DNA of 64,000 nt from Lacunisphaera limnophila (lineage in GTDB: Bacteria; Verrucomicrobiota; Verrucomicrobiia; Opitutales; Opitutaceae): assembly GCF_001746835.1 (NCBI RefSeq), contig NZ_CP016094.1, positions 930,001-994,000 of the forward strand. Direction: 5' to 3'. The notes under the pieces are model-generated. The model saw nothing but the letters and a program-made list of their open reading frames with translations, was not told the DNA's origin and did no database searches. This document shows positions 1 to 64,000 of this stretch, in pieces (positions within the stretch are counted from its first letter, which is position 1; the number at the start of each line of letters is the position of its first letter). The position numbers and the translations under genes were made by a program.

Positions 1-3000
1 CGGTGCCGCCGCCGTTGATCGTCAAGGCGCCATCAAGATTGTCGACCACGGCGCTGGAGTTGCCGAGATTGACGGTGTTGGTGCCGGTGCCGGTGTTGAC
101 CGTGGTGGCGGCGCTCAGCGCCCGCAGGTTAAAGATGTCGTCGTCCGCGTCGCCGTTCAGGGTCAGGGCGGCGGTGGACGCGGTGATGGTGACGGTGTCG
201 TTGCCCGCACCGCCACTGAGGGTGAGCGAGGCGGAGTTGCCGTTGGCGGTGAAGGTGTCGGCGCCGGCGTCACCGTAGATGCTCGTGGCGACCGCGGTGC
301 TGTTGATGGTGATGGCGTCGTCGTTGTCACCGGCGTTGAGCGTGAGGGTCTCGATGCCGGAATAGTTCACCACCTGGCTGCTGCGGCTGACGCTGCTGCT
401 GGTGACGGTAAGCGTGTCGGCGCTGGTGGTGCCGTTGATGACCAGGGTGTCGGCGGCGCCGGCGGTGTCGGCCACGTTGGTGATGCCGCCGGTGGTGTTA
501 AGGTTGATGGTGTAGGCGTCGTTGCCGCCCGCGCCATCGAGGGTGGCGGTGCCGGTCCAGCTGCTGACGCTGAAGGTGTTGGCGCTGCTGCCGCCGGTGA
601 GGGTGGCGACCTCGATGCCGGTGAGGCTGAGGGAACCGCCGGTGCTGCGGGTGAGGGCGGTGTCGCTGAGCGTGAAGTTGGCGTTGTTGCTGGCGATGAC
701 GGTGTCGGTGCCGCCCTTGCCGTCGATGGAACCGCCGTTCGTCCAGCCCGAGATCGTGAACGAGTTGTCGTCCTCGTTGCCATAGAGTTCGGCGACCTGC
801 ATGCCACTGAGCGTGATCGTGACACCGCTCTCGATGATCGCGGTGTTGGTCAGCGTCAGGCTGGTCGCGGTCGTGGCGCGGATGGTGCCGGTGCTGCCCG
901 AACCATTGAAGGTGGCGGTGCCAGTCCACGGATTCGGGTCGATGTCGGAATCCGTCCCGGAACCACCCAGGCTGGTGGTCTCGAAGACGGCATTCGCGGC
1001 ACCGTCAAGCACGACGTTCTTGATGGAGTCGTTATCAAAAGTGAGGGTTTGGCTGTTGGCGCCGTCACCGTAAGTCAGGCTGCCATCGGTGAGGACATAC
1101 TCGGTATAGCCCGGGGCCCGCACCGTCGTGTTGCCGTTAGCATGATCCTTGATCCGGCCCTCACCGTCGCCGGCATAGTAGGTGCCGCCGGCCGCGCCAA
1201 ACTCGACCCAGTCGTCATTGGTGCCACCGTAGACGAGGGCGGTGCCGGAACCGACGATGAAGTGGTTCTTGCCGGAGACCGCCTTGCCGACGTTGATATC
1301 GACCGGAAGGTTCAGCGCCGGATCGACCTTGATATAGGTGTTCGAGGCGGCGGTGTCGGTGGCGACGATCTTGGTGACGTTGTCGAACTCCTTGGTGAAG
1401 CCCAGGGCATCGACCGTGACCTTCTTGCCCGTGGAGGTGCCGTTGCCAGCCGAGGTCAAGTTATAGCTCTCATCCGTGGCCGCCCCGTAGGCGGCACCGC
1501 GCAGGTAGGCATCGGCGCCGACGTTGAGATAGAGCGTGTTGCCCACCATGCGGGCGAGGTCCGGCGGCGGCGGGGGCGCGGGCACGGCCCCGCGCGTGCC
1601 GAAGGTCTTGCTCCAGGTGCCGCCGATGACGAGAGCGGGCACATTGATCCGGTAGGTTTTCCACGGGGTCCAGATCTTGATCGTGAACGCGGGCGTGATC
1701 TGGAGGCTGATGTAGACCGAGAGGCTGACGGTCCCATCGCTGGCGAAAGTGAAGTTGCCGCCGGCGCTGAGCTTGATGCCGAAGGCGCCGAAGGTGGCGC
1801 TGATGCTGCCGGAAACGGTGGCGACGCCGCTGAAGCTCTTGCTAAAGGAAACGGACACCGTGCCGGCGAAGCCGAAGATGTCGGGATTGAGGAACGTGAC
1901 GCTGGCGGTGGCGGTGAAGCTGAACTCGCTGGAGCCGTCGGTCAGGATGGTCAGGTTGCCGTAGAAATTCAGGCTGAAGAACCCGAAGAAATCGAGGCTG
2001 AGCGGGCTGCCCGAGGGGATGACGATGCTGAACCCCGTAGAGGAGATGGAGATGGTGAGGGAGCCAGACGCCAGGGTGAACCCCATGATGTTGGCGGCCA
2101 CGCTGGCGCCGATCGTGACCGAGTTGGCCGCGATGCCGCTGTTGGCAAAGTCGGTGGTGTTGATCTGCAAGGTGAACGTGCCGGTGAGGGACATGACGCT
2201 GGCCACCGGGCTCATCGTCACGTTGGTGTTCGTGCCCAGCCGCAACTGCAGGTTGAGCACGATACCGCGCTCGTCGCCGATCGTGCCGCCGTTGTCGGCG
2301 GTGATGATGCTCGCCGACCCGGTGACGTTGAGGCCGACGCCAAACACGCTCAGGGTGGCGTAGAGAGTAATGCTGGTGGAAGTGGGGCTGACCGTCAGGG
2401 CAAAGGTGCCACTCAGGCTGAAGGTGGAGAAGAGTTGGAGCTGCCCTGTGATGACAATCATCGTTCCGCCCGGCGCGATGGTCTGGTCGGCGAGGTTGGA
2501 CAGGCCGGTCACCTCGTAGTTGGTGGACTTGGTGTTGATCGCGAAAAACAGCGTGCCACTGAAAGAGAAGCCGTAGGTCGAGCCCGCCGCGCTCTCGATC
2601 GAGAGCGTGAGCTGCGCCTGGAACCCGGTGTTGTCGCTGTCGAAGTTGCCGGTGGCGCGGAGGGTGCCGAGGAAACCGATGCTCAGCGTGGCATCGAATT
2701 CGATGTTGATGTTGGTGCCTGACTTCTGGAAATAGAAGTGGCCCGTGAAGGTGAAGGAGCCCAGCAACGTGAGCGTGCCGCTCATGTCGAGCATCACGGT
2801 GTCGGCGTCAATGGTCGCCGTGCCGGCATCGCCCGGGTCATCCTGACTGACATCGGTCGAGTTGACCTTGAGGCTGATGGTCGCGCTGTAGGTGATGTCG
2901 ATCGCGGCGAGGTCGTCGTCGGATTCGAGGGTTACGACCAGGGAACCGACCGTGCCGCCCTCGTCCGTGCCGATGGTGCCGGGATTGTCCACGACGAAGA

Positions 3001-6000
3001 GCAGGTCCCCATCCACGTTCAGGGTGCCGAGGACCGGCAGGGTCATGATTGCGTTCACCGAGATGAGCGTCTTTTCGTTCACCCCCGAGCCGGACTTCTT
3101 GAAAATGAATTCGCCGATGAGCACCAGCTGGCTGCCGACGCTAATTGTGCCCCGCAGTTCGATCTGCACGAGATTGTCCTCAAGCACCAGTTGCTCGGTG
3201 TCGCCCAGCGTGACAAAATTTAAGGCCACTGCACGGGGCACCGTGTAGTCGGTGTCGTAGGTATTGAAGGCCAGGTAGATTTCGGCCTCGATCGCTACCC
3301 CGAGGTCCGCCTCGAGCGCGTCGAGGTCGATTTCTACCTCGAGGAGACCGACGGCACCTTCATCGGTAATTTCCAGGAAACCGTTCACCCCGATGGAGCC
3401 GAGGGCCACAAACTCAAGCTCGGCGTTAATCTGCAGCTGGACAAAGGTGTCCACCCCGCCGGAGCCGTCATCCTCCTGGGTGATGATCAGGAGGAAGTCG
3501 CCCTCGAAGGTTAGGCCGGCCGCGGCCAGGCTGCCTTCCGCCGAGATGATGTAGTAGTCCTGGGCAGTCGCGAGGTCACCCAACGTGACCGTATCATCGC
3601 TGGTCATCAGCTTGCCGTCTGGGCCCGCCGTGAGATCGAGATCGCCCTCGGCAATGGTCGGGTCGCCGCCGATCAGCGGCGCGGCCTGCGGGATGATCAC
3701 CCCGAGCGGTCCGGTGTAGCCGGCGTCCCCGGTGATATACTCGGGCACCTCGATCTCCACGATCTTGCCGGTGGTGTTGATGATCAGGAAAAACTGGGCT
3801 TCAAACTCCAGGCCGGTGCCTTCCGGGAGATTGTCGGTCATCTCCATGTCCAGCCGCGCCGCAATGCCATCGTCGTTGATGCGCATGAAGCCGGTGGCGG
3901 TGAGGGCAAGAAGGGTGTTGCCGCCCGGGGCCAGCTCCACCGAAACGTCAAAGATGAGAGTGAGGCCATCCGAGTTGATCTCGATGGACACAAAACCATT
4001 CATCTTGAGGAAGGCGTCAGCCGGCTCACTGCCCGGCGCCCCGACGGAGAGATTGCCCTGCAGGGCGAGGGAGAAGGAATTGGCGCGGATATCGAACGTG
4101 GCTGTGTCGCCGTCAAAGTACTCCACCTCGACATCCTCCGCGAGATCGTCCGTGGTGTTGATTTGGAGGGTGACGGTGGCGGTCACGTCGATGCCGTAGT
4201 CCTTCAGGGTGTCGGGCTTGAAGAGCACTTCCACGGCACCGACCAGCTCGAGTTCGCCGTCATCGACGTTTTCAAAGATGGAGATGTAGCCGGCCATCTC
4301 GCCGAACTGCTCACCGAGCGGGTTGGGCGTAGGCGAGACAATGCCGACCTGGGCGTTGAACTTGAGCCGCACCCCCGTGGAGCCGATGAGGTCGACTTCC
4401 ATGTCCACCGTGCCATCCACCTGGACGACCATGGCCCCACCCACGACAAACTTCACCGAGCCGCCGAACTCCAATTTGAGGGTGGCCTGCTCCGCGTCGG
4501 TGTAGTCGTCGGAATTCCACACGATGGGATTATCATCCCCGTCGAGCCGCAGTACCGCCCGGCCGGTGTCAGGGTCGATGTCACCCACCAGGGTTCGGAC
4601 CTTCAGTGTCGCCTCGATTTCGAACTGCTTCGTGCCGGAGGCCGGGCCGTAGGAACCGTAGAAGGCGAAGCTGAAGTCGCCGTCACCGACGTTGGTCAGA
4701 TTCGCATAAAGACCGGCGTTCAGCTTCACGCTGCCGCCGCCAAAGGTCAGGGCGCCGGCGAGCAGGATGCGGCCCTCGGTGTCGAAGCTGACGACCATCT
4801 CGCCATAGAGGGCTTCCGGCTGGGCGTAAATGGAGTAGAAGTCCGCCTTGATCGTGATGGTCATCGGCTGGCTCCACACATCGACCGACGCGCCCTCGGA
4901 ATCGGGGGTCAGGGCCAGGGTCGCGGCCTTCAGGTTTTCCACCCAATCCTCCATGTCCATGGGCGCCACCGCACTATCGGGATTATTGGCGACGGTCTTG
5001 AGGGCGTCGAGGTCCACGTCGCCATCTTCCGTCTCGTAATCCTGGTCCAGCGTGTGGGCGAACTGCACACGACCGGCGAAGGCACCGAGCGTGAGGCCGG
5101 AGATGGGCTCGATCAGAATCGGGAAGGTAGCCCCCACCATCACCTCGAGAGGAACCACTTCCCCATCGATGTAGGCCAAGCCGATGCCGAACTGGACGCC
5201 GCCGCGGCCGAGCATCTCGGCCTTCACCGAGAGACCCGCAAAATAGATGGTGTCGATAATCTCGCCCAAACCGGTGTAATCGGGATCGTCCACATCGTCC
5301 CCATTCGCATCCACATCGATCATCCCGAGGACGAAACCGCCGCTGACTTCCAGGCCGAAAGCGGTCCCGCTGACGTAGAGCGCCGCGGCGTCGAAGCTCT
5401 TGATCGGGAAATCGCCCGCCACCAGGTCGCCGATATCGATGACGAGGTTCTCCACATAGCCGGAGACGGTGAAGAGGCCGGCAATTTTCGCGTCGATCGC
5501 CGCGGTGATCCGGAGGTCAAAATCATCGGGGTTCGCCCCGACATCTTCCCACTCCAGGGCGATGTGACGCAGCTTGAGCGGCATCCACGCTGGCCATTTG
5601 AAATCCAAATCGGCGGAATCGGGGGCCTCTTCACCGGTCTGGTCTACTTCGGAGACGGTTGTCACGTCGTCATCCGTGTCCATCTCACCGTCGGGGCCGG
5701 CGGTCACCGTGTTCTCCTTGAAGGTGCCGCCGAAGAAGACCTCGACTACAAACAGCTCGTCCGCATCCAAGTTCGCCAGATCTCCATCGGCCGTGACGGC
5801 AAGGTTGCGGGCGGAAACGGTGATGGGGCCGCCGAGCTCGAGGAGGTTGAGGGTGCCGGACAGCACTTCAGCGGAGAAGATCGGCTCAGCCCCGGTCGCA
5901 CCGGTGTCGATCGTCACGCCCGTGGCAGTCAGCTCAAGCAGCGGATCATATTCATCCGTATCCGGGTCGTCGGCGATGCCAATGGTGATCGAGCCGCTGA

Positions 6001-9000
6001 TGAGGACGAAGTCGTGGCGGTTGTCGCCGGTGAAGCTCAGCTCAACCACATCGTCCTCGCTTCCGGCATCGATCCCGTCGGGAATCGTGAATTCCACCTC
6101 CACATCCGCGCCCGTGTTGTTGAACTCAAGGTAGAAGTCGTCCACCGAGAGGAAGAAGGCGTCGCCCACGTCGACCGTGATGTCGCCCACCGACAGCTTG
6201 CCGGCGGAACCTTCGGGCAGGATGATGAAGTAGCCGTTGACATCCTCGATCTCGACTACGCCGAGGGTCAGTCCGCCGTCAGTCACGGCAACCTTGATGA
6301 CCTCGGATTCGATGTCCGTATCCGGGTCAGTCACGGTCGCCTGCTCGAAGAAGAGAGTGCCCGTCAGCTCGACAGTCAGGCTGCCGGCCTCGATGCCGAG
6401 GACGACCGTACCTCCCAGCTGCAGGATGTTGGCGTCAAAGTCCAAGGTCACCTCGTCCGGCTCCGGGCCGGCGTCATCGCCGTCGGGCATCGTGAAGGTC
6501 TCCGCCGCAATATCCCCGGCGGTGTTCAGATTCAGGAAAAAATTGGTGACTTCGAAGGTCAGGAAGTCGAGACCATCCAGGCTCACCTCGCCAACCGACA
6601 GCTTCATGGCCAAGGTGCCGTCGTTGGTGTCCGCATCACCATCATCCACGCCCTCGTAAATCGCGAACAGGCCATCTACGTCGGAGATGAGAAGCGTGAC
6701 GCCACCGGCTTCGAGTTCGATCCCGGCGTCCTGGATGCCAACCAGAATCTTGTCCGTGCCCTGCTCGAAGAAGAACCCACCCTGAATGCTCAACGAGAAG
6801 CCGCCTACCTCGAGGCCCAGCAGCACGGCACCACCGATCTGCAGGATGTCGTCGGCATAATCCATGGTGATCTCGTCGGGATCCTCGTCGCCATCGTCCC
6901 CGTCCGGCACGGTGAAGACCTCCGCATCGATGTCACCGGCGGTGTTCAATTTCAGGAAGAAGTCGGTGACCGTGAAGGTGAAGCCATCGATGCCCGTCAA
7001 AGCCACCTCGCCGATCGACAGCTGCATGGCCAGGGTGCCATCGTCGGTGTCCGCATCGCCGTCGGTGCCGTCATAAACCACAAACAGACCGTTCACCTCG
7101 GTGATGCTCAGGCCGACGTCACCCGCACCCACGGTCACACTGCCGTTCTGGATGGCGATCTTCATCTTGTCGGTGCCCTGCTCGAAGGAGAAGGAGCCGC
7201 CCAAGGTCGCGGTAAAGGATCCGACCGTCAGGGCGAGTTCCACCGTGCCACCGAGCTGGGTTAGGTTCTCGTCGAAGTCCATCGTCACCTCGTCCGGATC
7301 CGAGTCGCCGTCATCACCATCGGGCACCGTGAAGGTCTCCTCGTCGATGTCACCGGCGGTATTCAGTTTGAGGAAGAAATTGCTGACCGTGAAGGTGAGC
7401 GTGTCTTCAATGCCCGTCAGCGCGATCGACCCGATCGCCAACTGCATGGCCAGAGTGCCATCGTCGGTGTCCGGGTCCGCATCGATCCCATCGTAAAGCA
7501 CGAACAGGCCGTTCACCCCCGTGATGGCCAGACCGACGTCGCCGACGCTCACGCTCATGCCGGCGTTCTGGATGGCGATCTTCATCTTGCCGGTGGTCTG
7601 CTCGAAGGAGAACGAACCATTGATGGTGGCAGTGAATGAGCCCACCGTCAGGGCCAACTCCACCGTGCCGCCCAACAGCGTGAGGTCCTCGGCATAGTCC
7701 ATCGTGACCGTGTCCGGATCGCCATCTCCATCGTCGCCGTCGGGGATCGTGAACGTTTCCTGCGCAATGTCTCCGGCGGTGTTCAACTGCAGGAAGAAAT
7801 TGGTGACCGTGAAGGTCAGGGCGTCGTCGATGCCGGTGAGGGCGATCGAGCCGATGGACAGTTTCATGGCCAGCGTGCCGTCGTCCGTGTCTGGGTCCGC
7901 ATCGGCCCCATCATAGAGCACGAACAGGCCGTTCACATTGGTGATGGCCAGGCCAACGCCGTTCACGCCCACGCTCATGCTCGCGTTCTGAACCGCTACC
8001 TTCATCTTGCCGGCGCCCTGTTCGAAAGAGAACGAGCCCGTCAACGAGGCCGCGAATCCGCCCACGTCCAGTGACAGTGACAGAGTGCCGCCGAGGGCAA
8101 ACAGGTCGTCAGTGAAGTCCAGCGCCACCACGTCGGGGTCGTTATCCAGATCACCGCCGTCAGGGAACGTGAAGTTCTCCTCCACGGCCCCGCCGGTGTT
8201 GTTCAGCTGCAGGAAGAAATTGGTGACCGTGAAGGTAAGGCCGTCGATGCCGGTCAGGCTGACTGTGGCGATGGACAATTTCATCGCGACGGTACCGTCC
8301 GCCTTGATCAGGATGCCACCCGTGATCCCGGAGGCCTCCAGCGTCAGGCTGTCCTCGCCGCCCACACTCAGGCCGAAGGAAGCCCCGCTGACCCCGATCC
8401 GGAGGGTAGAGACATCCGCCTCCTCCGCCGTGCCTTCATCGTAAGTGATGGTCGTGCTTTCGAAAGAGAAGCTGCCGCTGAGGGTGAACTCGAAGCCACC
8501 CAGCTCAACGGTCAGATTCAGCGTGCCGGCGATGGCAATGAAGTCGTGGCGGTTGGCGGCGGTGAAATCCAACTCGAAGTCGTCGGGATCACCCGCGTCA
8601 TCCGGGTCGGTGTCGACGTCGCCCCGGACAATGACCGCAGCAATCTCATGACCAAAGGTGTTCACCTCAAAATTGAAATCCGTGACACTGATTTCCAAGC
8701 CAGTTACGCCCTCCAGAGTGGCCGCGCTGATCGATAGGCGGCCGGCGTAGCTGGCGACAGGCACCACGTCATCGTTCATGCCGAACAGGAAGAAACCGTC
8801 GGCATCGTCCACCACCAGCTTCAGGCCGTCCGTACCGACCGCGATCTCGAAGCTGACGTTTTCAAAACCAAACATAACCACATTCACCGCTGGATCACCA
8901 CCGCCACCGTCGGCATCATACGAATACACCTCGAAGGCGAATGTGCCGGTCATATCCATCGCGAAACTGCCCCCGTTGTCGAAGGCGACTGTCATCGTGC

Positions 9001-11641
9001 CGTAGCCCCGGAAGAAGTTGGTTTCGTTGTCGTCGACGGTGTAGTCGAGGGTCTGGGTGACGCCACCGACCGACAGCTCCTCATTGATCACCTCGCCGGT
9101 GGTATTGAACTCAAAGGCGAAATCCGTGGCCTCAAAGGTGAAATCGGTGATGCCGTCGATGGTCAGCTCGTCGAAGGTGATCCGGCCAGCCACGCCGGAA
9201 ATGTCCGCCACGGCATCATCCAGGAACAGCACAACGAAGCCGACGCCGGTCACGGAGGCGGTGATGTCTCCGACCGTCAGTTCGGCGGTGAGGCCCGATC
9301 CGCCCACCTTGACCACCTCGGCGCCATCCACGGTACCGGCAAAGAAGGCCAGGCTGGCATCGTTGAGGGCAAAGGAAGCGCCATCGGCTTCCACGCCGAA
9401 ATCGATCGTGCCGCCGATGCTGACGAAGTCGGTCTGGGTGGCCCCGAAGTTGAAGGCGGCCGCCGGGCTGTCGCCCAGCCCGTCAAAGGAGACCGCCCCG
9501 GTGACCGCCCCGGTCGTGTTGATGGCGAAGGTAAAAGCGGAACCACTGAGGGTGACCCCATCAGGCAGCCCGTCGACATCCAGAGTGGTCGCCGACAACG
9601 AACCGGCGACACCGTCATCATTGATGATGAAACCACCGGAAAGGCCGGTGACCCCGATCTTGACCGAACCGGCGGTGAAGGAGGCACTGGTGCCGGAGGC
9701 CCCGCCGATGCCGACCTTGAAGACGCTGGTGTTGGGCGTGACCGCCCCGGCATCCCCGTCATGGTCATAAGAGTACTGCTCAAAGTAGAAGGTGCCGGCC
9801 ACCGCCACCGCCACACCGCCGAAATCAAGGCCAAGGGTCAGGCCACCCGAGACCAGGAAGTACTTCCGCCGGTCGGCGCCGGAGAAGCTTAGCGTATTGC
9901 CGCCGGGCATCACCACGCTGGCCACATCGGCATCGGTCGTGTTGATCTCAAAAATCAGCCCGGACAGGCTCCCGAAGGTATAACCGGTCATCGCGAGGCC
10001 GCCCACCGTCGCCTTGCCGGCGAAACCCGTGCTGCGGATCAGGAAGTCGCCATCGACATCGGTGATCGCCAGACCGATGCCACCGGCGGTCACGCTGGCC
10101 GACAGGTCGGTGACAGTGAAGAGGAGATCATCCGCCTTCCAGGAAAAGGCCAGGGAACCGCTGAGGGTGGCTGAGACCGGGGCGGCGGTGATGGTGAGGG
10201 CGATGGTGGTCTCGACCGTAACGGTGGTGCCGGTGGTCGCCACGACCTTGAGGGTGCCGGTGGCACTGTTGCCCGAAACCCCGGTGGCCCCGATGATCTC
10301 AAGCGACGTGATCGCCACCTGACCGGACATGCCGGCGCTCGAAATCTGGAAGGTGTGGGTGATCGCGCCGCCGATCGTCAGCTTGGCCGTCCCGGTGCCT
10401 AGGGTAATTGTGGCGCTGGTCATGGCCAGGGTCAGGAGCTGGCCAGCCGCGGTGGCTCCATTCGTGTCTGTCACCGCAAATGTAAAATCACCCTGCAGCT
10501 TCAAGCCGGCCGAAGTAAGGGTGATATCGGCCTGGCCGGTGAAGCGGATGAAATTGGAGGCACCGTTGAAGTCCACGGAGAACGCGGTGCCACCGATCGT
10601 GGTGGACCAGGCGGTATCGCCGCCATTGTTCAACGCGGTCGCCGTGTTCACGGAAAGGATCGCATTACCGGTCCCACCGGTCCCGGTCAGGTTGGCAAAA
10701 GAAAAGGTATCGCCGGTACCGGCAGTCAGGCTGGTGATAGCGCTGATGACCATTTGGCCGGCCCCGCCACCCAGGTCATATTCACCCGGGACCCCAACAC
10801 CCGGGCCGGTGTATTTGCCGCTGACCAGGAAGGCACCCTTGCTGGCCGTCAGGGTCAGGGTCGCCCCGCCGGAGGTAAAGGCGACCGTCGCCGCGGTCTC
10901 AAACCATACCCGGAAAACAAACCTGGTTCCGGTCGTATCAAAAGCCGGAGCGTTGCTGTCCGACACATCCAGGTTGCGCTCAAATTTGAAGGTGCCGGTG
11001 ATCGTCAGTTCACCCAGCGAGTATTCGCCGGTGCCCGTGTCAGCCCGCTTCACCATCGTCCCGTACATCGTCACCGTGGAACCGGCACCCGTGTCGAGCA
11101 GCGTCTTGAGGGCCGTGTATTGCGTGTCTCTGGTGGACACCTGCAGACCGGCATCAACGCTCGGATCTAGCAATGCAGTAAAATTGAATCCACCGAACGG
11201 CGGATCCCAAGGATCGAGAACTTCTCCCGTAACTCCAACCGTGTAGCTAGTTACCGACTGGGGCGGGCCGTTTCCAGAGGTGAGAGTGATGACGGCAAGA
11301 TCGGCGGCGCTCGGAACCTCGGGCGCGAGAGGGGCGGTCACGCTCGGGGCGGCCGCGATGGTCTCAGTCACCGGTGCGGTCTCGGATACGACCGTGACGA
11401 CCTCGGTCGTGGCGGCCGGAACCGTGGTGACCGTGGTGTCCACCAGGCTATCGTCTGATGGCATGACCAGGGAATCCATGTCCCCGGAACCAGCGTTTTC
11501 CGTCAGCACTTCGGCGCTCAGGACAGGCGCGGAAGGCTCGTCAAACTTGATCAAACCGTCGCCCACCAGCCCATCACCGGACAACAGCATGCGCTGCTCC
11601 AGGGGCTCCAACATGAATTCTCTTTGACGAAAAACGGACAT
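1..11641 (-). CDS. Giant LEPR-XLL-type repetitive surface/secreted protein (3' end outside window)
   Basis: This is a very long extracellular-type protein, and the window holds about its first 3,880 codons. I translated the frame through the interval and met no stop. An in-frame TAG lies directly upstream of the ATG at 11641; an inner ATG at 11614 is the alternative start. A short basic stretch is followed by LEPLEQRMLLSGD, a match to the LEPR-XLL motif of very long repetitive proteins. No Sec signal peptide is visible. The body is rich in Thr, Ser, Val, Gly and Asp, reads like alternating beta strands, and showed no cysteine in the parts I read. Residues about 1060-1870 hold 140-residue tandem units. 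A proline-rich linker near residue 3,360 (about position 1565) precedes RTX-like motifs such as GGAGNDTVT and GDAGADTFT. It is divergent from the SecA-like/TolC operon, whose substrate it may be. A role in adhesion or a surface coat is inference. Confidence 0.88.
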   Translation of the reverse strand, partial: MSVFRQREFMLEPLEQRMLLSGDGLVGDGLIKFDEPSAPVLSAEVLTENAGSGDMDSLVMPSDDSLVDTTVTTVPAATTEVVTVVSETAPVTETIAAAPSVTAPLAPEVPSAADLAVITLTSGNGPPQSVTSYTVGVTGEVLDPWDPPFGGFNFTALLDPSVDAGLQVSTRDTQYTALKTLLDTGAGSTVTMYGTMVKRADTGTGEYSLGELTITGTFKFERNLDVSDSNAPAFDTTGTRFVFRVWFETAATVAFTSGGATLTLTASKGAFLVSGKYTGPGVGVPGEYDLGGGAGQMVISAITSLTAGTGDTFSFANLTGTGGTGNAILSVNTATALNNGGDTAWSTTIGGTAFSVDFNGASNFIRFTGQADITLTSAGLKLQGDFTFAVTDTNGATAAGQLLTLAMTSATITLGTGTAKLTIGGAITHTFQISSAGMSGQVAITSLEIIGATGVSGNSATGTLKVVATTGTTVTVETTIALTITAAPVSATLSGSLAFSWKADDLLFTVTDLSASVTAGGIGLAITDVDGDFLIRSTGFAGKATVGGLAMTGYTFGSLSGLIFEINTTDADVASVVMPGGNTLSFSGADRRKYFLVSGGLTLGLDFGGVAVAVAGTFYFEQYSYDHDGDAGAVTPNTSVFKVGIGGASGTSASFTAGSVKIGVTGLSGGFIINDDGVAGSLSATTLDVDGLPDGVTLSGSAFTFAINTTGAVTGAVSFDGLGDSPAAAFNFGATQTDFVSIGGTIDFGVEADGASFALNDASLAFFAGTVDGAEVVKVGGSGLTAELTVGDITASVTGVGFVVLFLDDAVADISGVAGRITFDELTIDGITDFTFEATDFAFEFNTTGEVINEELSVGGVTQTLDYTVDDNETNFFRGYGTMTVAFDNGGSFAMDMTGTFAFEVYSYDADGGGGDPAVNVVMFGFENVSFEIAVGTDGLKLVVDDADGFFLFGMNDDVVPVASYAGRLSISAATLEGVTGLEISVTDFNFEVNTFGHEIAAVIVRGDVDTDPDDAGDPDDFELDFTAANRHDFIAIAGTLNLTVELGGFEFTLSGSFSFESTTITYDEGTAEEADVSTLRIGVSGASFGLSVGGEDSLTLEASGITGGILIKADGTVAMKLSIATVSLTGIDGLTFTVTNFFLQLNNTGGAVEENFTFPDGGDLDNDPDVVALDFTDDLFALGGTLSLSLDVGGFAASLTGSFSFEQGAGKMKVAVQNASMSVGVNGVGLAITNVNGLFVLYDGADADPDTDDGTLAMKLSIGSIALTGIDDALTFTVTNFFLQLNTAGDIAQETFTIPDGDDGDGDPDTVTMDYAEDLTLLGGTVELALTVGSFTATINGSFSFEQTTGKMKIAIQNAGMSVSVGDVGLAITGVNGLFVLYDGIDADPDTDDGTLAMQLAIGSIALTGIEDTLTFTVSNFFLKLNTAGDIDEETFTVPDGDDGDSDPDEVTMDFDENLTQLGGTVELALTVGSFTATLGGSFSFEQGTDKMKIAIQNGSVTVGAGDVGLSITEVNGLFVVYDGTDGDADTDDGTLAMQLSIGEVALTGIDGFTFTVTDFFLKLNTAGDIDAEVFTVPDGDDGDEDPDEITMDYADDILQIGGAVLLGLEVGGFSLSIQGGFFFEQGTDKILVGIQDAGIELEAGGVTLLISDVDGLFAIYEGVDDGDADTNDGTLAMKLSVGEVSLDGLDFLTFEVTNFFLNLNTAGDIAAETFTMPDGDDAGPEPDEVTLDFDANILQLGGTVVLGIEAGSLTVELTGTLFFEQATVTDPDTDIESEVIKVAVTDGGLTLGVVEIEDVNGYFIILPEGSAGKLSVGDITVDVGDAFFLSVDDFYLEFNNTGADVEVEFTIPDGIDAGSEDDVVELSFTGDNRHDFVLISGSITIGIADDPDTDEYDPLLELTATGVTIDTGATGAEPIFSAEVLSGTLNLLELGGPITVSARNLAVTADGDLANLDADELFVVEVFFGGTFKENTVTAGPDGEMDTDDDVTTVSEVDQTGEEAPDSADLDFKWPAWMPLKLRHIALEWEDVGANPDDFDLRITAAIDAKIAGLFTVSGYVENLVIDIGDLVAGDFPIKSFDAAALYVSGTAFGLEVSGGFVLGMIDVDANGDDVDDPDYTGLGEIIDTIYFAGLSVKAEMLGRGGVQFGIGLAYIDGEVVPLEVMVGATFPILIEPISGLTLGAFAGRVQFAHTLDQDYETEDGDVDLDALKTVANNPDSAVAPMDMEDWVENLKAATLALTPDSEGASVDVWSQPMTITIKADFYSIYAQPEALYGEMVVSFDTEGRILLAGALTFGGGSVKLNAGLYANLTNVGDGDFSFAFYGSYGPASGTKQFEIEATLKVRTLVGDIDPDTGRAVLRLDGDDNPIVWNSDDYTDAEQATLKLEFGGSVKFVVGGAMVVQVDGTVDMEVDLIGSTGVRLKFNAQVGIVSPTPNPLGEQFGEMAGYISIFENVDDGELELVGAVEVLFKPDTLKDYGIDVTATVTLQINTTDDLAEDVEVEYFDGDTATFDIRANSFSLALQGNLSVGAPGSEPADAFLKMNGFVSIEINSDGLTLIFDVSVELAPGGNTLLALTATGFMRINDDGIAARLDMEMTDNLPEGTGLEFEAQFFLIINTTGKIVEIEVPEYITGDAGYTGPLGVIIPQAAPLIGGDPTIAEGDLDLTAGPDGKLMTSDDTVTLGDLATAQDYYIISAEGSLAAAGLTFEGDFLLIITQEDDGSGGVDTFVQLQINAELEFVALGSIGVNGFLEITDEGAVGLLEVEIDLDALEADLGVAIEAEIYLAFNTYDTDYTVPRAVALNFVTLGDTEQLVLEDNLVQIELRGTISVGSQLVLIGEFIFKKSGSGVNEKTLISVNAIMTLPVLGTLNVDGDLLFVVDNPGTIGTDEGGTVGSLVVTLESDDDLAAIDITYSATISLKVNSTDVSQDDPGDAGTATIDADTVMLDMSGTLTLLGSFTFTGHFYFQKSGTNINIEFDATLSIGFLGTLRATGNFDSDNTGFQAQLTLSIESAAGSTYGFSFSGTLFFAINTKSTNYEVTGLSNLADQTIAPGGTMIVITGQLQLFSTFSLSGTFALTVSPTSTSITLYATLSVFGVGLNVTGSASIITADNGGTIGDERGIVLNLQLRLGTNTNVTMSPVASVMSLTGTFTLQINTTDFANSGIAANSVTIGASVAANIMGFTLASGSLTISISSTGFSIVIPSGSPLSLDFFGFFSLNFYGNLTILTDGSSEFSFTATASVTFLNPDIFGFAGTVSVSFSKSFSGVATVSGSISATFGAFGIKLSAGGNFTFASDGTVSLSVYISLQITPAFTIKIWTPWKTYRINVPALVIGGTWSKTFGTRGAVPAPPPPPDLARMVGNTLYLNVGADAYLRGAAYGAATDESYNLTSAGNGTSTGKKVTVDALGFTKEFDNVTKIVATDTAASNTYIKVDPALNLPVDINVGKAVSGKNHFIVGSGTALVYGGTNDDWVEFGAAGGTYYAGDGEGRIKDHANGNTTVRAPGYTEYVLTDGSLTYGDGANSQTLTFDNDSIKNVVLDGAANAVFETTSLGGSGTDSDIDPNPWTGTATFNGSGSTGTIRATTATSLTLTNTAIIESGVTITLSGMQVAELYGNEDDNSFTISGWTNGGSIDGKGGTDTVIASNNANFTLSDTALTRSTGGSLSLTGIEVATLTGGSSANTFSVSSWTGTATLDGAGGNDAYTINLNTTGGITNVADTAGAADTLVINGTTSADTLTVTSSSVSRSSQVVNYSGIETLTLNAGDNDDAITINSTAVATSIYGDAGADTFTANGNSASLTLSGGAGNDTVTITASTAALTLNGDADDDIFNLRALSAATTVNTGTGTNTVNLGNSSAVVDNLDGALTINGGGT
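6100..8500 (-). repeat. Tandem ~420-bp coding repeats (140-residue units) in the giant gene
   Basis: The landmark encoding FEQ (plus-strand ctgctcgaag or a close variant) recurs at 6341, 6761, 7178, 7598, 8018 and, degenerate, near 8456. The spacings are 420, 417, 420, 420 and about 438 bp. A second landmark encoding TFTVTNFFL recurs with the same period. Each unit contains two acidic segments, typified by DADPDTDDGTLAM and PDGDDGDGDPD, which could bind calcium; that is inference. Units at the edges are more diverged than central ones, consistent with unequal crossing-over followed by drift. Confidence 0.85.
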
Positions 11642-11938
11642 CTAAAGGTCGTGGCGTGGGCGTGGTTTTTGGACCCGGCGATAAACATCGCATTTACCGA
11701 AATGCGTCAAGTCCGGCTTTTCGCAAATTTGATACATCACCAAAAAAGTCGGCAAAAGATCTTAAGTCAAAGACCGGATCGACGCGGTCTGGAATCCGAT
11801 TTTTCGCCCGCCTTGGCACGTTCCCGGCGGTCCTGGGTTGCCCCAAAAATCCCCGACCGGCGGACTCGGCGGACCCGTTCCGGAGGCTCGGGCGCCGTAA
11901 AAAAAATGCCCTCAAACGGAGTCGGAGCGTGACAGCGG
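11642..11938. promoter_or_regulatory. Divergent intergenic region between giant gene and export operon
   Basis: About 297 bp separate the divergent starts at 11641 (minus) and 11939 (plus), so both promoters should lie here. The middle part (11680-11770) is richer in A+T than the flanks. I found no convincing sigma-70 -35/-10 pair. A hairpin-forming inverted repeat lies at 11689-11706. Reading of this interval as a shared regulatory region is inference from layout. Confidence 0.5.
11689..11706. repeat. 7-bp inverted repeat in the divergent intergenic region
   Basis: cgcattt (11689-11695) and aaatgcg (11700-11706) are perfect reverse complements around accg. It could be an operator for the divergent genes or an mRNA hairpin. 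It has no T tract, so it is not an intrinsic terminator. Confidence 0.4.
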
Positions 11939-13780
11939 ATGCGCGAGTTCCCTTATTCCGAACCCGTGCAAGCCGTCCAACGATGCCGCCAGTATGAAGG
12001 TAATGAGGAAGGATTCTGGCCGCTTTTTACCGAAGCGCTGGCCGAAGCCACCGGGGCCACCCACGTCCTCTTGCTGCGCCGCCAGCTGGAGCCGAACGAG
12101 GGCTGGAAGCCCTTTTCCGCCTGGCCGGCCCGCGAGAAATTCCCCCTCGGAGCCCCCTTGGATGACCCCGGCCTGATGGCCACCTTGGAACGGGCGGTGA
12201 AGGAAGAACTCGCCGAATTCCGCCCGCCGGCGGACCCCAAATCCCCCCTCCCCGCCGTGTCTTTCGACGGCGGCATGCCCGGCTGGCAGTTCACGGCCCT
12301 GTTCCGGCTGCCCGCCCCCGTCCCGGAGGCGGGCGAGTTCGCCCGCCGCGCCGCCCGTCTCCTTGATCTACCCGTACTCTACCGCCGGACCCGCGCCCTG
12401 CGCCAGGCCGGGGAGAGCAACCGCGCCTTTGCCCAGACCTTCGACCTGCTGACCCTCCTGGACCGGCAGACCCGGTTCACGCCGGCCGTCATGACGGTCT
12501 GCAACGAGTTGGCCCGCCAGACCGGCTGCTCCCGCGTTTCCCTAGGCTGGCGTCAGGACGCCTACGTGCGCATCCGGGCCGTCAGCGACCTCCCCCGTTT
12601 CGAGCCCAAGATGGAGGTCGTGCGCCAGCTCGAGACCGCGATGGAGGAGGCCTGCGACCAGGACGAGGAGATCATCCTGCCCGAGCCCGACGACGCGACC
12701 TATGTGGCGCGCGACCACCAGCAATTTGCCCGGACCCAGGGCGTGGCCTACCTGGCCACCCTGCCCCTGCGCGTGGACGAACGCCCGGTGGGCGCCCTCC
12801 TGCTGGAACGCCAGGACCGCGCCTTCTCCGCGGGTGAGATCACCGCGCTGCGGGTCGTGCTCGACCGGGCCAGCCGGCGGATTGACGAACTCGAACGGCA
12901 CGACGGCAGCCTGCCGCGCCGCGCCGCCCGGGCCACCCGGGCGCAACTCGCCAAGCTTCTCGGCCCCGAGCACACCTGGTGGAAGGCGGCCGGCGCCCTC
13001 ACCGCCCTCCTGCTCCTGCTGTCTGTCGTCTGCACCTGGCCCCACCGGGTCGAGGGCAGCTTTGTGGTGCGCAGTGACACGCTGGTGAACCTCCCCGCCC
13101 CCTTTGAAGGTTATATTACCGAGGTGCCGGTGCGCGTGGGCGACCCGGTCCGGACGGGCGACCTGCTTATCCGCCTGGATAAGCGGCAGCTCCTCCTTGA
13201 GCAAGGTTCGCTGACCGCCGAACTCGCCCGCCATGAGGCCCAGCGGGCCCAGGCCGAGGTCGAACGCCGGCTGGCCGAGATGCGGGCCGCGGCCGCCGCC
13301 AAGGAGCAGGCCCAGGCCAGCCTCGATATCGTCCGCTTCCGTCTGAGCCGCGCCGACATCGTCGCCCCGGCCGACGGGGTGGTGGTCGAGGGCGACCTGC
13401 GCGAGCGCATCGGCACGCCGGTCAAGGCCGGCGACCTCCTCATGCGCGTGACCCGCATCGAGGCCATGTATGTCGAAATTGAGGTCCCCGAGCGCGACGC
13501 CCATGCCGTGCTCGCCAGCCGGCGCGGCGAGATCGCCTTCGCCACCCTGCCCGGTGAACGCCACCCCATTGTCATCGACCGCCTCGAGCCCGTCGCCCGC
13601 GTGAAACCCGAGGGCAATGTCTTCGTTCTCCGCGCCCGGATCACCGCCCCCAACGACCGGGCGGTCTGGTGGCGCCCCGGCATGAGCGGCGTGGCCAAGG
13701 TGGAGGCCGGGGACCGCCGCATTCTCTGGCTGCTGACCCATCGTCTCGTGGATTACATCCGCCTGAAGCTCTGGCTCTGA
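11939..13780 (+). CDS. GAF-domain HlyD-like membrane fusion protein
   Basis: The 613-residue protein joins a cytoplasmic sensor-like half to a periplasmic adaptor half. Residues about 165-310 resemble a GAF domain. One strong transmembrane segment lies at about 349-367. After it comes a barrel-sandwich/lipoyl-type half (LVNLPAPFEGYITEV), an Ala/Glu/Arg-rich coiled coil, the second lipoyl half (IVAPADGVVVEGD) and a beta-barrel portion. HlyD-family adaptors link an inner-membrane energy source to a TolC channel. The start is fixed by an in-frame TGA three codons upstream. It is the first gene of the export operon, 4 nt before the M50 fusion. The GAF part could bind a small ligand that gates export; that is inference. 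Confidence 0.8.
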   Translation: MREFPYSEPVQAVQRCRQYEGNEEGFWPLFTEALAEATGATHVLLLRRQLEPNEGWKPFSAWPAREKFPLGAPLDDPGLMATLERAVKEELAEFRPPADPKSPLPAVSFDGGMPGWQFTALFRLPAPVPEAGEFARRAARLLDLPVLYRRTRALRQAGESNRAFAQTFDLLTLLDRQTRFTPAVMTVCNELARQTGCSRVSLGWRQDAYVRIRAVSDLPRFEPKMEVVRQLETAMEEACDQDEEIILPEPDDATYVARDHQQFARTQGVAYLATLPLRVDERPVGALLLERQDRAFSAGEITALRVVLDRASRRIDELERHDGSLPRRAARATRAQLAKLLGPEHTWWKAAGALTALLLLLSVVCTWPHRVEGSFVVRSDTLVNLPAPFEGYITEVPVRVGDPVRTGDLLIRLDKRQLLLEQGSLTAELARHEAQRAQAEVERRLAEMRAAAAAKEQAQASLDIVRFRLSRADIVAPADGVVVEGDLRERIGTPVKAGDLLMRVTRIEAMYVEIEVPERDAHAVLASRRGEIAFATLPGERHPIVIDRLEPVARVKPEGNVFVLRARITAPNDRAVWWRPGMSGVAKVEAGDRRILWLLTHRLVDYIRLKLWL

Positions 13781-13784
13781 CGCG

Positions 13785-15941
13785 ATGGCCGACGCCCCGC
13801 AGATGTTCAGTGAGTCCTGGCACCGCATTGCGGCCCAGCGCCTGCAGCTGCGCCCCGGCGTCGAGGTGCGCCGCCAGCAATACCGGGGCGAACTCTGGTA
13901 TGTCGTCCAGGATCCCTTCACCAACGCCTTCTACCGCATCCGGCCGGGGGCCCGGCGCCTGCTGCTGCATCTGACCGGCCGCGCCACCGTCGAGGAGGCC
14001 TGGCGCCGCTGCCTACGCGAGGACCGGGAGTCGGCGCCGGGGCAGTCCGAAGTGATCCAGCTGCTCGGCCAGCTGCACCAGGCCAGCCTGCTGCAATCCG
14101 ACCTCGCCCCGGACAGCCGGCAGCTCTTCGAGCGCCTGCGCCGCCACCAGCAGGCCCAGGTCCGCAGCACGTTGAGCAGCGTGCTCTTCCTCCGCATCCC
14201 GCTGTGGGATCCGGATCGTTTCCTGCAACGGCTCCTGCCGCTCGTCCGCCCCGCCTTCGGCTGGGCGGGCTTCGCGGTGTGGGCGGTCGTCGTGCTGCTC
14301 GCCGCCAAGACGGCCATCGACCACCGCGACCAGCTCTTCACCCGCGGCCAGGAAGTGCTCGCCCCGGGCAACCTCGCGCTGCTGTTCGGCGCCTTCTTTG
14401 TCACCAAGCTCCTCCACGAATTCGGCCACGCCTTCGCCTGCCGGGTCTTTGGCGGGCAGGTGCACCAGATGGGCATCATGCTGCTGGTGTTCAGCCCCGT
14501 GCCCTATGTGGACGCCACCGCCAGCTGGGCCTTCCGGGAGCGCTGGCGGCGGGTGTGGGTCGGCGCCGCCGGTATGTATGTGGAACTCTTCGTCGCCTCG
14601 CTGGCGGTCTTCGTCTGGGCGAACACCGGCAGCGGGATGACCAACAGCCTCGCCTACAATATCCTCTTCGTGGCCTCCGTCAGCACGCTGCTCTTCAACC
14701 TTAACCCGCTGCTGCGCTTCGACGGGTATTACCTGCTCTCCGACCTGACCGAGACCCCCAACCTGCACCAGCGCAGCCGCACCCAGATGTTCAGCTGGGC
14801 GGAGCGGGGGCTGTTCGGCCTGGCCGACACCCCGCAACCGGCCTCGACCCGCCGCGAGGCCGCCTTCCTCGGCCTGTTCGGCATCGCCTCCGGCATCTAC
14901 CGGATCTTTGTCTTCACCGTCATCATCCTGTTTGTGGCCGACAAGTTCTTCGGGCTCGGCCTGCTGGCCGCCGCCGTGGGCGCCTTCTCGCTGCTGGTGC
15001 TGCCGGTCTGGAAATTCGGGCGCTACCTGGCGCGGGAGCCGCGGCTCGGCCGGCAGCGCCCGCGCGCCATCGCGGTGACCCTGGGCGCGCTGGCGTTGGT
15101 CACGGCCTTCCTGGCTCTCTACCCGTGGCCCCACCACACCTACGCCCCCGGCGTCCTCCAAACCCGGGAACAGGCGCGGGTCTACACCGCCGCCGACGGG
15201 TACCTCACGGAGATGACCGCCGTGTCGGGCTCGACGGTGCGGGCGGGCGATCTGCTGGTCCGGATGACCAACCCCGAGCTCGAGTTGCGCCTCGTCTCCG
15301 CCGAGGCGCGCGTCCGGCAGGTGCGCCTGCAGGAAAATGTGGCCCTCGAGCAAGGCGGCGCCGGCCTGCGCGTGCTGCAGCGCCAGCGCGAGTCGGCAGA
15401 GGCCGAGCTGGCCGACCTGCGGCAACGGCGGGGCGAGCTCGAGATCCGCGCGCCGATGGATGGCGTCTGGGTCGCGCCCCGCGCCGCTGACTTGGTGGGC
15501 GAACTCACCTCCCGCGGCCGGCAGCTCGGGATCGTGATCGATCCGCCGGACTTTGAATTCACCGCCATCGTGGCGCAGGACGACTCCGCCCGGCTGTTCG
15601 CGTATGCCGGCACCGCCGCCGAGATCCGCCTGCCGGGCCAGGCCGCCCGGCCCATTGCGGTCAGCCAGGTGCAGCTCGTGCCCGGCCGGCAGAACCTCCT
15701 CCCCACGGCCGCCCTCGGCTGGTCCGCCGGCGGACCCGTGAAGATCCAGCCCGGGGATCCCGACGGCGTACAGACGGCGGAGCCCTACTTCAAGGCGATC
15801 GCCCGGGTCGGCGTGCCGGGTGACGCCGCATTGCTGCACGGGCAAACCGGCCTCATCCGCTTCACCACCGGCACGGAACCCCTCCTGCAACAGGGCTGGC
15901 GCCGTTTCCGCCAGCTCTTGCAGCAGCGCTACCAGCTCTGA
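13785..15941 (+). CDS. PqqD-like / M50 site-2-type metalloprotease / HlyD-like fusion
   Basis: The 718-residue polytopic protein has three parts. Residues about 25-100 resemble a PqqD-like domain, as in putative peptide zinc metalloprotease proteins. The membrane part carries the zinc motif HEFGH at 211-215 and NLNPLLRFDG at about 304-314, the paired M50 signatures, so the protease appears intact. The C-terminal third (about 450-700) is a periplasmic barrel-sandwich adaptor with a short coiled coil, containing VYTAADGYLTEM and LEIRAPMDGVWV. It starts 4 nt after the GAF-HlyD gene and ends 9 nt before the SecA-like gene. It may process or hand over a substrate during export; the substrate is inferred, not shown. 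Confidence 0.8.
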   Translation: MADAPQMFSESWHRIAAQRLQLRPGVEVRRQQYRGELWYVVQDPFTNAFYRIRPGARRLLLHLTGRATVEEAWRRCLREDRESAPGQSEVIQLLGQLHQASLLQSDLAPDSRQLFERLRRHQQAQVRSTLSSVLFLRIPLWDPDRFLQRLLPLVRPAFGWAGFAVWAVVVLLAAKTAIDHRDQLFTRGQEVLAPGNLALLFGAFFVTKLLHEFGHAFACRVFGGQVHQMGIMLLVFSPVPYVDATASWAFRERWRRVWVGAAGMYVELFVASLAVFVWANTGSGMTNSLAYNILFVASVSTLLFNLNPLLRFDGYYLLSDLTETPNLHQRSRTQMFSWAERGLFGLADTPQPASTRREAAFLGLFGIASGIYRIFVFTVIILFVADKFFGLGLLAAAVGAFSLLVLPVWKFGRYLAREPRLGRQRPRAIAVTLGALALVTAFLALYPWPHHTYAPGVLQTREQARVYTAADGYLTEMTAVSGSTVRAGDLLVRMTNPELELRLVSAEARVRQVRLQENVALEQGGAGLRVLQRQRESAEAELADLRQRRGELEIRAPMDGVWVAPRAADLVGELTSRGRQLGIVIDPPDFEFTAIVAQDDSARLFAYAGTAAEIRLPGQAARPIAVSQVQLVPGRQNLLPTAALGWSAGGPVKIQPGDPDGVQTAEPYFKAIARVGVPGDAALLHGQTGLIRFTTGTEPLLQQGWRRFRQLLQQRYQL

Positions 15942-15950
15942 CCGGCCGCG

Positions 15951-17945
15951 ATGACCCCGACCGCCGAGCATGTCCGCACCCGGGTGATGCCCCCGCCGCC
16001 CCTGCATGAAGGGGCCGATGCCTGGGTCCACCAAGGGATCGGCTGGTGGCGGCGCCGGCAGTATGCGCGCCCGGACTTCGCCGCGCTGGCCGCCCGGCTG
16101 CATGCCGAGCACGCCACGCTCGCCAGTCTGCCTGACAAGACCCTCGACGAGCGCCTGGAATCGCACCGCCGGCAGGTCCGACGCCACCGGCACGACTGCC
16201 TCGCCCAGGCCACCGCGGCGCTGCCGATCGTGGCCGAGGCGGCCCGGCGTGAACTCGGCCTTGATCCCTACCCCGCCCAGTTTCAAGGCGCCCTGGCGCT
16301 CTTGCATGGCACGTTGGCCGAGATGGCCACCGGCGAAGGCAAGACCCTCACCATCGCCCTTGCCGCCGCCCCGCTCGGCTGGACCCAGCTGCCGGTGCAC
16401 ATCCTCACCGCCAACGACTACCTCGCCCGGCGCGATGCCGCCAACCTGGCCCGTTTCTACGCCCGCTGCGGTCTCGACAGCGGGCGCGTGCTGGCCCCGA
16501 TGGCCCCCCCGGAGCGCGCGGAAAACTACGCCGCGGGGATCGTCTACACCACCGGCAAGGAACTGCTCGCCGACTTTTTGCGCGACCGCCTGCTGCTCGG
16601 TCCCTGGCAGGATGCCGCCCGGCGCGTTGCGCGCCGGCACTTCGGCGCGTCGCTGCCCGCCTCCGTCGGCCGCACGGTGCTGCGCGGCCTCCACCACGTC
16701 ATCGTCGACGAAGCCGACAACCTGCTCATCGATGAGGCCGTCACCCCGCTGATCATCAGCCGCGAGTCGGAAAATCCCGCACTGGTGGAAGCCGTACAGG
16801 CCGCGCACCGGCTGGCCGCCGCGCTCGCGGAAGGCTCCGACTACAAGGTGGACGAACGCCGACGGCAGGTTGAACTCACCGAGGCCGGGCTGGACCGGCT
16901 CGCCCGCGAGGCGGGGTCCACCGGCAGCGCGCTGCTTGAGCACCGCCACTGGCGCCGGGAACTGGTCGAAACCGCCCTGAAGGCGCGCCACTTCTACCAC
17001 CGCGACAAGCAGTACGTGGTGGCCGACGGCACCGTGGTGATCGTGGATGAATTCACCGGCCGGCTCATGCCCGGCCGCCAGTGGAAGCAGGGTCTCCACC
17101 AGGCCGTCGAGGCCAAGGAGGGCGTGCCGGTGACCCAGCCCTCCGAGTCGATCGCCCAGCTGAGCTACCAGTCCTTTTTCCGTCTCCTGCCCCGGGTCAG
17201 CGGCATCACCGGCACCGCGCGGGAATGCGCCCGCGAGATCTGGGCCGTGCACCGCCGGCCGTTCTGCGTGATTCCCCGGCACCGGCCCGGCCGTTTCCGG
17301 CCCGAGGCGACGCGGGTGTTTGCGCGGGCAGCCGGGAAATGGGACGCCGTGGTCGCCGCCATTGCCGAGTGTCACGCCACCGGCCGGCCGGTTCTGGTCG
17401 GCACCCGCAACATCGCGGCCAGCGAGGAACTCGCGCAGCGGTTGCGCGAACGCGCCATCCCGTTCCACCTGCTGAACGCCAACCGCCATCAGGAGGAGGC
17501 GATGATCGTCGAGCGGGCCGGCGAGCGCGGCTCGGTCACCCTCGCGACCAACATGGCCGGCCGCGGCACCGACATCCGGCTGGGCGAGGAGTCGGCCGCC
17601 CTCGGCGGGCTCCTGGTCATCGCCACCGAACCCCATCGCTCGGGCCGTATCGACCGGCAGCTCTTCGGCCGCGCGGCCCGCCAAGGTGATCCGGGCAGCG
17701 GCCAGCTCTTCCTGAGTTGTGAGGATGAGCTCCTGACCGACTTTTTGCCGGTCACCATAAACCGTCTGCTCCGGCTCGCGCTTGCCCAACGCTGGCCGGG
17801 AGCCCGTCTGGCGGGAGTCGCGGCTTGTCGGTGGGCCCAGTCGCGCGCCGAGCGCGCCGCCTATCGCCAACGGCTCGCGGTTTTCCAGCAGGATCGCTGG
17901 ATTCAAGACAATTTGAGTGCGGGACGCCCTGATTTTTCACCCTGA
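15951..17945 (+). CDS. SecA-like translocase ATPase, C-terminally shortened
   Basis: SecA is the ATPase that drives preproteins through SecYEG. This 664-residue homologue keeps Walker A TGEGKT (127-132), VDEAD (252-256) followed by LLIDEAVTPLIIS, a preprotein-crosslinking-like insert, EFTGRLMPGRQW, and the NBD2 motif TNMAGRGTDI (533-542) followed by GRAARQGDPGSG. Housekeeping SecA is usually about 850-1,000 residues. This one stops near the first long scaffold helix (QDRWIQDN region), so the helical wing, the two-helix finger and the zinc-binding tail are missing. No SecA-like continuation is apparent in 17946-18049, so it looks like a designed short form. Its place between the adaptors and TolC suggests it powers the export operon. 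Confidence 0.85.
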   Translation: MTPTAEHVRTRVMPPPPLHEGADAWVHQGIGWWRRRQYARPDFAALAARLHAEHATLASLPDKTLDERLESHRRQVRRHRHDCLAQATAALPIVAEAARRELGLDPYPAQFQGALALLHGTLAEMATGEGKTLTIALAAAPLGWTQLPVHILTANDYLARRDAANLARFYARCGLDSGRVLAPMAPPERAENYAAGIVYTTGKELLADFLRDRLLLGPWQDAARRVARRHFGASLPASVGRTVLRGLHHVIVDEADNLLIDEAVTPLIISRESENPALVEAVQAAHRLAAALAEGSDYKVDERRRQVELTEAGLDRLAREAGSTGSALLEHRHWRRELVETALKARHFYHRDKQYVVADGTVVIVDEFTGRLMPGRQWKQGLHQAVEAKEGVPVTQPSESIAQLSYQSFFRLLPRVSGITGTARECAREIWAVHRRPFCVIPRHRPGRFRPEATRVFARAAGKWDAVVAAIAECHATGRPVLVGTRNIAASEELAQRLRERAIPFHLLNANRHQEEAMIVERAGERGSVTLATNMAGRGTDIRLGEESAALGGLLVIATEPHRSGRIDRQLFGRAARQGDPGSGQLFLSCEDELLTDFLPVTINRLLRLALAQRWPGARLAGVAACRWAQSRAERAAYRQRLAVFQQDRWIQDNLSAGRPDFSP

Positions 17946-18049
17946 ATAAGTCGGGAGACTTTCCCTTTTTGCTTCCCTCGGTGGGATTTACCCTGATGCT
18001 CCCGCAGTCAAATCCACGTAAAAGCCTACAGGTTTGTCCCTCGCTTGTG

Positions 18050-19597
18050 ATGCATCAACGTCTCCTTCCCGCTGTCCTCGCCCTTGGTCTCGTCACGGTC
18101 TCCGCCTCCGGGCAGCCTGATCCGACACCCGCGGGCAACGCCCCCTTGGTCCTGACCATGAACGAGGCCGTGGTCCGGGCCCTCGACGCCAACCTGGAGG
18201 TCTCCATCGAACGCCTGAAACCGCAAATCGCGGAGCAGCGCCGGATGCAGGCCCTGAGCGCCTTCGACCCGCGGCTGGACGTCAGCACTGTCGTGGAGTC
18301 GCTCGAGCGCCCGCAAAACACCCGCGACTTCTTCGCCACCGGCCGCGCCGTGGAGATCATGAGCGAGGACAACGTCCGCATCGAAGGCAGCCTGGGCGGC
18401 CTGCTCCCCACCGGCACGCGCTACAATGTCACGATCCGCTCCTACCAGCTGAAGAACACCCTCAATCGGGAGGCGCTCGCCCGTTTCTATCCCGAGTACA
18501 CCAGCAGCACCACGTTCACGGTGTCCCAGCCCTTGCTGCGCGGCGCCGGTCTGAAGGCCAACATGGCCGAGACCCGCATCGCCGAGATGGAACTGCGCGG
18601 CGCCGAGCAGGGCCTGCGCGGGCGTGTCGACCAGATCGCCACGAGCGTCCTCGACGCCTACATTGAATCGCTCTACGCCCGCGAGCTGGTGCGGGTGATC
18701 ACCGATCGCATCGCGCTGGCCGAGCAGCTGCGCGTCGAGAATGACAAGCGCCTCCGCCAGGGCCTCATGGCCCCGATCGACGTGATGCAGGCCGAGTCCA
18801 CCAAGGCCGCGGCCGAGATCGAGCTCATCCGCGCCCAGTCCTTCCTGGTGGAGACCGAGAACCGCCTCCGCGAACTGATCTTCAGCGACTTCGTCGCCGC
18901 GGTGGACACGGACTTCGACCTGGTGGACCGCCTCGGGGTGGTTGCCCTGAATGAATCCCTGCCCGCCCTGCGCAACCTCGCGCTGGAGCACAACGCCGAG
19001 TACCAGGTCGCCCTGCAACGCGTGGAGGCCGAGAAGCTGCGCGTGCGCCACGCCCGCAACCAGTTCCTGCCCCGGCTGGACCTGCAGGCCTCCGTCGGCC
19101 TCAACGGCCTCGGCGGCGACATCGGCACGAGCTTCAGCGATTACGGCGAGCGGACCCAGCCTGACTTCACGGTCGGTTTCGTCGGTTCCCTGCCCATCAC
19201 CTTCACCGCCGAGCGGGCCCGGCTGCGCGAGATGCTCTTCCGCCTGCGCGAGGCGGAGACGGAGGTGCGCCGCACGACCAACCGCCTCTACGCGCAGGTG
19301 CACACCGCCCACACCCGCGTTTCCTCCGCCATGCTGCGCGCCGCCTCCTCGGCCCGCGCCGTGGCCGCAGCCGAGGCCTCCCTCGACGCCGAGCAGAAGC
19401 GCCTGGCGAACGGCCTCACCACCAGCTTCAACGTGCTGCGCCTGCAGGATGAACTGGCCCAGGCTCGCGTGAACCAACTCGAGGCCGTGGCCGAGGGCCA
19501 GAAGGCGCTCGCCATCCTCTGGGGCGTCACCGGCGTGCTCTTCGAACGCTATCAGATCAACCTCGTGGAAGCGCCCGGCGCCGCCCGCCGCTCATGA
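18050..19597 (+). CDS. TolC-family outer-membrane channel protein
   Basis: TolC-like proteins form the trimeric outer-membrane duct of type I secretion and efflux systems. From ATG 18050 the protein is 515 residues with a clear signal peptide (MHQRLLPAVLALGLV, cleavage near ASGQ). It then shows the two-fold helical repeat of the family, including LTMNEAVVRALDANLEV near the N-terminus and a long Ala/Glu/Arg-rich helix near the C-terminus. A TTG at 17969 and an ATG at 17996 are in frame but would put hydrophilic sequence before the signal peptide. It is about 100 nt after the SecA-like gene, and its stop overlaps the next start by 4 nt (ATGA). It is the only outer-membrane channel of the operon. 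Confidence 0.85.
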   Translation: MHQRLLPAVLALGLVTVSASGQPDPTPAGNAPLVLTMNEAVVRALDANLEVSIERLKPQIAEQRRMQALSAFDPRLDVSTVVESLERPQNTRDFFATGRAVEIMSEDNVRIEGSLGGLLPTGTRYNVTIRSYQLKNTLNREALARFYPEYTSSTTFTVSQPLLRGAGLKANMAETRIAEMELRGAEQGLRGRVDQIATSVLDAYIESLYARELVRVITDRIALAEQLRVENDKRLRQGLMAPIDVMQAESTKAAAEIELIRAQSFLVETENRLRELIFSDFVAAVDTDFDLVDRLGVVALNESLPALRNLALEHNAEYQVALQRVEAEKLRVRHARNQFLPRLDLQASVGLNGLGGDIGTSFSDYGERTQPDFTVGFVGSLPITFTAERARLREMLFRLREAETEVRRTTNRLYAQVHTAHTRVSSAMLRAASSARAVAAAEASLDAEQKRLANGLTTSFNVLRLQDELAQARVNQLEAVAEGQKALAILWGVTGVLFERYQINLVEAPGAARRS

Positions 19598-20328
19598 AGC
19601 TGCTGCCGCTGTTCGCCGCCCTGCTCACCCCGGTGCTCCTGCCGGCGGCGCCCGCCGCCGAGGGCGTGCTCCTGCCGTTCCGGGAAGTGACCGTCAGCTC
19701 GGCGGTCCAGGGGATCCTCGCGGCCGTCAATGTCCGGGAAGGCGACGCGGTCGCCACCGATGCCCTGCTCGCGACGCTCATCGACCGGGTCGAGGCCGCC
19801 GAGGTGGCCCGCTTCGCCAAGATCCTCGAGCAGCGCGAATTCGCCGCCCTCGGCACGCAGAACCTTTTCCGCGACCAGGTCGTGAGCGAGGGTGAAGCCA
19901 TCGAGAAGCGCATCGAGCGCGATATCGCGAAACTCCAACACCAGATCGCCCTGGAGCAGCTCGACCGCCGCAAGATCCGCTCGCCCATCGACGGCCTGGT
20001 CGTCGAGAAGAAGAAGGAAGCCGGCGAGGCCGTGGACGAGAACGAACCCGTTTTCCACCTCGTCGACATCAGCCGCGTCTACCTCCAGGTGTTTGTCGAC
20101 GCCAGCGAGGCGCTGAAGCTCAAGGCCGGCCAGCGCCTGCCCGTCGCTTTTCCCGAACACCAGATCCCGCCGCACGACGGCATCATCGACTTCATCGACC
20201 CGCGCATCGACGGCGCCAGCGGCCTCGTCCGGATCAAGATCCTCATCGACAATGCCGGGCGCACCCTCATCGCCGGCATGCGCGGCCGCGTGAACCTCGC
20301 CGAGGCCTCCGCGCCGACCACCCCTTGA
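19594..20328 (+). CDS. Periplasmic adaptor (HlyD/RND-type membrane fusion) protein
   Basis: The 244-residue protein begins with a signal peptide (MKLLPLFAALLTPVLLPA, then APAAEG), followed by a lipoyl-like half (VSSAVQGILAAVNVREGD), a short helical hairpin, the second half (IRSPIDGLVVEKKKEAGE) and a beta-barrel part. It lacks a second membrane segment, so it is probably soluble in the periplasm or anchored by an uncleaved signal. It is translationally coupled to the TolC gene. As the third adaptor of an operon with one TolC and no pump, it may complete the periplasmic tunnel. Confidence 0.8.
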   Translation: MKLLPLFAALLTPVLLPAAPAAEGVLLPFREVTVSSAVQGILAAVNVREGDAVATDALLATLIDRVEAAEVARFAKILEQREFAALGTQNLFRDQVVSEGEAIEKRIERDIAKLQHQIALEQLDRRKIRSPIDGLVVEKKKEAGEAVDENEPVFHLVDISRVYLQVFVDASEALKLKAGQRLPVAFPEHQIPPHDGIIDFIDPRIDGASGLVRIKILIDNAGRTLIAGMRGRVNLAEASAPTTP

Positions 20329-20348
20329 ACCATCGTCCGTCCACCACC

Positions 20349-20600
20349 ATGAACAAACTCCCCCGCCTCCTGCTCTGCGGCTTTTTGCTGCTGTCCGTTA
20401 CCGCCTGCACCTTCGTGCCCAAAACCGGCATGCGGGAACGCCGGTGGCTCAAAAACACCATCGGCTCGGACCTCGTCTACATTGAGGGCGACGTGAAGGC
20501 CTACCGCTCCTCGGGCAGCTACTACTACTTCAAGGGCGGCCGCCTGGCGGTCGTCACCCCGAACCTGCTTTCGGCCGACAAGATCACGGCCGGGCAATAA
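20349..20600 (+). CDS. Small lipoprotein of the export operon
   Basis: The 83-residue protein has a lipoprotein signal ending in LLSVTAC, so the mature N-terminus would be a lipidated cysteine. The rest is short, basic and tyrosine-rich (SSGSYYYFKGG). I chose ATG 20349 because the hydrophobic core follows directly; an in-frame upstream start at 20325 would add eight polar residues. It lies 20 nt after the adaptor gene and is probably cotranscribed. I do not recognise a family; it could be a pilotin-like or accessory factor for the TolC channel, which is a guess from context. Confidence 0.65.
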   Translation: MNKLPRLLLCGFLLLSVTACTFVPKTGMRERRWLKNTIGSDLVYIEGDVKAYRSSGSYYYFKGGRLAVVTPNLLSADKITAGQ

Positions 20601-20603
20601 GCC

Positions 20604-20619
20604 GGCGGGGGCACCCGCC
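20604..20619 (+). terminator. GC hairpin after the export operon (weak terminator candidate)
   Basis: ggcggg (20604-20609) pairs with cccgcc (20614-20619) immediately after the lipoprotein stop. It is followed by a C-rich run and only three T, so it is a poor intrinsic terminator but well placed to end the operon. Confidence 0.3.
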
Positions 20620-20813
20620 CCCCCCTTTCGCGGAAAATGCCGGCCCATCCCCTGTTCGGGCTGTGGCCGGCAATCGGTTCAGGCTTAATTCGCGGCCTAA
20701 ACCTCTCTTCCATCTCACTGATCCAAGGCGATTAGCGGCATCCGCTCGCCGGTGAAAAATGCCCGTTGACAGGGGCGGGGTGATTCCCAACCTTCCGCCC
20801 TCCACTTTCCAAC

Positions 20814-21008
20814 ATGAGCACGACCGAAACGAAGACCCAGACCCTCACGCCGCAGCAGGTTCCCCTGACCAGCCCCCAGCTTTACAGCCGCTTCATCACC
20901 GACACCGGCAAGATCCTGCCGCGCAAGTACACCCATCTGTCGGCCAAGGAGCAGCGCGCGATCACCTCGAAGATCAAGACCGCGCGCAACATGCTGACGA
21001 TGCAATAA
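20814..21008 (+). CDS. rpsR: 30S ribosomal protein bS18
   Basis: The 64-residue basic protein carries the bS18 core: [20 protein letters not shown], then [19 protein letters not shown]. bS18 binds bS6 and the 16S rRNA platform in the small subunit. Compared with typical bS18 (about 75-90 residues) the N-terminus is polar and lacks cysteines, and the C-terminus ends MLTMQ rather than the usual ALLP-type tail. It stands alone here, without rpsF, ssb or rplI, and is closed by a strong terminator at 21033. I cannot tell whether it is the only copy in the genome. Confidence 0.85.
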
Positions 21009-21032
21009 GCCGTTGCTCACGCAGCGCCTTCC

Positions 21033-21058
21033 GCCGGAGCTTCTGCTCCGGCTTTTTT
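21033..21058 (+). terminator. Rho-independent terminator of rpsR
   Basis: gccggagc (21033-21040) and gctccggc (21045-21052) form a perfect 8-bp stem with a ttct loop, followed by six T (21053-21058), 25 nt after the rpsR stop. Confidence 0.9.
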
Positions 21059-21085
21059 GTGTCCGGCTCCAATCACCCTGGCTTG

Positions 21086-21175
21086 ACCGCGGATAACACG
21101 GATCAAGGCACGGATTCCGATCTGACTCGCCATGCGACAAAGCCATCCGCGTTCGTCCGCGTGATCCGCGGATAA
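21086..21175. repeat. Intergenic element with inverted/direct ccgcggat copies
   Basis: ccgcggataacacggatc near the left end and atccgcg/tccgcg/atccgcggat copies near the right end (21145-21174) give an imperfect inverted arrangement between rpsR and the Sua5 gene. Such degenerate cgcggat elements look like a dispersed intergenic repeat, but I found no second copy between genes in this window. Confidence 0.35.
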
Positions 21176-21240
21176 AATCCTGGTGTCCGTTTTTCCTTAC
21201 TGAGTTTTAGTGGCCAATAGTGGTTAACTGCGCTGAACCG

Positions 21241-22224
21241 ATGCCGGCCAAGATCCACGCCCCCACTCCCACCAATCTGCGCCGGCTGGCCGCCGTCCTG
21301 CGGCGCGGCGGACTGGTCGCGATCCCGACCGAGACGGTCTACGGGCTGGCGGCCCACGCCTTGGATGCCCGGGCCTGCCGCGCGATCTTCCGGGCCAAGG
21401 GCCGTCCCGCCAACGACCCGCTCATCGTCCATGTGCTCGGCCTCGCCCAAGCCGAGGAACTCGCGGAGTTCAATGACGCAGCGCGCCTGCTCACCCGGGC
21501 CTTCTGGCCGGGACCGCTGACCCTCGTGCTGCCGAAAAAGCCCGTGGTGCCCGGCATCGTGACGTCCGGCGGAGCGACCGTGGCCCTGCGCGCGCCCGCG
21601 CATCCGCTTGCGCGCCGCCTGCTGCGACTCGCCGGCGTGCCCTTGGCGGCACCGAGCGCCAATCCTTTCAGCTACATCAGCCCGACCACCGCGGCCCACG
21701 TGCAGCAGGGCCTGGGCGCGCGCATCGCGCACATTCTCGATGGCGGCGATTGCGCCATCGGCGTCGAATCCACCGTGGTCGATCTCACCACCCCGGCCAG
21801 ACCACGGGTACTGCGACCCGGCGCGATCAGCGCGGCGCAGCTCGCCCGCGTGCTGGGGCGCCCGGTCGTCACCCGGCGGCGCGCCGCCCCTCCCGGCACC
21901 ACCCTCTCAGCCCCGGGCTTGCTCGAGAAACACTACAGCCCGCGCACACCCTTGCACCGCATGGTACACCCGGGGAAACCGGCCGCCGGCACGGCCGTAA
22001 TCCGGTTGCGCCAACCGGCCGGTCCCATGCTACCCGCCGTGTATTGGCTCAGCCGGCGCGGCTCCCTGTCTGAAATCGCGCGGAATCTCTATCGGGTGCT
22101 GCGTCAGGCCGATGCCGGCGGTCATCGCCGGATCGTGATCGAGCCGCTGCCGCCCACGGCGGGAGGACTCGCCGCGGCGATCAACGACCGGATCGGCCGG
22201 GCCGCGGCCAAACGGCCGGCCTAG
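21241..22224 (+). CDS. L-threonylcarbamoyladenylate synthase (Sua5/TsaC family)
   Basis: The enzyme makes threonylcarbamoyl-AMP from threonine, bicarbonate and ATP, the first step of t6A37 tRNA modification in the cytoplasm. The 327-residue protein has the YrdC-type fold motifs: GGLVAIPTETVYGLA near residue 23, KGRPANDPLIVHV, and AAPSANPFSYISPTTA. A shorter C-terminal Sua5 domain follows (GLLEKHYSPRTPLHRMV). That makes it a long Sua5-type rather than short TsaC-type member. ATG 21241 was chosen over a GTG at 21220. Its TAG stop overlaps the stop of the convergent Wzc-like gene within ctag. Confidence 0.88.
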   Translation: MPAKIHAPTPTNLRRLAAVLRRGGLVAIPTETVYGLAAHALDARACRAIFRAKGRPANDPLIVHVLGLAQAEELAEFNDAARLLTRAFWPGPLTLVLPKKPVVPGIVTSGGATVALRAPAHPLARRLLRLAGVPLAAPSANPFSYISPTTAAHVQQGLGARIAHILDGGDCAIGVESTVVDLTTPARPRVLRPGAISAAQLARVLGRPVVTRRRAAPPGTTLSAPGLLEKHYSPRTPLHRMVHPGKPAAGTAVIRLRQPAGPMLPAVYWLSRRGSLSEIARNLYRVLRQADAGGHRRIVIEPLPPTAGGLAAAINDRIGRAAAKRPA

Positions 22225-24434
22225 CGGGCGTCGGGCTCGCCGTCCTGCTTCGCCATCGTCACGTAGTAGTCCTTGTAGGACTTGTCGTAATACTGGGCGT
22301 AGTAGTAGCCGGAGACCGCGAGATTCAGGCCGTTGAGCACGGCGCCGAAGCAAGGCACGTTCGCCTCCAGGAGCTTGCGGGCGCTGAACTGCGCGGCCTT
22401 GCGGCGGACGCGGTTGAAGAAAATGGTGAAGATCGAGCCATCCACCAGCGGGAGGATGATCAGCGCATCGCTGACCGCGGCCAGCGGCGGGGTGTCGATG
22501 AAGACGCGGTCGTAGCGCTTGCGCAGATCGGCGAGCAGGTGCTCGAAATTGCGGCTATTGAGAATCTGGGTCGGGTTTTTCGCGCGGCCACCGGCCGGGA
22601 TGACATCGAGGTTCGGGTGCACGCCCTTGATCACGACCTGGTCGATGGTGTGGGTGCCGGCGCAGACATCGATGACGCCCTTGATGTTCTCGAGGCGGAA
22701 GGATTTATGGATGTTCGGCTTCCGGAGATCGCAATCGATGACGACGACCTTCTCCCCGTGGGCGGCAAAGGTGAGCGCCAGATTCGTGGTGGTGAAGGAT
22801 TTGCCCTCACCCGGGATGGTGCTGGTGACCAGGATGGCCTGCGCGGCCTTGCTCTCGTCCTTGAGCCGCAAGCTGGAGTGCAGGGTGAGGAAGGACTCGA
22901 CCACCTGCTTGTCCTGATTGTTGATGACAATCTGCGCCTTGTCCGGCTGGTCCATGCGCTTGATCTCGGGGATGATGCCGACCAGCGGCAGGCCGATCAC
23001 CGACTCGATGTCGAACGAGCTCTTCACGCGGTCGTCCACGTAGGCGACGAAGAAGGCGAACGCAGTGCCGAGGGCCAGGCCGCCAAGGAAACCGAGGGCC
23101 AGGTTCAGCAGGACGTTGGGGGAGGCGGGCTTCAGTGCCGGGCTGGCGCGGTCCACCACGCGGGCGCTTTGTGTCTCGATGGTGCTGCTCATCGAGGTCT
23201 CGCGCATGCGGGAGAGCAGCGTGTTCAGGAGGTGTTCGTTGATCGCGAGGTCGCGCTCGAGATTGGAGTACTCCACGGCATCACGGTCGAGGTCGAGCGA
23301 CTCCTTTTCCTGGCGCGCGAGGTTGGCCCGGGCGTCCTCGTCGTTGCGGCGCGCGGTCTGGAAGTCGGCTTCCACCGTCGCGGCCATGGAATCAATTGCC
23401 CGGCCGAGTTCCTTTTCGGTCTGGGTCAGGGAATTGTGCGCCTCGATCATCCGCGGGTGCTTGTCGCGGTAGCGCTCCCGCATCTGGGCGAGCACGATCT
23501 TCTGGGCGGCGACCTGCTGCACCAGCTGCACGATCAGGGACTGGCTGGCGATGAAAGGGAGTTCCAGCAGGAGGGCCGGCGTCGCCTTGCGTTCCTGCAC
23601 CTGGCGCCAGCGGACCTCGGCCTCGTTGAGCCGCGAGGTGGTCTGGGTGACATAGGCGTTCAGCGCCTTGAGCTTCTCGGTGACGATGTCCTTGCGCTGG
23701 TCGAGCGAGACCTGCTGGTTCTTCTCGCGGTAGTTTTGGAGGATGATGGCCATCTCCTCGACGCGCTTTTTCTGCTGGTCGGCGCGCTCCTTGAGATCAT
23801 CCACGGCCTTCATCGAATCCTCGATGCGCAGGCGGGAGTTGTAGGCGATGTACTCGTCGATGAAGAGATTGGCCACCTTCGCGGCCATGAGTTTGTCCGG
23901 GTGGGAGAACTGGACCTGCAGCACGAGGCTGAGGCGCACGGGGACGATCTTGCGGTTGAGGTAAACCACCTCGGCGGCGGTGATGGGGACCTCGGCGCCC
24001 GGGCTCTTGAACGGAGCCATGAACAGTTCCAGGTCGGCCCCGGTCAGCCGGTCCGCGACCCGCTGCACGATGGCCAGGCTCTCGAGCACCTTCACCTGGG
24101 TGTTCAAATCCTCGGCGGAGCGGATCTCGTTGTTGACGACGCTCTGCACCTGCATGACGACGGGGTCGTTGCGGAAGACCTGCACGCTGGCCACCGAGGT
24201 GTAGCGGGGGACGCGGGTAAAGGTGAAGATGACCGCGGCCGAGAAGACCAGGGCGAAGACCAGCACGATATACCAGACGCGCTCCCGCAGGATCAGCAGG
24301 TAGTCCTGCATGCTGCGGTGCATCTGGCTCTCGCCCTGCCCCAGGACCCCGTAGCCGCCCTGGCCGCCGCCATAATAGGCCGGATAGGCCTCGCCGGGAC
24401 CCTGTACCTTGTCTGCCTTGGGTGCGTTTTCCAT
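22221..24434 (-). CDS. Wzc/ExoP-type polysaccharide chain-length regulator and tyrosine autokinase
   Basis: This inner-membrane protein controls polymerisation and export of capsule or exopolysaccharide. The 737-residue protein has a cytoplasmic N-terminus, a first transmembrane segment (IVLVFALVFSAAVIFTF), a Wzz-like periplasmic domain with long coiled coils, a second segment (NLALGFLGGLALGTAFAFFV), and a BY-kinase domain with Walker A GEGKS (about 542-546) and Walker A-prime VVIDCDLRKP. The C-terminus is a tyrosine cluster (GYYYAQYYDKSYKDYY), the usual autophosphorylation site. The start is ATG 24434; an upstream extension would overlap the Wza-like gene 10 nt away. It is probably translated with that gene. 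Confidence 0.9.
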   Translation of the reverse strand: MENAPKADKVQGPGEAYPAYYGGGQGGYGVLGQGESQMHRSMQDYLLILRERVWYIVLVFALVFSAAVIFTFTRVPRYTSVASVQVFRNDPVVMQVQSVVNNEIRSAEDLNTQVKVLESLAIVQRVADRLTGADLELFMAPFKSPGAEVPITAAEVVYLNRKIVPVRLSLVLQVQFSHPDKLMAAKVANLFIDEYIAYNSRLRIEDSMKAVDDLKERADQQKKRVEEMAIILQNYREKNQQVSLDQRKDIVTEKLKALNAYVTQTTSRLNEAEVRWRQVQERKATPALLLELPFIASQSLIVQLVQQVAAQKIVLAQMRERYRDKHPRMIEAHNSLTQTEKELGRAIDSMAATVEADFQTARRNDEDARANLARQEKESLDLDRDAVEYSNLERDLAINEHLLNTLLSRMRETSMSSTIETQSARVVDRASPALKPASPNVLLNLALGFLGGLALGTAFAFFVAYVDDRVKSSFDIESVIGLPLVGIIPEIKRMDQPDKAQIVINNQDKQVVESFLTLHSSLRLKDESKAAQAILVTSTIPGEGKSFTTTNLALTFAAHGEKVVVIDCDLRKPNIHKSFRLENIKGVIDVCAGTHTIDQVVIKGVHPNLDVIPAGGRAKNPTQILNSRNFEHLLADLRKRYDRVFIDTPPLAAVSDALIILPLVDGSIFTIFFNRVRRKAAQFSARKLLEANVPCFGAVLNGLNLAVSGYYYAQYYDKSYKDYYVTMAKQDGEPDAR

Positions 24435-24444
24435 GGGATGCAGG

Positions 24445-25035
24445 TTAGAGCAGGCGCTCGGGCACGAAGATGACGTCGCCCTTGGTGAGGTACCACTGTT
24501 CACCCGAACCTTGCTTCATCAGCTCGTCGACATTGACGGTAAAATTCTCGGTCCGGCCGTCGGTGGTGGTGCGCGACAGGCGCACCTTGCGCAGGTCCGC
24601 GATGCGAGACTGGCCGCCGGCACGGGCGATGGCCTCGACCAGGGTCAGTTTCTGCTCCGGCGGGAAGGGCACCGCGCCGGGCCGGTTAACCGCCCCGACC
24701 ACCTGCACCGTGCTCTCGGAGTACTCCATCACGGTCAGGTTCACCTGCGGGTTGACGAGGTAATCCTTGTCGTAAAGGGCGCGAATCAGCTCCTCGGTCT
24801 GGCGCACGGTGCGGTCCTTGACCTCCACAGTGCCGATCAGGGGCAGCGTAATCGTGTTTTCCTGCGTGATGCGCACCACCCGCTCCAGATCCTCCTCCTG
24901 GAAGATCTGCACGCGGACCAGGTCGGACGGACGCAGGATGTAGTCGGTGTTAGCCTGCGTCTGGGCGGACAGGGAAACCACCAGACCGAGCATGAGCCCG
25001 GCGGTGCGCAGGGTACGGGAGACGAGACGGCTCAT
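24445..25035 (-). CDS. Wza-type polysaccharide export protein (SLBB domain)
   Basis: The 196-residue secreted protein has a signal peptide (TAGLMLGLVVSLSAQTQA) and a Poly_export domain (ILRPSDLVRVQIFQEEDL), followed by an SLBB-type segment (VQVVGAVNRPGAVPFP). Such proteins form the outer-membrane channel for capsule or exopolysaccharide. At 196 residues it is shorter than Wza (about 380) and has no lipobox cysteine, so it resembles the short EpsE/GumB-like export proteins. It lies 10 nt upstream of the Wzc-like kinase gene and 15 nt downstream of a terminator hairpin. Confidence 0.88.
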   Translation of the reverse strand: MSRLVSRTLRTAGLMLGLVVSLSAQTQANTDYILRPSDLVRVQIFQEEDLERVVRITQENTITLPLIGTVEVKDRTVRQTEELIRALYDKDYLVNPQVNLTVMEYSESTVQVVGAVNRPGAVPFPPEQKLTLVEAIARAGGQSRIADLRKVRLSRTTTDGRTENFTVNVDELMKQGSGEQWYLTKGDVIFVPERLL

Positions 25036-25050
25036 GATTGGATTCAGGAA

Positions 25051-25087
25051 ATAAAAAACGGAAGAAGATCAACGACCTTCTTCCGTT
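25051..25087 (-). terminator. Intrinsic terminator between the beta-barrel and wza-like genes
   Basis: On the minus strand aacggaagaag (25087-25077) pairs over 11 bp with cttcttccgtt (25067-25057), followed by a T run (25058-25053). It lies about 20 nt past the barrel gene stop and 15 nt before the wza-like start, so it could end the first transcript or act as an attenuator. Confidence 0.85.
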
Positions 25088-25106
25088 GGACAAGGGGAAA
25101 TCCGAC

Positions 25107-26222
25107 TCAGTAGCGGACGTTGGCGCCGAACGTGAACACGCTGTTGTCGAACTCGGCGAGCGCGGAGGTCGAGCTGTTGTCGCGCATGGCGTAGGAGGCG
25201 GAGAAGCTCACGAATTGGTTATACTTGTAACCGACGGAGAGCATGCCGTTGACGAAATCATCATCACGCGTCGAGTACTCGGTGGAATCAACGCTCAGGG
25301 AGGCCTGGGCGAACCACTGCTCGGTCAGGTTGCTGGTGACGCTGCCACCCCAACGGAAGGTCTTGGTGGAGTCACCGGTGCCGGAGTTGCCGAAATCGTT
25401 GCTCAGGAAGAGCTGGATGCTGGTCTTCTCCGAGGCGGCGAAGCTGAGGCTGCTGTCGACGCCGAGGCCGGTGTCGTCGCCACCCGCATCGAACTCGCGG
25501 GTGTTGTAACCAACCCGAACTTGGCCGGTCAGCTTCGGCGAGAACTCGCCGCGCGCGCCGATATTGACGAAGTGGTCGGTGAAATCAGCCGCGAGACCAT
25601 CCTGGCTGGTGGTGCGGTAACGGTAACCAAAGCTCCAGTCGAGCTTCTCGGTCGCCTCATAGTAGACATCGACGGGCAGGCTCGAGATTTCGTTGTCGGT
25701 GTAGGAGGCGACGCTATAGTCGGTGCCGGCGTAGGTGAGGCCGATGGCGAGCGAGGTCTTGGCGGTGAGGTCGAATTCCGCCTTGGCGCCGAGATTGGAA
25801 ACATCGCGACGGACGATCAGGCCGGCGATGCGGATATCATTATCGTTCTGCGCGATCTGGGCGTAGGAACCGTTCAGGTTGAACTTGGAGCCACCGGTGT
25901 CGGTGCTGGAATTGAACCCGACGGAAGAGAGCTCGGCGTCCTGATTGCCGTTGTCGCTGTAGCGACGGATTTCCTCGCGATAGTAAAGGTTGCCCGTGGT
26001 GGCGGAACCCTTGCCAAAAACCAGGTCGACGCCCGGCGTAAAGCTGATGATCGAATCATCACTTTCGTTGGCGCTATCAAGGAAAACGTTGTCGTCGAAC
26101 GCGACCGAAAGACCAGCGGTAACGAAGAGTTCGGCTCCGTCACCCACCGCCATAAAGGGAGCGGCTTTGGCGGAAAGGCTGACAAGGGCGGCAATGACTG
26201 CCAGGCGTGCGGTGTGTTTCAT
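25107..26222 (-). CDS. Outer-membrane beta-barrel protein of the polysaccharide export cluster
   Basis: The 371-residue protein has a signal peptide (MKHTARLAVIAALVSLSAKA) and then regularly alternating strands rich in aromatic, Ser, Asp and Gly residues. It ends in FGANVRY, the terminal aromatic signature of proteins inserted by the Bam complex. Barrels of this kind (EpsL-like, outer_beta-barrel families) often accompany exopolysaccharide export genes, and here the Wza-like and Wzc-like genes follow on the same strand. A good AGGAA ribosome site lies about 6 nt before the ATG. The precise role, such as export pore or secretin-like partner, is inferred. Confidence 0.78.
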   Translation of the reverse strand: MKHTARLAVIAALVSLSAKAAPFMAVGDGAELFVTAGLSVAFDDNVFLDSANESDDSIISFTPGVDLVFGKGSATTGNLYYREEIRRYSDNGNQDAELSSVGFNSSTDTGGSKFNLNGSYAQIAQNDNDIRIAGLIVRRDVSNLGAKAEFDLTAKTSLAIGLTYAGTDYSVASYTDNEISSLPVDVYYEATEKLDWSFGYRYRTTSQDGLAADFTDHFVNIGARGEFSPKLTGQVRVGYNTREFDAGGDDTGLGVDSSLSFAASEKTSIQLFLSNDFGNSGTGDSTKTFRWGGSVTSNLTEQWFAQASLSVDSTEYSTRDDDFVNGMLSVGYKYNQFVSFSASYAMRDNSSTSALAEFDNSVFTFGANVRY

Positions 26223-26608
26223 AGTGTTCCTAAGTTGGCCCGATGTTAGATCGGTTTTTTATAAGAGATGCAAACCACTGACGTGTTCAAGCCTATACTT
26301 TACTTTTACTCGACCTGTTCTTTGCGCCATTGGTGTTCATATATATATTGTCCAGTGTTTTATGATACCTGAAGTCGGATTATCCCGACTCGGATTTCAG
26401 GGTGGAAGCATCTATCATTCCACCAGCGACCGGCAGGCCTGTTTTTTGGCCTCGGCTGGCGCTTTCCTGCCGGCCACTGCGCCATCATGGCCGGTTCGGT
26501 CTGACTCTCTTGGGGAACCAACCGATGATGACCGGACGGCCCATTGCCAATGACCTAGGGGTTTCCCTGACCGGCCCATACGCCGGCGGCGCTCCCCCCC
26601 CGGGAGTC
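26223..26608. promoter_or_regulatory. A+T-rich intergenic region upstream of the barrel/EPS genes
   Basis: This 386-bp gap is clearly richer in A+T than its neighbours between about 26250 and 26370, with an atatatat tract near 26339, and probably holds the promoter for the minus-strand export genes. On the minus strand ttgaac (26288-26283) lies about 18-20 nt before ttataa/tcttat, a weak sigma-70-like pair. A 6-bp stem, agtcgg (26373-26378) with ccgact (26385-26390), lies within a larger imperfect palindrome. I see no gene in it. Confidence 0.45.
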
Positions 26609-27706
26609 TTAACGGGACACGGCCGCGGCCAATTCAGCGAGCAAGCGCGTATTCTGTGCCGGGGTACCCACCGTCACCCGCAGCCATTCGGGGAGCCCAT
26701 AACCCTTCACCGGGCGGGTGATCACCCCGCGGCGCTGCAAGGCATCGAACACCGCCAGTCCGTCCCCGACCTTCACGAGCTGAAAATTGCCGTGTCCCGG
26801 CACAAACTCCAGACCGAGCGCCTGGAACCCCGCCGCCAGCTGCGCGAGCCCGGCGAAATTCTCCCGCCGGCAGTCCGCGACAAACTCCTCATCGTCGAGC
26901 GCCGCCGTGGCGGCCGCCGCCGCGATGGCGTTCACGTTGAACGGCTGCCGGGCCCGCTGCACGATGGCGATGAGTTCCGCCGCCGCGTAGCCGTAGCCGA
27001 TCCGGAGGGCCGCGAGGCCGTAGATCTTGGAAAAGGTGCGCAGGCAGACCACCTTGCGCCCCTCGGCGATCAGGGGCCGGAGGTCGGGGGGATTTTCCAG
27101 ATACTCCGCATAGGCCTCGTCCATCACCAGGATGACATGGGGCGGCAGCGCCCGCACCAACGCGCTGATCTCCTCCGCGCTGCTGGCCACCCCGGTCGGA
27201 TTGGCGGGACTGGCCAGAAACACGAGCCGGGTCCGCGGCGTAACCGCCGCCAGCAACGCCGGCAGATCCTGCCGCAAGCCTGGTCCGAGCGGTACTTCCA
27301 CCGGCGTGGCGCCGAACATCAGTGTCACCAGCTTGTAGACCACAAACGCGGAACGGTGCATCACGCACTCCTTCCCGGGCGACAGAAACGCATGCCCGAG
27401 CAGTTCCAGCAGCTCGTTGGAACCGTCGCCGATCACAAACTGTTCCAGCCCGAGACCGAGCCGCGCCGCCAGTTTCTGCCGCAGGGCATAATAACCGCCA
27501 TCCGGGTAAAGGTGCGCCTCCGCCAACGCGCGCTGCGCCGCCGCCAGGCCACGGGGCGACGGCCCGCGCGGATTCTCGTTGGAGGCGAGCTTGATGATGC
27601 CGGCGGGATCCAGGCCGAGTTCCCGGGCCACCGTCTCGATCGGTTTGCCCGGCTCGTAGACTGGCTGCGTCAGGATGCCGGGGTTGGCCAGCTCGGCGAA
27701 AGTCAT
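26609..27706 (-). CDS. hisC: Histidinol-phosphate aminotransferase
   Basis: This is a PLP-dependent enzyme that converts imidazole-acetol phosphate and glutamate to histidinol phosphate in histidine synthesis; related enzymes also act on aromatic substrates. The 365-residue length is standard. KLASNENPRGPSP, SPANPTG, DEAYAEY and TFSKIYGLAALRIGYG (PLP lysine about K227) are the class II/HisC signatures. It lies 45 nt downstream of the HAD phosphatase gene on the same strand, so the pair is probably an operon. No other his gene is nearby. Confidence 0.9.
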   Translation of the reverse strand: MTFAELANPGILTQPVYEPGKPIETVARELGLDPAGIIKLASNENPRGPSPRGLAAAQRALAEAHLYPDGGYYALRQKLAARLGLGLEQFVIGDGSNELLELLGHAFLSPGKECVMHRSAFVVYKLVTLMFGATPVEVPLGPGLRQDLPALLAAVTPRTRLVFLASPANPTGVASSAEEISALVRALPPHVILVMDEAYAEYLENPPDLRPLIAEGRKVVCLRTFSKIYGLAALRIGYGYAAAELIAIVQRARQPFNVNAIAAAAATAALDDEEFVADCRRENFAGLAQLAAGFQALGLEFVPGHGNFQLVKVGDGLAVFDALQRRGVITRPVKGYGLPEWLRVTVGTPAQNTRLLAELAAAVSR

Positions 27707-27751
27707 GCCGCCAAACGATGCGGGTTGCCCGGTCGGTTCAAATCAAATCCT

Positions 27752-28345
27752 TCAGCCCACCCGGCTCGGCACCCGCACAAACTGCATGCCCGCCGCGATC
27801 GCCGCCTCAAAGCCCGGACCCGCATCCTCGAAGACCAGACAGCGCTCCGGCGGCACACCCATCTTTTTGGCGGCGAGGAGGAACATGTCGGGCGCAGGCT
27901 TGCCGTGCGCCACATCCTCGGGCGTCACCACCACCGGGAACAGGTCGGCGAGATGCATCAGCTCGAGCGTCGTCTTCACCACCGGCTTCGGTCCGCCCGA
28001 GGCCACGCTCATCGGGACCCGGCCGTGAAATTTCCGCGCAAAATCCACCACCGGCTTGATCACCTTCATCTCGGCCTGCATCTCGAGGAACAACTCCTCC
28101 TTGTGGTGGAAGACCCAGTCCACGTCGATGGTCAGGCCGTAGTGTTGGGCGAAGACCGCGGCCACCTTCCGCGTCGGCATGCCGCCGAGCGAGTAGAACA
28201 GTTCCTCGCTCAACGTGCCCTTGAGCCCGGCCTGCTGCATGGCCCGGTCCCACGCACGGTAGTGCAGCGGCATCGTGTCCACCAAGGTGCCGTCACAGTC
28301 AAAGATGTAACCGGCGAAATCGCCGGCCGGGATGTCGAGTTTCAT
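27752..28345 (-). CDS. HAD-family phosphatase (beta-phosphoglucomutase-like)
   Basis: The 197-residue cytoplasmic hydrolase has motif I FDCDGTLVDT (nucleophile D16, acid/base D18), a helical cap with LGGMPTRKV, motif II SVASGGPK, and motif III/IV GKPAPDMFLLAAKK with FEDAGPGFEAA. The glycine-rich cap signature and size match subclass IA sugar-phosphatase or beta-phosphoglucomutase-like enzymes. The ATG at 28345 places the nucleophile motif at the usual distance. The neighbouring hisC raises the possibility of a histidinol-phosphate phosphatase, but nothing in the sequence shows that. Confidence 0.8.
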   Translation of the reverse strand: MKLDIPAGDFAGYIFDCDGTLVDTMPLHYRAWDRAMQQAGLKGTLSEELFYSLGGMPTRKVAAVFAQHYGLTIDVDWVFHHKEELFLEMQAEMKVIKPVVDFARKFHGRVPMSVASGGPKPVVKTTLELMHLADLFPVVVTPEDVAHGKPAPDMFLLAAKKMGVPPERCLVFEDAGPGFEAAIAAGMQFVRVPSRVG

Positions 28346-28453
28346 ACGGAACGGACAGCCAAGCGCCCTCCGGGTACCGGGCAACGTCAATCTCGGCCCG
28401 GGCGCTCCTGCGGGCGCGCGGTTGACCTCCGCCGCCCGGTCACCAAGGATCTA

Positions 28454-29233
28454 ATGATTATGAACAAACTGCTTGGCAAACGCGCGCTCGTGACCGCCGG
28501 CGCCCAGGGCATCGGGCTGGCGATCTCCCGGCAGCTGCTCGCCGCCGGCTGCGATGTCTTCGTGCACTACCACCGCAGCACCGCGGGCGCGCAGGAGCTC
28601 GCGGCCACGGCTGCCGGGCTCGGCCGCCGCTGCGCGCACGCCAGCGCCGACCTGACCGGGCCGGCGGGTTGCGACTCCCTCGTCGCCACCGCCGTCGGTT
28701 TCCTCGGCGGCCTCGATATCCTGATCAACAACGCCGGCTCGCTCGTGGCGCGCCGGTCCCTCGCGGAGGGCGACGAGGCGTTCTGGGCCGAGGTCATGGA
28801 ACTCAACGTCGGCAGCGCGCGCCGCGTCAGCCGGGCCGCCCTGCCCCACCTGGTCGCCGCCGCCACCACCGGCGGCGGGGCCAGCATCGTGAACCTGGCC
28901 TCCCTCGCCGGCCGCAAGGGCGGGCACGCCGGCTCGCTCGCTTACTCCACCGCCAAGGGTGCCATCCTCACCTTCACCCGCTCGCTGGCCGGTGAACTCG
29001 GACCCCAGGGCGTGCGGGTCAATGCCCTCGCCCCCGGACTCATCCTCGGCACCAGCTTTCACACCACCCACACGACCCGGCAGTCGGCCGATGCCACCAT
29101 CGCCGGCATCCCGCTGGGCCGCGGCGGCACGGCGGAGGATGTCGCGCGCGCCGCCGTCTACCTGGCGAGCGAGTACGACGGCTTCATCACGGGGGCCACC
29201 CTCGACATCAACGGCGGCGTCTACGGCTGCTGA
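28454..29233 (+). CDS. Short-chain dehydrogenase/reductase
   Basis: The 259-residue classical SDR has an N-terminal nucleotide-binding motif TAGAQGIG (14-21), NNAG, a catalytic Tyr-Lys pair in YSTAKG (Y164, K168), and the GPQGVRVNALAPGLI segment typical of FabG-like oxidoreductases. The C-terminus GATLDINGGVYG is also characteristic. AAGGA precedes the start closely; ATG 28460 (MNKLLGK) is an equally good start. It is divergent from the HAD gene. The substrate cannot be deduced. Confidence 0.85.
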   Translation: MIMNKLLGKRALVTAGAQGIGLAISRQLLAAGCDVFVHYHRSTAGAQELAATAAGLGRRCAHASADLTGPAGCDSLVATAVGFLGGLDILINNAGSLVARRSLAEGDEAFWAEVMELNVGSARRVSRAALPHLVAAATTGGGASIVNLASLAGRKGGHAGSLAYSTAKGAILTFTRSLAGELGPQGVRVNALAPGLILGTSFHTTHTTRQSADATIAGIPLGRGGTAEDVARAAVYLASEYDGFITGATLDINGGVYGC

Positions 29234-29339
29234 ACGGCCGCCCGGCCCAGACCTCCAACCCGGTCCAATGTGCCTGATGAAATCATCTCGTGGGATCAGG
29301 ACCTGATGGGCTTTGATTTGCAGTGAAAACAAGGACTCC

Positions 29340-30578
29340 TCAGTCGCTGTCGATCACCCTTTCCGAAGCGGCGAGTCGTTCGGGGTGGGCGGCGGACCGC
29401 GGGAGGGCGAGGGCGATGCCGGCCGCGACGACCGCGAAGCCGAAGGTTCCCCACAGGCAACCGGCCAGGCCCGCCGTCTGGTAGAGCACGCCGGAAAGCA
29501 GGCAGCCGATCAGCCGCCCGCCGGCGTTCGCCATGTAGTAGAACCCCACGTTCAGCGCGACCTTGTCGCCGTCGGTGTAGTCGAGAATCAGGTAGGAGTG
29601 GATCGCCGAGTTCAGCGCGAACACGGCGCCGAAGAGCGCGAGCCCTCCGACCATCACGGGGCCGGGCGCCAGACCGGCCGCGAGCAGGAGCGGGATAACC
29701 GCGGCCACCGCAGCCAGCAGGAAGCCCGCGAGCGCCGCGGTCCCGCCGGCCGGCACCCGTCCGCGCAGCAGGGCCGGGGCCCCGGACTGGATCACGCCGT
29801 AGCCGATGACCCAGCTGGCCATGAAGCCGCCGACCTGCGCCCCGCTCCAACCCAGCGTCGTGCTCAGGAACACCGGTACGCCGACCACAAACCAAATGTC
29901 GCGCGCCCCAAACAGGAACAGACGCGCGGCGGACAGCACATTGATCGCCCGGCTTTTGGCGAAGAGCTGGGAGAATCCCACCTTCGTCTTCGCCTTGCCC
30001 AATTCCGCCGGCAACGATGCCCAGGCGACCAGCCAGACCGCGAGCAGCCCGCCGGCCATCGCCAGCAGGGCCCCCGTGTAGCCGAGCCCCACGAGCAGCC
30101 ACCCACCGAGAAAGAATCCGACTCCCTTGAGCGCGTTCTTCGAACCGGTGAGCACCGCCACCCACCGGAACAGCGTGCCGCGCGCATCGGCCGGCACGAG
30201 GACCTTGATGGCGCTCTTTGAACTCATCTTGGTCAGGTCCTTGGCGATGCCCGACAGCGCCTGGGCCCCCATCACCCAGGCCACCGACCAGGCCTCGGGC
30301 CACGCGGGATTGAGCCCGGCCAGCAAACCCAGGGCCGTCACCTGCAGAAAAAGGCCCGCGAGCAGCGTGATCCGTAATCCCATGCGGCTCGCCAACCAGC
30401 CCCCCAGCAGGTTCGTGAGGATGCCGCAGAATTCGTACAGGAGAAACAGGAAGGCCAGTTGAACCGGGCTGTAACCCAAGCGCGCGAAGTGCAGCAGCAC
30501 GAGCATGCGCAGGGCGCCGTCCGTGAGCGTGAAGGCCCAGTAGGCGCCGGTGACGAGGCTGTAGTGACGCAGGTTCAC
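29340..30578 (-). CDS. arsJ: ArsJ-type organoarsenical (1-arseno-3-phosphoglycerate) efflux permease
   Basis: This 412-residue MFS-type permease has about 12 hydrophobic segments and the ArsJ-like opening SLVTGAYWAFTLTDGALRM followed by LLYEFCGILTNLLGGW. ArsJ exports 1-arseno-3-phosphoglycerate made by a partner GAPDH from arsenate and glyceraldehyde-3-phosphate, giving arsenate resistance. The identification is reinforced by context: the GAPDH gene ends 28 nt upstream and an ArsR gene precedes that, all on one strand. I did not see arsC, arsB/acr3 or arsM in the window. Confidence 0.9.
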   Translation of the reverse strand: MNLRHYSLVTGAYWAFTLTDGALRMLVLLHFARLGYSPVQLAFLFLLYEFCGILTNLLGGWLASRMGLRITLLAGLFLQVTALGLLAGLNPAWPEAWSVAWVMGAQALSGIAKDLTKMSSKSAIKVLVPADARGTLFRWVAVLTGSKNALKGVGFFLGGWLLVGLGYTGALLAMAGGLLAVWLVAWASLPAELGKAKTKVGFSQLFAKSRAINVLSAARLFLFGARDIWFVVGVPVFLSTTLGWSGAQVGGFMASWVIGYGVIQSGAPALLRGRVPAGGTAALAGFLLAAVAAVIPLLLAAGLAPGPVMVGGLALFGAVFALNSAIHSYLILDYTDGDKVALNVGFYYMANAGGRLIGCLLSGVLYQTAGLAGCLWGTFGFAVVAAGIALALPRSAAHPERLAASERVIDSD

Positions 30579-30606
30579 GAACGGAGGCGAAGCGGTCGGT
30601 GCCGGA

Positions 30607-31626
30607 TTAAAGCGCGGCCGCGACTTTGCGGGTCAGTTCCGCCATGCGATTGGAATAGCCCCACTCGTTGTCATACCAAGCGTAGATCTTCACGAGACGC
30701 TTGTTCACCACCATCGTGGAGAGGGCGTCGATCGTCGCAGAGGCGGGGTTGCCCTTGAAATCGATGGAGACGAGGGGCCTCGTCTCGTAGCCGAGGATGC
30801 CCCGGAGCGGACCGGTTTCGCTGGCGGCGCGGAGCAGCGCGTTCACCTCCTCCACCGTGGTGTCGCGTTTGACCTGGAACACGCAATCCGTGAGCGAGCC
30901 CGTCAGGAGCGGCACGCGAATGGCGTGACCGTTGAGCCGGCCCAGCAATTCCGGATAGATGAGCCCGATGGCCGTGGCGCTGCCGGTGGTCGTGGGGATC
31001 AGCGAGAGTCCGGCCGCGCGGGCGCGACGCAGGTCCTTGTGCGGGGCATCGATGATGGTCTGTGTGTTGGTGGCGTCATGCACCGTGGTGATGGCCCCGT
31101 GTTCGATGCCCAGCCCCTCATGGATCACCTTCACCACCGGCGCCAGGCAGTTGGTGGTGCAGGAGGCGTTGGTGATCAGGTGGTGCCGCGCCGGCTCGTA
31201 GAGGTGGTCGTTGACGCCCATCACGATATTCAGGGCATCGCCGCCTTTCACCGGGGCGGCCACGATGACTTTCTTCACCCCGCGCGTAAAATAAGGGGCC
31301 AGTTGCTCCGGCGTGCGAAACTTGCCGCTGCACTCCAGCACGATGTCCACGCCGTGGGCCGACCAGTCCACCTCGCCAGGCTTGGCGTGCTCGGTGAAGG
31401 CGAGGCGGTGCTCGCCGATGCGGATGCCATCCGCCCCGTCCGCCACCGCCTCGCGCGGCCAGCGGCCCTGCACGGAATCAAACGTGAGCAGGTGCGCCGC
31501 TCCCTCCGCCCCGGCCTTGGGGTCGTTGATCAGGACCCAGTCGAATTCCGGCCAGTCCCAGGCGGCGCGGAAGGTGAGGCGGCCGATGCGGCCGAATCCG
31601 TTGATGGCGATGCGGGCTTTTTTCAT
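30607..31626 (-). CDS. ArsJ-associated glyceraldehyde-3-phosphate dehydrogenase
   Basis: The 339-residue GAPDH has the NAD site [10 protein letters not shown], the catalytic ASCTTNC (C156), a downstream HDATNTQ, and the C-terminal [12 protein letters not shown]. In ars operons a dedicated GAPDH uses arsenate in place of phosphate, and the unstable 1-arseno-3-phosphoglycerate is removed by ArsJ. The gene overlaps arsR by 4 nt (ATGA) and is followed 28 nt later by arsJ, which supports that role over glycolysis. I chose the ATG at 31626 because upstream sequence lacks GAPDH similarity. Confidence 0.9.
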
Positions 31627-32021
31627 GAGGAAACGGGGCGGGCGGCGCGCGGGCGGCGCCGGGCTACCGCCGCACAACCGCAGGAACCGGCCGCGGGCGG
31701 TTGCGGGGCGAGGCGGCGGAGCCGGGCCAGATCGTGGCGGAAGACCGGGTTTTCCCGGACGCAATCCTGCAAACAAGCGAGGTTCGCACGCAGTTCGGGC
31801 GCCACCTTCGCGGGCAGGGCATAGACCATCCACTTGCCTTCGCGCGTGGCCTCCACCAACCCGCGCGCCCGCAGGTAGGCGAGGTGCTTGGAGATCTTCA
31901 CCTGCGGCTCATCGAGCACCGTCTGGAAGTGGCACACGCAGAGCGGCCCCTGCCCCAGCACGTGCAGCAAACGCAGACGGGTGACGTCGCACAGGCAGGC
32001 ATAGATTTCGACCAGCTCCAT
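31623..32021 (-). CDS. arsR: ArsR-family arsenic-responsive repressor
   Basis: The 132-residue winged-helix regulator begins [19 protein letters not shown] and has a CxC pair in PLCVCHF (C28, C30), the As(III)/Sb(III)-binding type of ArsR. The recognition helix is in [19 protein letters not shown]. Extra cysteines near residues 82-86 and in GSCGC near the C-terminus could add metal ligands. Its stop overlaps the GAPDH start, so it is probably the first gene of the arsRGJ operon. A near-palindrome at 32051 lies 30 nt before the ATG and could be its operator. Confidence 0.88.
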
Positions 32022-32050
32022 GCCTGTTCGTATTCCTCGAGAGGCATATG

Positions 32051-32064
32051 ATTCAAGCTTCAAT
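32051..32064. promoter_or_regulatory. Candidate ArsR operator upstream of arsR
   Basis: attcaagcttcaat is palindromic at 12 of 14 positions around aagctt and lies 30-43 nt upstream of the arsR ATG, where ArsR sites normally overlap the promoter. No clear -35/-10 pair could be fixed around it. Confidence 0.45.
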
Positions 32065-32093
32065 CCGGTCGTTGCCGGATTGTGACACAAACC

Positions 32094-34331
32094 TCAGGCG
32101 CGGCGACGGAGCCGCGGCCACAGCACAGCCAGGCCGCCCAAGGCGAGCAGCGCCCAGGTGGAAGGCTCGGGCACCGGCGTGAAGCGCAGGTACAAATCAC
32201 CCGTGCCGAAGCCGGCAAACGCCCCGCTCCCGCCACCCACAAACGTATCAAATTTGCCGCCGGCCCAGATGCCGTTGCTCACCAGCAGGGGATTCAACGT
32301 CCCGGGCGTCAGCTGGTTGGTGCCCAGGCCGGAGAAATCAATCACCAGCCAGGTCTGGCTGATCTGCCAGAAGGGATCATTCGCGGTCAGCACGGGTTGG
32401 GTCGGACGGCTGCTGATCGCGATCAGGCTGAGGTCCACGGTCAGGATCGCGCCCGGGTTGACGTCCAGCACATCGCCGGCGGAGCTGCTGATCGCCACGC
32501 GGTCCCATTGCGCGCTGTCGGCGCTGGTCAGCGCGCCGAGTTGCCAATGCAATGTGCTGCCGCCCGCCATCTGCAGGGCCGGGGTGCTAAATTGGCCGAG
32601 GGGATCACCCGGGCTGAAGGTCGCCCCGCTGCCGAGCACCACCCCCGTGGTTTCCGTCGTGCTCGAGTGGGACAGGGGCACGTCACCCGAAAGGATCGCG
32701 CCGGAACTGACCGCAATGGGATCAGCCAAAATCACACTGCCTCCAGCCAGCAAAACTTCCCCCTGTTGCACCAAGATGCCGCCGCCTCGAAGATCCAGGC
32801 CCTGGCTGAACACCGCCTTGCCGGCTCCCGTCTTCCCAATCCCACCCCCGCCATAACCGTCACTAAAAAGCTCGTTGAAGGTGAGTTGGCCGCCCGGGCC
32901 GACTGACACGATAACACTGCGCTGGATGTAGACCTCCTCCGCGAAGGTCGCGCTGCCGGTGCCATACAGGCCGAGGGTGGTCTGTCCGCCGTCGTCATTC
33001 TCGTTATAGACATCCACATAATGCATGAGCGTCACACCGTCCTTCAGCAAAAGGCTGAGATCATCGTTGTAGCTCGTGCGCGAAGTGCCGACCTCCAGCT
33101 CAGGCTCACTGGCGATGCCGAGGGCGTTGTTATTCCCGATGATGAGGGTTCCGTTGGTGAGGTACGTGTCTCCGTCGAAAGTATTGTCGCCGGTCAGGAC
33201 CAGCGTACCCGGGCCCGTTTTCTCGAAATCGTGCAAACCGGTGCTGCCGGACGAGGAGATCACGCCGGTCAGCGTCAGGGTGCTGGCGCTATTCTCAACC
33301 CCGACCGAGCCCGTATTCCCGGATATCTGGATGGTACGGTTCGAAGTGTTGGTTCCGCCGGTGTACAGCACTTCGCCGTCATAGACGGAACCCGGGCCGA
33401 GATCCTGGCCGAGTTCCAGGCCGCTTCCGGCGCCCAGCGAACCGGCGGCCAGTTCGTTGTTAAACGTCGCGACCTTCACGCGACCGTCGAACCCGTCGCC
33501 GACGATCACTTTCCCGGTGAACGTGTTTGCCCCGGAGAGCGCAACCTCACCTCCAATTTTCACATTCCTGCCCACCCCGGAAATGACTCCGGAAGCAGCC
33601 AGGAGGGCCGTGCCAGAATCGTTGATTGTGCCACCATAGAGCCGGCCATCCGTCAGGAGGCTGATCGGGCCGGTCAGCGTCACGGAACGACTCCCGGACA
33701 TCTCAAATTCAACGTAGATCGTGCCGCCATTGATGCCATTGATCGTGATGGGGTTGTTGACCGTGTAGCTAAAGTTTCCACCGCTGACATAATCGAAGCG
33801 GAGCTGCCCTTTGTTGAGGATGCTCGTCCCTGAATCATTGCTGATGGCATCGGGATGGTTGTAGGTCAGGCTGTGGGTATTCGTGATCACGCCGGTCAAA
33901 TTCGGACTCGCTGTGTTGAGGTAGAAATCACCTGCAAAATCCAAGCCGGCGCTGTTCAGCGCGGCATTGAGGTTGACCGCAAACTGGGAAGAAACTGTGC
34001 CGCCGGTCAGAGTCAGTTCCGTGCCGCCCGTGAGCGTATAGTAGTTTCCATCAAAATGCAGGGTGGAGGCCTGAACACCCGAACCCAAGGTGATGGTGGC
34101 GGGTGCTCCCGTGTTAAACCAAGCGGGTCGATTGTTGATCCACTGGATGGTATTAATGTCTCCCGCGGAACTGGTCGACCAATTGAACGCGGAAAGGTCC
34201 CAAGTACCGTCACCCCCCGCTCCACCGGTCGCTCCATTCGCATCCCAATAAAGGACCTGGGCCCGAAGCATGGCCGGGGCGAAACCGGCCAGCAGGAACA
34301 ACAGCCCCATGATCTTTCCCGTCAGTCGCAT
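32094..34331 (-). CDS. Autotransporter-associated beta-strand repeat protein with PEP-CTERM anchor
   Basis: The roughly 745-residue exported protein has a signal peptide (LTGKIMGLLFLLAGFAPAM) and then passenger-like beta-strand repeats rich in Thr, Ser, Gly and Asn. These include PATR-like units such as GTLVLTGDNTFDGDTYLTNG and GTLIIGNNNALG. The C-terminus is a PEP-CTERM signal: VPEPSTWALL, a hydrophobic helix and an RLRRRA tail. PEP-CTERM proteins are processed by exosortase and are usually linked to exopolysaccharide. ATG 34331 gives the shortest n-region; 34355 is the alternative. The lone gene is followed on the minus strand by arsR, about 70 nt away. Confidence 0.85.
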   Translation of the reverse strand: MRLTGKIMGLLFLLAGFAPAMLRAQVLYWDANGATGGAGGDGTWDLSAFNWSTSSAGDINTIQWINNRPAWFNTGAPATITLGSGVQASTLHFDGNYYTLTGGTELTLTGGTVSSQFAVNLNAALNSAGLDFAGDFYLNTASPNLTGVITNTHSLTYNHPDAISNDSGTSILNKGQLRFDYVSGGNFSYTVNNPITINGINGGTIYVEFEMSGSRSVTLTGPISLLTDGRLYGGTINDSGTALLAASGVISGVGRNVKIGGEVALSGANTFTGKVIVGDGFDGRVKVATFNNELAAGSLGAGSGLELGQDLGPGSVYDGEVLYTGGTNTSNRTIQISGNTGSVGVENSASTLTLTGVISSSGSTGLHDFEKTGPGTLVLTGDNTFDGDTYLTNGTLIIGNNNALGIASEPELEVGTSRTSYNDDLSLLLKDGVTLMHYVDVYNENDDGGQTTLGLYGTGSATFAEEVYIQRSVIVSVGPGGQLTFNELFSDGYGGGGIGKTGAGKAVFSQGLDLRGGGILVQQGEVLLAGGSVILADPIAVSSGAILSGDVPLSHSSTTETTGVVLGSGATFSPGDPLGQFSTPALQMAGGSTLHWQLGALTSADSAQWDRVAISSSAGDVLDVNPGAILTVDLSLIAISSRPTQPVLTANDPFWQISQTWLVIDFSGLGTNQLTPGTLNPLLVSNGIWAGGKFDTFVGGGSGAFAGFGTGDLYLRFTPVPEPSTWALLALGGLAVLWPRLRRRA

Positions 34332-34400
34332 GCGCCATGGCAAATCATGCCCCACCGACGGTCAAACCTGTACCGGTAAATGAGTGGTAAACGTGACCGC

Positions 34401-35609
34401 TCAGCGCCGGCCGCCACGCATCAGGCGGCTCTTCGGCTTCTCCGGGGCGACCTGCGGCATGCCGCCGCCGTCGAAGATGCCCGAGTAGGTGTAGTTGAAG
34501 CCCTCCACCTTCTTCCACTCGATGCTCATGCCGATGAAACGCTCGATGCTGCGGGCGTCGCGCCACGTCTCTTCGGTCACGAGGGTGAAAGCGTCACCGG
34601 TCTTCTGCGCGCGGCCGGTGCGGCCGATGCGGTGCACGTAGTCCTCGGGATTTTCCGGCACGTCGAAGTTAATCACGTGCGACACGTCGGCGATGTCGAG
34701 GCCGCGGGCCGCGATGTCCGTGGCGACCAGCACCTCGTGCTTGCCCGATTTGAACCCCTTGAGCGCGTCGACGCGCTCCTGCTGGCTGCGGTCGGAATGC
34801 ATCACGGCACAGGTGTGGCCGGCCTGCTTGAGCCGGCTGGCGACGTAGTCCGCGCCGCTCTTGGTGCGGGAGAAGATGATGACGCTGTGGTACTGCGTCT
34901 GCTCGAGCAGGTGGGCGAGCAGGTCGAACTTCTGCGCCTGCACCACGGGGTAGAACGCATGCGTGATCGTCTCGGCGGTGGAACGCTCGCGGCTCACGGA
35001 GATCTTGAACGGGTCGCGCAGGGCCCAGGCGGCCAGCTGCTCGATCTCGGGCGGGAGCGTGGCGGTGAAGAACAGCGTCTGCCGCGTCTTCGGCACCTTC
35101 GCCACGATGCGCTTCACATCGGGGAGGAAACCCATGTCCAGCATGCGGTCCACCTCGTCGAGCACCAGGGTCTCGATGTGGTCGAGGCGGATCTCACCCT
35201 GCTCCATGAAGTCGAGCAGGCGACCGGGCGTGGCCACCAGGATGTCCATGCCCCGCGCGAGGTCGTCGCGCTGTTTGCCGTATCCGACGCCGCCGTAGAT
35301 CACGGTGGTGCGCAGGTCGGTGTATTTCGAATACTCCTTGAAGGACTCCTCGACCTGCAGCGCGAGCTCGCGCGTGGGCTCGAGCACGAGGCAGCGGATC
35401 GGACCGTGGGCGCCGAGGCGCTGGAGAATGGGCAGCGAGAAGGCCGCCGTCTTGCCCGTGCCAGTCTGGGCCGAGCCAATCACATCCTTGCCCGCCAACA
35501 CCACCGGGATGGCCTGAGCCTGGATCGGCGTCGGGTTCTCGTAACCCTTCTGCTGCACCGCGTAGGCGATGCGGTCGCCAAGACCGAGCGCCGTGAAAGT
35601 CGTGTCCAT
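34401..35609 (-). CDS. DEAD-box RNA helicase (RhlE-like)
   Basis: The 402-residue ATP-dependent RNA helicase shows the Q motif ENPTPIQ, Walker A AQTGTGKT (47-54), PTRELA, TPGR, a DEVD version of the DEAD box (151-154), FTAT, and the C-terminal motifs ATDIAARGLDI and HRIGRTGRA. These proteins remodel structured RNA, for example in ribosome assembly or mRNA decay. The tail KPKSRLMRGGRR is basic. MDTTFTAL is the first methionine in this frame close to the Q motif. An unshifted N-terminal extension in another frame suggests the real protein may begin at 35860. Confidence 0.88.
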   Translation of the reverse strand: MDTTFTALGLGDRIAYAVQQKGYENPTPIQAQAIPVVLAGKDVIGSAQTGTGKTAAFSLPILQRLGAHGPIRCLVLEPTRELALQVEESFKEYSKYTDLRTTVIYGGVGYGKQRDDLARGMDILVATPGRLLDFMEQGEIRLDHIETLVLDEVDRMLDMGFLPDVKRIVAKVPKTRQTLFFTATLPPEIEQLAAWALRDPFKISVSRERSTAETITHAFYPVVQAQKFDLLAHLLEQTQYHSVIIFSRTKSGADYVASRLKQAGHTCAVMHSDRSQQERVDALKGFKSGKHEVLVATDIAARGLDIADVSHVINFDVPENPEDYVHRIGRTGRAQKTGDAFTLVTEETWRDARSIERFIGMSIEWKKVEGFNYTYSGIFDGGGMPQVAPEKPKSRLMRGGRR

Positions 35610-35860
35610 TTTCGGCACCTCGGGCAGCGGCTGGGGGGCCCGGGCCGCAAGCCGGGGGCCGCCGGCGTCGGCCGGGGCTGACCAGCCGCGGCGGCGCGGG
35701 GGGCTGCGGCCGCGGGGGCCGGCTTGCGATCCTGACGCGGGTGACTGTCGCGGCCGCCTGGCCGCGCCGGGCGGGACGGGGGGGTGGACTTGGCGGCCTC
35801 GGCGGGCTTGGCACCGGGCTTGAAGGTCTGGGTTATCTTGGAGAGGAGCTTGCGGAACAT
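35610..35860 (-). other. Probable frameshifted N-terminal extension of the DEAD-box helicase
   Basis: On the minus strand ATG 35860 opens a peptide beginning MFRKLLSKITQTFKPG, then a Pro/Ala/Arg-rich linker, which stays in a different frame from the helicase core. Helicase-like N-terminal leaders of this style join the core through such linkers. The frames change between about 35620 and 35760, where several G/C runs occur (for example six G at 35634-35639). A one-base indel there, real or a sequencing error, would explain the break. Confidence 0.5.
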
Positions 35861-35934
35861 GAAGGGAAGGCGTGCTTATCACGGTCCCCGCCAGGCATTG
35901 CAACCTCGCAAAACCAGCCCACGTCGCCCCGGGG

Positions 35935-36354
35935 TCACTCCAGCTCAGCCCGGATCTGGTCGAGCAGGGTCAAGGACAGGACCTGATCCCCCACCAGACC
36001 GACCCGGATCCCTACCCGGGTGAGGCGGGCCGTGACTTTCTCCAGTTTGATCTCGACCCGCTTGTCGAGCGCGGTGCGGTACACCAACTGGGCATCCTGA
36101 CCGCTCTTCCGCTCCTCGATCCTGGCGAATTCCTGCCGGGCCAGCACCGTCTGCGCCGCGCGGTACACGGCATCGAGGTCGTGCTCCACGTTGGTGGCCA
36201 GCTCACCCCGCACGAAGGCCACAGCCCCAGCCCCGACGGCACCGGCCGCGATGACCACGCAACCGCTGAGCGCGGGCCAGACGGCCAACGCCAGCAAGGC
36301 GGCCAGCAGGCGCAGGGACGGGAACTTCCGGGCAGGGTGGGTTTGGTTATGCAT
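35935..36354 (-). CDS. DUF3568-like lipoprotein
   Basis: The 139-residue protein carries a lipoprotein signal (LLAALLALAVWPALSGC), so it is anchored in a membrane facing the periplasm. The mature part starts with a Gly/Ala-rich hydrophobic patch (VVIAAGAVGAGAVAFV), then a helical segment and beta strands with the ending LGDQVL-type (VGLVGDQVLSLTLLDQI). It resembles the DUF3568 family of small lipoproteins; the function is unknown. ATG 36354 was chosen because the signal begins there. It is between the helicase and the histidine kinase on the same strand. Confidence 0.7.
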   Translation of the reverse strand: MHNQTHPARKFPSLRLLAALLALAVWPALSGCVVIAAGAVGAGAVAFVRGELATNVEHDLDAVYRAAQTVLARQEFARIEERKSGQDAQLVYRTALDKRVEIKLEKVTARLTRVGIRVGLVGDQVLSLTLLDQIRAELE

Positions 36355-36409
36355 GATCTCCACCGACCCAGGCTCCGTGGTTTTGTGCACCAAAAAGAAT
36401 GTCAAAATC

Positions 36410-39400
36410 CTAGGCCGCGCCATCCGGCCGCTCGAGCACCTCGTTCATGGACTTGCCCAATTCCGCCAGACCATAAGGTTTCGGCAGCACGGCCTTGAAG
36501 CCATGAGCCCGGTGGTTCGCCATGACCGGATCGCGCGAATAGCCGCTGGATACGATCACCCGCACCTCCGGATCGAGCCGGCGCAGATGCTCCATCGCCT
36601 CGCGCCCACCCATGCCTCCCGGCACGGTGAGATCCATCACCACCGCATCGTAAGCGCGGCCGGCCTCCCTCGCCTCCCGGTATTTGCGCAGCGCCTCGGC
36701 GCCGTCCGCCGCCGTCTCGCATTCGAAGCCCAGCCGGTCCATGAAGATCGTGGCCATGCTGCGGATCGGCTCCTCGTCATCCATGAACAACACGCGGGCC
36801 CGGCGCGGGGCGGGGGGCTCCGGCTCGGCCGGGCCGGCACCCGCGGCCGGCGTGCCACCCGCGGGCAACCAGCAGCGGAACACCGTGCCCTGGCCCGGCT
36901 CGGACTCGGCATGGATATAACCACCGTGCTTGCGGATGATGGAATACACCGTGGCCAGTCCCAACCCGCTGCCCTGGGTCTTGGTGGTGAAATACGGATC
37001 GAAGATCTTCGCCAGGTGCTCGCGGGCGATCCCGACGCCGTTGTCCGCCACGCTCAACCGGACGTAGCGACCCGGCGCGAGCGGCAGCACCCCGGCGTCA
37101 TCGCCACCCACTTCCGCGTTGTCGGCGGTCAGCACGACCAGGCCGCCGCCCGGCATCGCCTGCACGGCGTTGATCACGAGGTTCTGCACCACCTGGCCGA
37201 GCTGGCCCTTGTCCGCATTCACGGGCCAGAGTCCGGGGGCGATCTTGAAGTCGGCGCGGGCCTTGGCCCCGTGCAGGGCGAAGGCGGCCGATTCCCGGAG
37301 CAGTTCCGGCAGCTCGACGGCCGCCTTCAGCGGCTCGCCCCCCTTGGCAAAGGTTAGCAGCTGCAACGTGAGGTCGCGCGCGCGCAAGGTGGCCCGCCGC
37401 GCGTCGGCCAGCCGCGCGCTGATCGCGCTGTCCGCCTCGGTGTCGGCCTCGGCCAGCGTGACGTTGCCCAGCACCACGGTGAGGATGTTGTTGAAATCAT
37501 GGGCGATCCCGCCGGCGAGGATGCCCACGGCCTCCAGCTTGGAGGCGCGGCCCATCTCAGCCTCCAGCTGGAGCCGGGCGGTGATGTCAGCCACGAACCC
37601 CTCGTAATAGAGCAACCGGCCGGAGGCATCGCGCACCTCGCGCGCGTCCTCCGAGATCCAGATCGTGCGGCCGTCGCGCACCAGCACTTCCGACTCGAAA
37701 TCGTTCAGCTGTCCGGCCGGCCCGAACGCCGTCCGGAATTCATCGCGCCGGCCTGGTTTCACATACAGCGATTGCGCGGCGTGTTGCTCGGCCCAGGCGA
37801 TCATCTCCTCCGCCCGCACGAAGCCGAACATGCGCGCGAGAGCGGGGTTCACGGTCAGGAACTGCCCCTCCGGCGTCGAACGATAGATCCCGCCGACCGC
37901 CTGCTCGAACAGTTCGCGGTAGCGTGTCTCGCTCTCCCGCAGCGCGCGCTCCGCCGCCAGCTTCTCGGTGATGTCCACCAGCACGGTCTGGGTGCGGCCG
38001 AAGTTCGCCCGGTCCTGCGCGCCCAGCATCCGCCAGTGGAAGGCCAGCGTACGACGCTCCCCGTCCAGCCGCCGGACCTCGAATTCGCCGCTGCCATGAA
38101 AGATCCCCTGCCACATGCGTGCGGCGTTGTCGCAGCGCGCCTGGCGGGTGCTTTCCGTGTAGACGTCGCGCAAGCGGGCGACCAGCTCCGCCTTGGACCG
38201 CGCGCCCATCAGCCGCAGCGTGGACTGGTTGGCATCCACCAGGGGCGACCGCGCGATCAGCGGTTCGCGATCCTCGGGATGTGCGGCGAGGTGGGCCGCG
38301 AGGTCCGTCACACCCCGGGCGCGCAGCTCATCGAACCACGGGCCCAGCGCTGCGTGGTCGAACTCCACCACCGCCAGCGGGGCCTCCTCGAACAACATCC
38401 GGTAACGCTCCTCACTGGCGCGCAGGGCCAGCTCCGCCCGTCGGAGGGACGTGATCTCAGTGAAGACGAGCCGGACGTTGGACAGGTCGCGCCGGCCGTC
38501 GGGCCGGCGCCCCACCTCCCAGTTAAGCAAGGCGTGGAGGCGCTCGCCGCCCTTCACCACGTAGCTGGTTTCCAGGGTCAGCTGGTCCCGCCCGTCCCAG
38601 AGGGCGGTCAGCTCCTCCTGGAATTGCTGGTAGCCCTGCTCGGTCATGATGTCCGGCAGGTTGCGGTCCATGTCCTCGACCGTGACGAACCCGTTCCGGG
38701 CGAGCGTCTGGCGATTGGCCGCGACGATGCGCTTCAGCCGGTGCAGCCCCCGCAGCAGCTCGGGCCGGGCCTGCAGGTGGGCGCGCAGGTCCGTGACGCC
38801 GGCCTCGCGCAGCCGCCGCAGCTCCGGCTCCAAGGCGGTGTAGTCCTCGATCACGATCGGGGCTGGGGCATAATCGAAATACTCGCGCTGGCGCTGCTCC
38901 GACTCGCGGAGCTCCTCGGTGCGCCGCGCCACCAGGGACTGCAACCGACGGCTGGTCAGCACGGCCCCCACCGCCACGACCACCGCGGCGGCCAAGCCCC
39001 ACAACAGCCAGGGCGCGATCTGTTGGAGCCGCTGGAAGCGGTCGAGGGGGGGCACATAAAGCATGCCCTCAATCCGGTCCAGGCTCCCCGTCCCGTCATA
39101 ACCGTGGATCACCTCCGCCATGCGCGACCAGCGGCCGGGATTGACCCGGCCCAGCTCGATCAGGTCCGCACTGATCAGCATGGCCATCTGGCCCGCCTCA
39201 TAGACCAGCGCCTCCCGGTCCGGTTCGGCCCGCTGCTGCAGCACGACGCCCGCCGGATAGCGGGCCATGATCAGGTTCACCGTCTCGTCGGGGTGCTGGA
39301 GCGCATGACTCCAACCGCGCAACAGCGCCCGGCGCATGCCCGCCACGAGCTCCGGCCGCGTGCGGGCGGTGAGGCCGCTGGTGAAAAGACAGTCCCCGTA

Positions 39401-40039
39401 GAAATCCACCCCGTAGTCCGCGGGTCGGATGACATGGACGCGCATTCCCGCGCGTTTCATCGCATAGGGCATGTCGATGACAAACACGCTCATGGCGTCG
39501 GCCGTGCCATCGATCAGCTCGTTGCGTTCCCAGGTATTGGGCACGACCGTGATCCGGTCGTAGCCCACCCCCTCACGCTCCAGCATCAGGCGGACCTCGG
39601 ATTGCAGTGAGGTCTGGTCGATGGCAACGCGCCGACCCACGAGATCATGGGGATTCCGGAGATCATGCTCCTCCCGGGTGACCAGCACCTGCGGGGAATG
39701 CTGCATGATGGCCGCCAGGACCACGATGTCCTGGCCTTCCAAGCGCCCGGCAATCAGCTGCGGCCCCTGCGCAATGCCGAAATCCGCCTTGCCGGCCCCC
39801 ACTTCCTCCAAGGGCGCGTGATGCTGCTCGGAAGTCTGCCGCACCACCACCTCCAGCCCCTCCTCCCGAAAATAACCCTGCTCAATCGCGACGTAGGCTC
39901 CCGCAAACTGGAACTGGTGGGTGTACGGCAGCTGCAGCACCACCTGCTCCGTCCCGCCGTTCGCCGCCTGGGCCGCCAGCACCCAGCCCCCGATAAACAT
40001 CCCGCCGAGGAGGTGCCTGATGTGGTGACCGGGAATCAT
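36410..40039 (-). CDS. Hybrid histidine kinase with NMT1/THI5-like sensor, PAS domains and receiver
   Basis: The 1,209-residue kinase has, in order, a signal-like segment ([16 protein letters not shown]), a periplasmic NMT1/THI5-like substrate-binding domain ([20 protein letters not shown]) up to about residue 320, a transmembrane segment ([18 protein letters not shown]), three PAS-like domains, a HisKA/HATPase module with GGIAHDFNN (His near 847), and a C-terminal receiver with [17 protein letters not shown] (Asp near 1136) and LPKPYG. The binding-protein domain suggests it senses a small ligand such as a thiamine-precursor-like or sulfonate/nitrate-like molecule; the ligand is not known. 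ATG 40039 follows the sensor; the frame extends upstream only as shadow sequence. A separate response regulator is not adjacent. Confidence 0.85.
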
Positions 40040-40237
40040 GAAGGACGGGCGGCGGATTCGGCCGAGATTGCGACGGGCGACTTGGGGAAGTCGAGGCGCA
40101 AACCCCGCCCACACAGCCCCAGCCATCGTCCGCCGGCACAACCGGAACGCATTCGCCAACGCGACCGGGGCACCCCAGCGTGTCGGACCGCGCCCCCACC
40201 CGACCAGCCGTCCCTCGTCCCGCCCACCCATTCCGCC

Positions 40238-41023
40238 ATGAAACTGCCCCTCTATTGGATCGACGCCTTCGCCTCGCAGGTCTTCACCGGCAATCCCGCC
40301 GCCGTCGTCCCGCTCGACACCTGGTTGCCGGACGGGCTGATGCAGCGCATCGCCTTCGAGAACGGCCTGGCCGAGACCGCCTTCTTTGTCCCCGTCGGCG
40401 CGGGGCGCTACCACCTGCGCTGGTTCACCCCCGGCGCCGAGGTGGATCTCTGCGGCCATGCGACCGTCGCCACCGCCTTCACCCTCTTCACCGCCCTTGG
40501 GTTCAGCGGCCCCGTCATCACCTTCGATTCCCGCTCGGGCCCGCTGCCCGTTCGGCGTCTACCCGACGGGAAAATCGAGCTCGATTTTCCCGCGCGCCCC
40601 GCGTTGCCCGTGCCGCCACCCGCGGCGCTGGTGCAGGGCCTCGGCGCCACCCCCGCCTACTACGCCCAGGCCCAGGCCAACCTCGCCGTCTTTAACACTG
40701 CGGCCGAGGTCCGCGCCCTGCGCCCCGATTTTGGCGCCCTCGCCACCCTCGAGCAATATGGCACCATCGTGACCGCGCCCGGGGAGGACTGCGACTTTGT
40801 CTCCCGCTTCTTCGCGCCGCGTGTCGGCGTGCCCGAGGACCCCGTGACCGGCAGCGCCCACTGCGTGCTCACGCCTTATTGGGCCGCCCGCCTCGGCAAA
40901 ACCAAGCTGCACGCCCGCCAGCTCTCCGCCCGCGGCGGCGAACTGTGGTGCGAGCAAGCCGGCGACCGCGTCAAAATCGCCGGCCATGCCGTGCTCTACC
41001 TCAAGGGCGAGATCGCGGTCTGA
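40238..41023 (+). CDS. PhzF-family isomerase/epimerase-like protein
   Basis: The 261-residue protein has the PhzF opening YWIDAFASQVFTGNPAAVV, the catalytic-region signature ENGLAETAFFV (Glu near 45), DLCGHATVATAF, and the second-half FAPRVGVPEDPVTGSAHC. The fold is a diaminopimelate-epimerase-like duplication. PhzF in phenazine producers isomerises an intermediate, but most family members outside phz clusters have unknown substrates, and no phenazine gene is visible here. It is divergent from the histidine kinase across 198 bp. Confidence 0.85.
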   Translation: MKLPLYWIDAFASQVFTGNPAAVVPLDTWLPDGLMQRIAFENGLAETAFFVPVGAGRYHLRWFTPGAEVDLCGHATVATAFTLFTALGFSGPVITFDSRSGPLPVRRLPDGKIELDFPARPALPVPPPAALVQGLGATPAYYAQAQANLAVFNTAAEVRALRPDFGALATLEQYGTIVTAPGEDCDFVSRFFAPRVGVPEDPVTGSAHCVLTPYWAARLGKTKLHARQLSARGGELWCEQAGDRVKIAGHAVLYLKGEIAV

Positions 41024-41081
41024 ACCACCGGCCCGCGAATTTTTGCATACGCCGGCTCCTTTGGCCCGTATGCCTGTCACC

Positions 41082-41963
41082 ATGAGCCTGCCTTCGCTGC
41101 TTCGCCCCCTCTCCCTGCTGTGTCTCGGGCTGGTCACCGTCCACGCCCAGCCCGCCCCGGTGCCCGGGGCCGAGTTCACCGTGCTATACTCGCGGTCCGC
41201 GGATAACGCCTTGGCCCTTCGCGGCACCAATGTCGGTTCGGTCGCCGTCGATGCGACCCAGCTGTCCTGGCGCAGCTCGGTCCCGCTCTCTTCCGTCACC
41301 CGCTTCACCTACGGGCTGGATTGGAATCGCTTCGACTTCCAGCGGCCCGCCGCCTCGGCCGTACCCGGCACGCTGCAGGAAATTGCCCTCGCCCTCGGCG
41401 CCAGCCACCGCCTGGGCCGGGAATGGCTGCTCATCGGCAACCTCAGCCCAGGTCTGTATGGCGACCTGAAGGGCGACAGCGGCGACGCCTTTAACGCCCC
41501 GCTCCTCCTGCTCGCCACCTGGCTCCGCAGCCCCACCCTCGCCTGGGCCTTCGGCTTGCGCGTCGACGGGCTGGCCGACCGGCCGGTCATCCCCTTCATC
41601 GGCGTGAATTGGAAATTCGCCCCGGATTGGGAATTCTCCCTCGGCATGCCGCGCGCCGGCGTGAGCTACGCCGCTACCCCTGATCTGAAATGGACGCTCG
41701 GGCTCTCCGTGCCGGGTGGCAGCTTCCACATCGCGCGCGACCCGCGCCCGGTCTCCGCCGGCCCCCGCCTCGACGACACCACGCTTAATTTCCACGAGAT
41801 CCGCGTCGGCCTCTCGGCCGACTGGCGCCTCAACAGAACGTTTTCCCTCAACGCGGAAGCGGGGCTCATTACCGACCAAAAATTCGATTACTTCGACCGG
41901 GGCTATGTGCTCAACGGGGACGCCGCCGGCTTCTTCACTTTGGGTCTGACCGGCCGCTTCTAA
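41082..41963 (+). CDS. Outer-membrane beta-barrel-like protein (DUF6268-like)
   Basis: The 293-residue protein has a signal peptide (SLLRPLSLLCLGLVTVHA) and then amphipathic strands, ending FFTLGLTGRF with a terminal aromatic residue as in Bam-inserted barrels. The motif GLRVDGLADRPVIPFIGVNW and the general pattern recall DUF6268 barrel proteins. ATG 41082 was preferred; an ATG at 41070 is in frame. It is about 58 nt after the PhzF-like gene on the same strand, so they may be cotranscribed. The function is unknown. Confidence 0.7.
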   Translation: MSLPSLLRPLSLLCLGLVTVHAQPAPVPGAEFTVLYSRSADNALALRGTNVGSVAVDATQLSWRSSVPLSSVTRFTYGLDWNRFDFQRPAASAVPGTLQEIALALGASHRLGREWLLIGNLSPGLYGDLKGDSGDAFNAPLLLLATWLRSPTLAWAFGLRVDGLADRPVIPFIGVNWKFAPDWEFSLGMPRAGVSYAATPDLKWTLGLSVPGGSFHIARDPRPVSAGPRLDDTTLNFHEIRVGLSADWRLNRTFSLNAEAGLITDQKFDYFDRGYVLNGDAAGFFTLGLTGRF

Positions 41964-42179
41964 AGCGTCCCTCACGGCGAGGTCGCCGGACCGCCCTGGC
42001 GCTGGCGAGCGCGGAACCCCGCCCGCGGGGTGGTGCAGCACCCGCCCGTCCCGCTTCTGGGAAAATTGTCACGGTTACAGAATTGATTTACAGCAACTGT
42101 GCTGGTTTCAATCTGAGCCGGCTGGGGCTACTGGGCGGACGCCGGTTCCGCTATAGTCCGGGCCGCATCCTTCCACGCC

Positions 42180-43643
42180 ATGATCGAGACCGCCCCCCCC
42201 AAGCCCGTCGCCCCCACCCGCGCCGATTCCCGCCCGCTCTACGTCGAGCTGGCCGATTCCCTCCAGCATCTCGTCGAGCAGGGCACGCTGCGTCCCGGCC
42301 ATCGCGTGCCATCGGTCCGCATCATGTCCCGCCAGCGCGACGTGAGCATCGCCACCGTCCTCCAAGCCTACACCGTGCTGGAAAACCGCGGCTTCCTTGA
42401 GGCCCGGCCCCAGTCCGGTTACTACGTTCGCCCCCGCCCACCCAGCCTGGCGCCCGAGCCCCGCATGGCCAAGCCCATGGCCAAGCCCTCCTACGTCGGC
42501 GTCAACGACCTGACCGCCGAGGTCATGGACTACGCCCAGAATGCCGATTACATCCCCTTCGGCTCGGCCTGCCCGCACCACAGCCTCTTCCCGACCAAGA
42601 AGCTCGCCCGCATCCTCGGCTCGGTCGCGCGGCGCGACCCCGCGCTGCTGGTCCGCTCCAGCCTCAACCGCGGGTACGAGCCCCTCGCCCGCGAGATCGC
42701 GCGCCGCTACCTCCAGGCCGGCGTGCCCCTTGCCCACGACGAGCTCGTCGTCTCCACCGGTTGCACCGAGGCCCTGAACCTCTGCCTGCGCGCCGTCACC
42801 AAGCCCGGTGACACCGTGGCCATCGAGACGCCCGCGTACTTTGGTTTCCTCGAGATCATCCAGAGCCTCAACCTGCGCGCCCTGGAGATCCCCACCTCGT
42901 CGCGCGAGGGGATGTGCCTCGACGCGCTCCGCACCGCCATCGAGCAGAACGACATCAAGGCCGTCATGGTCATGCCCGGGCTCCACAACCCGCTCGGCTC
43001 CGTCATGCCCGACGAGAAGAAGCAGCGCCTCTACGACCTGCTGTGCGAGTACGACCTCCCCGTCATCGAGGACGACATCTACGGCGACACCCACTTCGGC
43101 GAGGTCCGCCCCAAGCCGCTCAAGGCCTGGGACAAGGACGGCCGGGTCCTCCTCTGCTCTTCGTTCGGCAAGACCCTCGCCCCCGGCTTCCACGTCGGCT
43201 GGACGGCGCCCGGCCGCTACCTCGAGCGCGTGCGCCGCCTCAAGTTCACCAACACCATGGGCACGCCGCTCGTCCTGCAGAAGGCGATCGCCGAGTTCCT
43301 GCGCGACGGCGGCTACGACCACCACCTGCGGTCGCTGCGGCGCGCCTACCATCAGGACCTGCATCTCTTCGCGCAGGGCATGCAGAAGTACTTCCCCGAG
43401 GGCACGCGCTACAGCCGGCCCCAGGGCGGCAACTTCATCTGGGTGGAACTGCCCGCGAAAGTGGACGCGCTCCGCCTGCGCAAGGACGCCTTGAACAAAC
43501 GCATCAACATCGCGCCGGGTTCCCTCTTCACCCTCAAGGACCGCTACAAGCACTGCCTGCGCATGAGTTGCAGCGTGCCCTGGTCCGACGAGATCGACGC
43601 CGCCCTGCGCACCCTCGGCGACCTCATCAAGCAGCAGCTGTGA
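42180..43643 (+). CDS. MocR-type PLP-dependent aminotransferase-like transcriptional regulator
   Basis: The 487-residue protein has an N-terminal GntR winged helix (LVEQGTLRPGHRVPSVRIMS, about residues 35-60, then VSIATVLQAYTVLENRGFLE) joined to a fold-type I aminotransferase domain with the PLP lysine in SSFGKTLAPGFHVGW and ENRG/NPLG-type signatures. MocR proteins sense PLP or amino acids and regulate neighbouring metabolism or transport genes. The adjacent plus-strand genes (DJ-1/PfpI and EamA exporter) are plausible targets, since MocR/EamA pairs are common. The transport target is inference. Direct ttacag repeats lie about 90 nt upstream (42073-42096). Confidence 0.9.
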   Translation: MIETAPPKPVAPTRADSRPLYVELADSLQHLVEQGTLRPGHRVPSVRIMSRQRDVSIATVLQAYTVLENRGFLEARPQSGYYVRPRPPSLAPEPRMAKPMAKPSYVGVNDLTAEVMDYAQNADYIPFGSACPHHSLFPTKKLARILGSVARRDPALLVRSSLNRGYEPLAREIARRYLQAGVPLAHDELVVSTGCTEALNLCLRAVTKPGDTVAIETPAYFGFLEIIQSLNLRALEIPTSSREGMCLDALRTAIEQNDIKAVMVMPGLHNPLGSVMPDEKKQRLYDLLCEYDLPVIEDDIYGDTHFGEVRPKPLKAWDKDGRVLLCSSFGKTLAPGFHVGWTAPGRYLERVRRLKFTNTMGTPLVLQKAIAEFLRDGGYDHHLRSLRRAYHQDLHLFAQGMQKYFPEGTRYSRPQGGNFIWVELPAKVDALRLRKDALNKRINIAPGSLFTLKDRYKHCLRMSCSVPWSDEIDAALRTLGDLIKQQL

Positions 43644-43746
43644 GCGGGTTTTCTTTGTCGGAGCCTGTTTACAGGCGACCTCAAAGCATCGCTCGCCAAC
43701 CAGCTCCGGCAAAATCCCCTGCCCGTTTTCCGCCCTTCCTCCTCCT

Positions 43747-43810
43747 ATCGTTCTCGTTCTCTTAATCCTAATCTTTCTCCCCCATCCAAGTTTACGACAA
43801 CGAGAACGAT
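43747..43810. repeat. 12-bp perfect inverted repeat between the MocR and DJ-1 genes
   Basis: atcgttctcgtt (43747-43758) and aacgagaacgat (43799-43810) are perfect reverse complements separated by 40 nt of A/T/C-rich sequence that contains several short direct repeats of gttctc-like sequence. It looks like a small mobile or dispersed intergenic element rather than an operator, because the loop is long and the arms are GC-balanced. No second copy was found in the window. Confidence 0.55.
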
Positions 43811-43844
43811 CCCACCTGCCACCCTCTCCCTGCACTCCTCCCCC

Positions 43845-44444
43845 ATGCGCACCGTTGCCATCCTCCTTTTCGACGACGTCGAGGTCCTCGACTTCGCCGG
43901 CCCGTTCGAAGTGTTTTCCGTCACCCGCGAACTCGCCGGCGACCAGCTGTTCACGGTCCACACCGTCGGCCTCAATCCCGGGACCGTGCGGGCGCGCAAC
44001 GGCCTGAAGGTCGTCCCGGAGCACACCCTGGAATCAGTCCCCCAACCCGATCTGCTGATTGTCCCCGGCGGCTACGGCACCCGCGCGCTCCTGCATCAGC
44101 CCGGCGTGCTCGACTGGATCCGCCGCAAGGCCCCCAAGTGCGAACTGGTCGCCTCGGTCTGCACCGGTTCGCTCGTGCTCGCCAAGGCCGGTCTGCTCGC
44201 CGGCCTGCCCGCGACGACGCACTACGAATGTTTCGACCAACTGCGGGCCCTCGAGCCCACCGCCACCGTGCGCGAGGACGTCCGCTTCACCGAAGCCGAC
44301 CGCGTACTGACCGCCGCCGGCATCTCGGCCGGCATCGACCTGTCCCTGCATCTGGTGGCCCGCCTCCATGGCGTGGCCACCGCCCAAAAAACCGCCGCCT
44401 ACATGGAATACCACTGGACCAACGACGGCGGCGCCCGGCGCTAG
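43845..44444 (+). CDS. DJ-1/PfpI-family (isonitrile hydratase-like) protein
   Basis: The 199-residue cytoplasmic protein has the nucleophile elbow VASVCTGSLVLAKAGLL (Cys106), the partner acidic region LDFAGPFEVF near residue 20, and LIVPGGYGTR. DJ-1/PfpI members include proteases, chaperones and isonitrile hydratases, and the AGPFEVF and CTGSLVLAKAG signatures resemble InhA-like hydratase subfamilies. ATG 43845 starts the conserved first strand. It lies downstream of the MocR gene and 43 nt before the EamA exporter gene, so the three may be one regulatory unit. Confidence 0.85.
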   Translation: MRTVAILLFDDVEVLDFAGPFEVFSVTRELAGDQLFTVHTVGLNPGTVRARNGLKVVPEHTLESVPQPDLLIVPGGYGTRALLHQPGVLDWIRRKAPKCELVASVCTGSLVLAKAGLLAGLPATTHYECFDQLRALEPTATVREDVRFTEADRVLTAAGISAGIDLSLHLVARLHGVATAQKTAAYMEYHWTNDGGARR

Positions 44445-44487
44445 GTCCTCAGGTTTCGTCCTTCTTAATTCATCCTTCTTCCTTCCC

Positions 44488-45471
44488 TTGAGCGCTCCCT
44501 CCCGCACCGCCCTGATCGCTGCCTTCGCCGCGATCTACCTCATCTGGGGTTCCACGTATCTCGGCATCCGCATCGCCGTGGAATCCATGCCGGCTTTCCT
44601 CATGGCCAGCTCGCGCTTCATCATCGCCGGCGGCATCGTGGCGGCCTTCATCGCGCTCACCCGCGGCTTCCGGGCGACCCCCAAGCAATGGCGTGACAAC
44701 GCCATCATCGGCGGCTTCCTGTGCCTGGGTGGCAACGGTCTCGTGTCGTGGGCCGAAGAGAAGGTGCCCTCCGGCATCGCCACGCTCATCATCTCCGCGG
44801 GCCCGGTGTTCATCGTCCTGATGGACTGGGCCGTCCACACGTGGTCCAAGGACGGTTCCCGCGGCACCCGCCCGAACGCCCTGACCTTTGCCGGCCTCGC
44901 ACTCGGCTTCATCGGCCTGGCCATCCTCGTCGCCCCCGACGTGATGGCCACCGGCGTGGGCAGCTTGGATCCCTGGCGTCTGCTCGGCTTGCTCGGCGCC
45001 ACCTTCTTCTGGGGCGTGGGCATGATGATCATGCGCTACACGCGCGACCCCGCCGAACCCTTCACCGCCTCAGGCATCCAGATGATCTGCGGCAGCGGCT
45101 GGCTCCTGCTCGCCAGCTTCGCGACCGGCGAACTGGGCCGCTTCGATCCCGCGCTGATCACCAGCCGTTCGGTCCTCGCCTGGGCCTACCTCGTTGTCTT
45201 CGGATCGCTGATCGGTTTCAGCACCTTCACGTGGCTGATGAAGCACAGCACGCCCGCCCGGGTCTCGACCTACGCCTACGTCAATCCCGTCGTCGCCGTC
45301 TTCCTCGGCTGGTTGGTGCTGCACGAGCCCCTGAGCCCGCGCCTCTTCCTGGCCGCCACCATTATCATCGCCGGCGTGGCCCTCATCACGATAGCCAAGA
45401 CCAAAAAGACCCTCGCCAACCCGCCGCGCCCAGCCGTGGCCGCCTTGGCGGCCTCCGGGAAAGCGGAGTGA
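44488..45471 (+). CDS. EamA/DMT-family transporter (YedA-like)
   Basis: The 327-residue protein has ten hydrophobic segments in two EamA repeats. YLIWGSTYLGIRI and the later LVLHEPLSPRLFLAATIIIAGV are typical of metabolite or drug exporters. No ATG fits between the DJ-1 stop (44444) and the first membrane helix, so I place the start at TTG 44488, with SAPSRTALIAAF following. A start this far into the frame is unusual, so it needs confirmation. The substrate is unknown; such exporters often handle amino acids or related compounds. Confidence 0.75.
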   Translation: MSAPSRTALIAAFAAIYLIWGSTYLGIRIAVESMPAFLMASSRFIIAGGIVAAFIALTRGFRATPKQWRDNAIIGGFLCLGGNGLVSWAEEKVPSGIATLIISAGPVFIVLMDWAVHTWSKDGSRGTRPNALTFAGLALGFIGLAILVAPDVMATGVGSLDPWRLLGLLGATFFWGVGMMIMRYTRDPAEPFTASGIQMICGSGWLLLASFATGELGRFDPALITSRSVLAWAYLVVFGSLIGFSTFTWLMKHSTPARVSTYAYVNPVVAVFLGWLVLHEPLSPRLFLAATIIIAGVALITIAKTKKTLANPPRPAVAALAASGKAE

Positions 45472-45635
45472 CCGGGCGCCCCCCGGCCGAGCCCAACCTC
45501 TTCCGGGTCAACGGGTGGTAACCTCCCCGGCCGCCTGGGACCGCATTCGCATTTCTTGGCCAAGCCTTCGCATTGGCTGGCGATGACGGAATATCCCGTT
45601 GCGCGCCGGCCTCACCGGCGCAACTATCCCGGCTC

Positions 45636-46001
45636 ATGAAGCGCCTCGTCTGGCTCCTGATCGCCGTCTTCGGCACCGCGTTCGCGCAGGTGTCGCCGGT
45701 GGTTTCGCCGTTCGCTCAGGACGAGGCCTGCTGTTGCTGCGAGGGCCCGGCGGGCACCTGTGGCATGCCCGATTGCGCCCCTGCCGCCACGGCCTGCCCG
45801 AGCACGCCGACGCTCCAGGTTTCGGCCGTCCAGCGCATCGAGGCCCGCCGGGTCGCGCCCACCCCGCCGGCCCGGGTTGAATCCTATTTTGTGAAGTTCG
45901 AGTCCCGCCCGGCCCTGACGCCGGCGGTCCGCGTGTCCCACCGGGGAACGCCCGCAGCCCGTGTGCCCCTGTACAAGGCGCACGTCTGCTTTCTGATCTA
46001 A
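45636..46001 (+). CDS. Small secreted cysteine-rich protein upstream of metal efflux genes
   Basis: The 121-residue protein has a signal peptide (MKRLVWLLIAVFGTAFA) and a cysteine cluster, DEACCCCEGPAGTCGMPDC, followed by a further CPST cysteine and a basic tail ending VCFLI. Four adjacent cysteines plus CxC-like spacing suggest periplasmic or outer-surface binding of Cu(I) or another thiophilic metal. It lies about 115 nt before the CusB-like gene, whose product exports such metals. I do not recognise the family. It could instead be a lipoprotein or a disulfide-rich protein. Confidence 0.6.
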   Translation: MKRLVWLLIAVFGTAFAQVSPVVSPFAQDEACCCCEGPAGTCGMPDCAPAATACPSTPTLQVSAVQRIEARRVAPTPPARVESYFVKFESRPALTPAVRVSHRGTPAARVPLYKAHVCFLI

Positions 46002-46115
46002 GTCCGGAGAGTCGTGTGTCCGCGCCTCGCCTTGCGAGGCCTTTACGTTGTTGTCCGCCGCTTGTTGGCGCGCGGGTAAGATCTTCCACCCACGTCCGTC
46101 TCCTTGGATTCCGTC

Positions 46116-47753
46116 ATGAAAACTTTCCTCACTTTCCTTGCCTTTGCTTTCGCCGCGCTGTCCCTCGCCGCCGCGGAACCCGGCCCCGTCCACCAGTGCC
46201 CGATGCACCCGTGGATCAAGTCCGATAAACCCGACGCCAAGTGCACCATCTGCGGCATGGCCCTCGTCGCCGCCACTCAGGCCCCCGGCGGCTCCGACCA
46301 ACCCCTCGACCCCAATCTCGTCACTCTCACCGCGAGCCAGGCGTCCGTCACCGGCGTGCAGTCCGCCCCGGTTACGCGCGGCCCGCTGGTCCGCTCGCTG
46401 CGGGTTAACGGCGTGATCGACGACGACGAGACCCGCCACCGCATCCTCGCCGCCCGCGTGCCGGGCCGCGTCGAACGGCTCCACGTCAACTATGTCGGCG
46501 CCGAGGTGAAGCAGGGCGAGCCGCTCGCCACCATCTTCAGCCCCGAGATGCTCACCGCCCAGCGGCAGTTCGTCGAGCGCCTCAAGGCGGGCAGCATTGC
46601 CTTCTCCGCCTCCGACCGCGCTGCCGCCCGCGAGCGTCTGCTCGAACTCGGCCTGACCGAGGAGGAGATCCGCATCCTCGAGGGGACGCTGCAACCAACC
46701 GCCCTGGTCAATATCCGCGCCCCGATGTCGGGGACGGTCGTGTCCCGCGACGTCTACGAGGGCCAGTATGTCGAGACCAACGACAAGCTCTTCGAGATCG
46801 GCGACTTTTCCCGCATGTGGTTCGTCTTTGATGTCTACGAATCCGATCTCGGATGGGTCCGGCCGGGCCAGACCGTCGAGCTCGCCCTGCCCTCCCTGCC
46901 CGGCCGCATCCTGACCGCCCCGGTCACCTTCATCGATCCCAACCTCAACGAGACGACCCGCACCGCCCGCGCCCGGGTCGTGCTCGACAACACTGACCGC
47001 CAACTCCTACACCGTCAGACTGGGATCGCCCGTGTCATCATCGAGACCCCCGAGACCCTACTCGTGCCCCGGTCCGCCGTGCTCCAGCACCGCGGTCATC
47101 CGGTGGTCTTCGTGGATGGCGGCCAGCGGGGCTTCGCCGCCCGCGAGGTCCGGCTCGGCCGCATCGGCGACACCACGGCGGAGGTGATCGCCGGCCTCGC
47201 CGAGGGCGACCAAGTCGTGACCCAGGGCGCGCTGCTCCTCGACGGCCAGGCCCAGCTGGCCCATGCCGCCAACGGCAGCAGTCAGGACCACGGCACGCCC
47301 GTGCCCGCCAAGGTTTCCGCGGCCGAACCCGGACACGACGAAACCGGCTACAACCTGCTTCGGCCCCTCGCCTTCGCCGCGGCCGATGCCGCGGCCGCCC
47401 TCGCCGCCGACGACCTGCCGGGCTACCAGCACCACCTGCCGGCCCTGCGTGCCACGTTGGCCGCCTACCTGGCCGGTCATGCTCCGGCCTCCCGGGGTCC
47501 CTTGGCCGGCCTGCAGGAATCCCTGCGGGACGGACCCGACCTGGACGCGGCCCGCCGCGCGTTCGAGCCGTTCAGCACCGCGCTGGTGGATCTCGCCCGC
47601 GCCGCACACCTCACCCATCGCGAGAAGCTGCACGCCTTCGAATGCCCGATGACCCCGGTCCTCGGCAACGGCCGCTGGCTCTCCCGGAGCGCCGAGCTCC
47701 GCAACCCGTACTTCGGCTCCGCCATGCTGGAGTGCGGCGACGAGCTCAAATGA
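46116..47753 (+). CDS. CusB-like heavy-metal efflux periplasmic adaptor with metal-binding domains
   Basis: The 545-residue secreted adaptor has a signal peptide (FLTFLAFAFAALSLAAA), then a heavy-metal-binding domain (HQCPMHPWIKSDKPDAKCTICGM), a CusB-like core with RVPGRVERLHVNYVGAEV and IRAPMSGTVVSRDVYEGQ, and a C-terminal DUF3347-like domain with a Cys-Pro-Met (ECPMTPV) site near the end. The N-terminal methionine/cysteine pair suggests Cu(I)/Ag(I). It feeds the CusA pump, whose gene starts 10 nt downstream. ATG 46116 precedes the hydrophobic segment; an upstream ATG at 46104 gives four extra residues. Confidence 0.88.
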   Translation: MKTFLTFLAFAFAALSLAAAEPGPVHQCPMHPWIKSDKPDAKCTICGMALVAATQAPGGSDQPLDPNLVTLTASQASVTGVQSAPVTRGPLVRSLRVNGVIDDDETRHRILAARVPGRVERLHVNYVGAEVKQGEPLATIFSPEMLTAQRQFVERLKAGSIAFSASDRAAARERLLELGLTEEEIRILEGTLQPTALVNIRAPMSGTVVSRDVYEGQYVETNDKLFEIGDFSRMWFVFDVYESDLGWVRPGQTVELALPSLPGRILTAPVTFIDPNLNETTRTARARVVLDNTDRQLLHRQTGIARVIIETPETLLVPRSAVLQHRGHPVVFVDGGQRGFAAREVRLGRIGDTTAEVIAGLAEGDQVVTQGALLLDGQAQLAHAANGSSQDHGTPVPAKVSAAEPGHDETGYNLLRPLAFAAADAAAALAADDLPGYQHHLPALRATLAAYLAGHAPASRGPLAGLQESLRDGPDLDAARRAFEPFSTALVDLARAAHLTHREKLHAFECPMTPVLGNGRWLSRSAELRNPYFGSAMLECGDELK

Positions 47754-47763
47754 GGACCCGACC

Positions 47764-50700
47764 ATGATCAACCGCCTCATCCACTGGTCGCTCCACCACC
47801 GGTTCATCGTCCTCGCCGGCTTCCTCGCGCTCTGCGCATGGGGCGTGGTCGCCCTGACCCGCGTGCCCATCGACGCCATCCCCGACCTCTCCGAAAACCA
47901 GGTGATCGTCTACGCCGACTGGCCGGGCCGCAGCCCACAGGAGGTCGAGGACCAGATCACCTATCCGCTCAGCGTCTCACTGCAGGGCCTCGCCGGCGTG
48001 AAGACCGTGCGCGCCACCTCGATGTTCGGCTTCTCGTTCCTCACCGTCATCTTCCAAGACAAGATCGACCCCTACTTCGCCCGCACCCGTGTACTGGAAC
48101 GGCTCAACTCGCTCGGCGACCTTCTGCCCGAGAGCGTCACCGCCCGCCTCGGCCCCGACGCCACCGGCCTCGGCTGGATCTACCAATATTACCTCCAGGA
48201 TTCATCCGGCACCCAGGACCTCGGCTCGCTGCGGGCGCTACAGGACACCTTCGTGCGCTACCAGCTTGCCGCGGTGCCCGGTGTGGCCGAGGTCGCCAGC
48301 ATCGGCGGCTTCGTGCGCCAATGGCAGGTCGAGGTCTCCGCCCTGAAAATGAAGCAATATGGCGTGATGATCGGCGAGGTCATGGACGCCGTCGCCGCCA
48401 GCAACCAGAACATCGGCGGCAAGACCATCGAGGAGAACGGCGCTGAATTCATCGTGCGCGGCGTCGGCCTTGTGCAAAGCGCCGCCGACCTCGAGACTAT
48501 CGCCCTCATGCCGCGCAATGGCACGCCGCTCCTGCTGCGCGACGTCGCCACGGTGCGCATCGGAGGCGACTTCCGCCGCGGCGCCCTGGACGTCAACGGC
48601 CGGCAGGTCGTGGGCGGCATCGTCGTCATGCGCTACGGCGAGAACGCCTGGCAGGTCATCCGGGATGTGAAGGCCCGGCTCGCCACCATCGCCCCCGGGC
48701 TGCCGGCCGGCGTAACCGTCGAGTCCTTCTACGACCGCAGCGACCTCATCGGCCGCGCCATCAACACATTGAAGCACGCGCTTACTGAGGAAATCATCCT
48801 CGTGACGCTCGCCCACATCCTGTTCCTGTTTCATTTCCGCAGCATCCTCATCGTCACCCTGCCGCTTCCGGCCTCGATCCTCGTCTCGTTCATCCTGATG
48901 GACCAATTCGGGATCCCCTCCCACATCATGTCGCTGACCGGCATCGCCATCTCCATCGGCGTGCTCGTGGACGCCGGCATCGTCATGACGGAAAATGTCA
49001 TCCGCCACTGCGAACGCGCCGAGGAGGAGCTGAAGCGACGACTGACCCCGCCCGAGGTTTTCCAGCACACGCTCGAGGCCGCCACCCAGGTCGGCCGGCC
49101 GATGTTCTTCTCGATGCTGGTCATCATCCTGGCCTTCGTACCGGTGTTCATGCTGACCGGGCAGGAGGGCAAACTCTTCCACCCGCTCGCCTACACCAAG
49201 AGCTTCGCGCTGCTCGGCGCGGTCCTGCTGGCCATCACCGCCGTCCCGGTGTTCTGCACGATCCTCGTGCGCGGCCCCTTCAAGCCCGAGAGCGAAAACT
49301 GGATGATGAAGGGTTTGTTGAAAATCTACGAGCCGGTGCTCGACTGGGCGCTGGTCCACCGCAAGACCGTGATGGGTTGCGCCCTCGGCCTGCTCGCCGC
49401 TTCGTGCATCGTCGCCTTCGGCCTGCCGCGTGCCGTCACCGCCCGCTTGCCCGATTCGATCGCCCGCCACACGTCGGGTTTCGGCAGCGAGTTCATGCCG
49501 ACCCTCGAGGAGGGATCGCTGCTCTTCATGCCCGTGCTCCTGCCGGCCACCTCCCTCACCGAGGTCCAGCGCATCATGGCCTGGCAGGACAAGATCATGA
49601 GTGAACACCCCGCGGTCGCCTCCGTCGCCGGCAAGCTCGGCCGCGCCGAGACCGCCACCGATCCGGCCCCGGTCGAGATGATCGAGACCACCATCATGCT
49701 GAAGCCCGAGAGCCAGTGGCCCGCCGGCACGACCAAGGCCTCTATCATCGCCGATCTCTCCGCCAAGCTCATGAACGTGCCCGGCTATGTGCCCGGCTTC
49801 CTCCAGCCCATCGAGAACCGGATCCTGATGACTAGCACCGGCATCCGCGCCCAGGTCGGCGTGAAGCTCTACGGCGACAACCTCGACGCCCTCCAGCAGA
49901 AGGCCTTTGAGATCGAGCGCGTGGTCACCCGCATCCAGGGCGCCACCGGCGTCGCGCCCTCCCGCGTGCAGGGCAAACCCTACCTCGAGATCGCCGTCCG
50001 CCGCGCCGACCTCGCGCGCTACGGCCTGAGCGTCAGGCAGGTCTACGAATACGTCGAGGCCGGCCTCGGTGGTGCCACGGTCGGCACCACCTTGAAGGGC
50101 CGCGAACGCTGGCCCCTGTCTGTCCGGCTGGAGCAGGCCGACCGCGAGGACATCGACAAACTCGGCGAACTCCCCCTGCCCACGCCCTCGGGCGCCAACA
50201 TCCAGCTGAAGCATGTGGCGGACATCAAGCGCACCGTCGGCCCCAACGAGATCCAGAGCGAAAACGGCCGCCTGCGCGTCTTTGTGCAGGCCAATGTCAC
50301 CGACCGCGACCTCGGCGGCTTCGTGGACGAAATCAAGGCCCGCATCACCCGCGACGTAAAACTCGAGCCCGGCATGTCCATCGAGTATTCCGGCCAGTAT
50401 GAGCACCAGCTGCGCGCGCGGCAGACGCTGCTCTATGTGTTCCCCGCCGTCATCCTCATCATCTTCGTGCTGCTCGTGATCACGTTCCGCTCGATCCCGG
50501 AGGCGGCGCACGTGCTCCTGGCCGTGCCGTTTGCCCTCACCGGCGGGGTCATGCTGCAGGCCTTGCTCGGCTACAACTTCAGCGTCGCCGTCTGGGTCGG
50601 TTACATCGCCCTCTTCGGCACTGCCATCCAGACCGGCGTCATCATGGTCGTCTATCTGGAGGAGGCTGTCGCCCGCCACCGCGAGCGCCTCGGCCGCGAT

Positions 50701-50949
50701 CTCACCCACGACGAACTCATCCTCGCCGTGAAGGAAGGTGCCCGGCTCCGGCTCCGGCCCAAGGTCATGACGATCGCCACCACCGTGGCCTCGCTCCTGC
50801 CCATTCTCTGGAGCACCCAGACCGGTTCCGAGGTGATGAAGCCCCTGGCCGCCCCCGTGGTCGGCGGCAGTATTTCCAGCCTCCTGCACATCCTCATCGT
50901 GACCCCGGTGATCTTCACCTGGTTGCGGAAACGGAAACTCACGATGTGA
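47764..50949 (+). CDS. CusA/CzcA-type heavy-metal RND efflux pump
   Basis: The 1,061-residue inner-membrane pump has the RND plan, with TM1, a large periplasmic domain, six segments, a second loop and six segments. GRSPQEVEDQITYPL near residue 58 and LVDAGIVMTENVIRH are typical of the CusA/CzcA subfamily, and loops carry methionine pairs. It exports Cu(I)/Ag(I) or divalent metals from periplasm or cytoplasm through CusB and an outer-membrane channel. The channel (CusC) is not encoded nearby. The start ATG 47764 is 10 nt after the CusB stop. The exact metal is not determined by sequence. Confidence 0.9.
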   Translation: MINRLIHWSLHHRFIVLAGFLALCAWGVVALTRVPIDAIPDLSENQVIVYADWPGRSPQEVEDQITYPLSVSLQGLAGVKTVRATSMFGFSFLTVIFQDKIDPYFARTRVLERLNSLGDLLPESVTARLGPDATGLGWIYQYYLQDSSGTQDLGSLRALQDTFVRYQLAAVPGVAEVASIGGFVRQWQVEVSALKMKQYGVMIGEVMDAVAASNQNIGGKTIEENGAEFIVRGVGLVQSAADLETIALMPRNGTPLLLRDVATVRIGGDFRRGALDVNGRQVVGGIVVMRYGENAWQVIRDVKARLATIAPGLPAGVTVESFYDRSDLIGRAINTLKHALTEEIILVTLAHILFLFHFRSILIVTLPLPASILVSFILMDQFGIPSHIMSLTGIAISIGVLVDAGIVMTENVIRHCERAEEELKRRLTPPEVFQHTLEAATQVGRPMFFSMLVIILAFVPVFMLTGQEGKLFHPLAYTKSFALLGAVLLAITAVPVFCTILVRGPFKPESENWMMKGLLKIYEPVLDWALVHRKTVMGCALGLLAASCIVAFGLPRAVTARLPDSIARHTSGFGSEFMPTLEEGSLLFMPVLLPATSLTEVQRIMAWQDKIMSEHPAVASVAGKLGRAETATDPAPVEMIETTIMLKPESQWPAGTTKASIIADLSAKLMNVPGYVPGFLQPIENRILMTSTGIRAQVGVKLYGDNLDALQQKAFEIERVVTRIQGATGVAPSRVQGKPYLEIAVRRADLARYGLSVRQVYEYVEAGLGGATVGTTLKGRERWPLSVRLEQADREDIDKLGELPLPTPSGANIQLKHVADIKRTVGPNEIQSENGRLRVFVQANVTDRDLGGFVDEIKARITRDVKLEPGMSIEYSGQYEHQLRARQTLLYVFPAVILIIFVLLVITFRSIPEAAHVLLAVPFALTGGVMLQALLGYNFSVAVWVGYIALFGTAIQTGVIMVVYLEEAVARHRERLGRDLTHDELILAVKEGARLRLRPKVMTIATTVASLLPILWSTQTGSEVMKPLAAPVVGGSISSLLHILIVTPVIFTWLRKRKLTM

Positions 50950-51000
50950 GGCAATTTTGCACGGAACCAGACCACCCCCAACCCAGTCGAAGACTGCATC

Positions 51001-51453
51001 ATGAACCACCGTCTCTTTCGCACCCTCGTGCTCGCTTCCAGCCTCGGCTTCCTCGCCGGTTGCCAGTCCGTGGAAAGCCGCATCAAGGAAAAGCCCGAAG
51101 TCTACGCCGGGCTCGATCTCGAAACCCAGGACAAGATCCAGCAGGGCATCATCGATATCGGCTTCACCCCGGACATGGTCTACCTGGCCCTGGGTGAACC
51201 CAGCCAGAAGCGCGAGACCAAGACCGAGAACGGCCGGACGCAGACCTGGATCTACAACACCTACTACAACCGTTACGACGGTTCCCAGATGGTCGGCTAC
51301 CACCGCCGCGTCTACTACGACCCCTACCTGCGTAGCTACCGGGTGCACTACCGTCCGGCCTTCGCCGACACCTACCGCGAGGAGGTCCAGGAGAACATCC
51401 GCATCACTTTCCAAAACGGCAAAGCCACCGTCATCGAGCAGGCCAAGGACTGA
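51001..51453 (+). CDS. BamE/SmpA-like lipoprotein
   Basis: The 150-residue protein has a lipoprotein signal (LVLASSLGFLAGC) and a mature part with DIGFTPDMVYLALGEPSQK, similar to the SmpA/BamE fold signature of small outer-membrane lipoproteins, then WIYNTYYNRY and a tyrosine/arginine-rich stretch. Many such proteins help outer-membrane assembly or are orphan lipoproteins. It is 51 nt after the metal pump gene, but that may be coincidental. Its C-terminus is 15 nt from the convergent gpsA stop. Confidence 0.65.
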   Translation: MNHRLFRTLVLASSLGFLAGCQSVESRIKEKPEVYAGLDLETQDKIQQGIIDIGFTPDMVYLALGEPSQKRETKTENGRTQTWIYNTYYNRYDGSQMVGYHRRVYYDPYLRSYRVHYRPAFADTYREEVQENIRITFQNGKATVIEQAKD

Positions 51454-51468
51454 TCCGCGGCCGCGGGA

Positions 51469-52509
51469 TTACTTCTTCGCGAAGGGCGAGCTGGTCTCGC
51501 GCTTGAGCTCGCGGGTCATGAGGGACATCAGGGCATCGATCGGCTTCTTCTGCTGGTAGAGAATCGCATGCACCTCGCCCAGGATCGGGGCGGTGAGGCC
51601 GCGCTGCAGGCACAGATCATGCAGCGCCTGCGTGGTGCGATAGCCCTCGACCACGGTGCGCCGCCCGGCCAGCAGGTCGGCCACGGATTCGCCGGCGCCG
51701 ATCTTCTCGCCGAACTCACGGTTGCGGCTCCAGGCGCCGTGGCAGGTGGCCACGAGGTCGCCGAAACCGCTCAAGCCGTAGAAGGTCTCCTTCTTCGCGC
51801 CCAGGTGTTCACCGACGCGCACCATTTCCGTGAGCGCCCGGGTGATGAGCGAGGCCTTGGCATTGTCGCCCAGCTTCAGCCCGTCGCAAAAACCCGCGCC
51901 GATCGCATAGATGTTCTTGAGGGACGCCCCGTATTCGGCGCCGGCCAGGTCATCGCTGGTATAGAGCCTCAGCGTGGAGCCGCTCATGGCGGCCTGCACC
52001 TGATCCACGAAGGCACCCGGCGTGGCCACCGCCAGCACCACGGCCGCGGGCAGGCCTTGCGCCACCTCCGCGGCATTGGTCGGCCCGGTGAGGGTGGCCA
52101 CGTTCACGCCGGGCAGCGCCTGCGCCATGACTTCGCTGGGCCGGAGCAGCGTGCCGAGTTCCAGCCCCTTCACCAGGCTGATGAAAAGCTGCAGCCGGCC
52201 GACGCCCCCGAGCTCGGTCGCCATGCGCTGGCACCAGTCGCGCAGGGCATGCGAGGGGCTGGCGATCAAAGCCACGTCGGCCTCCGCCAGCGCCGCCCGC
52301 AGGTCCGACGTGACCATCAGCGCCGCGGGCAGTTTCACCCCGGGCAGATAATCCCGGTTCTCCCCGGCCAGTTGCATGGCGACGGCGTGCTCGGGCCGGC
52401 GGGTCACCAGCGAGGTGCGCTGGCCGCGCCGGGCGAGGTGCGCCGCCACCGCCGTGCCCCAGGCTCCCGCCCCGATGACGGTGAACTGGAGTGGGCGGGG
52501 GTCGGACAT
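51469..52509 (-). CDS. gpsA: Glycerol-3-phosphate dehydrogenase [NAD(P)+]
   Basis: The enzyme reduces dihydroxyacetone phosphate to sn-glycerol-3-phosphate for phospholipid synthesis in the cytoplasm. The 346-residue protein has the Rossmann motif VIGAGAWGTAVA at the N-terminus, LTGPTNAAEVAQGLPA, the catalytic Lys region ASLKNIYAIGAG, and LSGFGDLVATC, all GpsA signatures. Length is typical. It begins 11 nt downstream of lysA on the minus strand, so the two are probably cotranscribed. Confidence 0.92.
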   Translation of the reverse strand: MSDPRPLQFTVIGAGAWGTAVAAHLARRGQRTSLVTRRPEHAVAMQLAGENRDYLPGVKLPAALMVTSDLRAALAEADVALIASPSHALRDWCQRMATELGGVGRLQLFISLVKGLELGTLLRPSEVMAQALPGVNVATLTGPTNAAEVAQGLPAAVVLAVATPGAFVDQVQAAMSGSTLRLYTSDDLAGAEYGASLKNIYAIGAGFCDGLKLGDNAKASLITRALTEMVRVGEHLGAKKETFYGLSGFGDLVATCHGAWSRNREFGEKIGAGESVADLLAGRRTVVEGYRTTQALHDLCLQRGLTAPILGEVHAILYQQKKPIDALMSLMTRELKRETSSPFAKK

Positions 52510-52520
52510 GGGGTTGGCCG

Positions 52521-53828
52521 TCAGATTTTGAGGAAGCCGGGGATCTTTTCGCCGGCGACCATAGTCTCGAAAGACTCGCGGACGTTGACCAGCTCGAAGC
52601 GGCTGCCCGACACGAGCACCTCGGCGACCTGGCCGCGGGTGTTGTAGCGGCTGGCCATGGTGTAGCCGTAGGCCCCGGCACTCATGAAGGCGATGAGCTC
52701 GCCCTCGCCGACGGCCTGCAGCGTGCGGTCCTTGGCAAAACAGTCGCCGGACTCGCAGATGGGGCCGACGATGTCGGCCTTGAGGGCGGCGCGGGTGGTG
52801 TCGCGCGTGAGCGGCACGATCTCATGGTAGGCCTCGTACATCGCCGGGCGCACCAGGTCGTTCATGGCGGCGTCAACCACGAGGAAGTTCTTGGCGGCAC
52901 CCCGCTTGAGGTACTCGACGCGGGACAACAGGATGCCGGCGTTGCCGACCAGGAAACGGCCGGGCTCGAGCAGGATCTTGAGCCCAAGCGGGGCGAGCAG
53001 CGGGGTGAGCGCCGCGCCGTAGGCCTCGGGCGTGAGCGGACGCTCGGCCTCGGGCTGGGCGTCCCACCAGGCCTGGCTGCCGCTGGCGAGGGCGTCCTGG
53101 TAGATGATGCCGATACCGCCGCCGATGCTGAAATAGGTGATGCCGTAGAGCTTTTTCAGCTCCGCGACGAAGGGCACGACCTTGGCCACGGCCTCGGCGA
53201 AGGGCGTGACGGAGGTCAGCTGCGAACCGATGTGCATCTGTACGCCCTTGAGCTCGAGGTGGGGGAACTGCGCGGCGGCGGCGTAGGCCGCGGCGGCGTG
53301 CTTGAGCGGGATGCCAAACTTGTTGTCGCTCTTGCCCGTCGTGATCTTGGCATGGGTCTTGGCGTCGACATCGGGGTTGATGCGGATGGCGATGGGCGCC
53401 TTGCGGCCCAGCTGCCCGGCCACGTGATTGATGCGGGCCAGCTCGGGCTCGCTCTCCACATGAAAACCAAAGACTCCGGTCTCCAGCGCGAGCCGGATCT
53501 CGGCCTCGGACTTGCCCACGCCGGCGAAGACGCTGCGGGTGGTGTCGCCGCCCGCGGCGGCCACGCGCCGCAATTCTCCGCCGCTCACCAGATCAAAGGC
53601 CGCGCCGAGGTTCGCGAAGTGGCGCAGGACGGCCAGGTTCGAGTTGGCCTTCATCGCGTAACAAATCTGCAAATCCAGGCCGGTGAGGCTGGACGCCAGC
53701 CGCCGGTAATTATCGGCAATCGTCTGGGCACTATAGACGTAGGTCGGCGTGCCGTGGAGCTGGGCGATGGCGGCGAGGTCGACGGACTCGCAGTGCAGTT
53801 TTTGACCGGCGTAGTGGAAGTGATGCAT
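52521..53828 (-). CDS. lysA: Diaminopimelate decarboxylase
   Basis: This PLP enzyme makes lysine from meso-diaminopimelate. The 435-residue protein has the N-terminal alpha/beta-barrel with the PLP lysine in CYAMKANSNLAVL, VSGGELRR, and IGSQLTS, the glycine-rich phosphate site FSIGGGIGI, and the C-terminal GPICESGDCFAKDR. Length and motifs match standard LysA. ATG 53828 is preceded by a 90-bp divergent gap to the next plus-strand gene. gpsA follows 11 nt downstream on the minus strand. Confidence 0.92.
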   Translation of the reverse strand: MHHFHYAGQKLHCESVDLAAIAQLHGTPTYVYSAQTIADNYRRLASSLTGLDLQICYAMKANSNLAVLRHFANLGAAFDLVSGGELRRVAAAGGDTTRSVFAGVGKSEAEIRLALETGVFGFHVESEPELARINHVAGQLGRKAPIAIRINPDVDAKTHAKITTGKSDNKFGIPLKHAAAAYAAAAQFPHLELKGVQMHIGSQLTSVTPFAEAVAKVVPFVAELKKLYGITYFSIGGGIGIIYQDALASGSQAWWDAQPEAERPLTPEAYGAALTPLLAPLGLKILLEPGRFLVGNAGILLSRVEYLKRGAAKNFLVVDAAMNDLVRPAMYEAYHEIVPLTRDTTRAALKADIVGPICESGDCFAKDRTLQAVGEGELIAFMSAGAYGYTMASRYNTRGQVAEVLVSGSRFELVNVRESFETMVAGEKIPGFLKI

Positions 53829-53917
53829 CGGTGGGTAAAGGCGGCGTGAAAGGTGTCCAGATAGAGATAAACGATTTGAACGGAAGCGCTATTTTGAAGG
53901 AGGCTGACCGTCCGCCC

Positions 53918-54187
53918 ATGTCACCGACGCTCCGCCGCCTGCTCAACTACCTCCCGCTGCCCACCGGCGGCCGGGTGCAGTATGTGCGGGCCAGCTGGCA
54001 CAAGCCGACCCCCTACGACCAGTGGCGCAGCCAGCCGCCGTTCCGTCCGGTCAACACCCTGCGGGCCGACCATTTTGGCCGCGGCCTGCGCCGGCGTCGG
54101 CTGGGCCGGGCCGCCCTGCGCTGGACGCTGGCCGCCGGCGTCGCTTGGGTCGTCGTGGAAAGCGTCCGGGCCATGACCCTTTTCTAG
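53918..54187 (+). CDS. Small basic membrane protein of unknown function
   Basis: The 89-residue protein begins MSPTLRRLLNYLPLPTGG and has a basic middle (RRRRLGRA) and a C-terminal hydrophobic helix (LRWTLAAGVAWVVVESV), suggesting a single-pass protein with cytoplasmic basic residues. AAGGAGG at 53897-53903 lies 14 nt before the ATG, a long spacing but the best start. It is divergent from lysA and about 50 nt before the AbgT genes. I recognise no family. Confidence 0.5.
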   Translation: MSPTLRRLLNYLPLPTGGRVQYVRASWHKPTPYDQWRSQPPFRPVNTLRADHFGRGLRRRRLGRAALRWTLAAGVAWVVVESVRAMTLF

Positions 54188-54238
54188 GCAATTGGCGGTG
54201 GGAATTGACGCCGGCTGTACCGGCGGTTGGATCGGGCC

Positions 54239-55783
54239 ATGACTCCATCGCCCGCCCCCGTCGCGACGTCCTCGTGGTTTCAGCGTTTTCTCACGGTCAT
54301 CGAGCGGCTTGGCAACCTCCTGCCGAATCCCTCCACCCTCTTCGCCCTCCTCGCAGCCACCGTTGTCGTGCTGTCCTGGATCTTCAGCCGGATGGGCGTC
54401 TCGGCCATCCACCCGGCCACGGGCCAGGTCGTGCCCGTGATCAACCTCCTGAATGTCGAGGGCCTGCACCGCATGCTGATCAGCGTGGTGCCCAACTTCG
54501 TGGGGTTTCCCCCGCTCGGCACTGTCTTGGCCTGCCTCGTGGGCATCGCGGTGGCCGAGCGCACCGGCCTCGTGACCGCCGGGCTGCGCCTCATCGTCCT
54601 GGCCACCCCGCGCCGCTGGCTGGCCTCGATCGTCGTGTTCGGCGGCATCCTGTCGCACTCGGGGGCGGATGTCGGATACGTCCTTTTCATCCCGCTTGGC
54701 GCGGCGATGTTCCATGCCGTGGGCCGGCATCCGCTGGCCGGCCTGGCGGCGGCCTTCGCCGGCGTCTCCGGCGGCTTCAGCGCCAACATCGTGCTCGGCA
54801 CGATTGACGCCCTGCTGGCCGGCATCACCCAGGCGGCGGCGACGGTGGTGCGGCCCGGCATGCTGGTGAACCCCGCGGCCAACTGGTACTTCCTGATTGC
54901 CGCTTCCATCCTGATCACCGTCGTGGGCACCTGGGTGACCGAGAAGATCGTCGAGCCGCGTCTCGGCCCCTACCAGGGCGACGCCCAGGCGGAGGAAATC
55001 AAGCCGCTCAACGCCGGCGAGAAGCGCGGCCTGCTTTATGCCGTGCTCGCCACGCTCGCCGTCACCCTCGTGATCCTCTGGGGCACCCTGACCGACGGCG
55101 GCTTCCTCCTCGACCCGAAGAACCCGACCTTCCTCGGCTCCTATTTCATCAAGGGCCTCATCTTCTTCATCTTCTTCTACGGGCTGGTGGCCGGTCTGGC
55201 CTATGGCATCGGGGCCGGCACGATCCGCAACGACAACGATGTCATCCGCGGCATGGACGCCTCGGTTTCCACGATGGGCTCTTACATCGTGATGGCCTTC
55301 TTCGCCTCCCAGTTTCTCGCCTACTTCAACTGGACCAACCTCGGGACCGTCCTGGCGGTGAAGGGCGCGGGCCTGATCAAGGACATGAACCTGCAGGACA
55401 GCCCGACGCTGCTCATGGTTTCGCTGGTGCTGTTCACCGCGACGGTGAATCTGGTGATCGGCAGCGCCTCGGCCAAGTGGACGCTCCTCGCGCCAATCTT
55501 CGTGCCGATGTTCATGCTGCTCGGCTACACGCCCGAACTGGTGCAGGGCGCCTACCGGGTCGGCGACAGCTGCACCAACATCATCACGCCGCTGAACCAG
55601 TATTTCCCGCTGATTCTCGGCTTTGCGGTGCGGTACGTGCCCAAGACCGGCATCGGCACCATGCTGGCCATGATGCTGCCCTACTCGATCGCCTTCCTCA
55701 TCGCGTGGACGCTGATGCTCATCGCGTGGATCGCCCTCGGCCTGCCGGTCGGCCCCGGCGCCGGGCTCTTTCTGCCACAATAA
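54239..55783 (+). CDS. AbgT-family transporter (first of tandem pair)
   Basis: The 514-residue membrane protein has about 9-12 hydrophobic segments and AbgT signatures: LSHSGADVGYVLFIPLGA, SGGFSANI, and the C-terminal PVGDSCTNII-like VGDSCTNIITPLNQYFPLIL. AbgT proteins import p-aminobenzoyl-glutamate for folate salvage, and some family members export drugs such as sulfonamides. ATG 54239 was preferred over 54227. It is followed 16 nt later by a close paralogue and then a small membrane-protein gene. Confidence 0.85.
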   Translation: MTPSPAPVATSSWFQRFLTVIERLGNLLPNPSTLFALLAATVVVLSWIFSRMGVSAIHPATGQVVPVINLLNVEGLHRMLISVVPNFVGFPPLGTVLACLVGIAVAERTGLVTAGLRLIVLATPRRWLASIVVFGGILSHSGADVGYVLFIPLGAAMFHAVGRHPLAGLAAAFAGVSGGFSANIVLGTIDALLAGITQAAATVVRPGMLVNPAANWYFLIAASILITVVGTWVTEKIVEPRLGPYQGDAQAEEIKPLNAGEKRGLLYAVLATLAVTLVILWGTLTDGGFLLDPKNPTFLGSYFIKGLIFFIFFYGLVAGLAYGIGAGTIRNDNDVIRGMDASVSTMGSYIVMAFFASQFLAYFNWTNLGTVLAVKGAGLIKDMNLQDSPTLLMVSLVLFTATVNLVIGSASAKWTLLAPIFVPMFMLLGYTPELVQGAYRVGDSCTNIITPLNQYFPLILGFAVRYVPKTGIGTMLAMMLPYSIAFLIAWTLMLIAWIALGLPVGPGAGLFLPQ

Positions 55784-55799
55784 CCCCCGCGCCCCACCC

Positions 55800-57335
55800 A
55801 TGAGTTCCTCCCCCGCGCCGACCTCGCCACTCCAGCGTTTCCTCAATACCGTTGAGCGCACCGGCAACGCCCTGCCCCATCCGGCCACGCTGTTCGCCCT
55901 GCTCGCCGCCCTGGTGGTGCTCCTCTCCTGGATCTGCCACACCCTCGGCGTGTCCGTGACCAACCCGGCCAGCGGCAAGGTGGTGACCGTGATCAACCTC
56001 CTCTCGGCCGAGGGCATCCAGCGCATGATCCTTGAGCTGCCGCGCAATTTCCTGGCCTACCCACCGCTCGGCATCTCGCTCACCTGCATGCTCGGCATCG
56101 GCATCGCGGAGTACACCGGGCTCATGGGCGCGATGCTCCGGCTCATCGTGCTCAACTCACCTGCCCGGCTCATCACGCCGATGGTGGTCTTCTCCGGCGT
56201 CATGTCTAACGCCGGCAGCGAGGTCGGCTACGTCTTGCTCATCCCGCTGGCGGCCGCGCTCTACCACACCCTCGGCCGGCATCCTTTCCTCGGCCTGGCG
56301 GCGGCGTTCGCCGGCGTGTCGGGGGGCTACAGCGCCAACCTCATCGTCGGCTCGGTGGACGTGCTGCTCGCCGGCCTGTCCGAGGCCGCCGCCCACATCG
56401 TCGATCCCACCTACACGGTGGATGCCTTCAGCAACTGGTATTTCATGATGGTCTCCACCTTCTTCATCACGGCCGCCGGCACCTGGGTGACGGAGAAGAT
56501 CGTGGCCCCGCGCCTCGGCGAGTACCGCGGCGAGACCAAGCGCGACGAACTGAAGCCTCTCTCCGCGCAGGAAAAGCGCGGCCTGTGGGCCGCGCTGGCC
56601 GTGACCGCGGGCCTCACCGGCCTCGTGCTTTGGGGTACGCTCGCCCCGGGCGGATTCCTCATCGACCCGAAGAACCCGTCCTTCCTCGAGTCCTATTTCA
56701 TCCGGGGGCTGATCTTCTTCATCTTCGTCTACGGCCTGTTGCCCGGCATCGCCTACGGTGTCGCGGCCCGCACGGTCCGGAACGACCACGACATCATGGG
56801 CGGCATGACGACGACCATGAAGTCCATGGCCTCCTTCATCGTCCTGGCGTTCTTCGCCGCCCAGTTCATCTCCTACTTCAACTGGACCAACCTCGGCATC
56901 ATCACCGCGGTGAGCGGCGCGGAGTTCATCCAGCATCTTGGCCTCGAGAGCATGCCGCTGCCGCTGATGCTCGCCCTCGTGCTCTTCGCCGCCACGGTCA
57001 ATCTCCTGATCTCCAGCGCCTCGGCCAAATGGGCGCTGCTTGCTCCGGTGTTCGTGCCCATGTTCATGCTGCTGGGCTACTCGCCCGAGCTTGTGCAGGG
57101 CGCGTTCCGCGTCGGGGACAGCTGCACCAACATCATCACGCCGCTGCTCAGCTATTTTCCCCTGATCCTGACCTTCGCCCAGAAATACGACCCGCGGGCC
57201 GGCATCGGCACCCTCATCGCCACCATGCTGCCCTACTCGCTCTGCTTCCTGGTCGTCTGGACCCTGCTGCTCATGGCCTGGATCGCGCTGGGCGTTCCCA
57301 TGGGACCGGGCGCCCCGTTGCTGCTCGGGAAGTGA
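55800..57335 (+). CDS. AbgT-family transporter (second of tandem pair)
   Basis: The 511-residue paralogue keeps the same order of motifs: MSNAGSEVGYVLLIPLAA, SGGYSANLIVGSVD, and VGDSCTNIITPLLSYFPLIL. Both copies share LPHPATLFALLAAL-type N-terminal segments. They diverge most in the N-terminal tail and the middle cytoplasmic loop (GETKRDELKPLSAQEKRG here, AEEIKPLNAGEKRG in the first). Substrate specificity may differ. The two genes plus the following membrane protein appear to form an operon. Confidence 0.85.
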   Translation: MSSSPAPTSPLQRFLNTVERTGNALPHPATLFALLAALVVLLSWICHTLGVSVTNPASGKVVTVINLLSAEGIQRMILELPRNFLAYPPLGISLTCMLGIGIAEYTGLMGAMLRLIVLNSPARLITPMVVFSGVMSNAGSEVGYVLLIPLAAALYHTLGRHPFLGLAAAFAGVSGGYSANLIVGSVDVLLAGLSEAAAHIVDPTYTVDAFSNWYFMMVSTFFITAAGTWVTEKIVAPRLGEYRGETKRDELKPLSAQEKRGLWAALAVTAGLTGLVLWGTLAPGGFLIDPKNPSFLESYFIRGLIFFIFVYGLLPGIAYGVAARTVRNDHDIMGGMTTTMKSMASFIVLAFFAAQFISYFNWTNLGIITAVSGAEFIQHLGLESMPLPLMLALVLFAATVNLLISSASAKWALLAPVFVPMFMLLGYSPELVQGAFRVGDSCTNIITPLLSYFPLILTFAQKYDPRAGIGTLIATMLPYSLCFLVVWTLLLMAWIALGVPMGPGAPLLLGK

Positions 57336-57340
57336 CCGTC

Positions 57341-57958
57341 ATGACCGACCTGACCGCCCACTACCCCTGGATCTCCGCCGGCGCGATCGCCTGGGGCCTG
57401 CTCGACGTGTTCTTTGGGTACCGGGTCTTCAAGGTCACGCTCGCCGTGGTCGGCGGCCTGATCGGGCTCGGCGGGGCCCACGTCCTCGCCACGTTTCTCG
57501 CGGTCACTCCGGGCGTGGCCACCGCGTTGCTGGTGGTCGGCGCGATGCTCGGCGCGGCGCTGGCGTTCCTGCTCTACCTCGCGGCGGTTTTTGTCGCCGG
57601 CTTCGGCTTCGGGGCCACGCTGGCGCTGCTGTTGCTGGCCCGCCAGCCCCCGGTCGTCGCCCTGGTGGCGGGCATCGTGCTCGGCATCCTCGGCGGCTTT
57701 CTGGCGGTTAAGGTCCAACGCATCCTGATCGTGCTGTCCACCTCGCTGCTCGGCTCGTTTCGCGCCCTGCTGGCCCTCACCTATTTCACGGCGCAGATCG
57801 ACTGGTTGTTCTACGTGCGCCAGCCCGAGCAGCTGCCGGCCCTGCTGGACGGCCACAGCTGGATCATGCCTGCCACCCTGGCGCTCGCCACGGTCGGGGC
57901 GGTGGCCCAGCTGGGGCTGGGCGGCGACAAGGAACCCAAGAAAAAGAAGGCGGAGTAG
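57341..57958 (+). CDS. DUF4203-like multi-pass membrane protein
   Basis: The 205-residue protein has about six to seven hydrophobic segments with glycine-rich helices (VVGGLIGLGGAHVLATFL), a C-terminal lysine-rich tail (GGDKEPKKKKAE), and the general look of the TM7S3/TM198-like DUF4203 family. It starts 5 nt after the second AbgT stop, implying cotranscription. Its role is unknown; it might assist or regulate the transporters. Confidence 0.7.
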   Translation: MTDLTAHYPWISAGAIAWGLLDVFFGYRVFKVTLAVVGGLIGLGGAHVLATFLAVTPGVATALLVVGAMLGAALAFLLYLAAVFVAGFGFGATLALLLLARQPPVVALVAGIVLGILGGFLAVKVQRILIVLSTSLLGSFRALLALTYFTAQIDWLFYVRQPEQLPALLDGHSWIMPATLALATVGAVAQLGLGGDKEPKKKKAE

Positions 57959-57996
57959 TTCTTGCCGCCCCTCCCGCCATCGCCACATTTGTCGCC

Positions 57997-58455
57997 ATGA
58001 AGAAGCTGTTCGCCCCTCTGCTGTTCATCCTTGCTGCGCTCGTCCTCGGCGGCTGCGGCAGCAACACGGCGGTGATGACCGCCGGCCTGCGGGCCGATCT
58101 GGTCCGTCTCCAACGCGCCAGCAACGGTGACGTCCAGGTCACCTGGCGGGTCCAAAACCCTAACGTGGTCGGCTACGTGCTGACCCGGAGCATAATCAAG
58201 CTCACCCTCGACGGCGTCCCGGTCGGCACCCTGGCCAGCCAGGAGCGCATCGGCATTCCCTCGATGAACCAGGCCGAACGGACCGCGGTCCTCACGATTG
58301 CCAATCCGGCCGCCGGTGCGGCCATTGAGCAGGCCCTGGCCCGGGGTTCCGCCAGCTACGCGATGCACGCGACGATCTGGATGCTCGTGGTCGATCAGGA
58401 ATTCGAGAAGTTCACGCTCACCGCCACCGGCACGGTGCCCGCGGGGGCCGAATAA
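57997..58455 (+). CDS. LEA-type-2-like lipoprotein
   Basis: The 152-residue protein has a lipoprotein signal (LLFILAALVLGGC) and a beta-sandwich-like mature part with VTWRVQNPNVVGYVLTRS, resembling the water-stress/LEA type 2 (WHy-like) family. Its position is 39 nt after the DUF4203-like gene on the same strand. A terminator hairpin lies immediately after its stop but is oriented to the minus strand. The function in this organism is unknown. Confidence 0.65.
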   Translation: MKKLFAPLLFILAALVLGGCGSNTAVMTAGLRADLVRLQRASNGDVQVTWRVQNPNVVGYVLTRSIIKLTLDGVPVGTLASQERIGIPSMNQAERTAVLTIANPAAGAAIEQALARGSASYAMHATIWMLVVDQEFEKFTLTATGTVPAGAE

Positions 58456-58481
58456 AAAAGGCCCCGGCATGAGCCGGAGCC
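58454..58481 (-). terminator. Terminator hairpin downstream of the small minus-strand gene
   Basis: On the minus strand ggctccggc (58481-58473) pairs with gccggggcc (58468-58460) across a tcat loop, followed by six T (58459-58454). One mismatch lies in the 9-bp stem. It is about 28 nt past the stop of the small minus-strand gene; the same hairpin overlaps the end of the plus-strand lipoprotein gene. Confidence 0.75.
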
Positions 58482-58509
58482 TGTAGAGTCACTTGCGGAG
58501 GGACGGGAC

Positions 58510-58761
58510 TTACGCGGCCATCCGCTGCGCCGGCGTCGCGACACTCGCGGCGCGCAGCGCCACGGGCAACCGGATCGGGCGGCGGCTCATGAGCGACCGC
58601 GGCACGCGGCTGTATTGCTCGACGGTCCAGGCCACGAGGCCGGTGCTGAAGAGGATGGCGGTGAAGTCGGCGGCGTCGAAGGGACGACCGCTGGCGAGAG
58701 ACGCGATGCCCAGGAGGGTCGCGGTGAGAACGGAGATAAGAGCGGTTTTCATGGGATTCAT
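58510..58761 (-). CDS. Small membrane protein of unknown function
   Basis: The 83-residue protein begins MNPMKTALISVLTATLLG, with one hydrophobic segment, a second weaker one (AILFSTGLVAWTVEQYS), and a basic C-terminus (SRRPIRLPV). I place the start at ATG 58761, with ggga about 7-9 nt upstream; ATG 58752 is in frame. It is a lone gene with its own terminator. I recognise no family, but Met-Pro-Lys starts and size fit a small inner-membrane protein. Confidence 0.55.
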   Translation of the reverse strand: MNPMKTALISVLTATLLGIASLASGRPFDAADFTAILFSTGLVAWTVEQYSRVPRSLMSRRPIRLPVALRAASVATPAQRMAA

Positions 58762-58913
58762 TGTTGTTTCCCTGATAACCCGGGTCCCCGCGAAAAGTTG
58801 CAGGCATTCGTCCGCGGCCCGGCCCAGGGCCAAGTCCGCAGTCTGCCCACGGTGAATGAAGGATTTGCGCAGACCGGGCGGGGCCGGGTCGGCGCCGGTC
58901 CTCAGCCGGGGCC

Positions 58914-58939
58914 AAAAAAAGGGCGCACCATGTGCGCCC
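58914..58939 (-). terminator. Rho-independent terminator of the sdhCAB operon
   Basis: On the minus strand gggcgcac (58939-58932) and gtgcgccc (58928-58921) form a perfect 8-bp stem with a 3-nt loop, followed by seven T (58920-58914). It lies about 28 nt past the sdhB stop. Confidence 0.9.
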
Positions 58940-58966
58940 GGGTTGCGATCCTCGTCGAATCGAGAC

Positions 58967-59779
58967 TCAGCCCGCGCCGCCGGCGCCGGCGTTGGACGCG
59001 GGCTGGAGGCTGCTGCGGAAGAGGGCGCCGATGTAGTCGCGGTTCATGCGCGCGATGAAGTCGTGCGAGATGAGCTTCGGACAGGCGGCGGAGCACTCGT
59101 ACTGGTTGGTGCAGTTGCCGAAGCCGAGTTCATCCATCTTGCTCACCATGTTCAGCACGCGGGTGTCGCGCTCGGGCTGGCCCTGCGGGAGGAGGCCCAG
59201 CTGGGAGACCTTGGCGGACACAAAGAGCATCGCGGAGGCGTTCTTGCACGCGGCCACGCAGGCGCCGCAACCGATGCAGGCAGCCGCATCCATGGCCAGG
59301 TCGGCGACGGGCTTCGGCACCGGGATGGCGTTGGCGTCGCAGCAGGCGCCGGTGCGCACGCTGATGAAGCCGCCGGCCTGCTGGATCTGGTCGAAGGCGC
59401 TGCGGTCGCTGATGAGGTCCTTGATGACCGGGAAGGGCTTGGCGCGGAACGGCTCGATGACAATCGTGGCGCCGTCGGCGAAGCTGCGCATGTAGGTCTG
59501 GCAGCTGGCGACGCCCTGGTGCGGGCCGTGGGGTTTGCCGTCGATGACCAGCGAGCAGGTGCCGCAGATGCCCTCGCGGCAGTCGTGGGCGAAGGCGATC
59601 GGGTCCTCGCCGCGCTTCTCGAGGTCGTCGTTCACGACATCCAGCATCTCGAGCAGGGACATGTTGGGGCTGAGGTTCGCGGCCTGGTATTCGACGAACT
59701 TGCCGGCACTGCCGGGGCCGGCCTGACGCCAGACGCGGAGGGTGACGGAGATGAGCTTGGGGGAGGTTTCAGCGACCAT
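58967..59779 (-). CDS. sdhB: Succinate dehydrogenase/fumarate reductase iron-sulfur subunit
   Basis: The 270-residue iron-sulfur subunit passes electrons from FAD to quinone. It has the [2Fe-2S] motif [10 protein letters not shown] plus a later CQTY cysteine, the [4Fe-4S] motif [15 protein letters not shown], and C-terminal cysteine ligands in [10 protein letters not shown]. The C-terminal Gly/Ala-rich tail is short. It is the last gene of sdhCAB on the minus strand, 39 nt after sdhA, and is followed by a strong terminator. Confidence 0.93.
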
Positions 59780-59818
59780 GGTGGTTTTTTGAATTTCGAT
59801 TGCGGGTGGGGCGGGCGC

Positions 59819-61741
<1,923 letters not shown>

Positions 61742-61752
61742 GGCGGGGAAGA

Positions 61753-62532
61753 TTAGCGTTGGGCGAGGGTGGTGGCGGCGGTGGTGCCGGGGGCGGGTCG
61801 GGCCACGCCGGTGAGGATCGCGCCGGGGATGGCGAGGTTGCCGAGGAAGTAGGCCAGGCAGTAGACCGCGACCACGCGGCGGAGGCCGGGGGCCCAGCGG
61901 TGGTTGCGGAGGCCGAAGGTCTGGAACATCGAGTCCACGCCATGCAGGAGGTGCAGGCTGAGCAGGCCGACCGCGATGATGTAGAAGATCGAGACGACCG
62001 GGCTGGCGAAGCCGAGGTAGACCATGCTGTAGACATCGTGGACGTGCAGGCCGGCGGCGACGACGGGGAAGCCGAGGATGTGGAACTCACTGCCCATGGC
62101 GTATTCCGGCAGCGCGGTCTTGAAGCTGTCCGCCTGCGCGGCGCCGACGGTGAAGTGGGCGATATGGTAGACGATGAAGGCCAGGATCACGAGGCCGGTG
62201 TGTTTCATGTAGCGGGAGGCGAAGATGGCCTGCAGCCACTTGCTCACGCCGTAGGATTCCGGACCGCGGGCCGCCTTGTTTTCCAAGGCGAGGGCGATGG
62301 CGGCCCACACGTGGATGCCCACACAGGCCAGGAGGAAGAGGCGGATGCCCCACAGCGCCGGCCCGAGGGACTGGAGGAAGTGGGCGTAGCCGTTGATCTT
62401 GTCGGGATGGGCGAAGATCTGGAGGTTGCCCACCAGGTGCCCGGTGACGAATCCGACGAGCACGAGGCCGGTCAGGGCCATCAGAAATTTTCTGCCGATC
62501 GAGGAGCGAAGAAGCGCACCGGGTAGATTCAT
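61753..62532 (-). CDS. sdhC: Succinate dehydrogenase cytochrome b556-type membrane anchor
   Basis: The 259-residue polytopic anchor has about five transmembrane segments with histidines ([56 protein letters not shown]) suitable for two haems and a quinone site. It is a single-subunit cytochrome b, as in Bacteroidetes and Verrucomicrobia, so there is no separate sdhD. It is the first gene of the minus-strand sdhCAB operon. Upstream there is a 149-bp gap that should hold its promoter. Confidence 0.9.
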
Positions 62533-62681
62533 CGAGTGTGGGTGGGGGTGGGTAAACGGAGCGTCGTAACCGAAATAGTGGCTGGAGGTTAGTCCACCCG
62601 TTCCGAGGTTGTAAAGAAACGCGACCGAGCCAAACCCAATATTAGCGAGCCTACAGCGTGGCAGAAGGCCCGGGGCGGATC

Positions 62682-64000
62682 TCAGGGCCGGGCGACCTGG
62701 TTGCGTTCGCGAGCCGCCGTCACCAAGGCCCGTTCCTCGGGCAGGAGAGCTTCGCCGTCTGTGCCCCTGAGCAGTGCCTCACTGGCAGCGGCGCGTCCCG
62801 CCTCCGCCAGGATCACCCCTCCGGCCAGCGCATAACGCGGTTCGTTGTAGGAACTGGAGGGCAAGGTCTCGAGTACGGCTAGGGCGTCTGGCACCCGCTT
62901 TTCCCGCCAAAGAGCGAGGGCATGGGCTACGGTGGCGCCGGAATTCAACGGCTGCTGCCGCAGGTATTCCGCCGTCTCGACCGCGGTGGCGACCCGCCGG
63001 CGCCCGAGGAGGTGGCCCATGATGGCACTTTCAACCTGCACGACGGGGTCGCCGGGCATGGCCAGCCGCCATTCGGTGTAAACCTGCCAGAGCTGTTCAC
63101 TATCACCGCGTCCGAGGGCCGACGCAATCAGCTGCCGCCAGGCCCAAAGCTCGCGCGGCATGGTGCGGGCAATGGTCAGCAACACCAAGCGGTGCTCGGC
63201 CGGCCAGCCCCACAGCTCGGCCAGACGCAGCAGCATGCGCAGTCCGGCGGGTGAGGCCTTGCCGGCGTCGAGCGCCGCCGCCCAACCCGGGCGGATTCCC
63301 CCGGAGCGGCCCAGCGTGTCACTGGCCTGCGCGCGGAAGGCCTGTTCCACGGCCTCGGTGGGCACAGGCCCCCAGACCCCGGCCAGCAGCAAACGCCGCA
63401 GACGGGGCCAGTCTTTCAATCGGGCCGCGAATTCCCCCTCGGCGGATCGCAGCAGCGGGTTCGAACGCAGGTCCTCCGGGAGCGTGTCGATCCACTGCAG
63501 CACGGTCTCGGTCTGGCCGTTCAGGGACATCCAGTTGGCGAGACTGATGACATCTTCCGCCGCAGGTCGCGGCTGCTGCATCGCGTAGGCGACCAGCCGA
63601 TCGACGTGGTCCAGCTGGCTCGGCAGCGCGAGCAACGGTCCGCGAGGCGGGGCGAGGGTCACGGCTAGCGCCCGCAAGGCTGCGTCACGCTCCGCGGTCG
63701 GCCGAGGCCAGCGCCGCGCCAGGTCGCCGAGCAGCTCCGCCACGGCACGCATGCGCACCGGGTCCTGGCGCGCAAGTTCCAGCAGGGCGGCGCGAGCCGC
63801 CGGGGCCTTGGCCCCGTGCGGATCAGCCAGCCGGATCATCGCCAGGTTGAGCCGCACGCGAAGATCGTCCGGCGCGAGCCGGGCCAGCTCGGCCAGAGAT
63901 TTTTCCTGCTCGGCCGGATTTCGCTCCAGCAGGGCCAAGCCGGCTTGCAGACGAAAATACTCGGCCGGCTCGGGCCCCGGCGCCGGTACCTGCTCCAAGG
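62682..64000 (-). CDS. Tetratricopeptide-like helical-repeat protein, C-terminal part (5' end outside window)
   Basis: The frame is open to the right edge, so only about 439 C-terminal residues are seen. The sequence is almost entirely helical, with Ala/Leu/Arg-rich pairs such as RLQAGLALLERNPAEQEKSL and RNPLLRSAEGEFAARLKDW that match TPR-like periodicity of about 34 residues. No catalytic motif or membrane segment is visible in the part seen. It is upstream of sdhCAB on the same strand but separate by orientation of the promoter region. Function cannot be inferred from this part alone. Confidence 0.7.
   Translation of the reverse strand, partial: LEQVPAPGPEPAEYFRLQAGLALLERNPAEQEKSLAELARLAPDDLRVRLNLAMIRLADPHGAKAPAARAALLELARQDPVRMRAVAELLGDLARRWPRPTAERDAALRALAVTLAPPRGPLLALPSQLDHVDRLVAYAMQQPRPAAEDVISLANWMSLNGQTETVLQWIDTLPEDLRSNPLLRSAEGEFAARLKDWPRLRRLLLAGVWGPVPTEAVEQAFRAQASDTLGRSGGIRPGWAAALDAGKASPAGLRMLLRLAELWGWPAEHRLVLLTIARTMPRELWAWRQLIASALGRGDSEQLWQVYTEWRLAMPGDPVVQVESAIMGHLLGRRRVATAVETAEYLRQQPLNSGATVAHALALWREKRVPDALAVLETLPSSSYNEPRYALAGGVILAEAGRAAASEALLRGTDGEALLPEERALVTAARERNQVARP

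Follow-up and report, generated by a model that had tools for sequence, protein, structure and literature searches.

In 64,000 nucleotides of the Lacunisphaera limnophila genome (hereafter the window), the gene at 15951-17945 (+) encodes a short SecA with both nucleotide-binding domains and the crosslinking domain, which ends before the two-helix finger, the helical wing, and the zinc tail. We give about an even chance to the reading in which this protein serves as the ATPase of a dedicated, type-I-like secretion cassette, with the adjacent giant LEPR-XLL protein as cargo. At the level of sequence, our results establish the domain content, the truncation, the association of cassette and tag, and the intact ATPase and HExxH motifs. 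The module itself has been known since 2015; its link to a probable LEPR-XLL cargo is probably new, as far as our searches reach.

Domains and stable end of the short SecA

The open reading frame starts with ATG and codes for 664 residues. The Pfam scan placed SecA_DEAD at residues 40-431, SecA_PP_bind at 282-387, and the best stretch of P-loop_SecA at 454-548. SecA_SW and SEC-C were not found in the short SecA at E ≤ 1; the same scan detected both in the housekeeping SecA of the genome (C1:488-490 kb). An AlphaFold2 model, built from an alignment of the window protein and 55 relatives, had a mean pLDDT of 91.3 and a pTM of 0.89. It aligned to residues 14-617 of the SecY-bound Bacillus subtilis SecA (6itc_A; 595 residues, rmsd 3.5 Å, Z 40.9), which indicates that the short SecA stops within the scaffold domain, before the wing and the finger. 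The sole part of the scaffold domain, according to DSSP on the model and column conservation, is a terminal helix at residues 618-656 (17802-17918, +). The sequence-only reading had described a SecA paralogue with NBD1, NBD2, and the crosslinking domain, on which Pfam and AlphaFold2 agree; Pfam, the model, and the structural alignment all bear out its view that the protein ends after the first scaffold helix, and the model lacks the finger, the wing, and the zinc tail. The clamp parts, which hold the polypeptide chain in SecA, are kept, and the finger is not (PMC6599042).

The Walker A (GEGK) and DExD residues and the C-terminal motor motifs occupy invariant positions across the 56 aligned short SecAs, which come from many phyla. 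With the housekeeping SecA model TIGR00963 the protein scored 520 bits (threshold 800). Four SecA2 models were far under their cut-offs (451.5/1085, 413.9/725, 406.8/930, and 354/1100 bits), and these scores together with the architecture led us to reject SecA2 as its identity.

Three missing domains could be taken as the mark of a decayed or frameshifted SecA gene, a reading that we regard as extremely improbable. The 56 aligned proteins span 635-680 residues. The 55 relatives among them were drawn from 61 with complete frames, leaving out L112, L127, L150, L160, L177, and L181; all 61 span 586-691 residues, with starts chosen by script. The family shares a C-terminal signature (A-Q...R...D-x-W-L...L-x-F); the window protein deviates from it at a few places, having D-R-W-I and an A in place of the final F. 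A tblastn search of the window for the housekeeping tail gave no remnant, the best E being 0.87. The sequence-only reading had called a recent frameshift unlikely; as relatives across many phyla keep a stable length and a stable end, it is now excluded more firmly. Together with the invariant motifs, the separate clade described below, and the conserved neighbourhood, this led us to reject decay.

A quick tree with 60 rows, of which 58 differ, placed 31 short SecAs on one side of a branch with SH-aLRT 99. On the opposite side were 24 housekeeping SecAs, along with a Virgibacillus SecA2, two further plasmid SecAs, and two short SecAs of a second kind. A phylogeny against housekeeping SecA and SecA2 had been suggested from the sequence alone; in this tree, whose SecA2 was that of Virgibacillus, the short SecAs were separate from it and from the 24 housekeeping SecAs. 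Phyla are intermixed within the short SecA clade, which points to gene transfer in its history. Among 57 genomes (its own and those of relatives), one other, G036, had a full-length match of this type, at 50% identity.

The cassette and its distribution

Five genes follow one another on the + strand. A GAF-HlyD adaptor (11939-13780; Pfam GAF and HlyD_D23/HlyD_3) is followed by an M50-HlyD membrane protein with an HExxH motif (13785-15941), the short SecA, a TolC-type outer-membrane channel (18050-19597; Pfam OEP, 141 bits), and a second periplasmic adaptor of HlyD/RND type (19594-20328; TIGR01730, 119.2 bits, cut-off 94.9). They are spaced by 4, 9, and about 100 bases, and the last two overlap by 4; the start at 18050 is a chosen ATG, the mechanical open reading frame beginning at 17969. 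In the M50-HlyD, H211, E212, and H215 are invariant in 57 aligned sequences. The Pfam M50 score of the window protein is slightly under the cut-off (25.8 bits against 27.2), and the family was matched in 55 of the 57 homologues at E ≤ 0.01. The Pfam scan found no ABC transporter among the five proteins. A single SecY was found in the genome. Near the cassette there is probably an exopolysaccharide locus, with a Wzz/GNVR-type kinase, a polysaccharide export protein, and a putative beta-barrel protein (22221-26222, −).

The search for the M50-HlyD matched 65 of 288 genomes of the phylum. We called matches of ≥300 bits type A (19 genomes) and those of ≤265 bits type B, a class that includes weak partial matches; the boundary was set post hoc, once the scores were known. 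The 19 type A loci that were fetched comprise 18 from this search and G036, G224 not being among them. The short SecA adjoins the M50-HlyD in 18 of the 19; at the exception, L081 (G137), a 729-codon SecA frame of the short kind lies on a different contig.

A scan of named genomes gave at least 590 confirmed M50-HlyD stretches. Among the best 80 of these, 70 had a short SecA homologue at the locus, two of them degraded. Seven of the remaining 10 stretches stop no more than 460 bases away from the M50-HlyD gene; the genomes of L117, L124, and L164 have a short-type SecA frame elsewhere, in L117 just a 549-codon piece. By record title, the best 80 include Verrucomicrobia, Desulfo-groups, Nitrospirota, Elusimicrobia, Spirochaetes, Gamma- and Betaproteobacteria, Magnetococcales, Fibrobacter, Planctomycetota, Acidobacteria, Myxococcota, and others; as the best scorers, these loci are biased towards close relatives of the query. 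The cassette is also present on alphaproteobacterial plasmids. Two short SecAs carry other labels in public records, "prepilin peptidase" (NZ_CP085155.1, 317513-319537) and, in Mesorhizobium ciceri, "DEAD/DEAH box helicase". The L152 genome (G347, a Rubrivivax MAG) has six short SecA frames and eight tag matches, which suggests one set per giant protein.

It had been proposed from the sequence alone that the short SecA is coupled to another membrane partner, perhaps the M50 or GAF proteins encoded beside it. Conservation of the neighbourhood, at 70 of the best 80 of at least 590 loci, supports coupling to M50-HlyD and GAF-HlyD, which had also been put forward in 2015 (PMC4452313). That a missing finger would mean no use of SecY is less well supported: a similarly cut SecA, SecA-N68, binds SecYEG, and the genome has one SecY.

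Two of the cassette homologues have degraded ATPase motifs, L149:11413-13539 (Azohydromonas) and L157:12340-14913 (Pseudacidovorax). Both are from Burkholderiales, and five ATPase motif patterns all failed to match them, with a Walker A-like sequence still discernible in L157. They share 35% identity over 400 residues, and on that basis may be maintained pseudo-ATPases. Elsewhere in the L149 genome there is an ordinary short SecA; no further short SecA was found in the L157 genome.

Type B loci differ in their SecA content. No SecA was found in 19 of the 20 fetched type B stretches, and the other, L096, has a SecA of the second kind. The search of 21 type B genomes revealed a single full-length SecA frame in 19, two ambiguous frames in G285, and none in G288. 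No other motor was recognized by eye in the open frames of four type B loci. The second lineage of short SecAs (frames of 596-640 codons) was seen at L084:11130-12998, L096:7170-8960, and G261:C159:1634-3436. Those of L084 and L096 occur with a type-B-like M50-HlyD and belong to the housekeeping side of the tree; that of G261 adjoins a tagged giant frame.

The giant LEPR-XLL protein and its tag

The neighbour that tells most about the short SecA, and on which the sequence-only reading is silent, is a giant LEPR-XLL protein, whose gene is divergent to the cassette and starts about 300 bases upstream. It occupies 1-11641 (−) of the window, continues beyond it to genome position C1:914813, and codes for 8942 residues without a cysteine. 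Its RTX repeats form 6 + 23 PF00353 stretches, none within the first 3880 residues. The LEPR-XLL tag is N-terminal, lies at 11561-11617 (−), and scored 24.7 and 29 bits in two scans with NF012209 (cut-off 17).

NF012209 was above its cut-off in 24 of the 288 genomes of the phylum. The tag was present in 18 of the 19 genomes with a type A M50-HlyD and in six of the 269 others (Fisher p 1.5e-22, which is only a guide because the genomes are related, and which assumes that both scans drew the same 288 genomes, as their group, number, and handles match). In five of those six the frames span 138-636 codons, and G261, the sixth, has one of 7111 codons. Tag and M50-HlyD share a contig in 14 of the 18 genomes and lie within 14 kb of each other in 12 of these 14; the distance is 30 kb in G230 and 148 kb in G072. 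Within the fetched type A stretches, 10 of 19 contain a tagged open frame, four of the 10 being seeds of the tag model. Across phyla, the tag occurred in 25 of 30 cassette genomes, picked for diversity from the 80 named loci, and in none of 14 control genomes at the same threshold. In Pseudosulfitobacter, a 38,757-bp neighbour is annotated by NCBI as "LEPR-XLL domain-containing protein", and in Mesorhizobium ciceri a 31,557-bp neighbour starts with the tag. The longest tagged open frames of the 288 genomes reach 20,466 codons. The Methylorubrum extorquens AM1 megaplasmid carries a giant gene, but we rejected a link to it, since the tag was not found on that record and the SecA there (L217) is closer to housekeeping than to short SecA.

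A simple hydropathy scan of 33 tagged frames (among them two of the type B locus L095 and two same-genome pairs) found no ordinary signal peptide, with L132 borderline. The most hydrophobic 12 residues start at or after the tag, with hydropathies of 0.5-2.3; by this crude test the signal peptides of the window TolC and HlyD proteins have values of 2.4 and 2.1. Only L132, at 2.29, is above the lower value, and its hydrophobic stretch is within the tag itself. Cysteine amounted to 0.8 per 1000 residues in 29 tagged frames of ≥390 residues (L095 left out), 11.7 in the short SecAs, and 4.0 in the TolC-type frames.

The candidate reader of the tag is a PqqD-like stretch at residues 39-103 of the M50-HlyD (13899-14093, +). 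Its Pfam PqqD match is weak, 16.0 bits against a cut-off of 23.4; that of the homologue L082 is above the cut-off (27.1), and 17 of the 57 M50-HlyD sequences matched at E ≤ 0.01, the window protein not being one of the 17. The PqqD fold consists of strands and then helices, and the M50-HlyD model has predicted strands and then helices at residues 20-105. Of the 25 plasmid matches listed, five carry a PqqD annotation. Foldseek with the same model had HlyD-type adaptors among the 50 matches listed.

Variant tags were seen near type B loci. By neighbouring frames, six of the 20 stretches had LE[DE]R-x-LF (four of the six being seeds of that variant model), two had LESR-x-LF, one (L095) had LE-x-LE-x-R-x-LLAG, and none was seen in 11. 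The stretches of L088, L089, L092, L094, L102, L104, L097, and L101 have such LE[DE]R-x-LF or LESR-x-LF frames and contain no short SecA. The tag variant thus tracks the type of M50-HlyD even where no SecA is near, which suggests that the M50-HlyD, rather than the SecA, reads the tag. That it does so through its PqqD-like part is a proposition that we hold at even odds.

Possible roles of the short SecA and known systems

The giant protein is very probably the cargo of the cassette. In the route that we propose, the PqqD-like domain of the M50-HlyD would receive the LEPR-XLL tag of this protein. The short SecA would dock on the M50-HlyD, on the sole SecYEG of the cell, or on both, clamp the unfolded chain, and, having no two-helix finger, use ATP hydrolysis to push or ratchet it; in the first case it would bypass SecY. 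The way out would be a conduit made up of the TolC-type channel with the HlyD parts, the tag could be cut at the M50 site, and the RTX repeats would fold outside. That the SecA powers the export seems to us somewhat probable. This exporter reading is favoured by the short SecA kept beside the M50-HlyD in nearly all type A loci, the association of tag and cassette across genomes, five proteins without an ABC transporter, a cysteine-free cargo bearing RTX repeats, the invariant motor residues, and an M50-HlyD whose N-terminus is PqqD-like and whose type the tag variants follow. It is weakened by the five of 30 cassette genomes without a tag, the distant tag in G072, the PqqD match under the cut-off in the window, and the L132 stretch, as hydrophobic as a signal peptide. 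The motor role in particular is weakened by type B cassettes that have a related tag and no short SecA, by the degraded motifs of L149 and L157, and by SecA-N68, which is unable to translocate (PMC5603524).

The short SecA might instead act on SecYEG and not on the M50-HlyD, as a tag-specific SecA that feeds the giant chain into the ordinary channel; pulling would be done by the housekeeping SecA or by folding outside, and the HlyD and TolC parts would act from the periplasm onwards. The single SecY, the presence of a housekeeping SecA, the resemblance of the model to the SecY-bound state of 6itc, and the binding of SecA-N68 to SecYEG and signal peptides (PMC5603524) are consistent with this. 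However, the part of SecA that enters SecY is the finger (PMC6599042), which the short SecA lacks, its gene neighbourhood links it to the M50-HlyD, and the tagged proteins had no ordinary signal peptide in the simple scan; we think this role unlikely. A clamp kept, a finger lost, the behaviour of SecA-N68, and one SecY fit an M50-HlyD motor and a tag-specific partner of SecYEG alike. If the short SecA were a chaperone, gate, or targeting factor, the drive would come from elsewhere, for example from calcium-dependent RTX folding outside. Type B cassettes without a short SecA, and the L149 and L157 homologues, would fit such a role, but the ATPase residues invariant in 56 proteins of many phyla argue against it, and we consider it quite improbable.

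The exporter reading, taken further, would describe a distinct secretion system, in which a LEPR-XLL leader is read by a PqqD-like/M50/HlyD protein, exit is in one step through a TolC-type channel, and a fingerless SecA replaces the ABC transporter, with LEDR-x-LF sister cassettes that have no dedicated SecA, and with cysteine-poor giants. This we put forward tentatively, at somewhat less than an even chance. Joined to the LEPR-XLL giants, the module offers a testable export route for predicted proteins that rank among the largest of bacteria. The searchable literature named no export route for LEPR-XLL giant proteins, and no link between tag and SecA was found in it (coverage: few subscription papers, bioRxiv preprints not included). 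In the accessible text of these sources, a Vibrio protein of about 8000 residues has LEPR-XLL and RTX parts (PMC10868602), and the LEPR-XLL domain is named in passing (PMC9611531). A connection to polymorphic toxins was rejected, as the accessible text of PMC3482391 gave no link.

The window protein belongs to the "secondary SecA_DEAD" proteins, encoded beside HlyD, GAF-HlyD, and M50-HlyD genes, whose role was called "completely unknown" (Kamneva, Poudel, & Ward, 2015; PMC4452313); in the accessible literature the phrase recurs in one other paper. Like the window locus, that module has a SecA_DEAD protein without the wing-scaffold domain (SecA_SW), the same neighbours, and sometimes an OEP. 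For that module, a clade apart from housekeeping SecA and related to actinobacterial SecA2 was described. Those authors proposed SecA in place of the ABC ATPase and the M50 protein as pore. Their account, as far as its text was accessible, differs from ours, which adds the cargo, the tag, the PqqD part, more phyla, a modelled structure, and another lineage of short SecAs; a term search of that text found none of the words giant, LEPR, PqqD, and RTX. The cassette resembles the type I secretion system (HlyB-HlyD-TolC) in its HlyD adaptors, TolC-type channel, and RTX-type candidate cargo, and differs from it in the lack of an ABC transporter among its proteins and in the candidate N-terminal tag (PMC4452313).

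Like the SecA2 of Gram-positive bacteria, the short SecA is a second SecA next to the housekeeping one. Unlike the SecA2-SecY2 system, no second SecY was found in this genome, and the SecA2 of Clostridioides difficile retains scaffold, wing, and finger, only the C-terminal tail being missing (PMC7503281). The nearest experimental parallel is SecA-N68, an artificial Escherichia coli SecA cut at residue 610, which binds SecYEG tightly, binds signal peptides, has constitutive ATPase activity, and does not catalyse translocation (PMC5603524). Both proteins have NBD1, the crosslinking domain, and NBD2, lack wing and finger, and end at nearly the same place. Unlike the man-made SecA-N68, the short SecA is natural, carries an extra scaffold helix whose end is conserved, and comes with partners of its own. 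A natural SecA without a finger provides a means to ask whether the finger or the clamp moves polypeptides.
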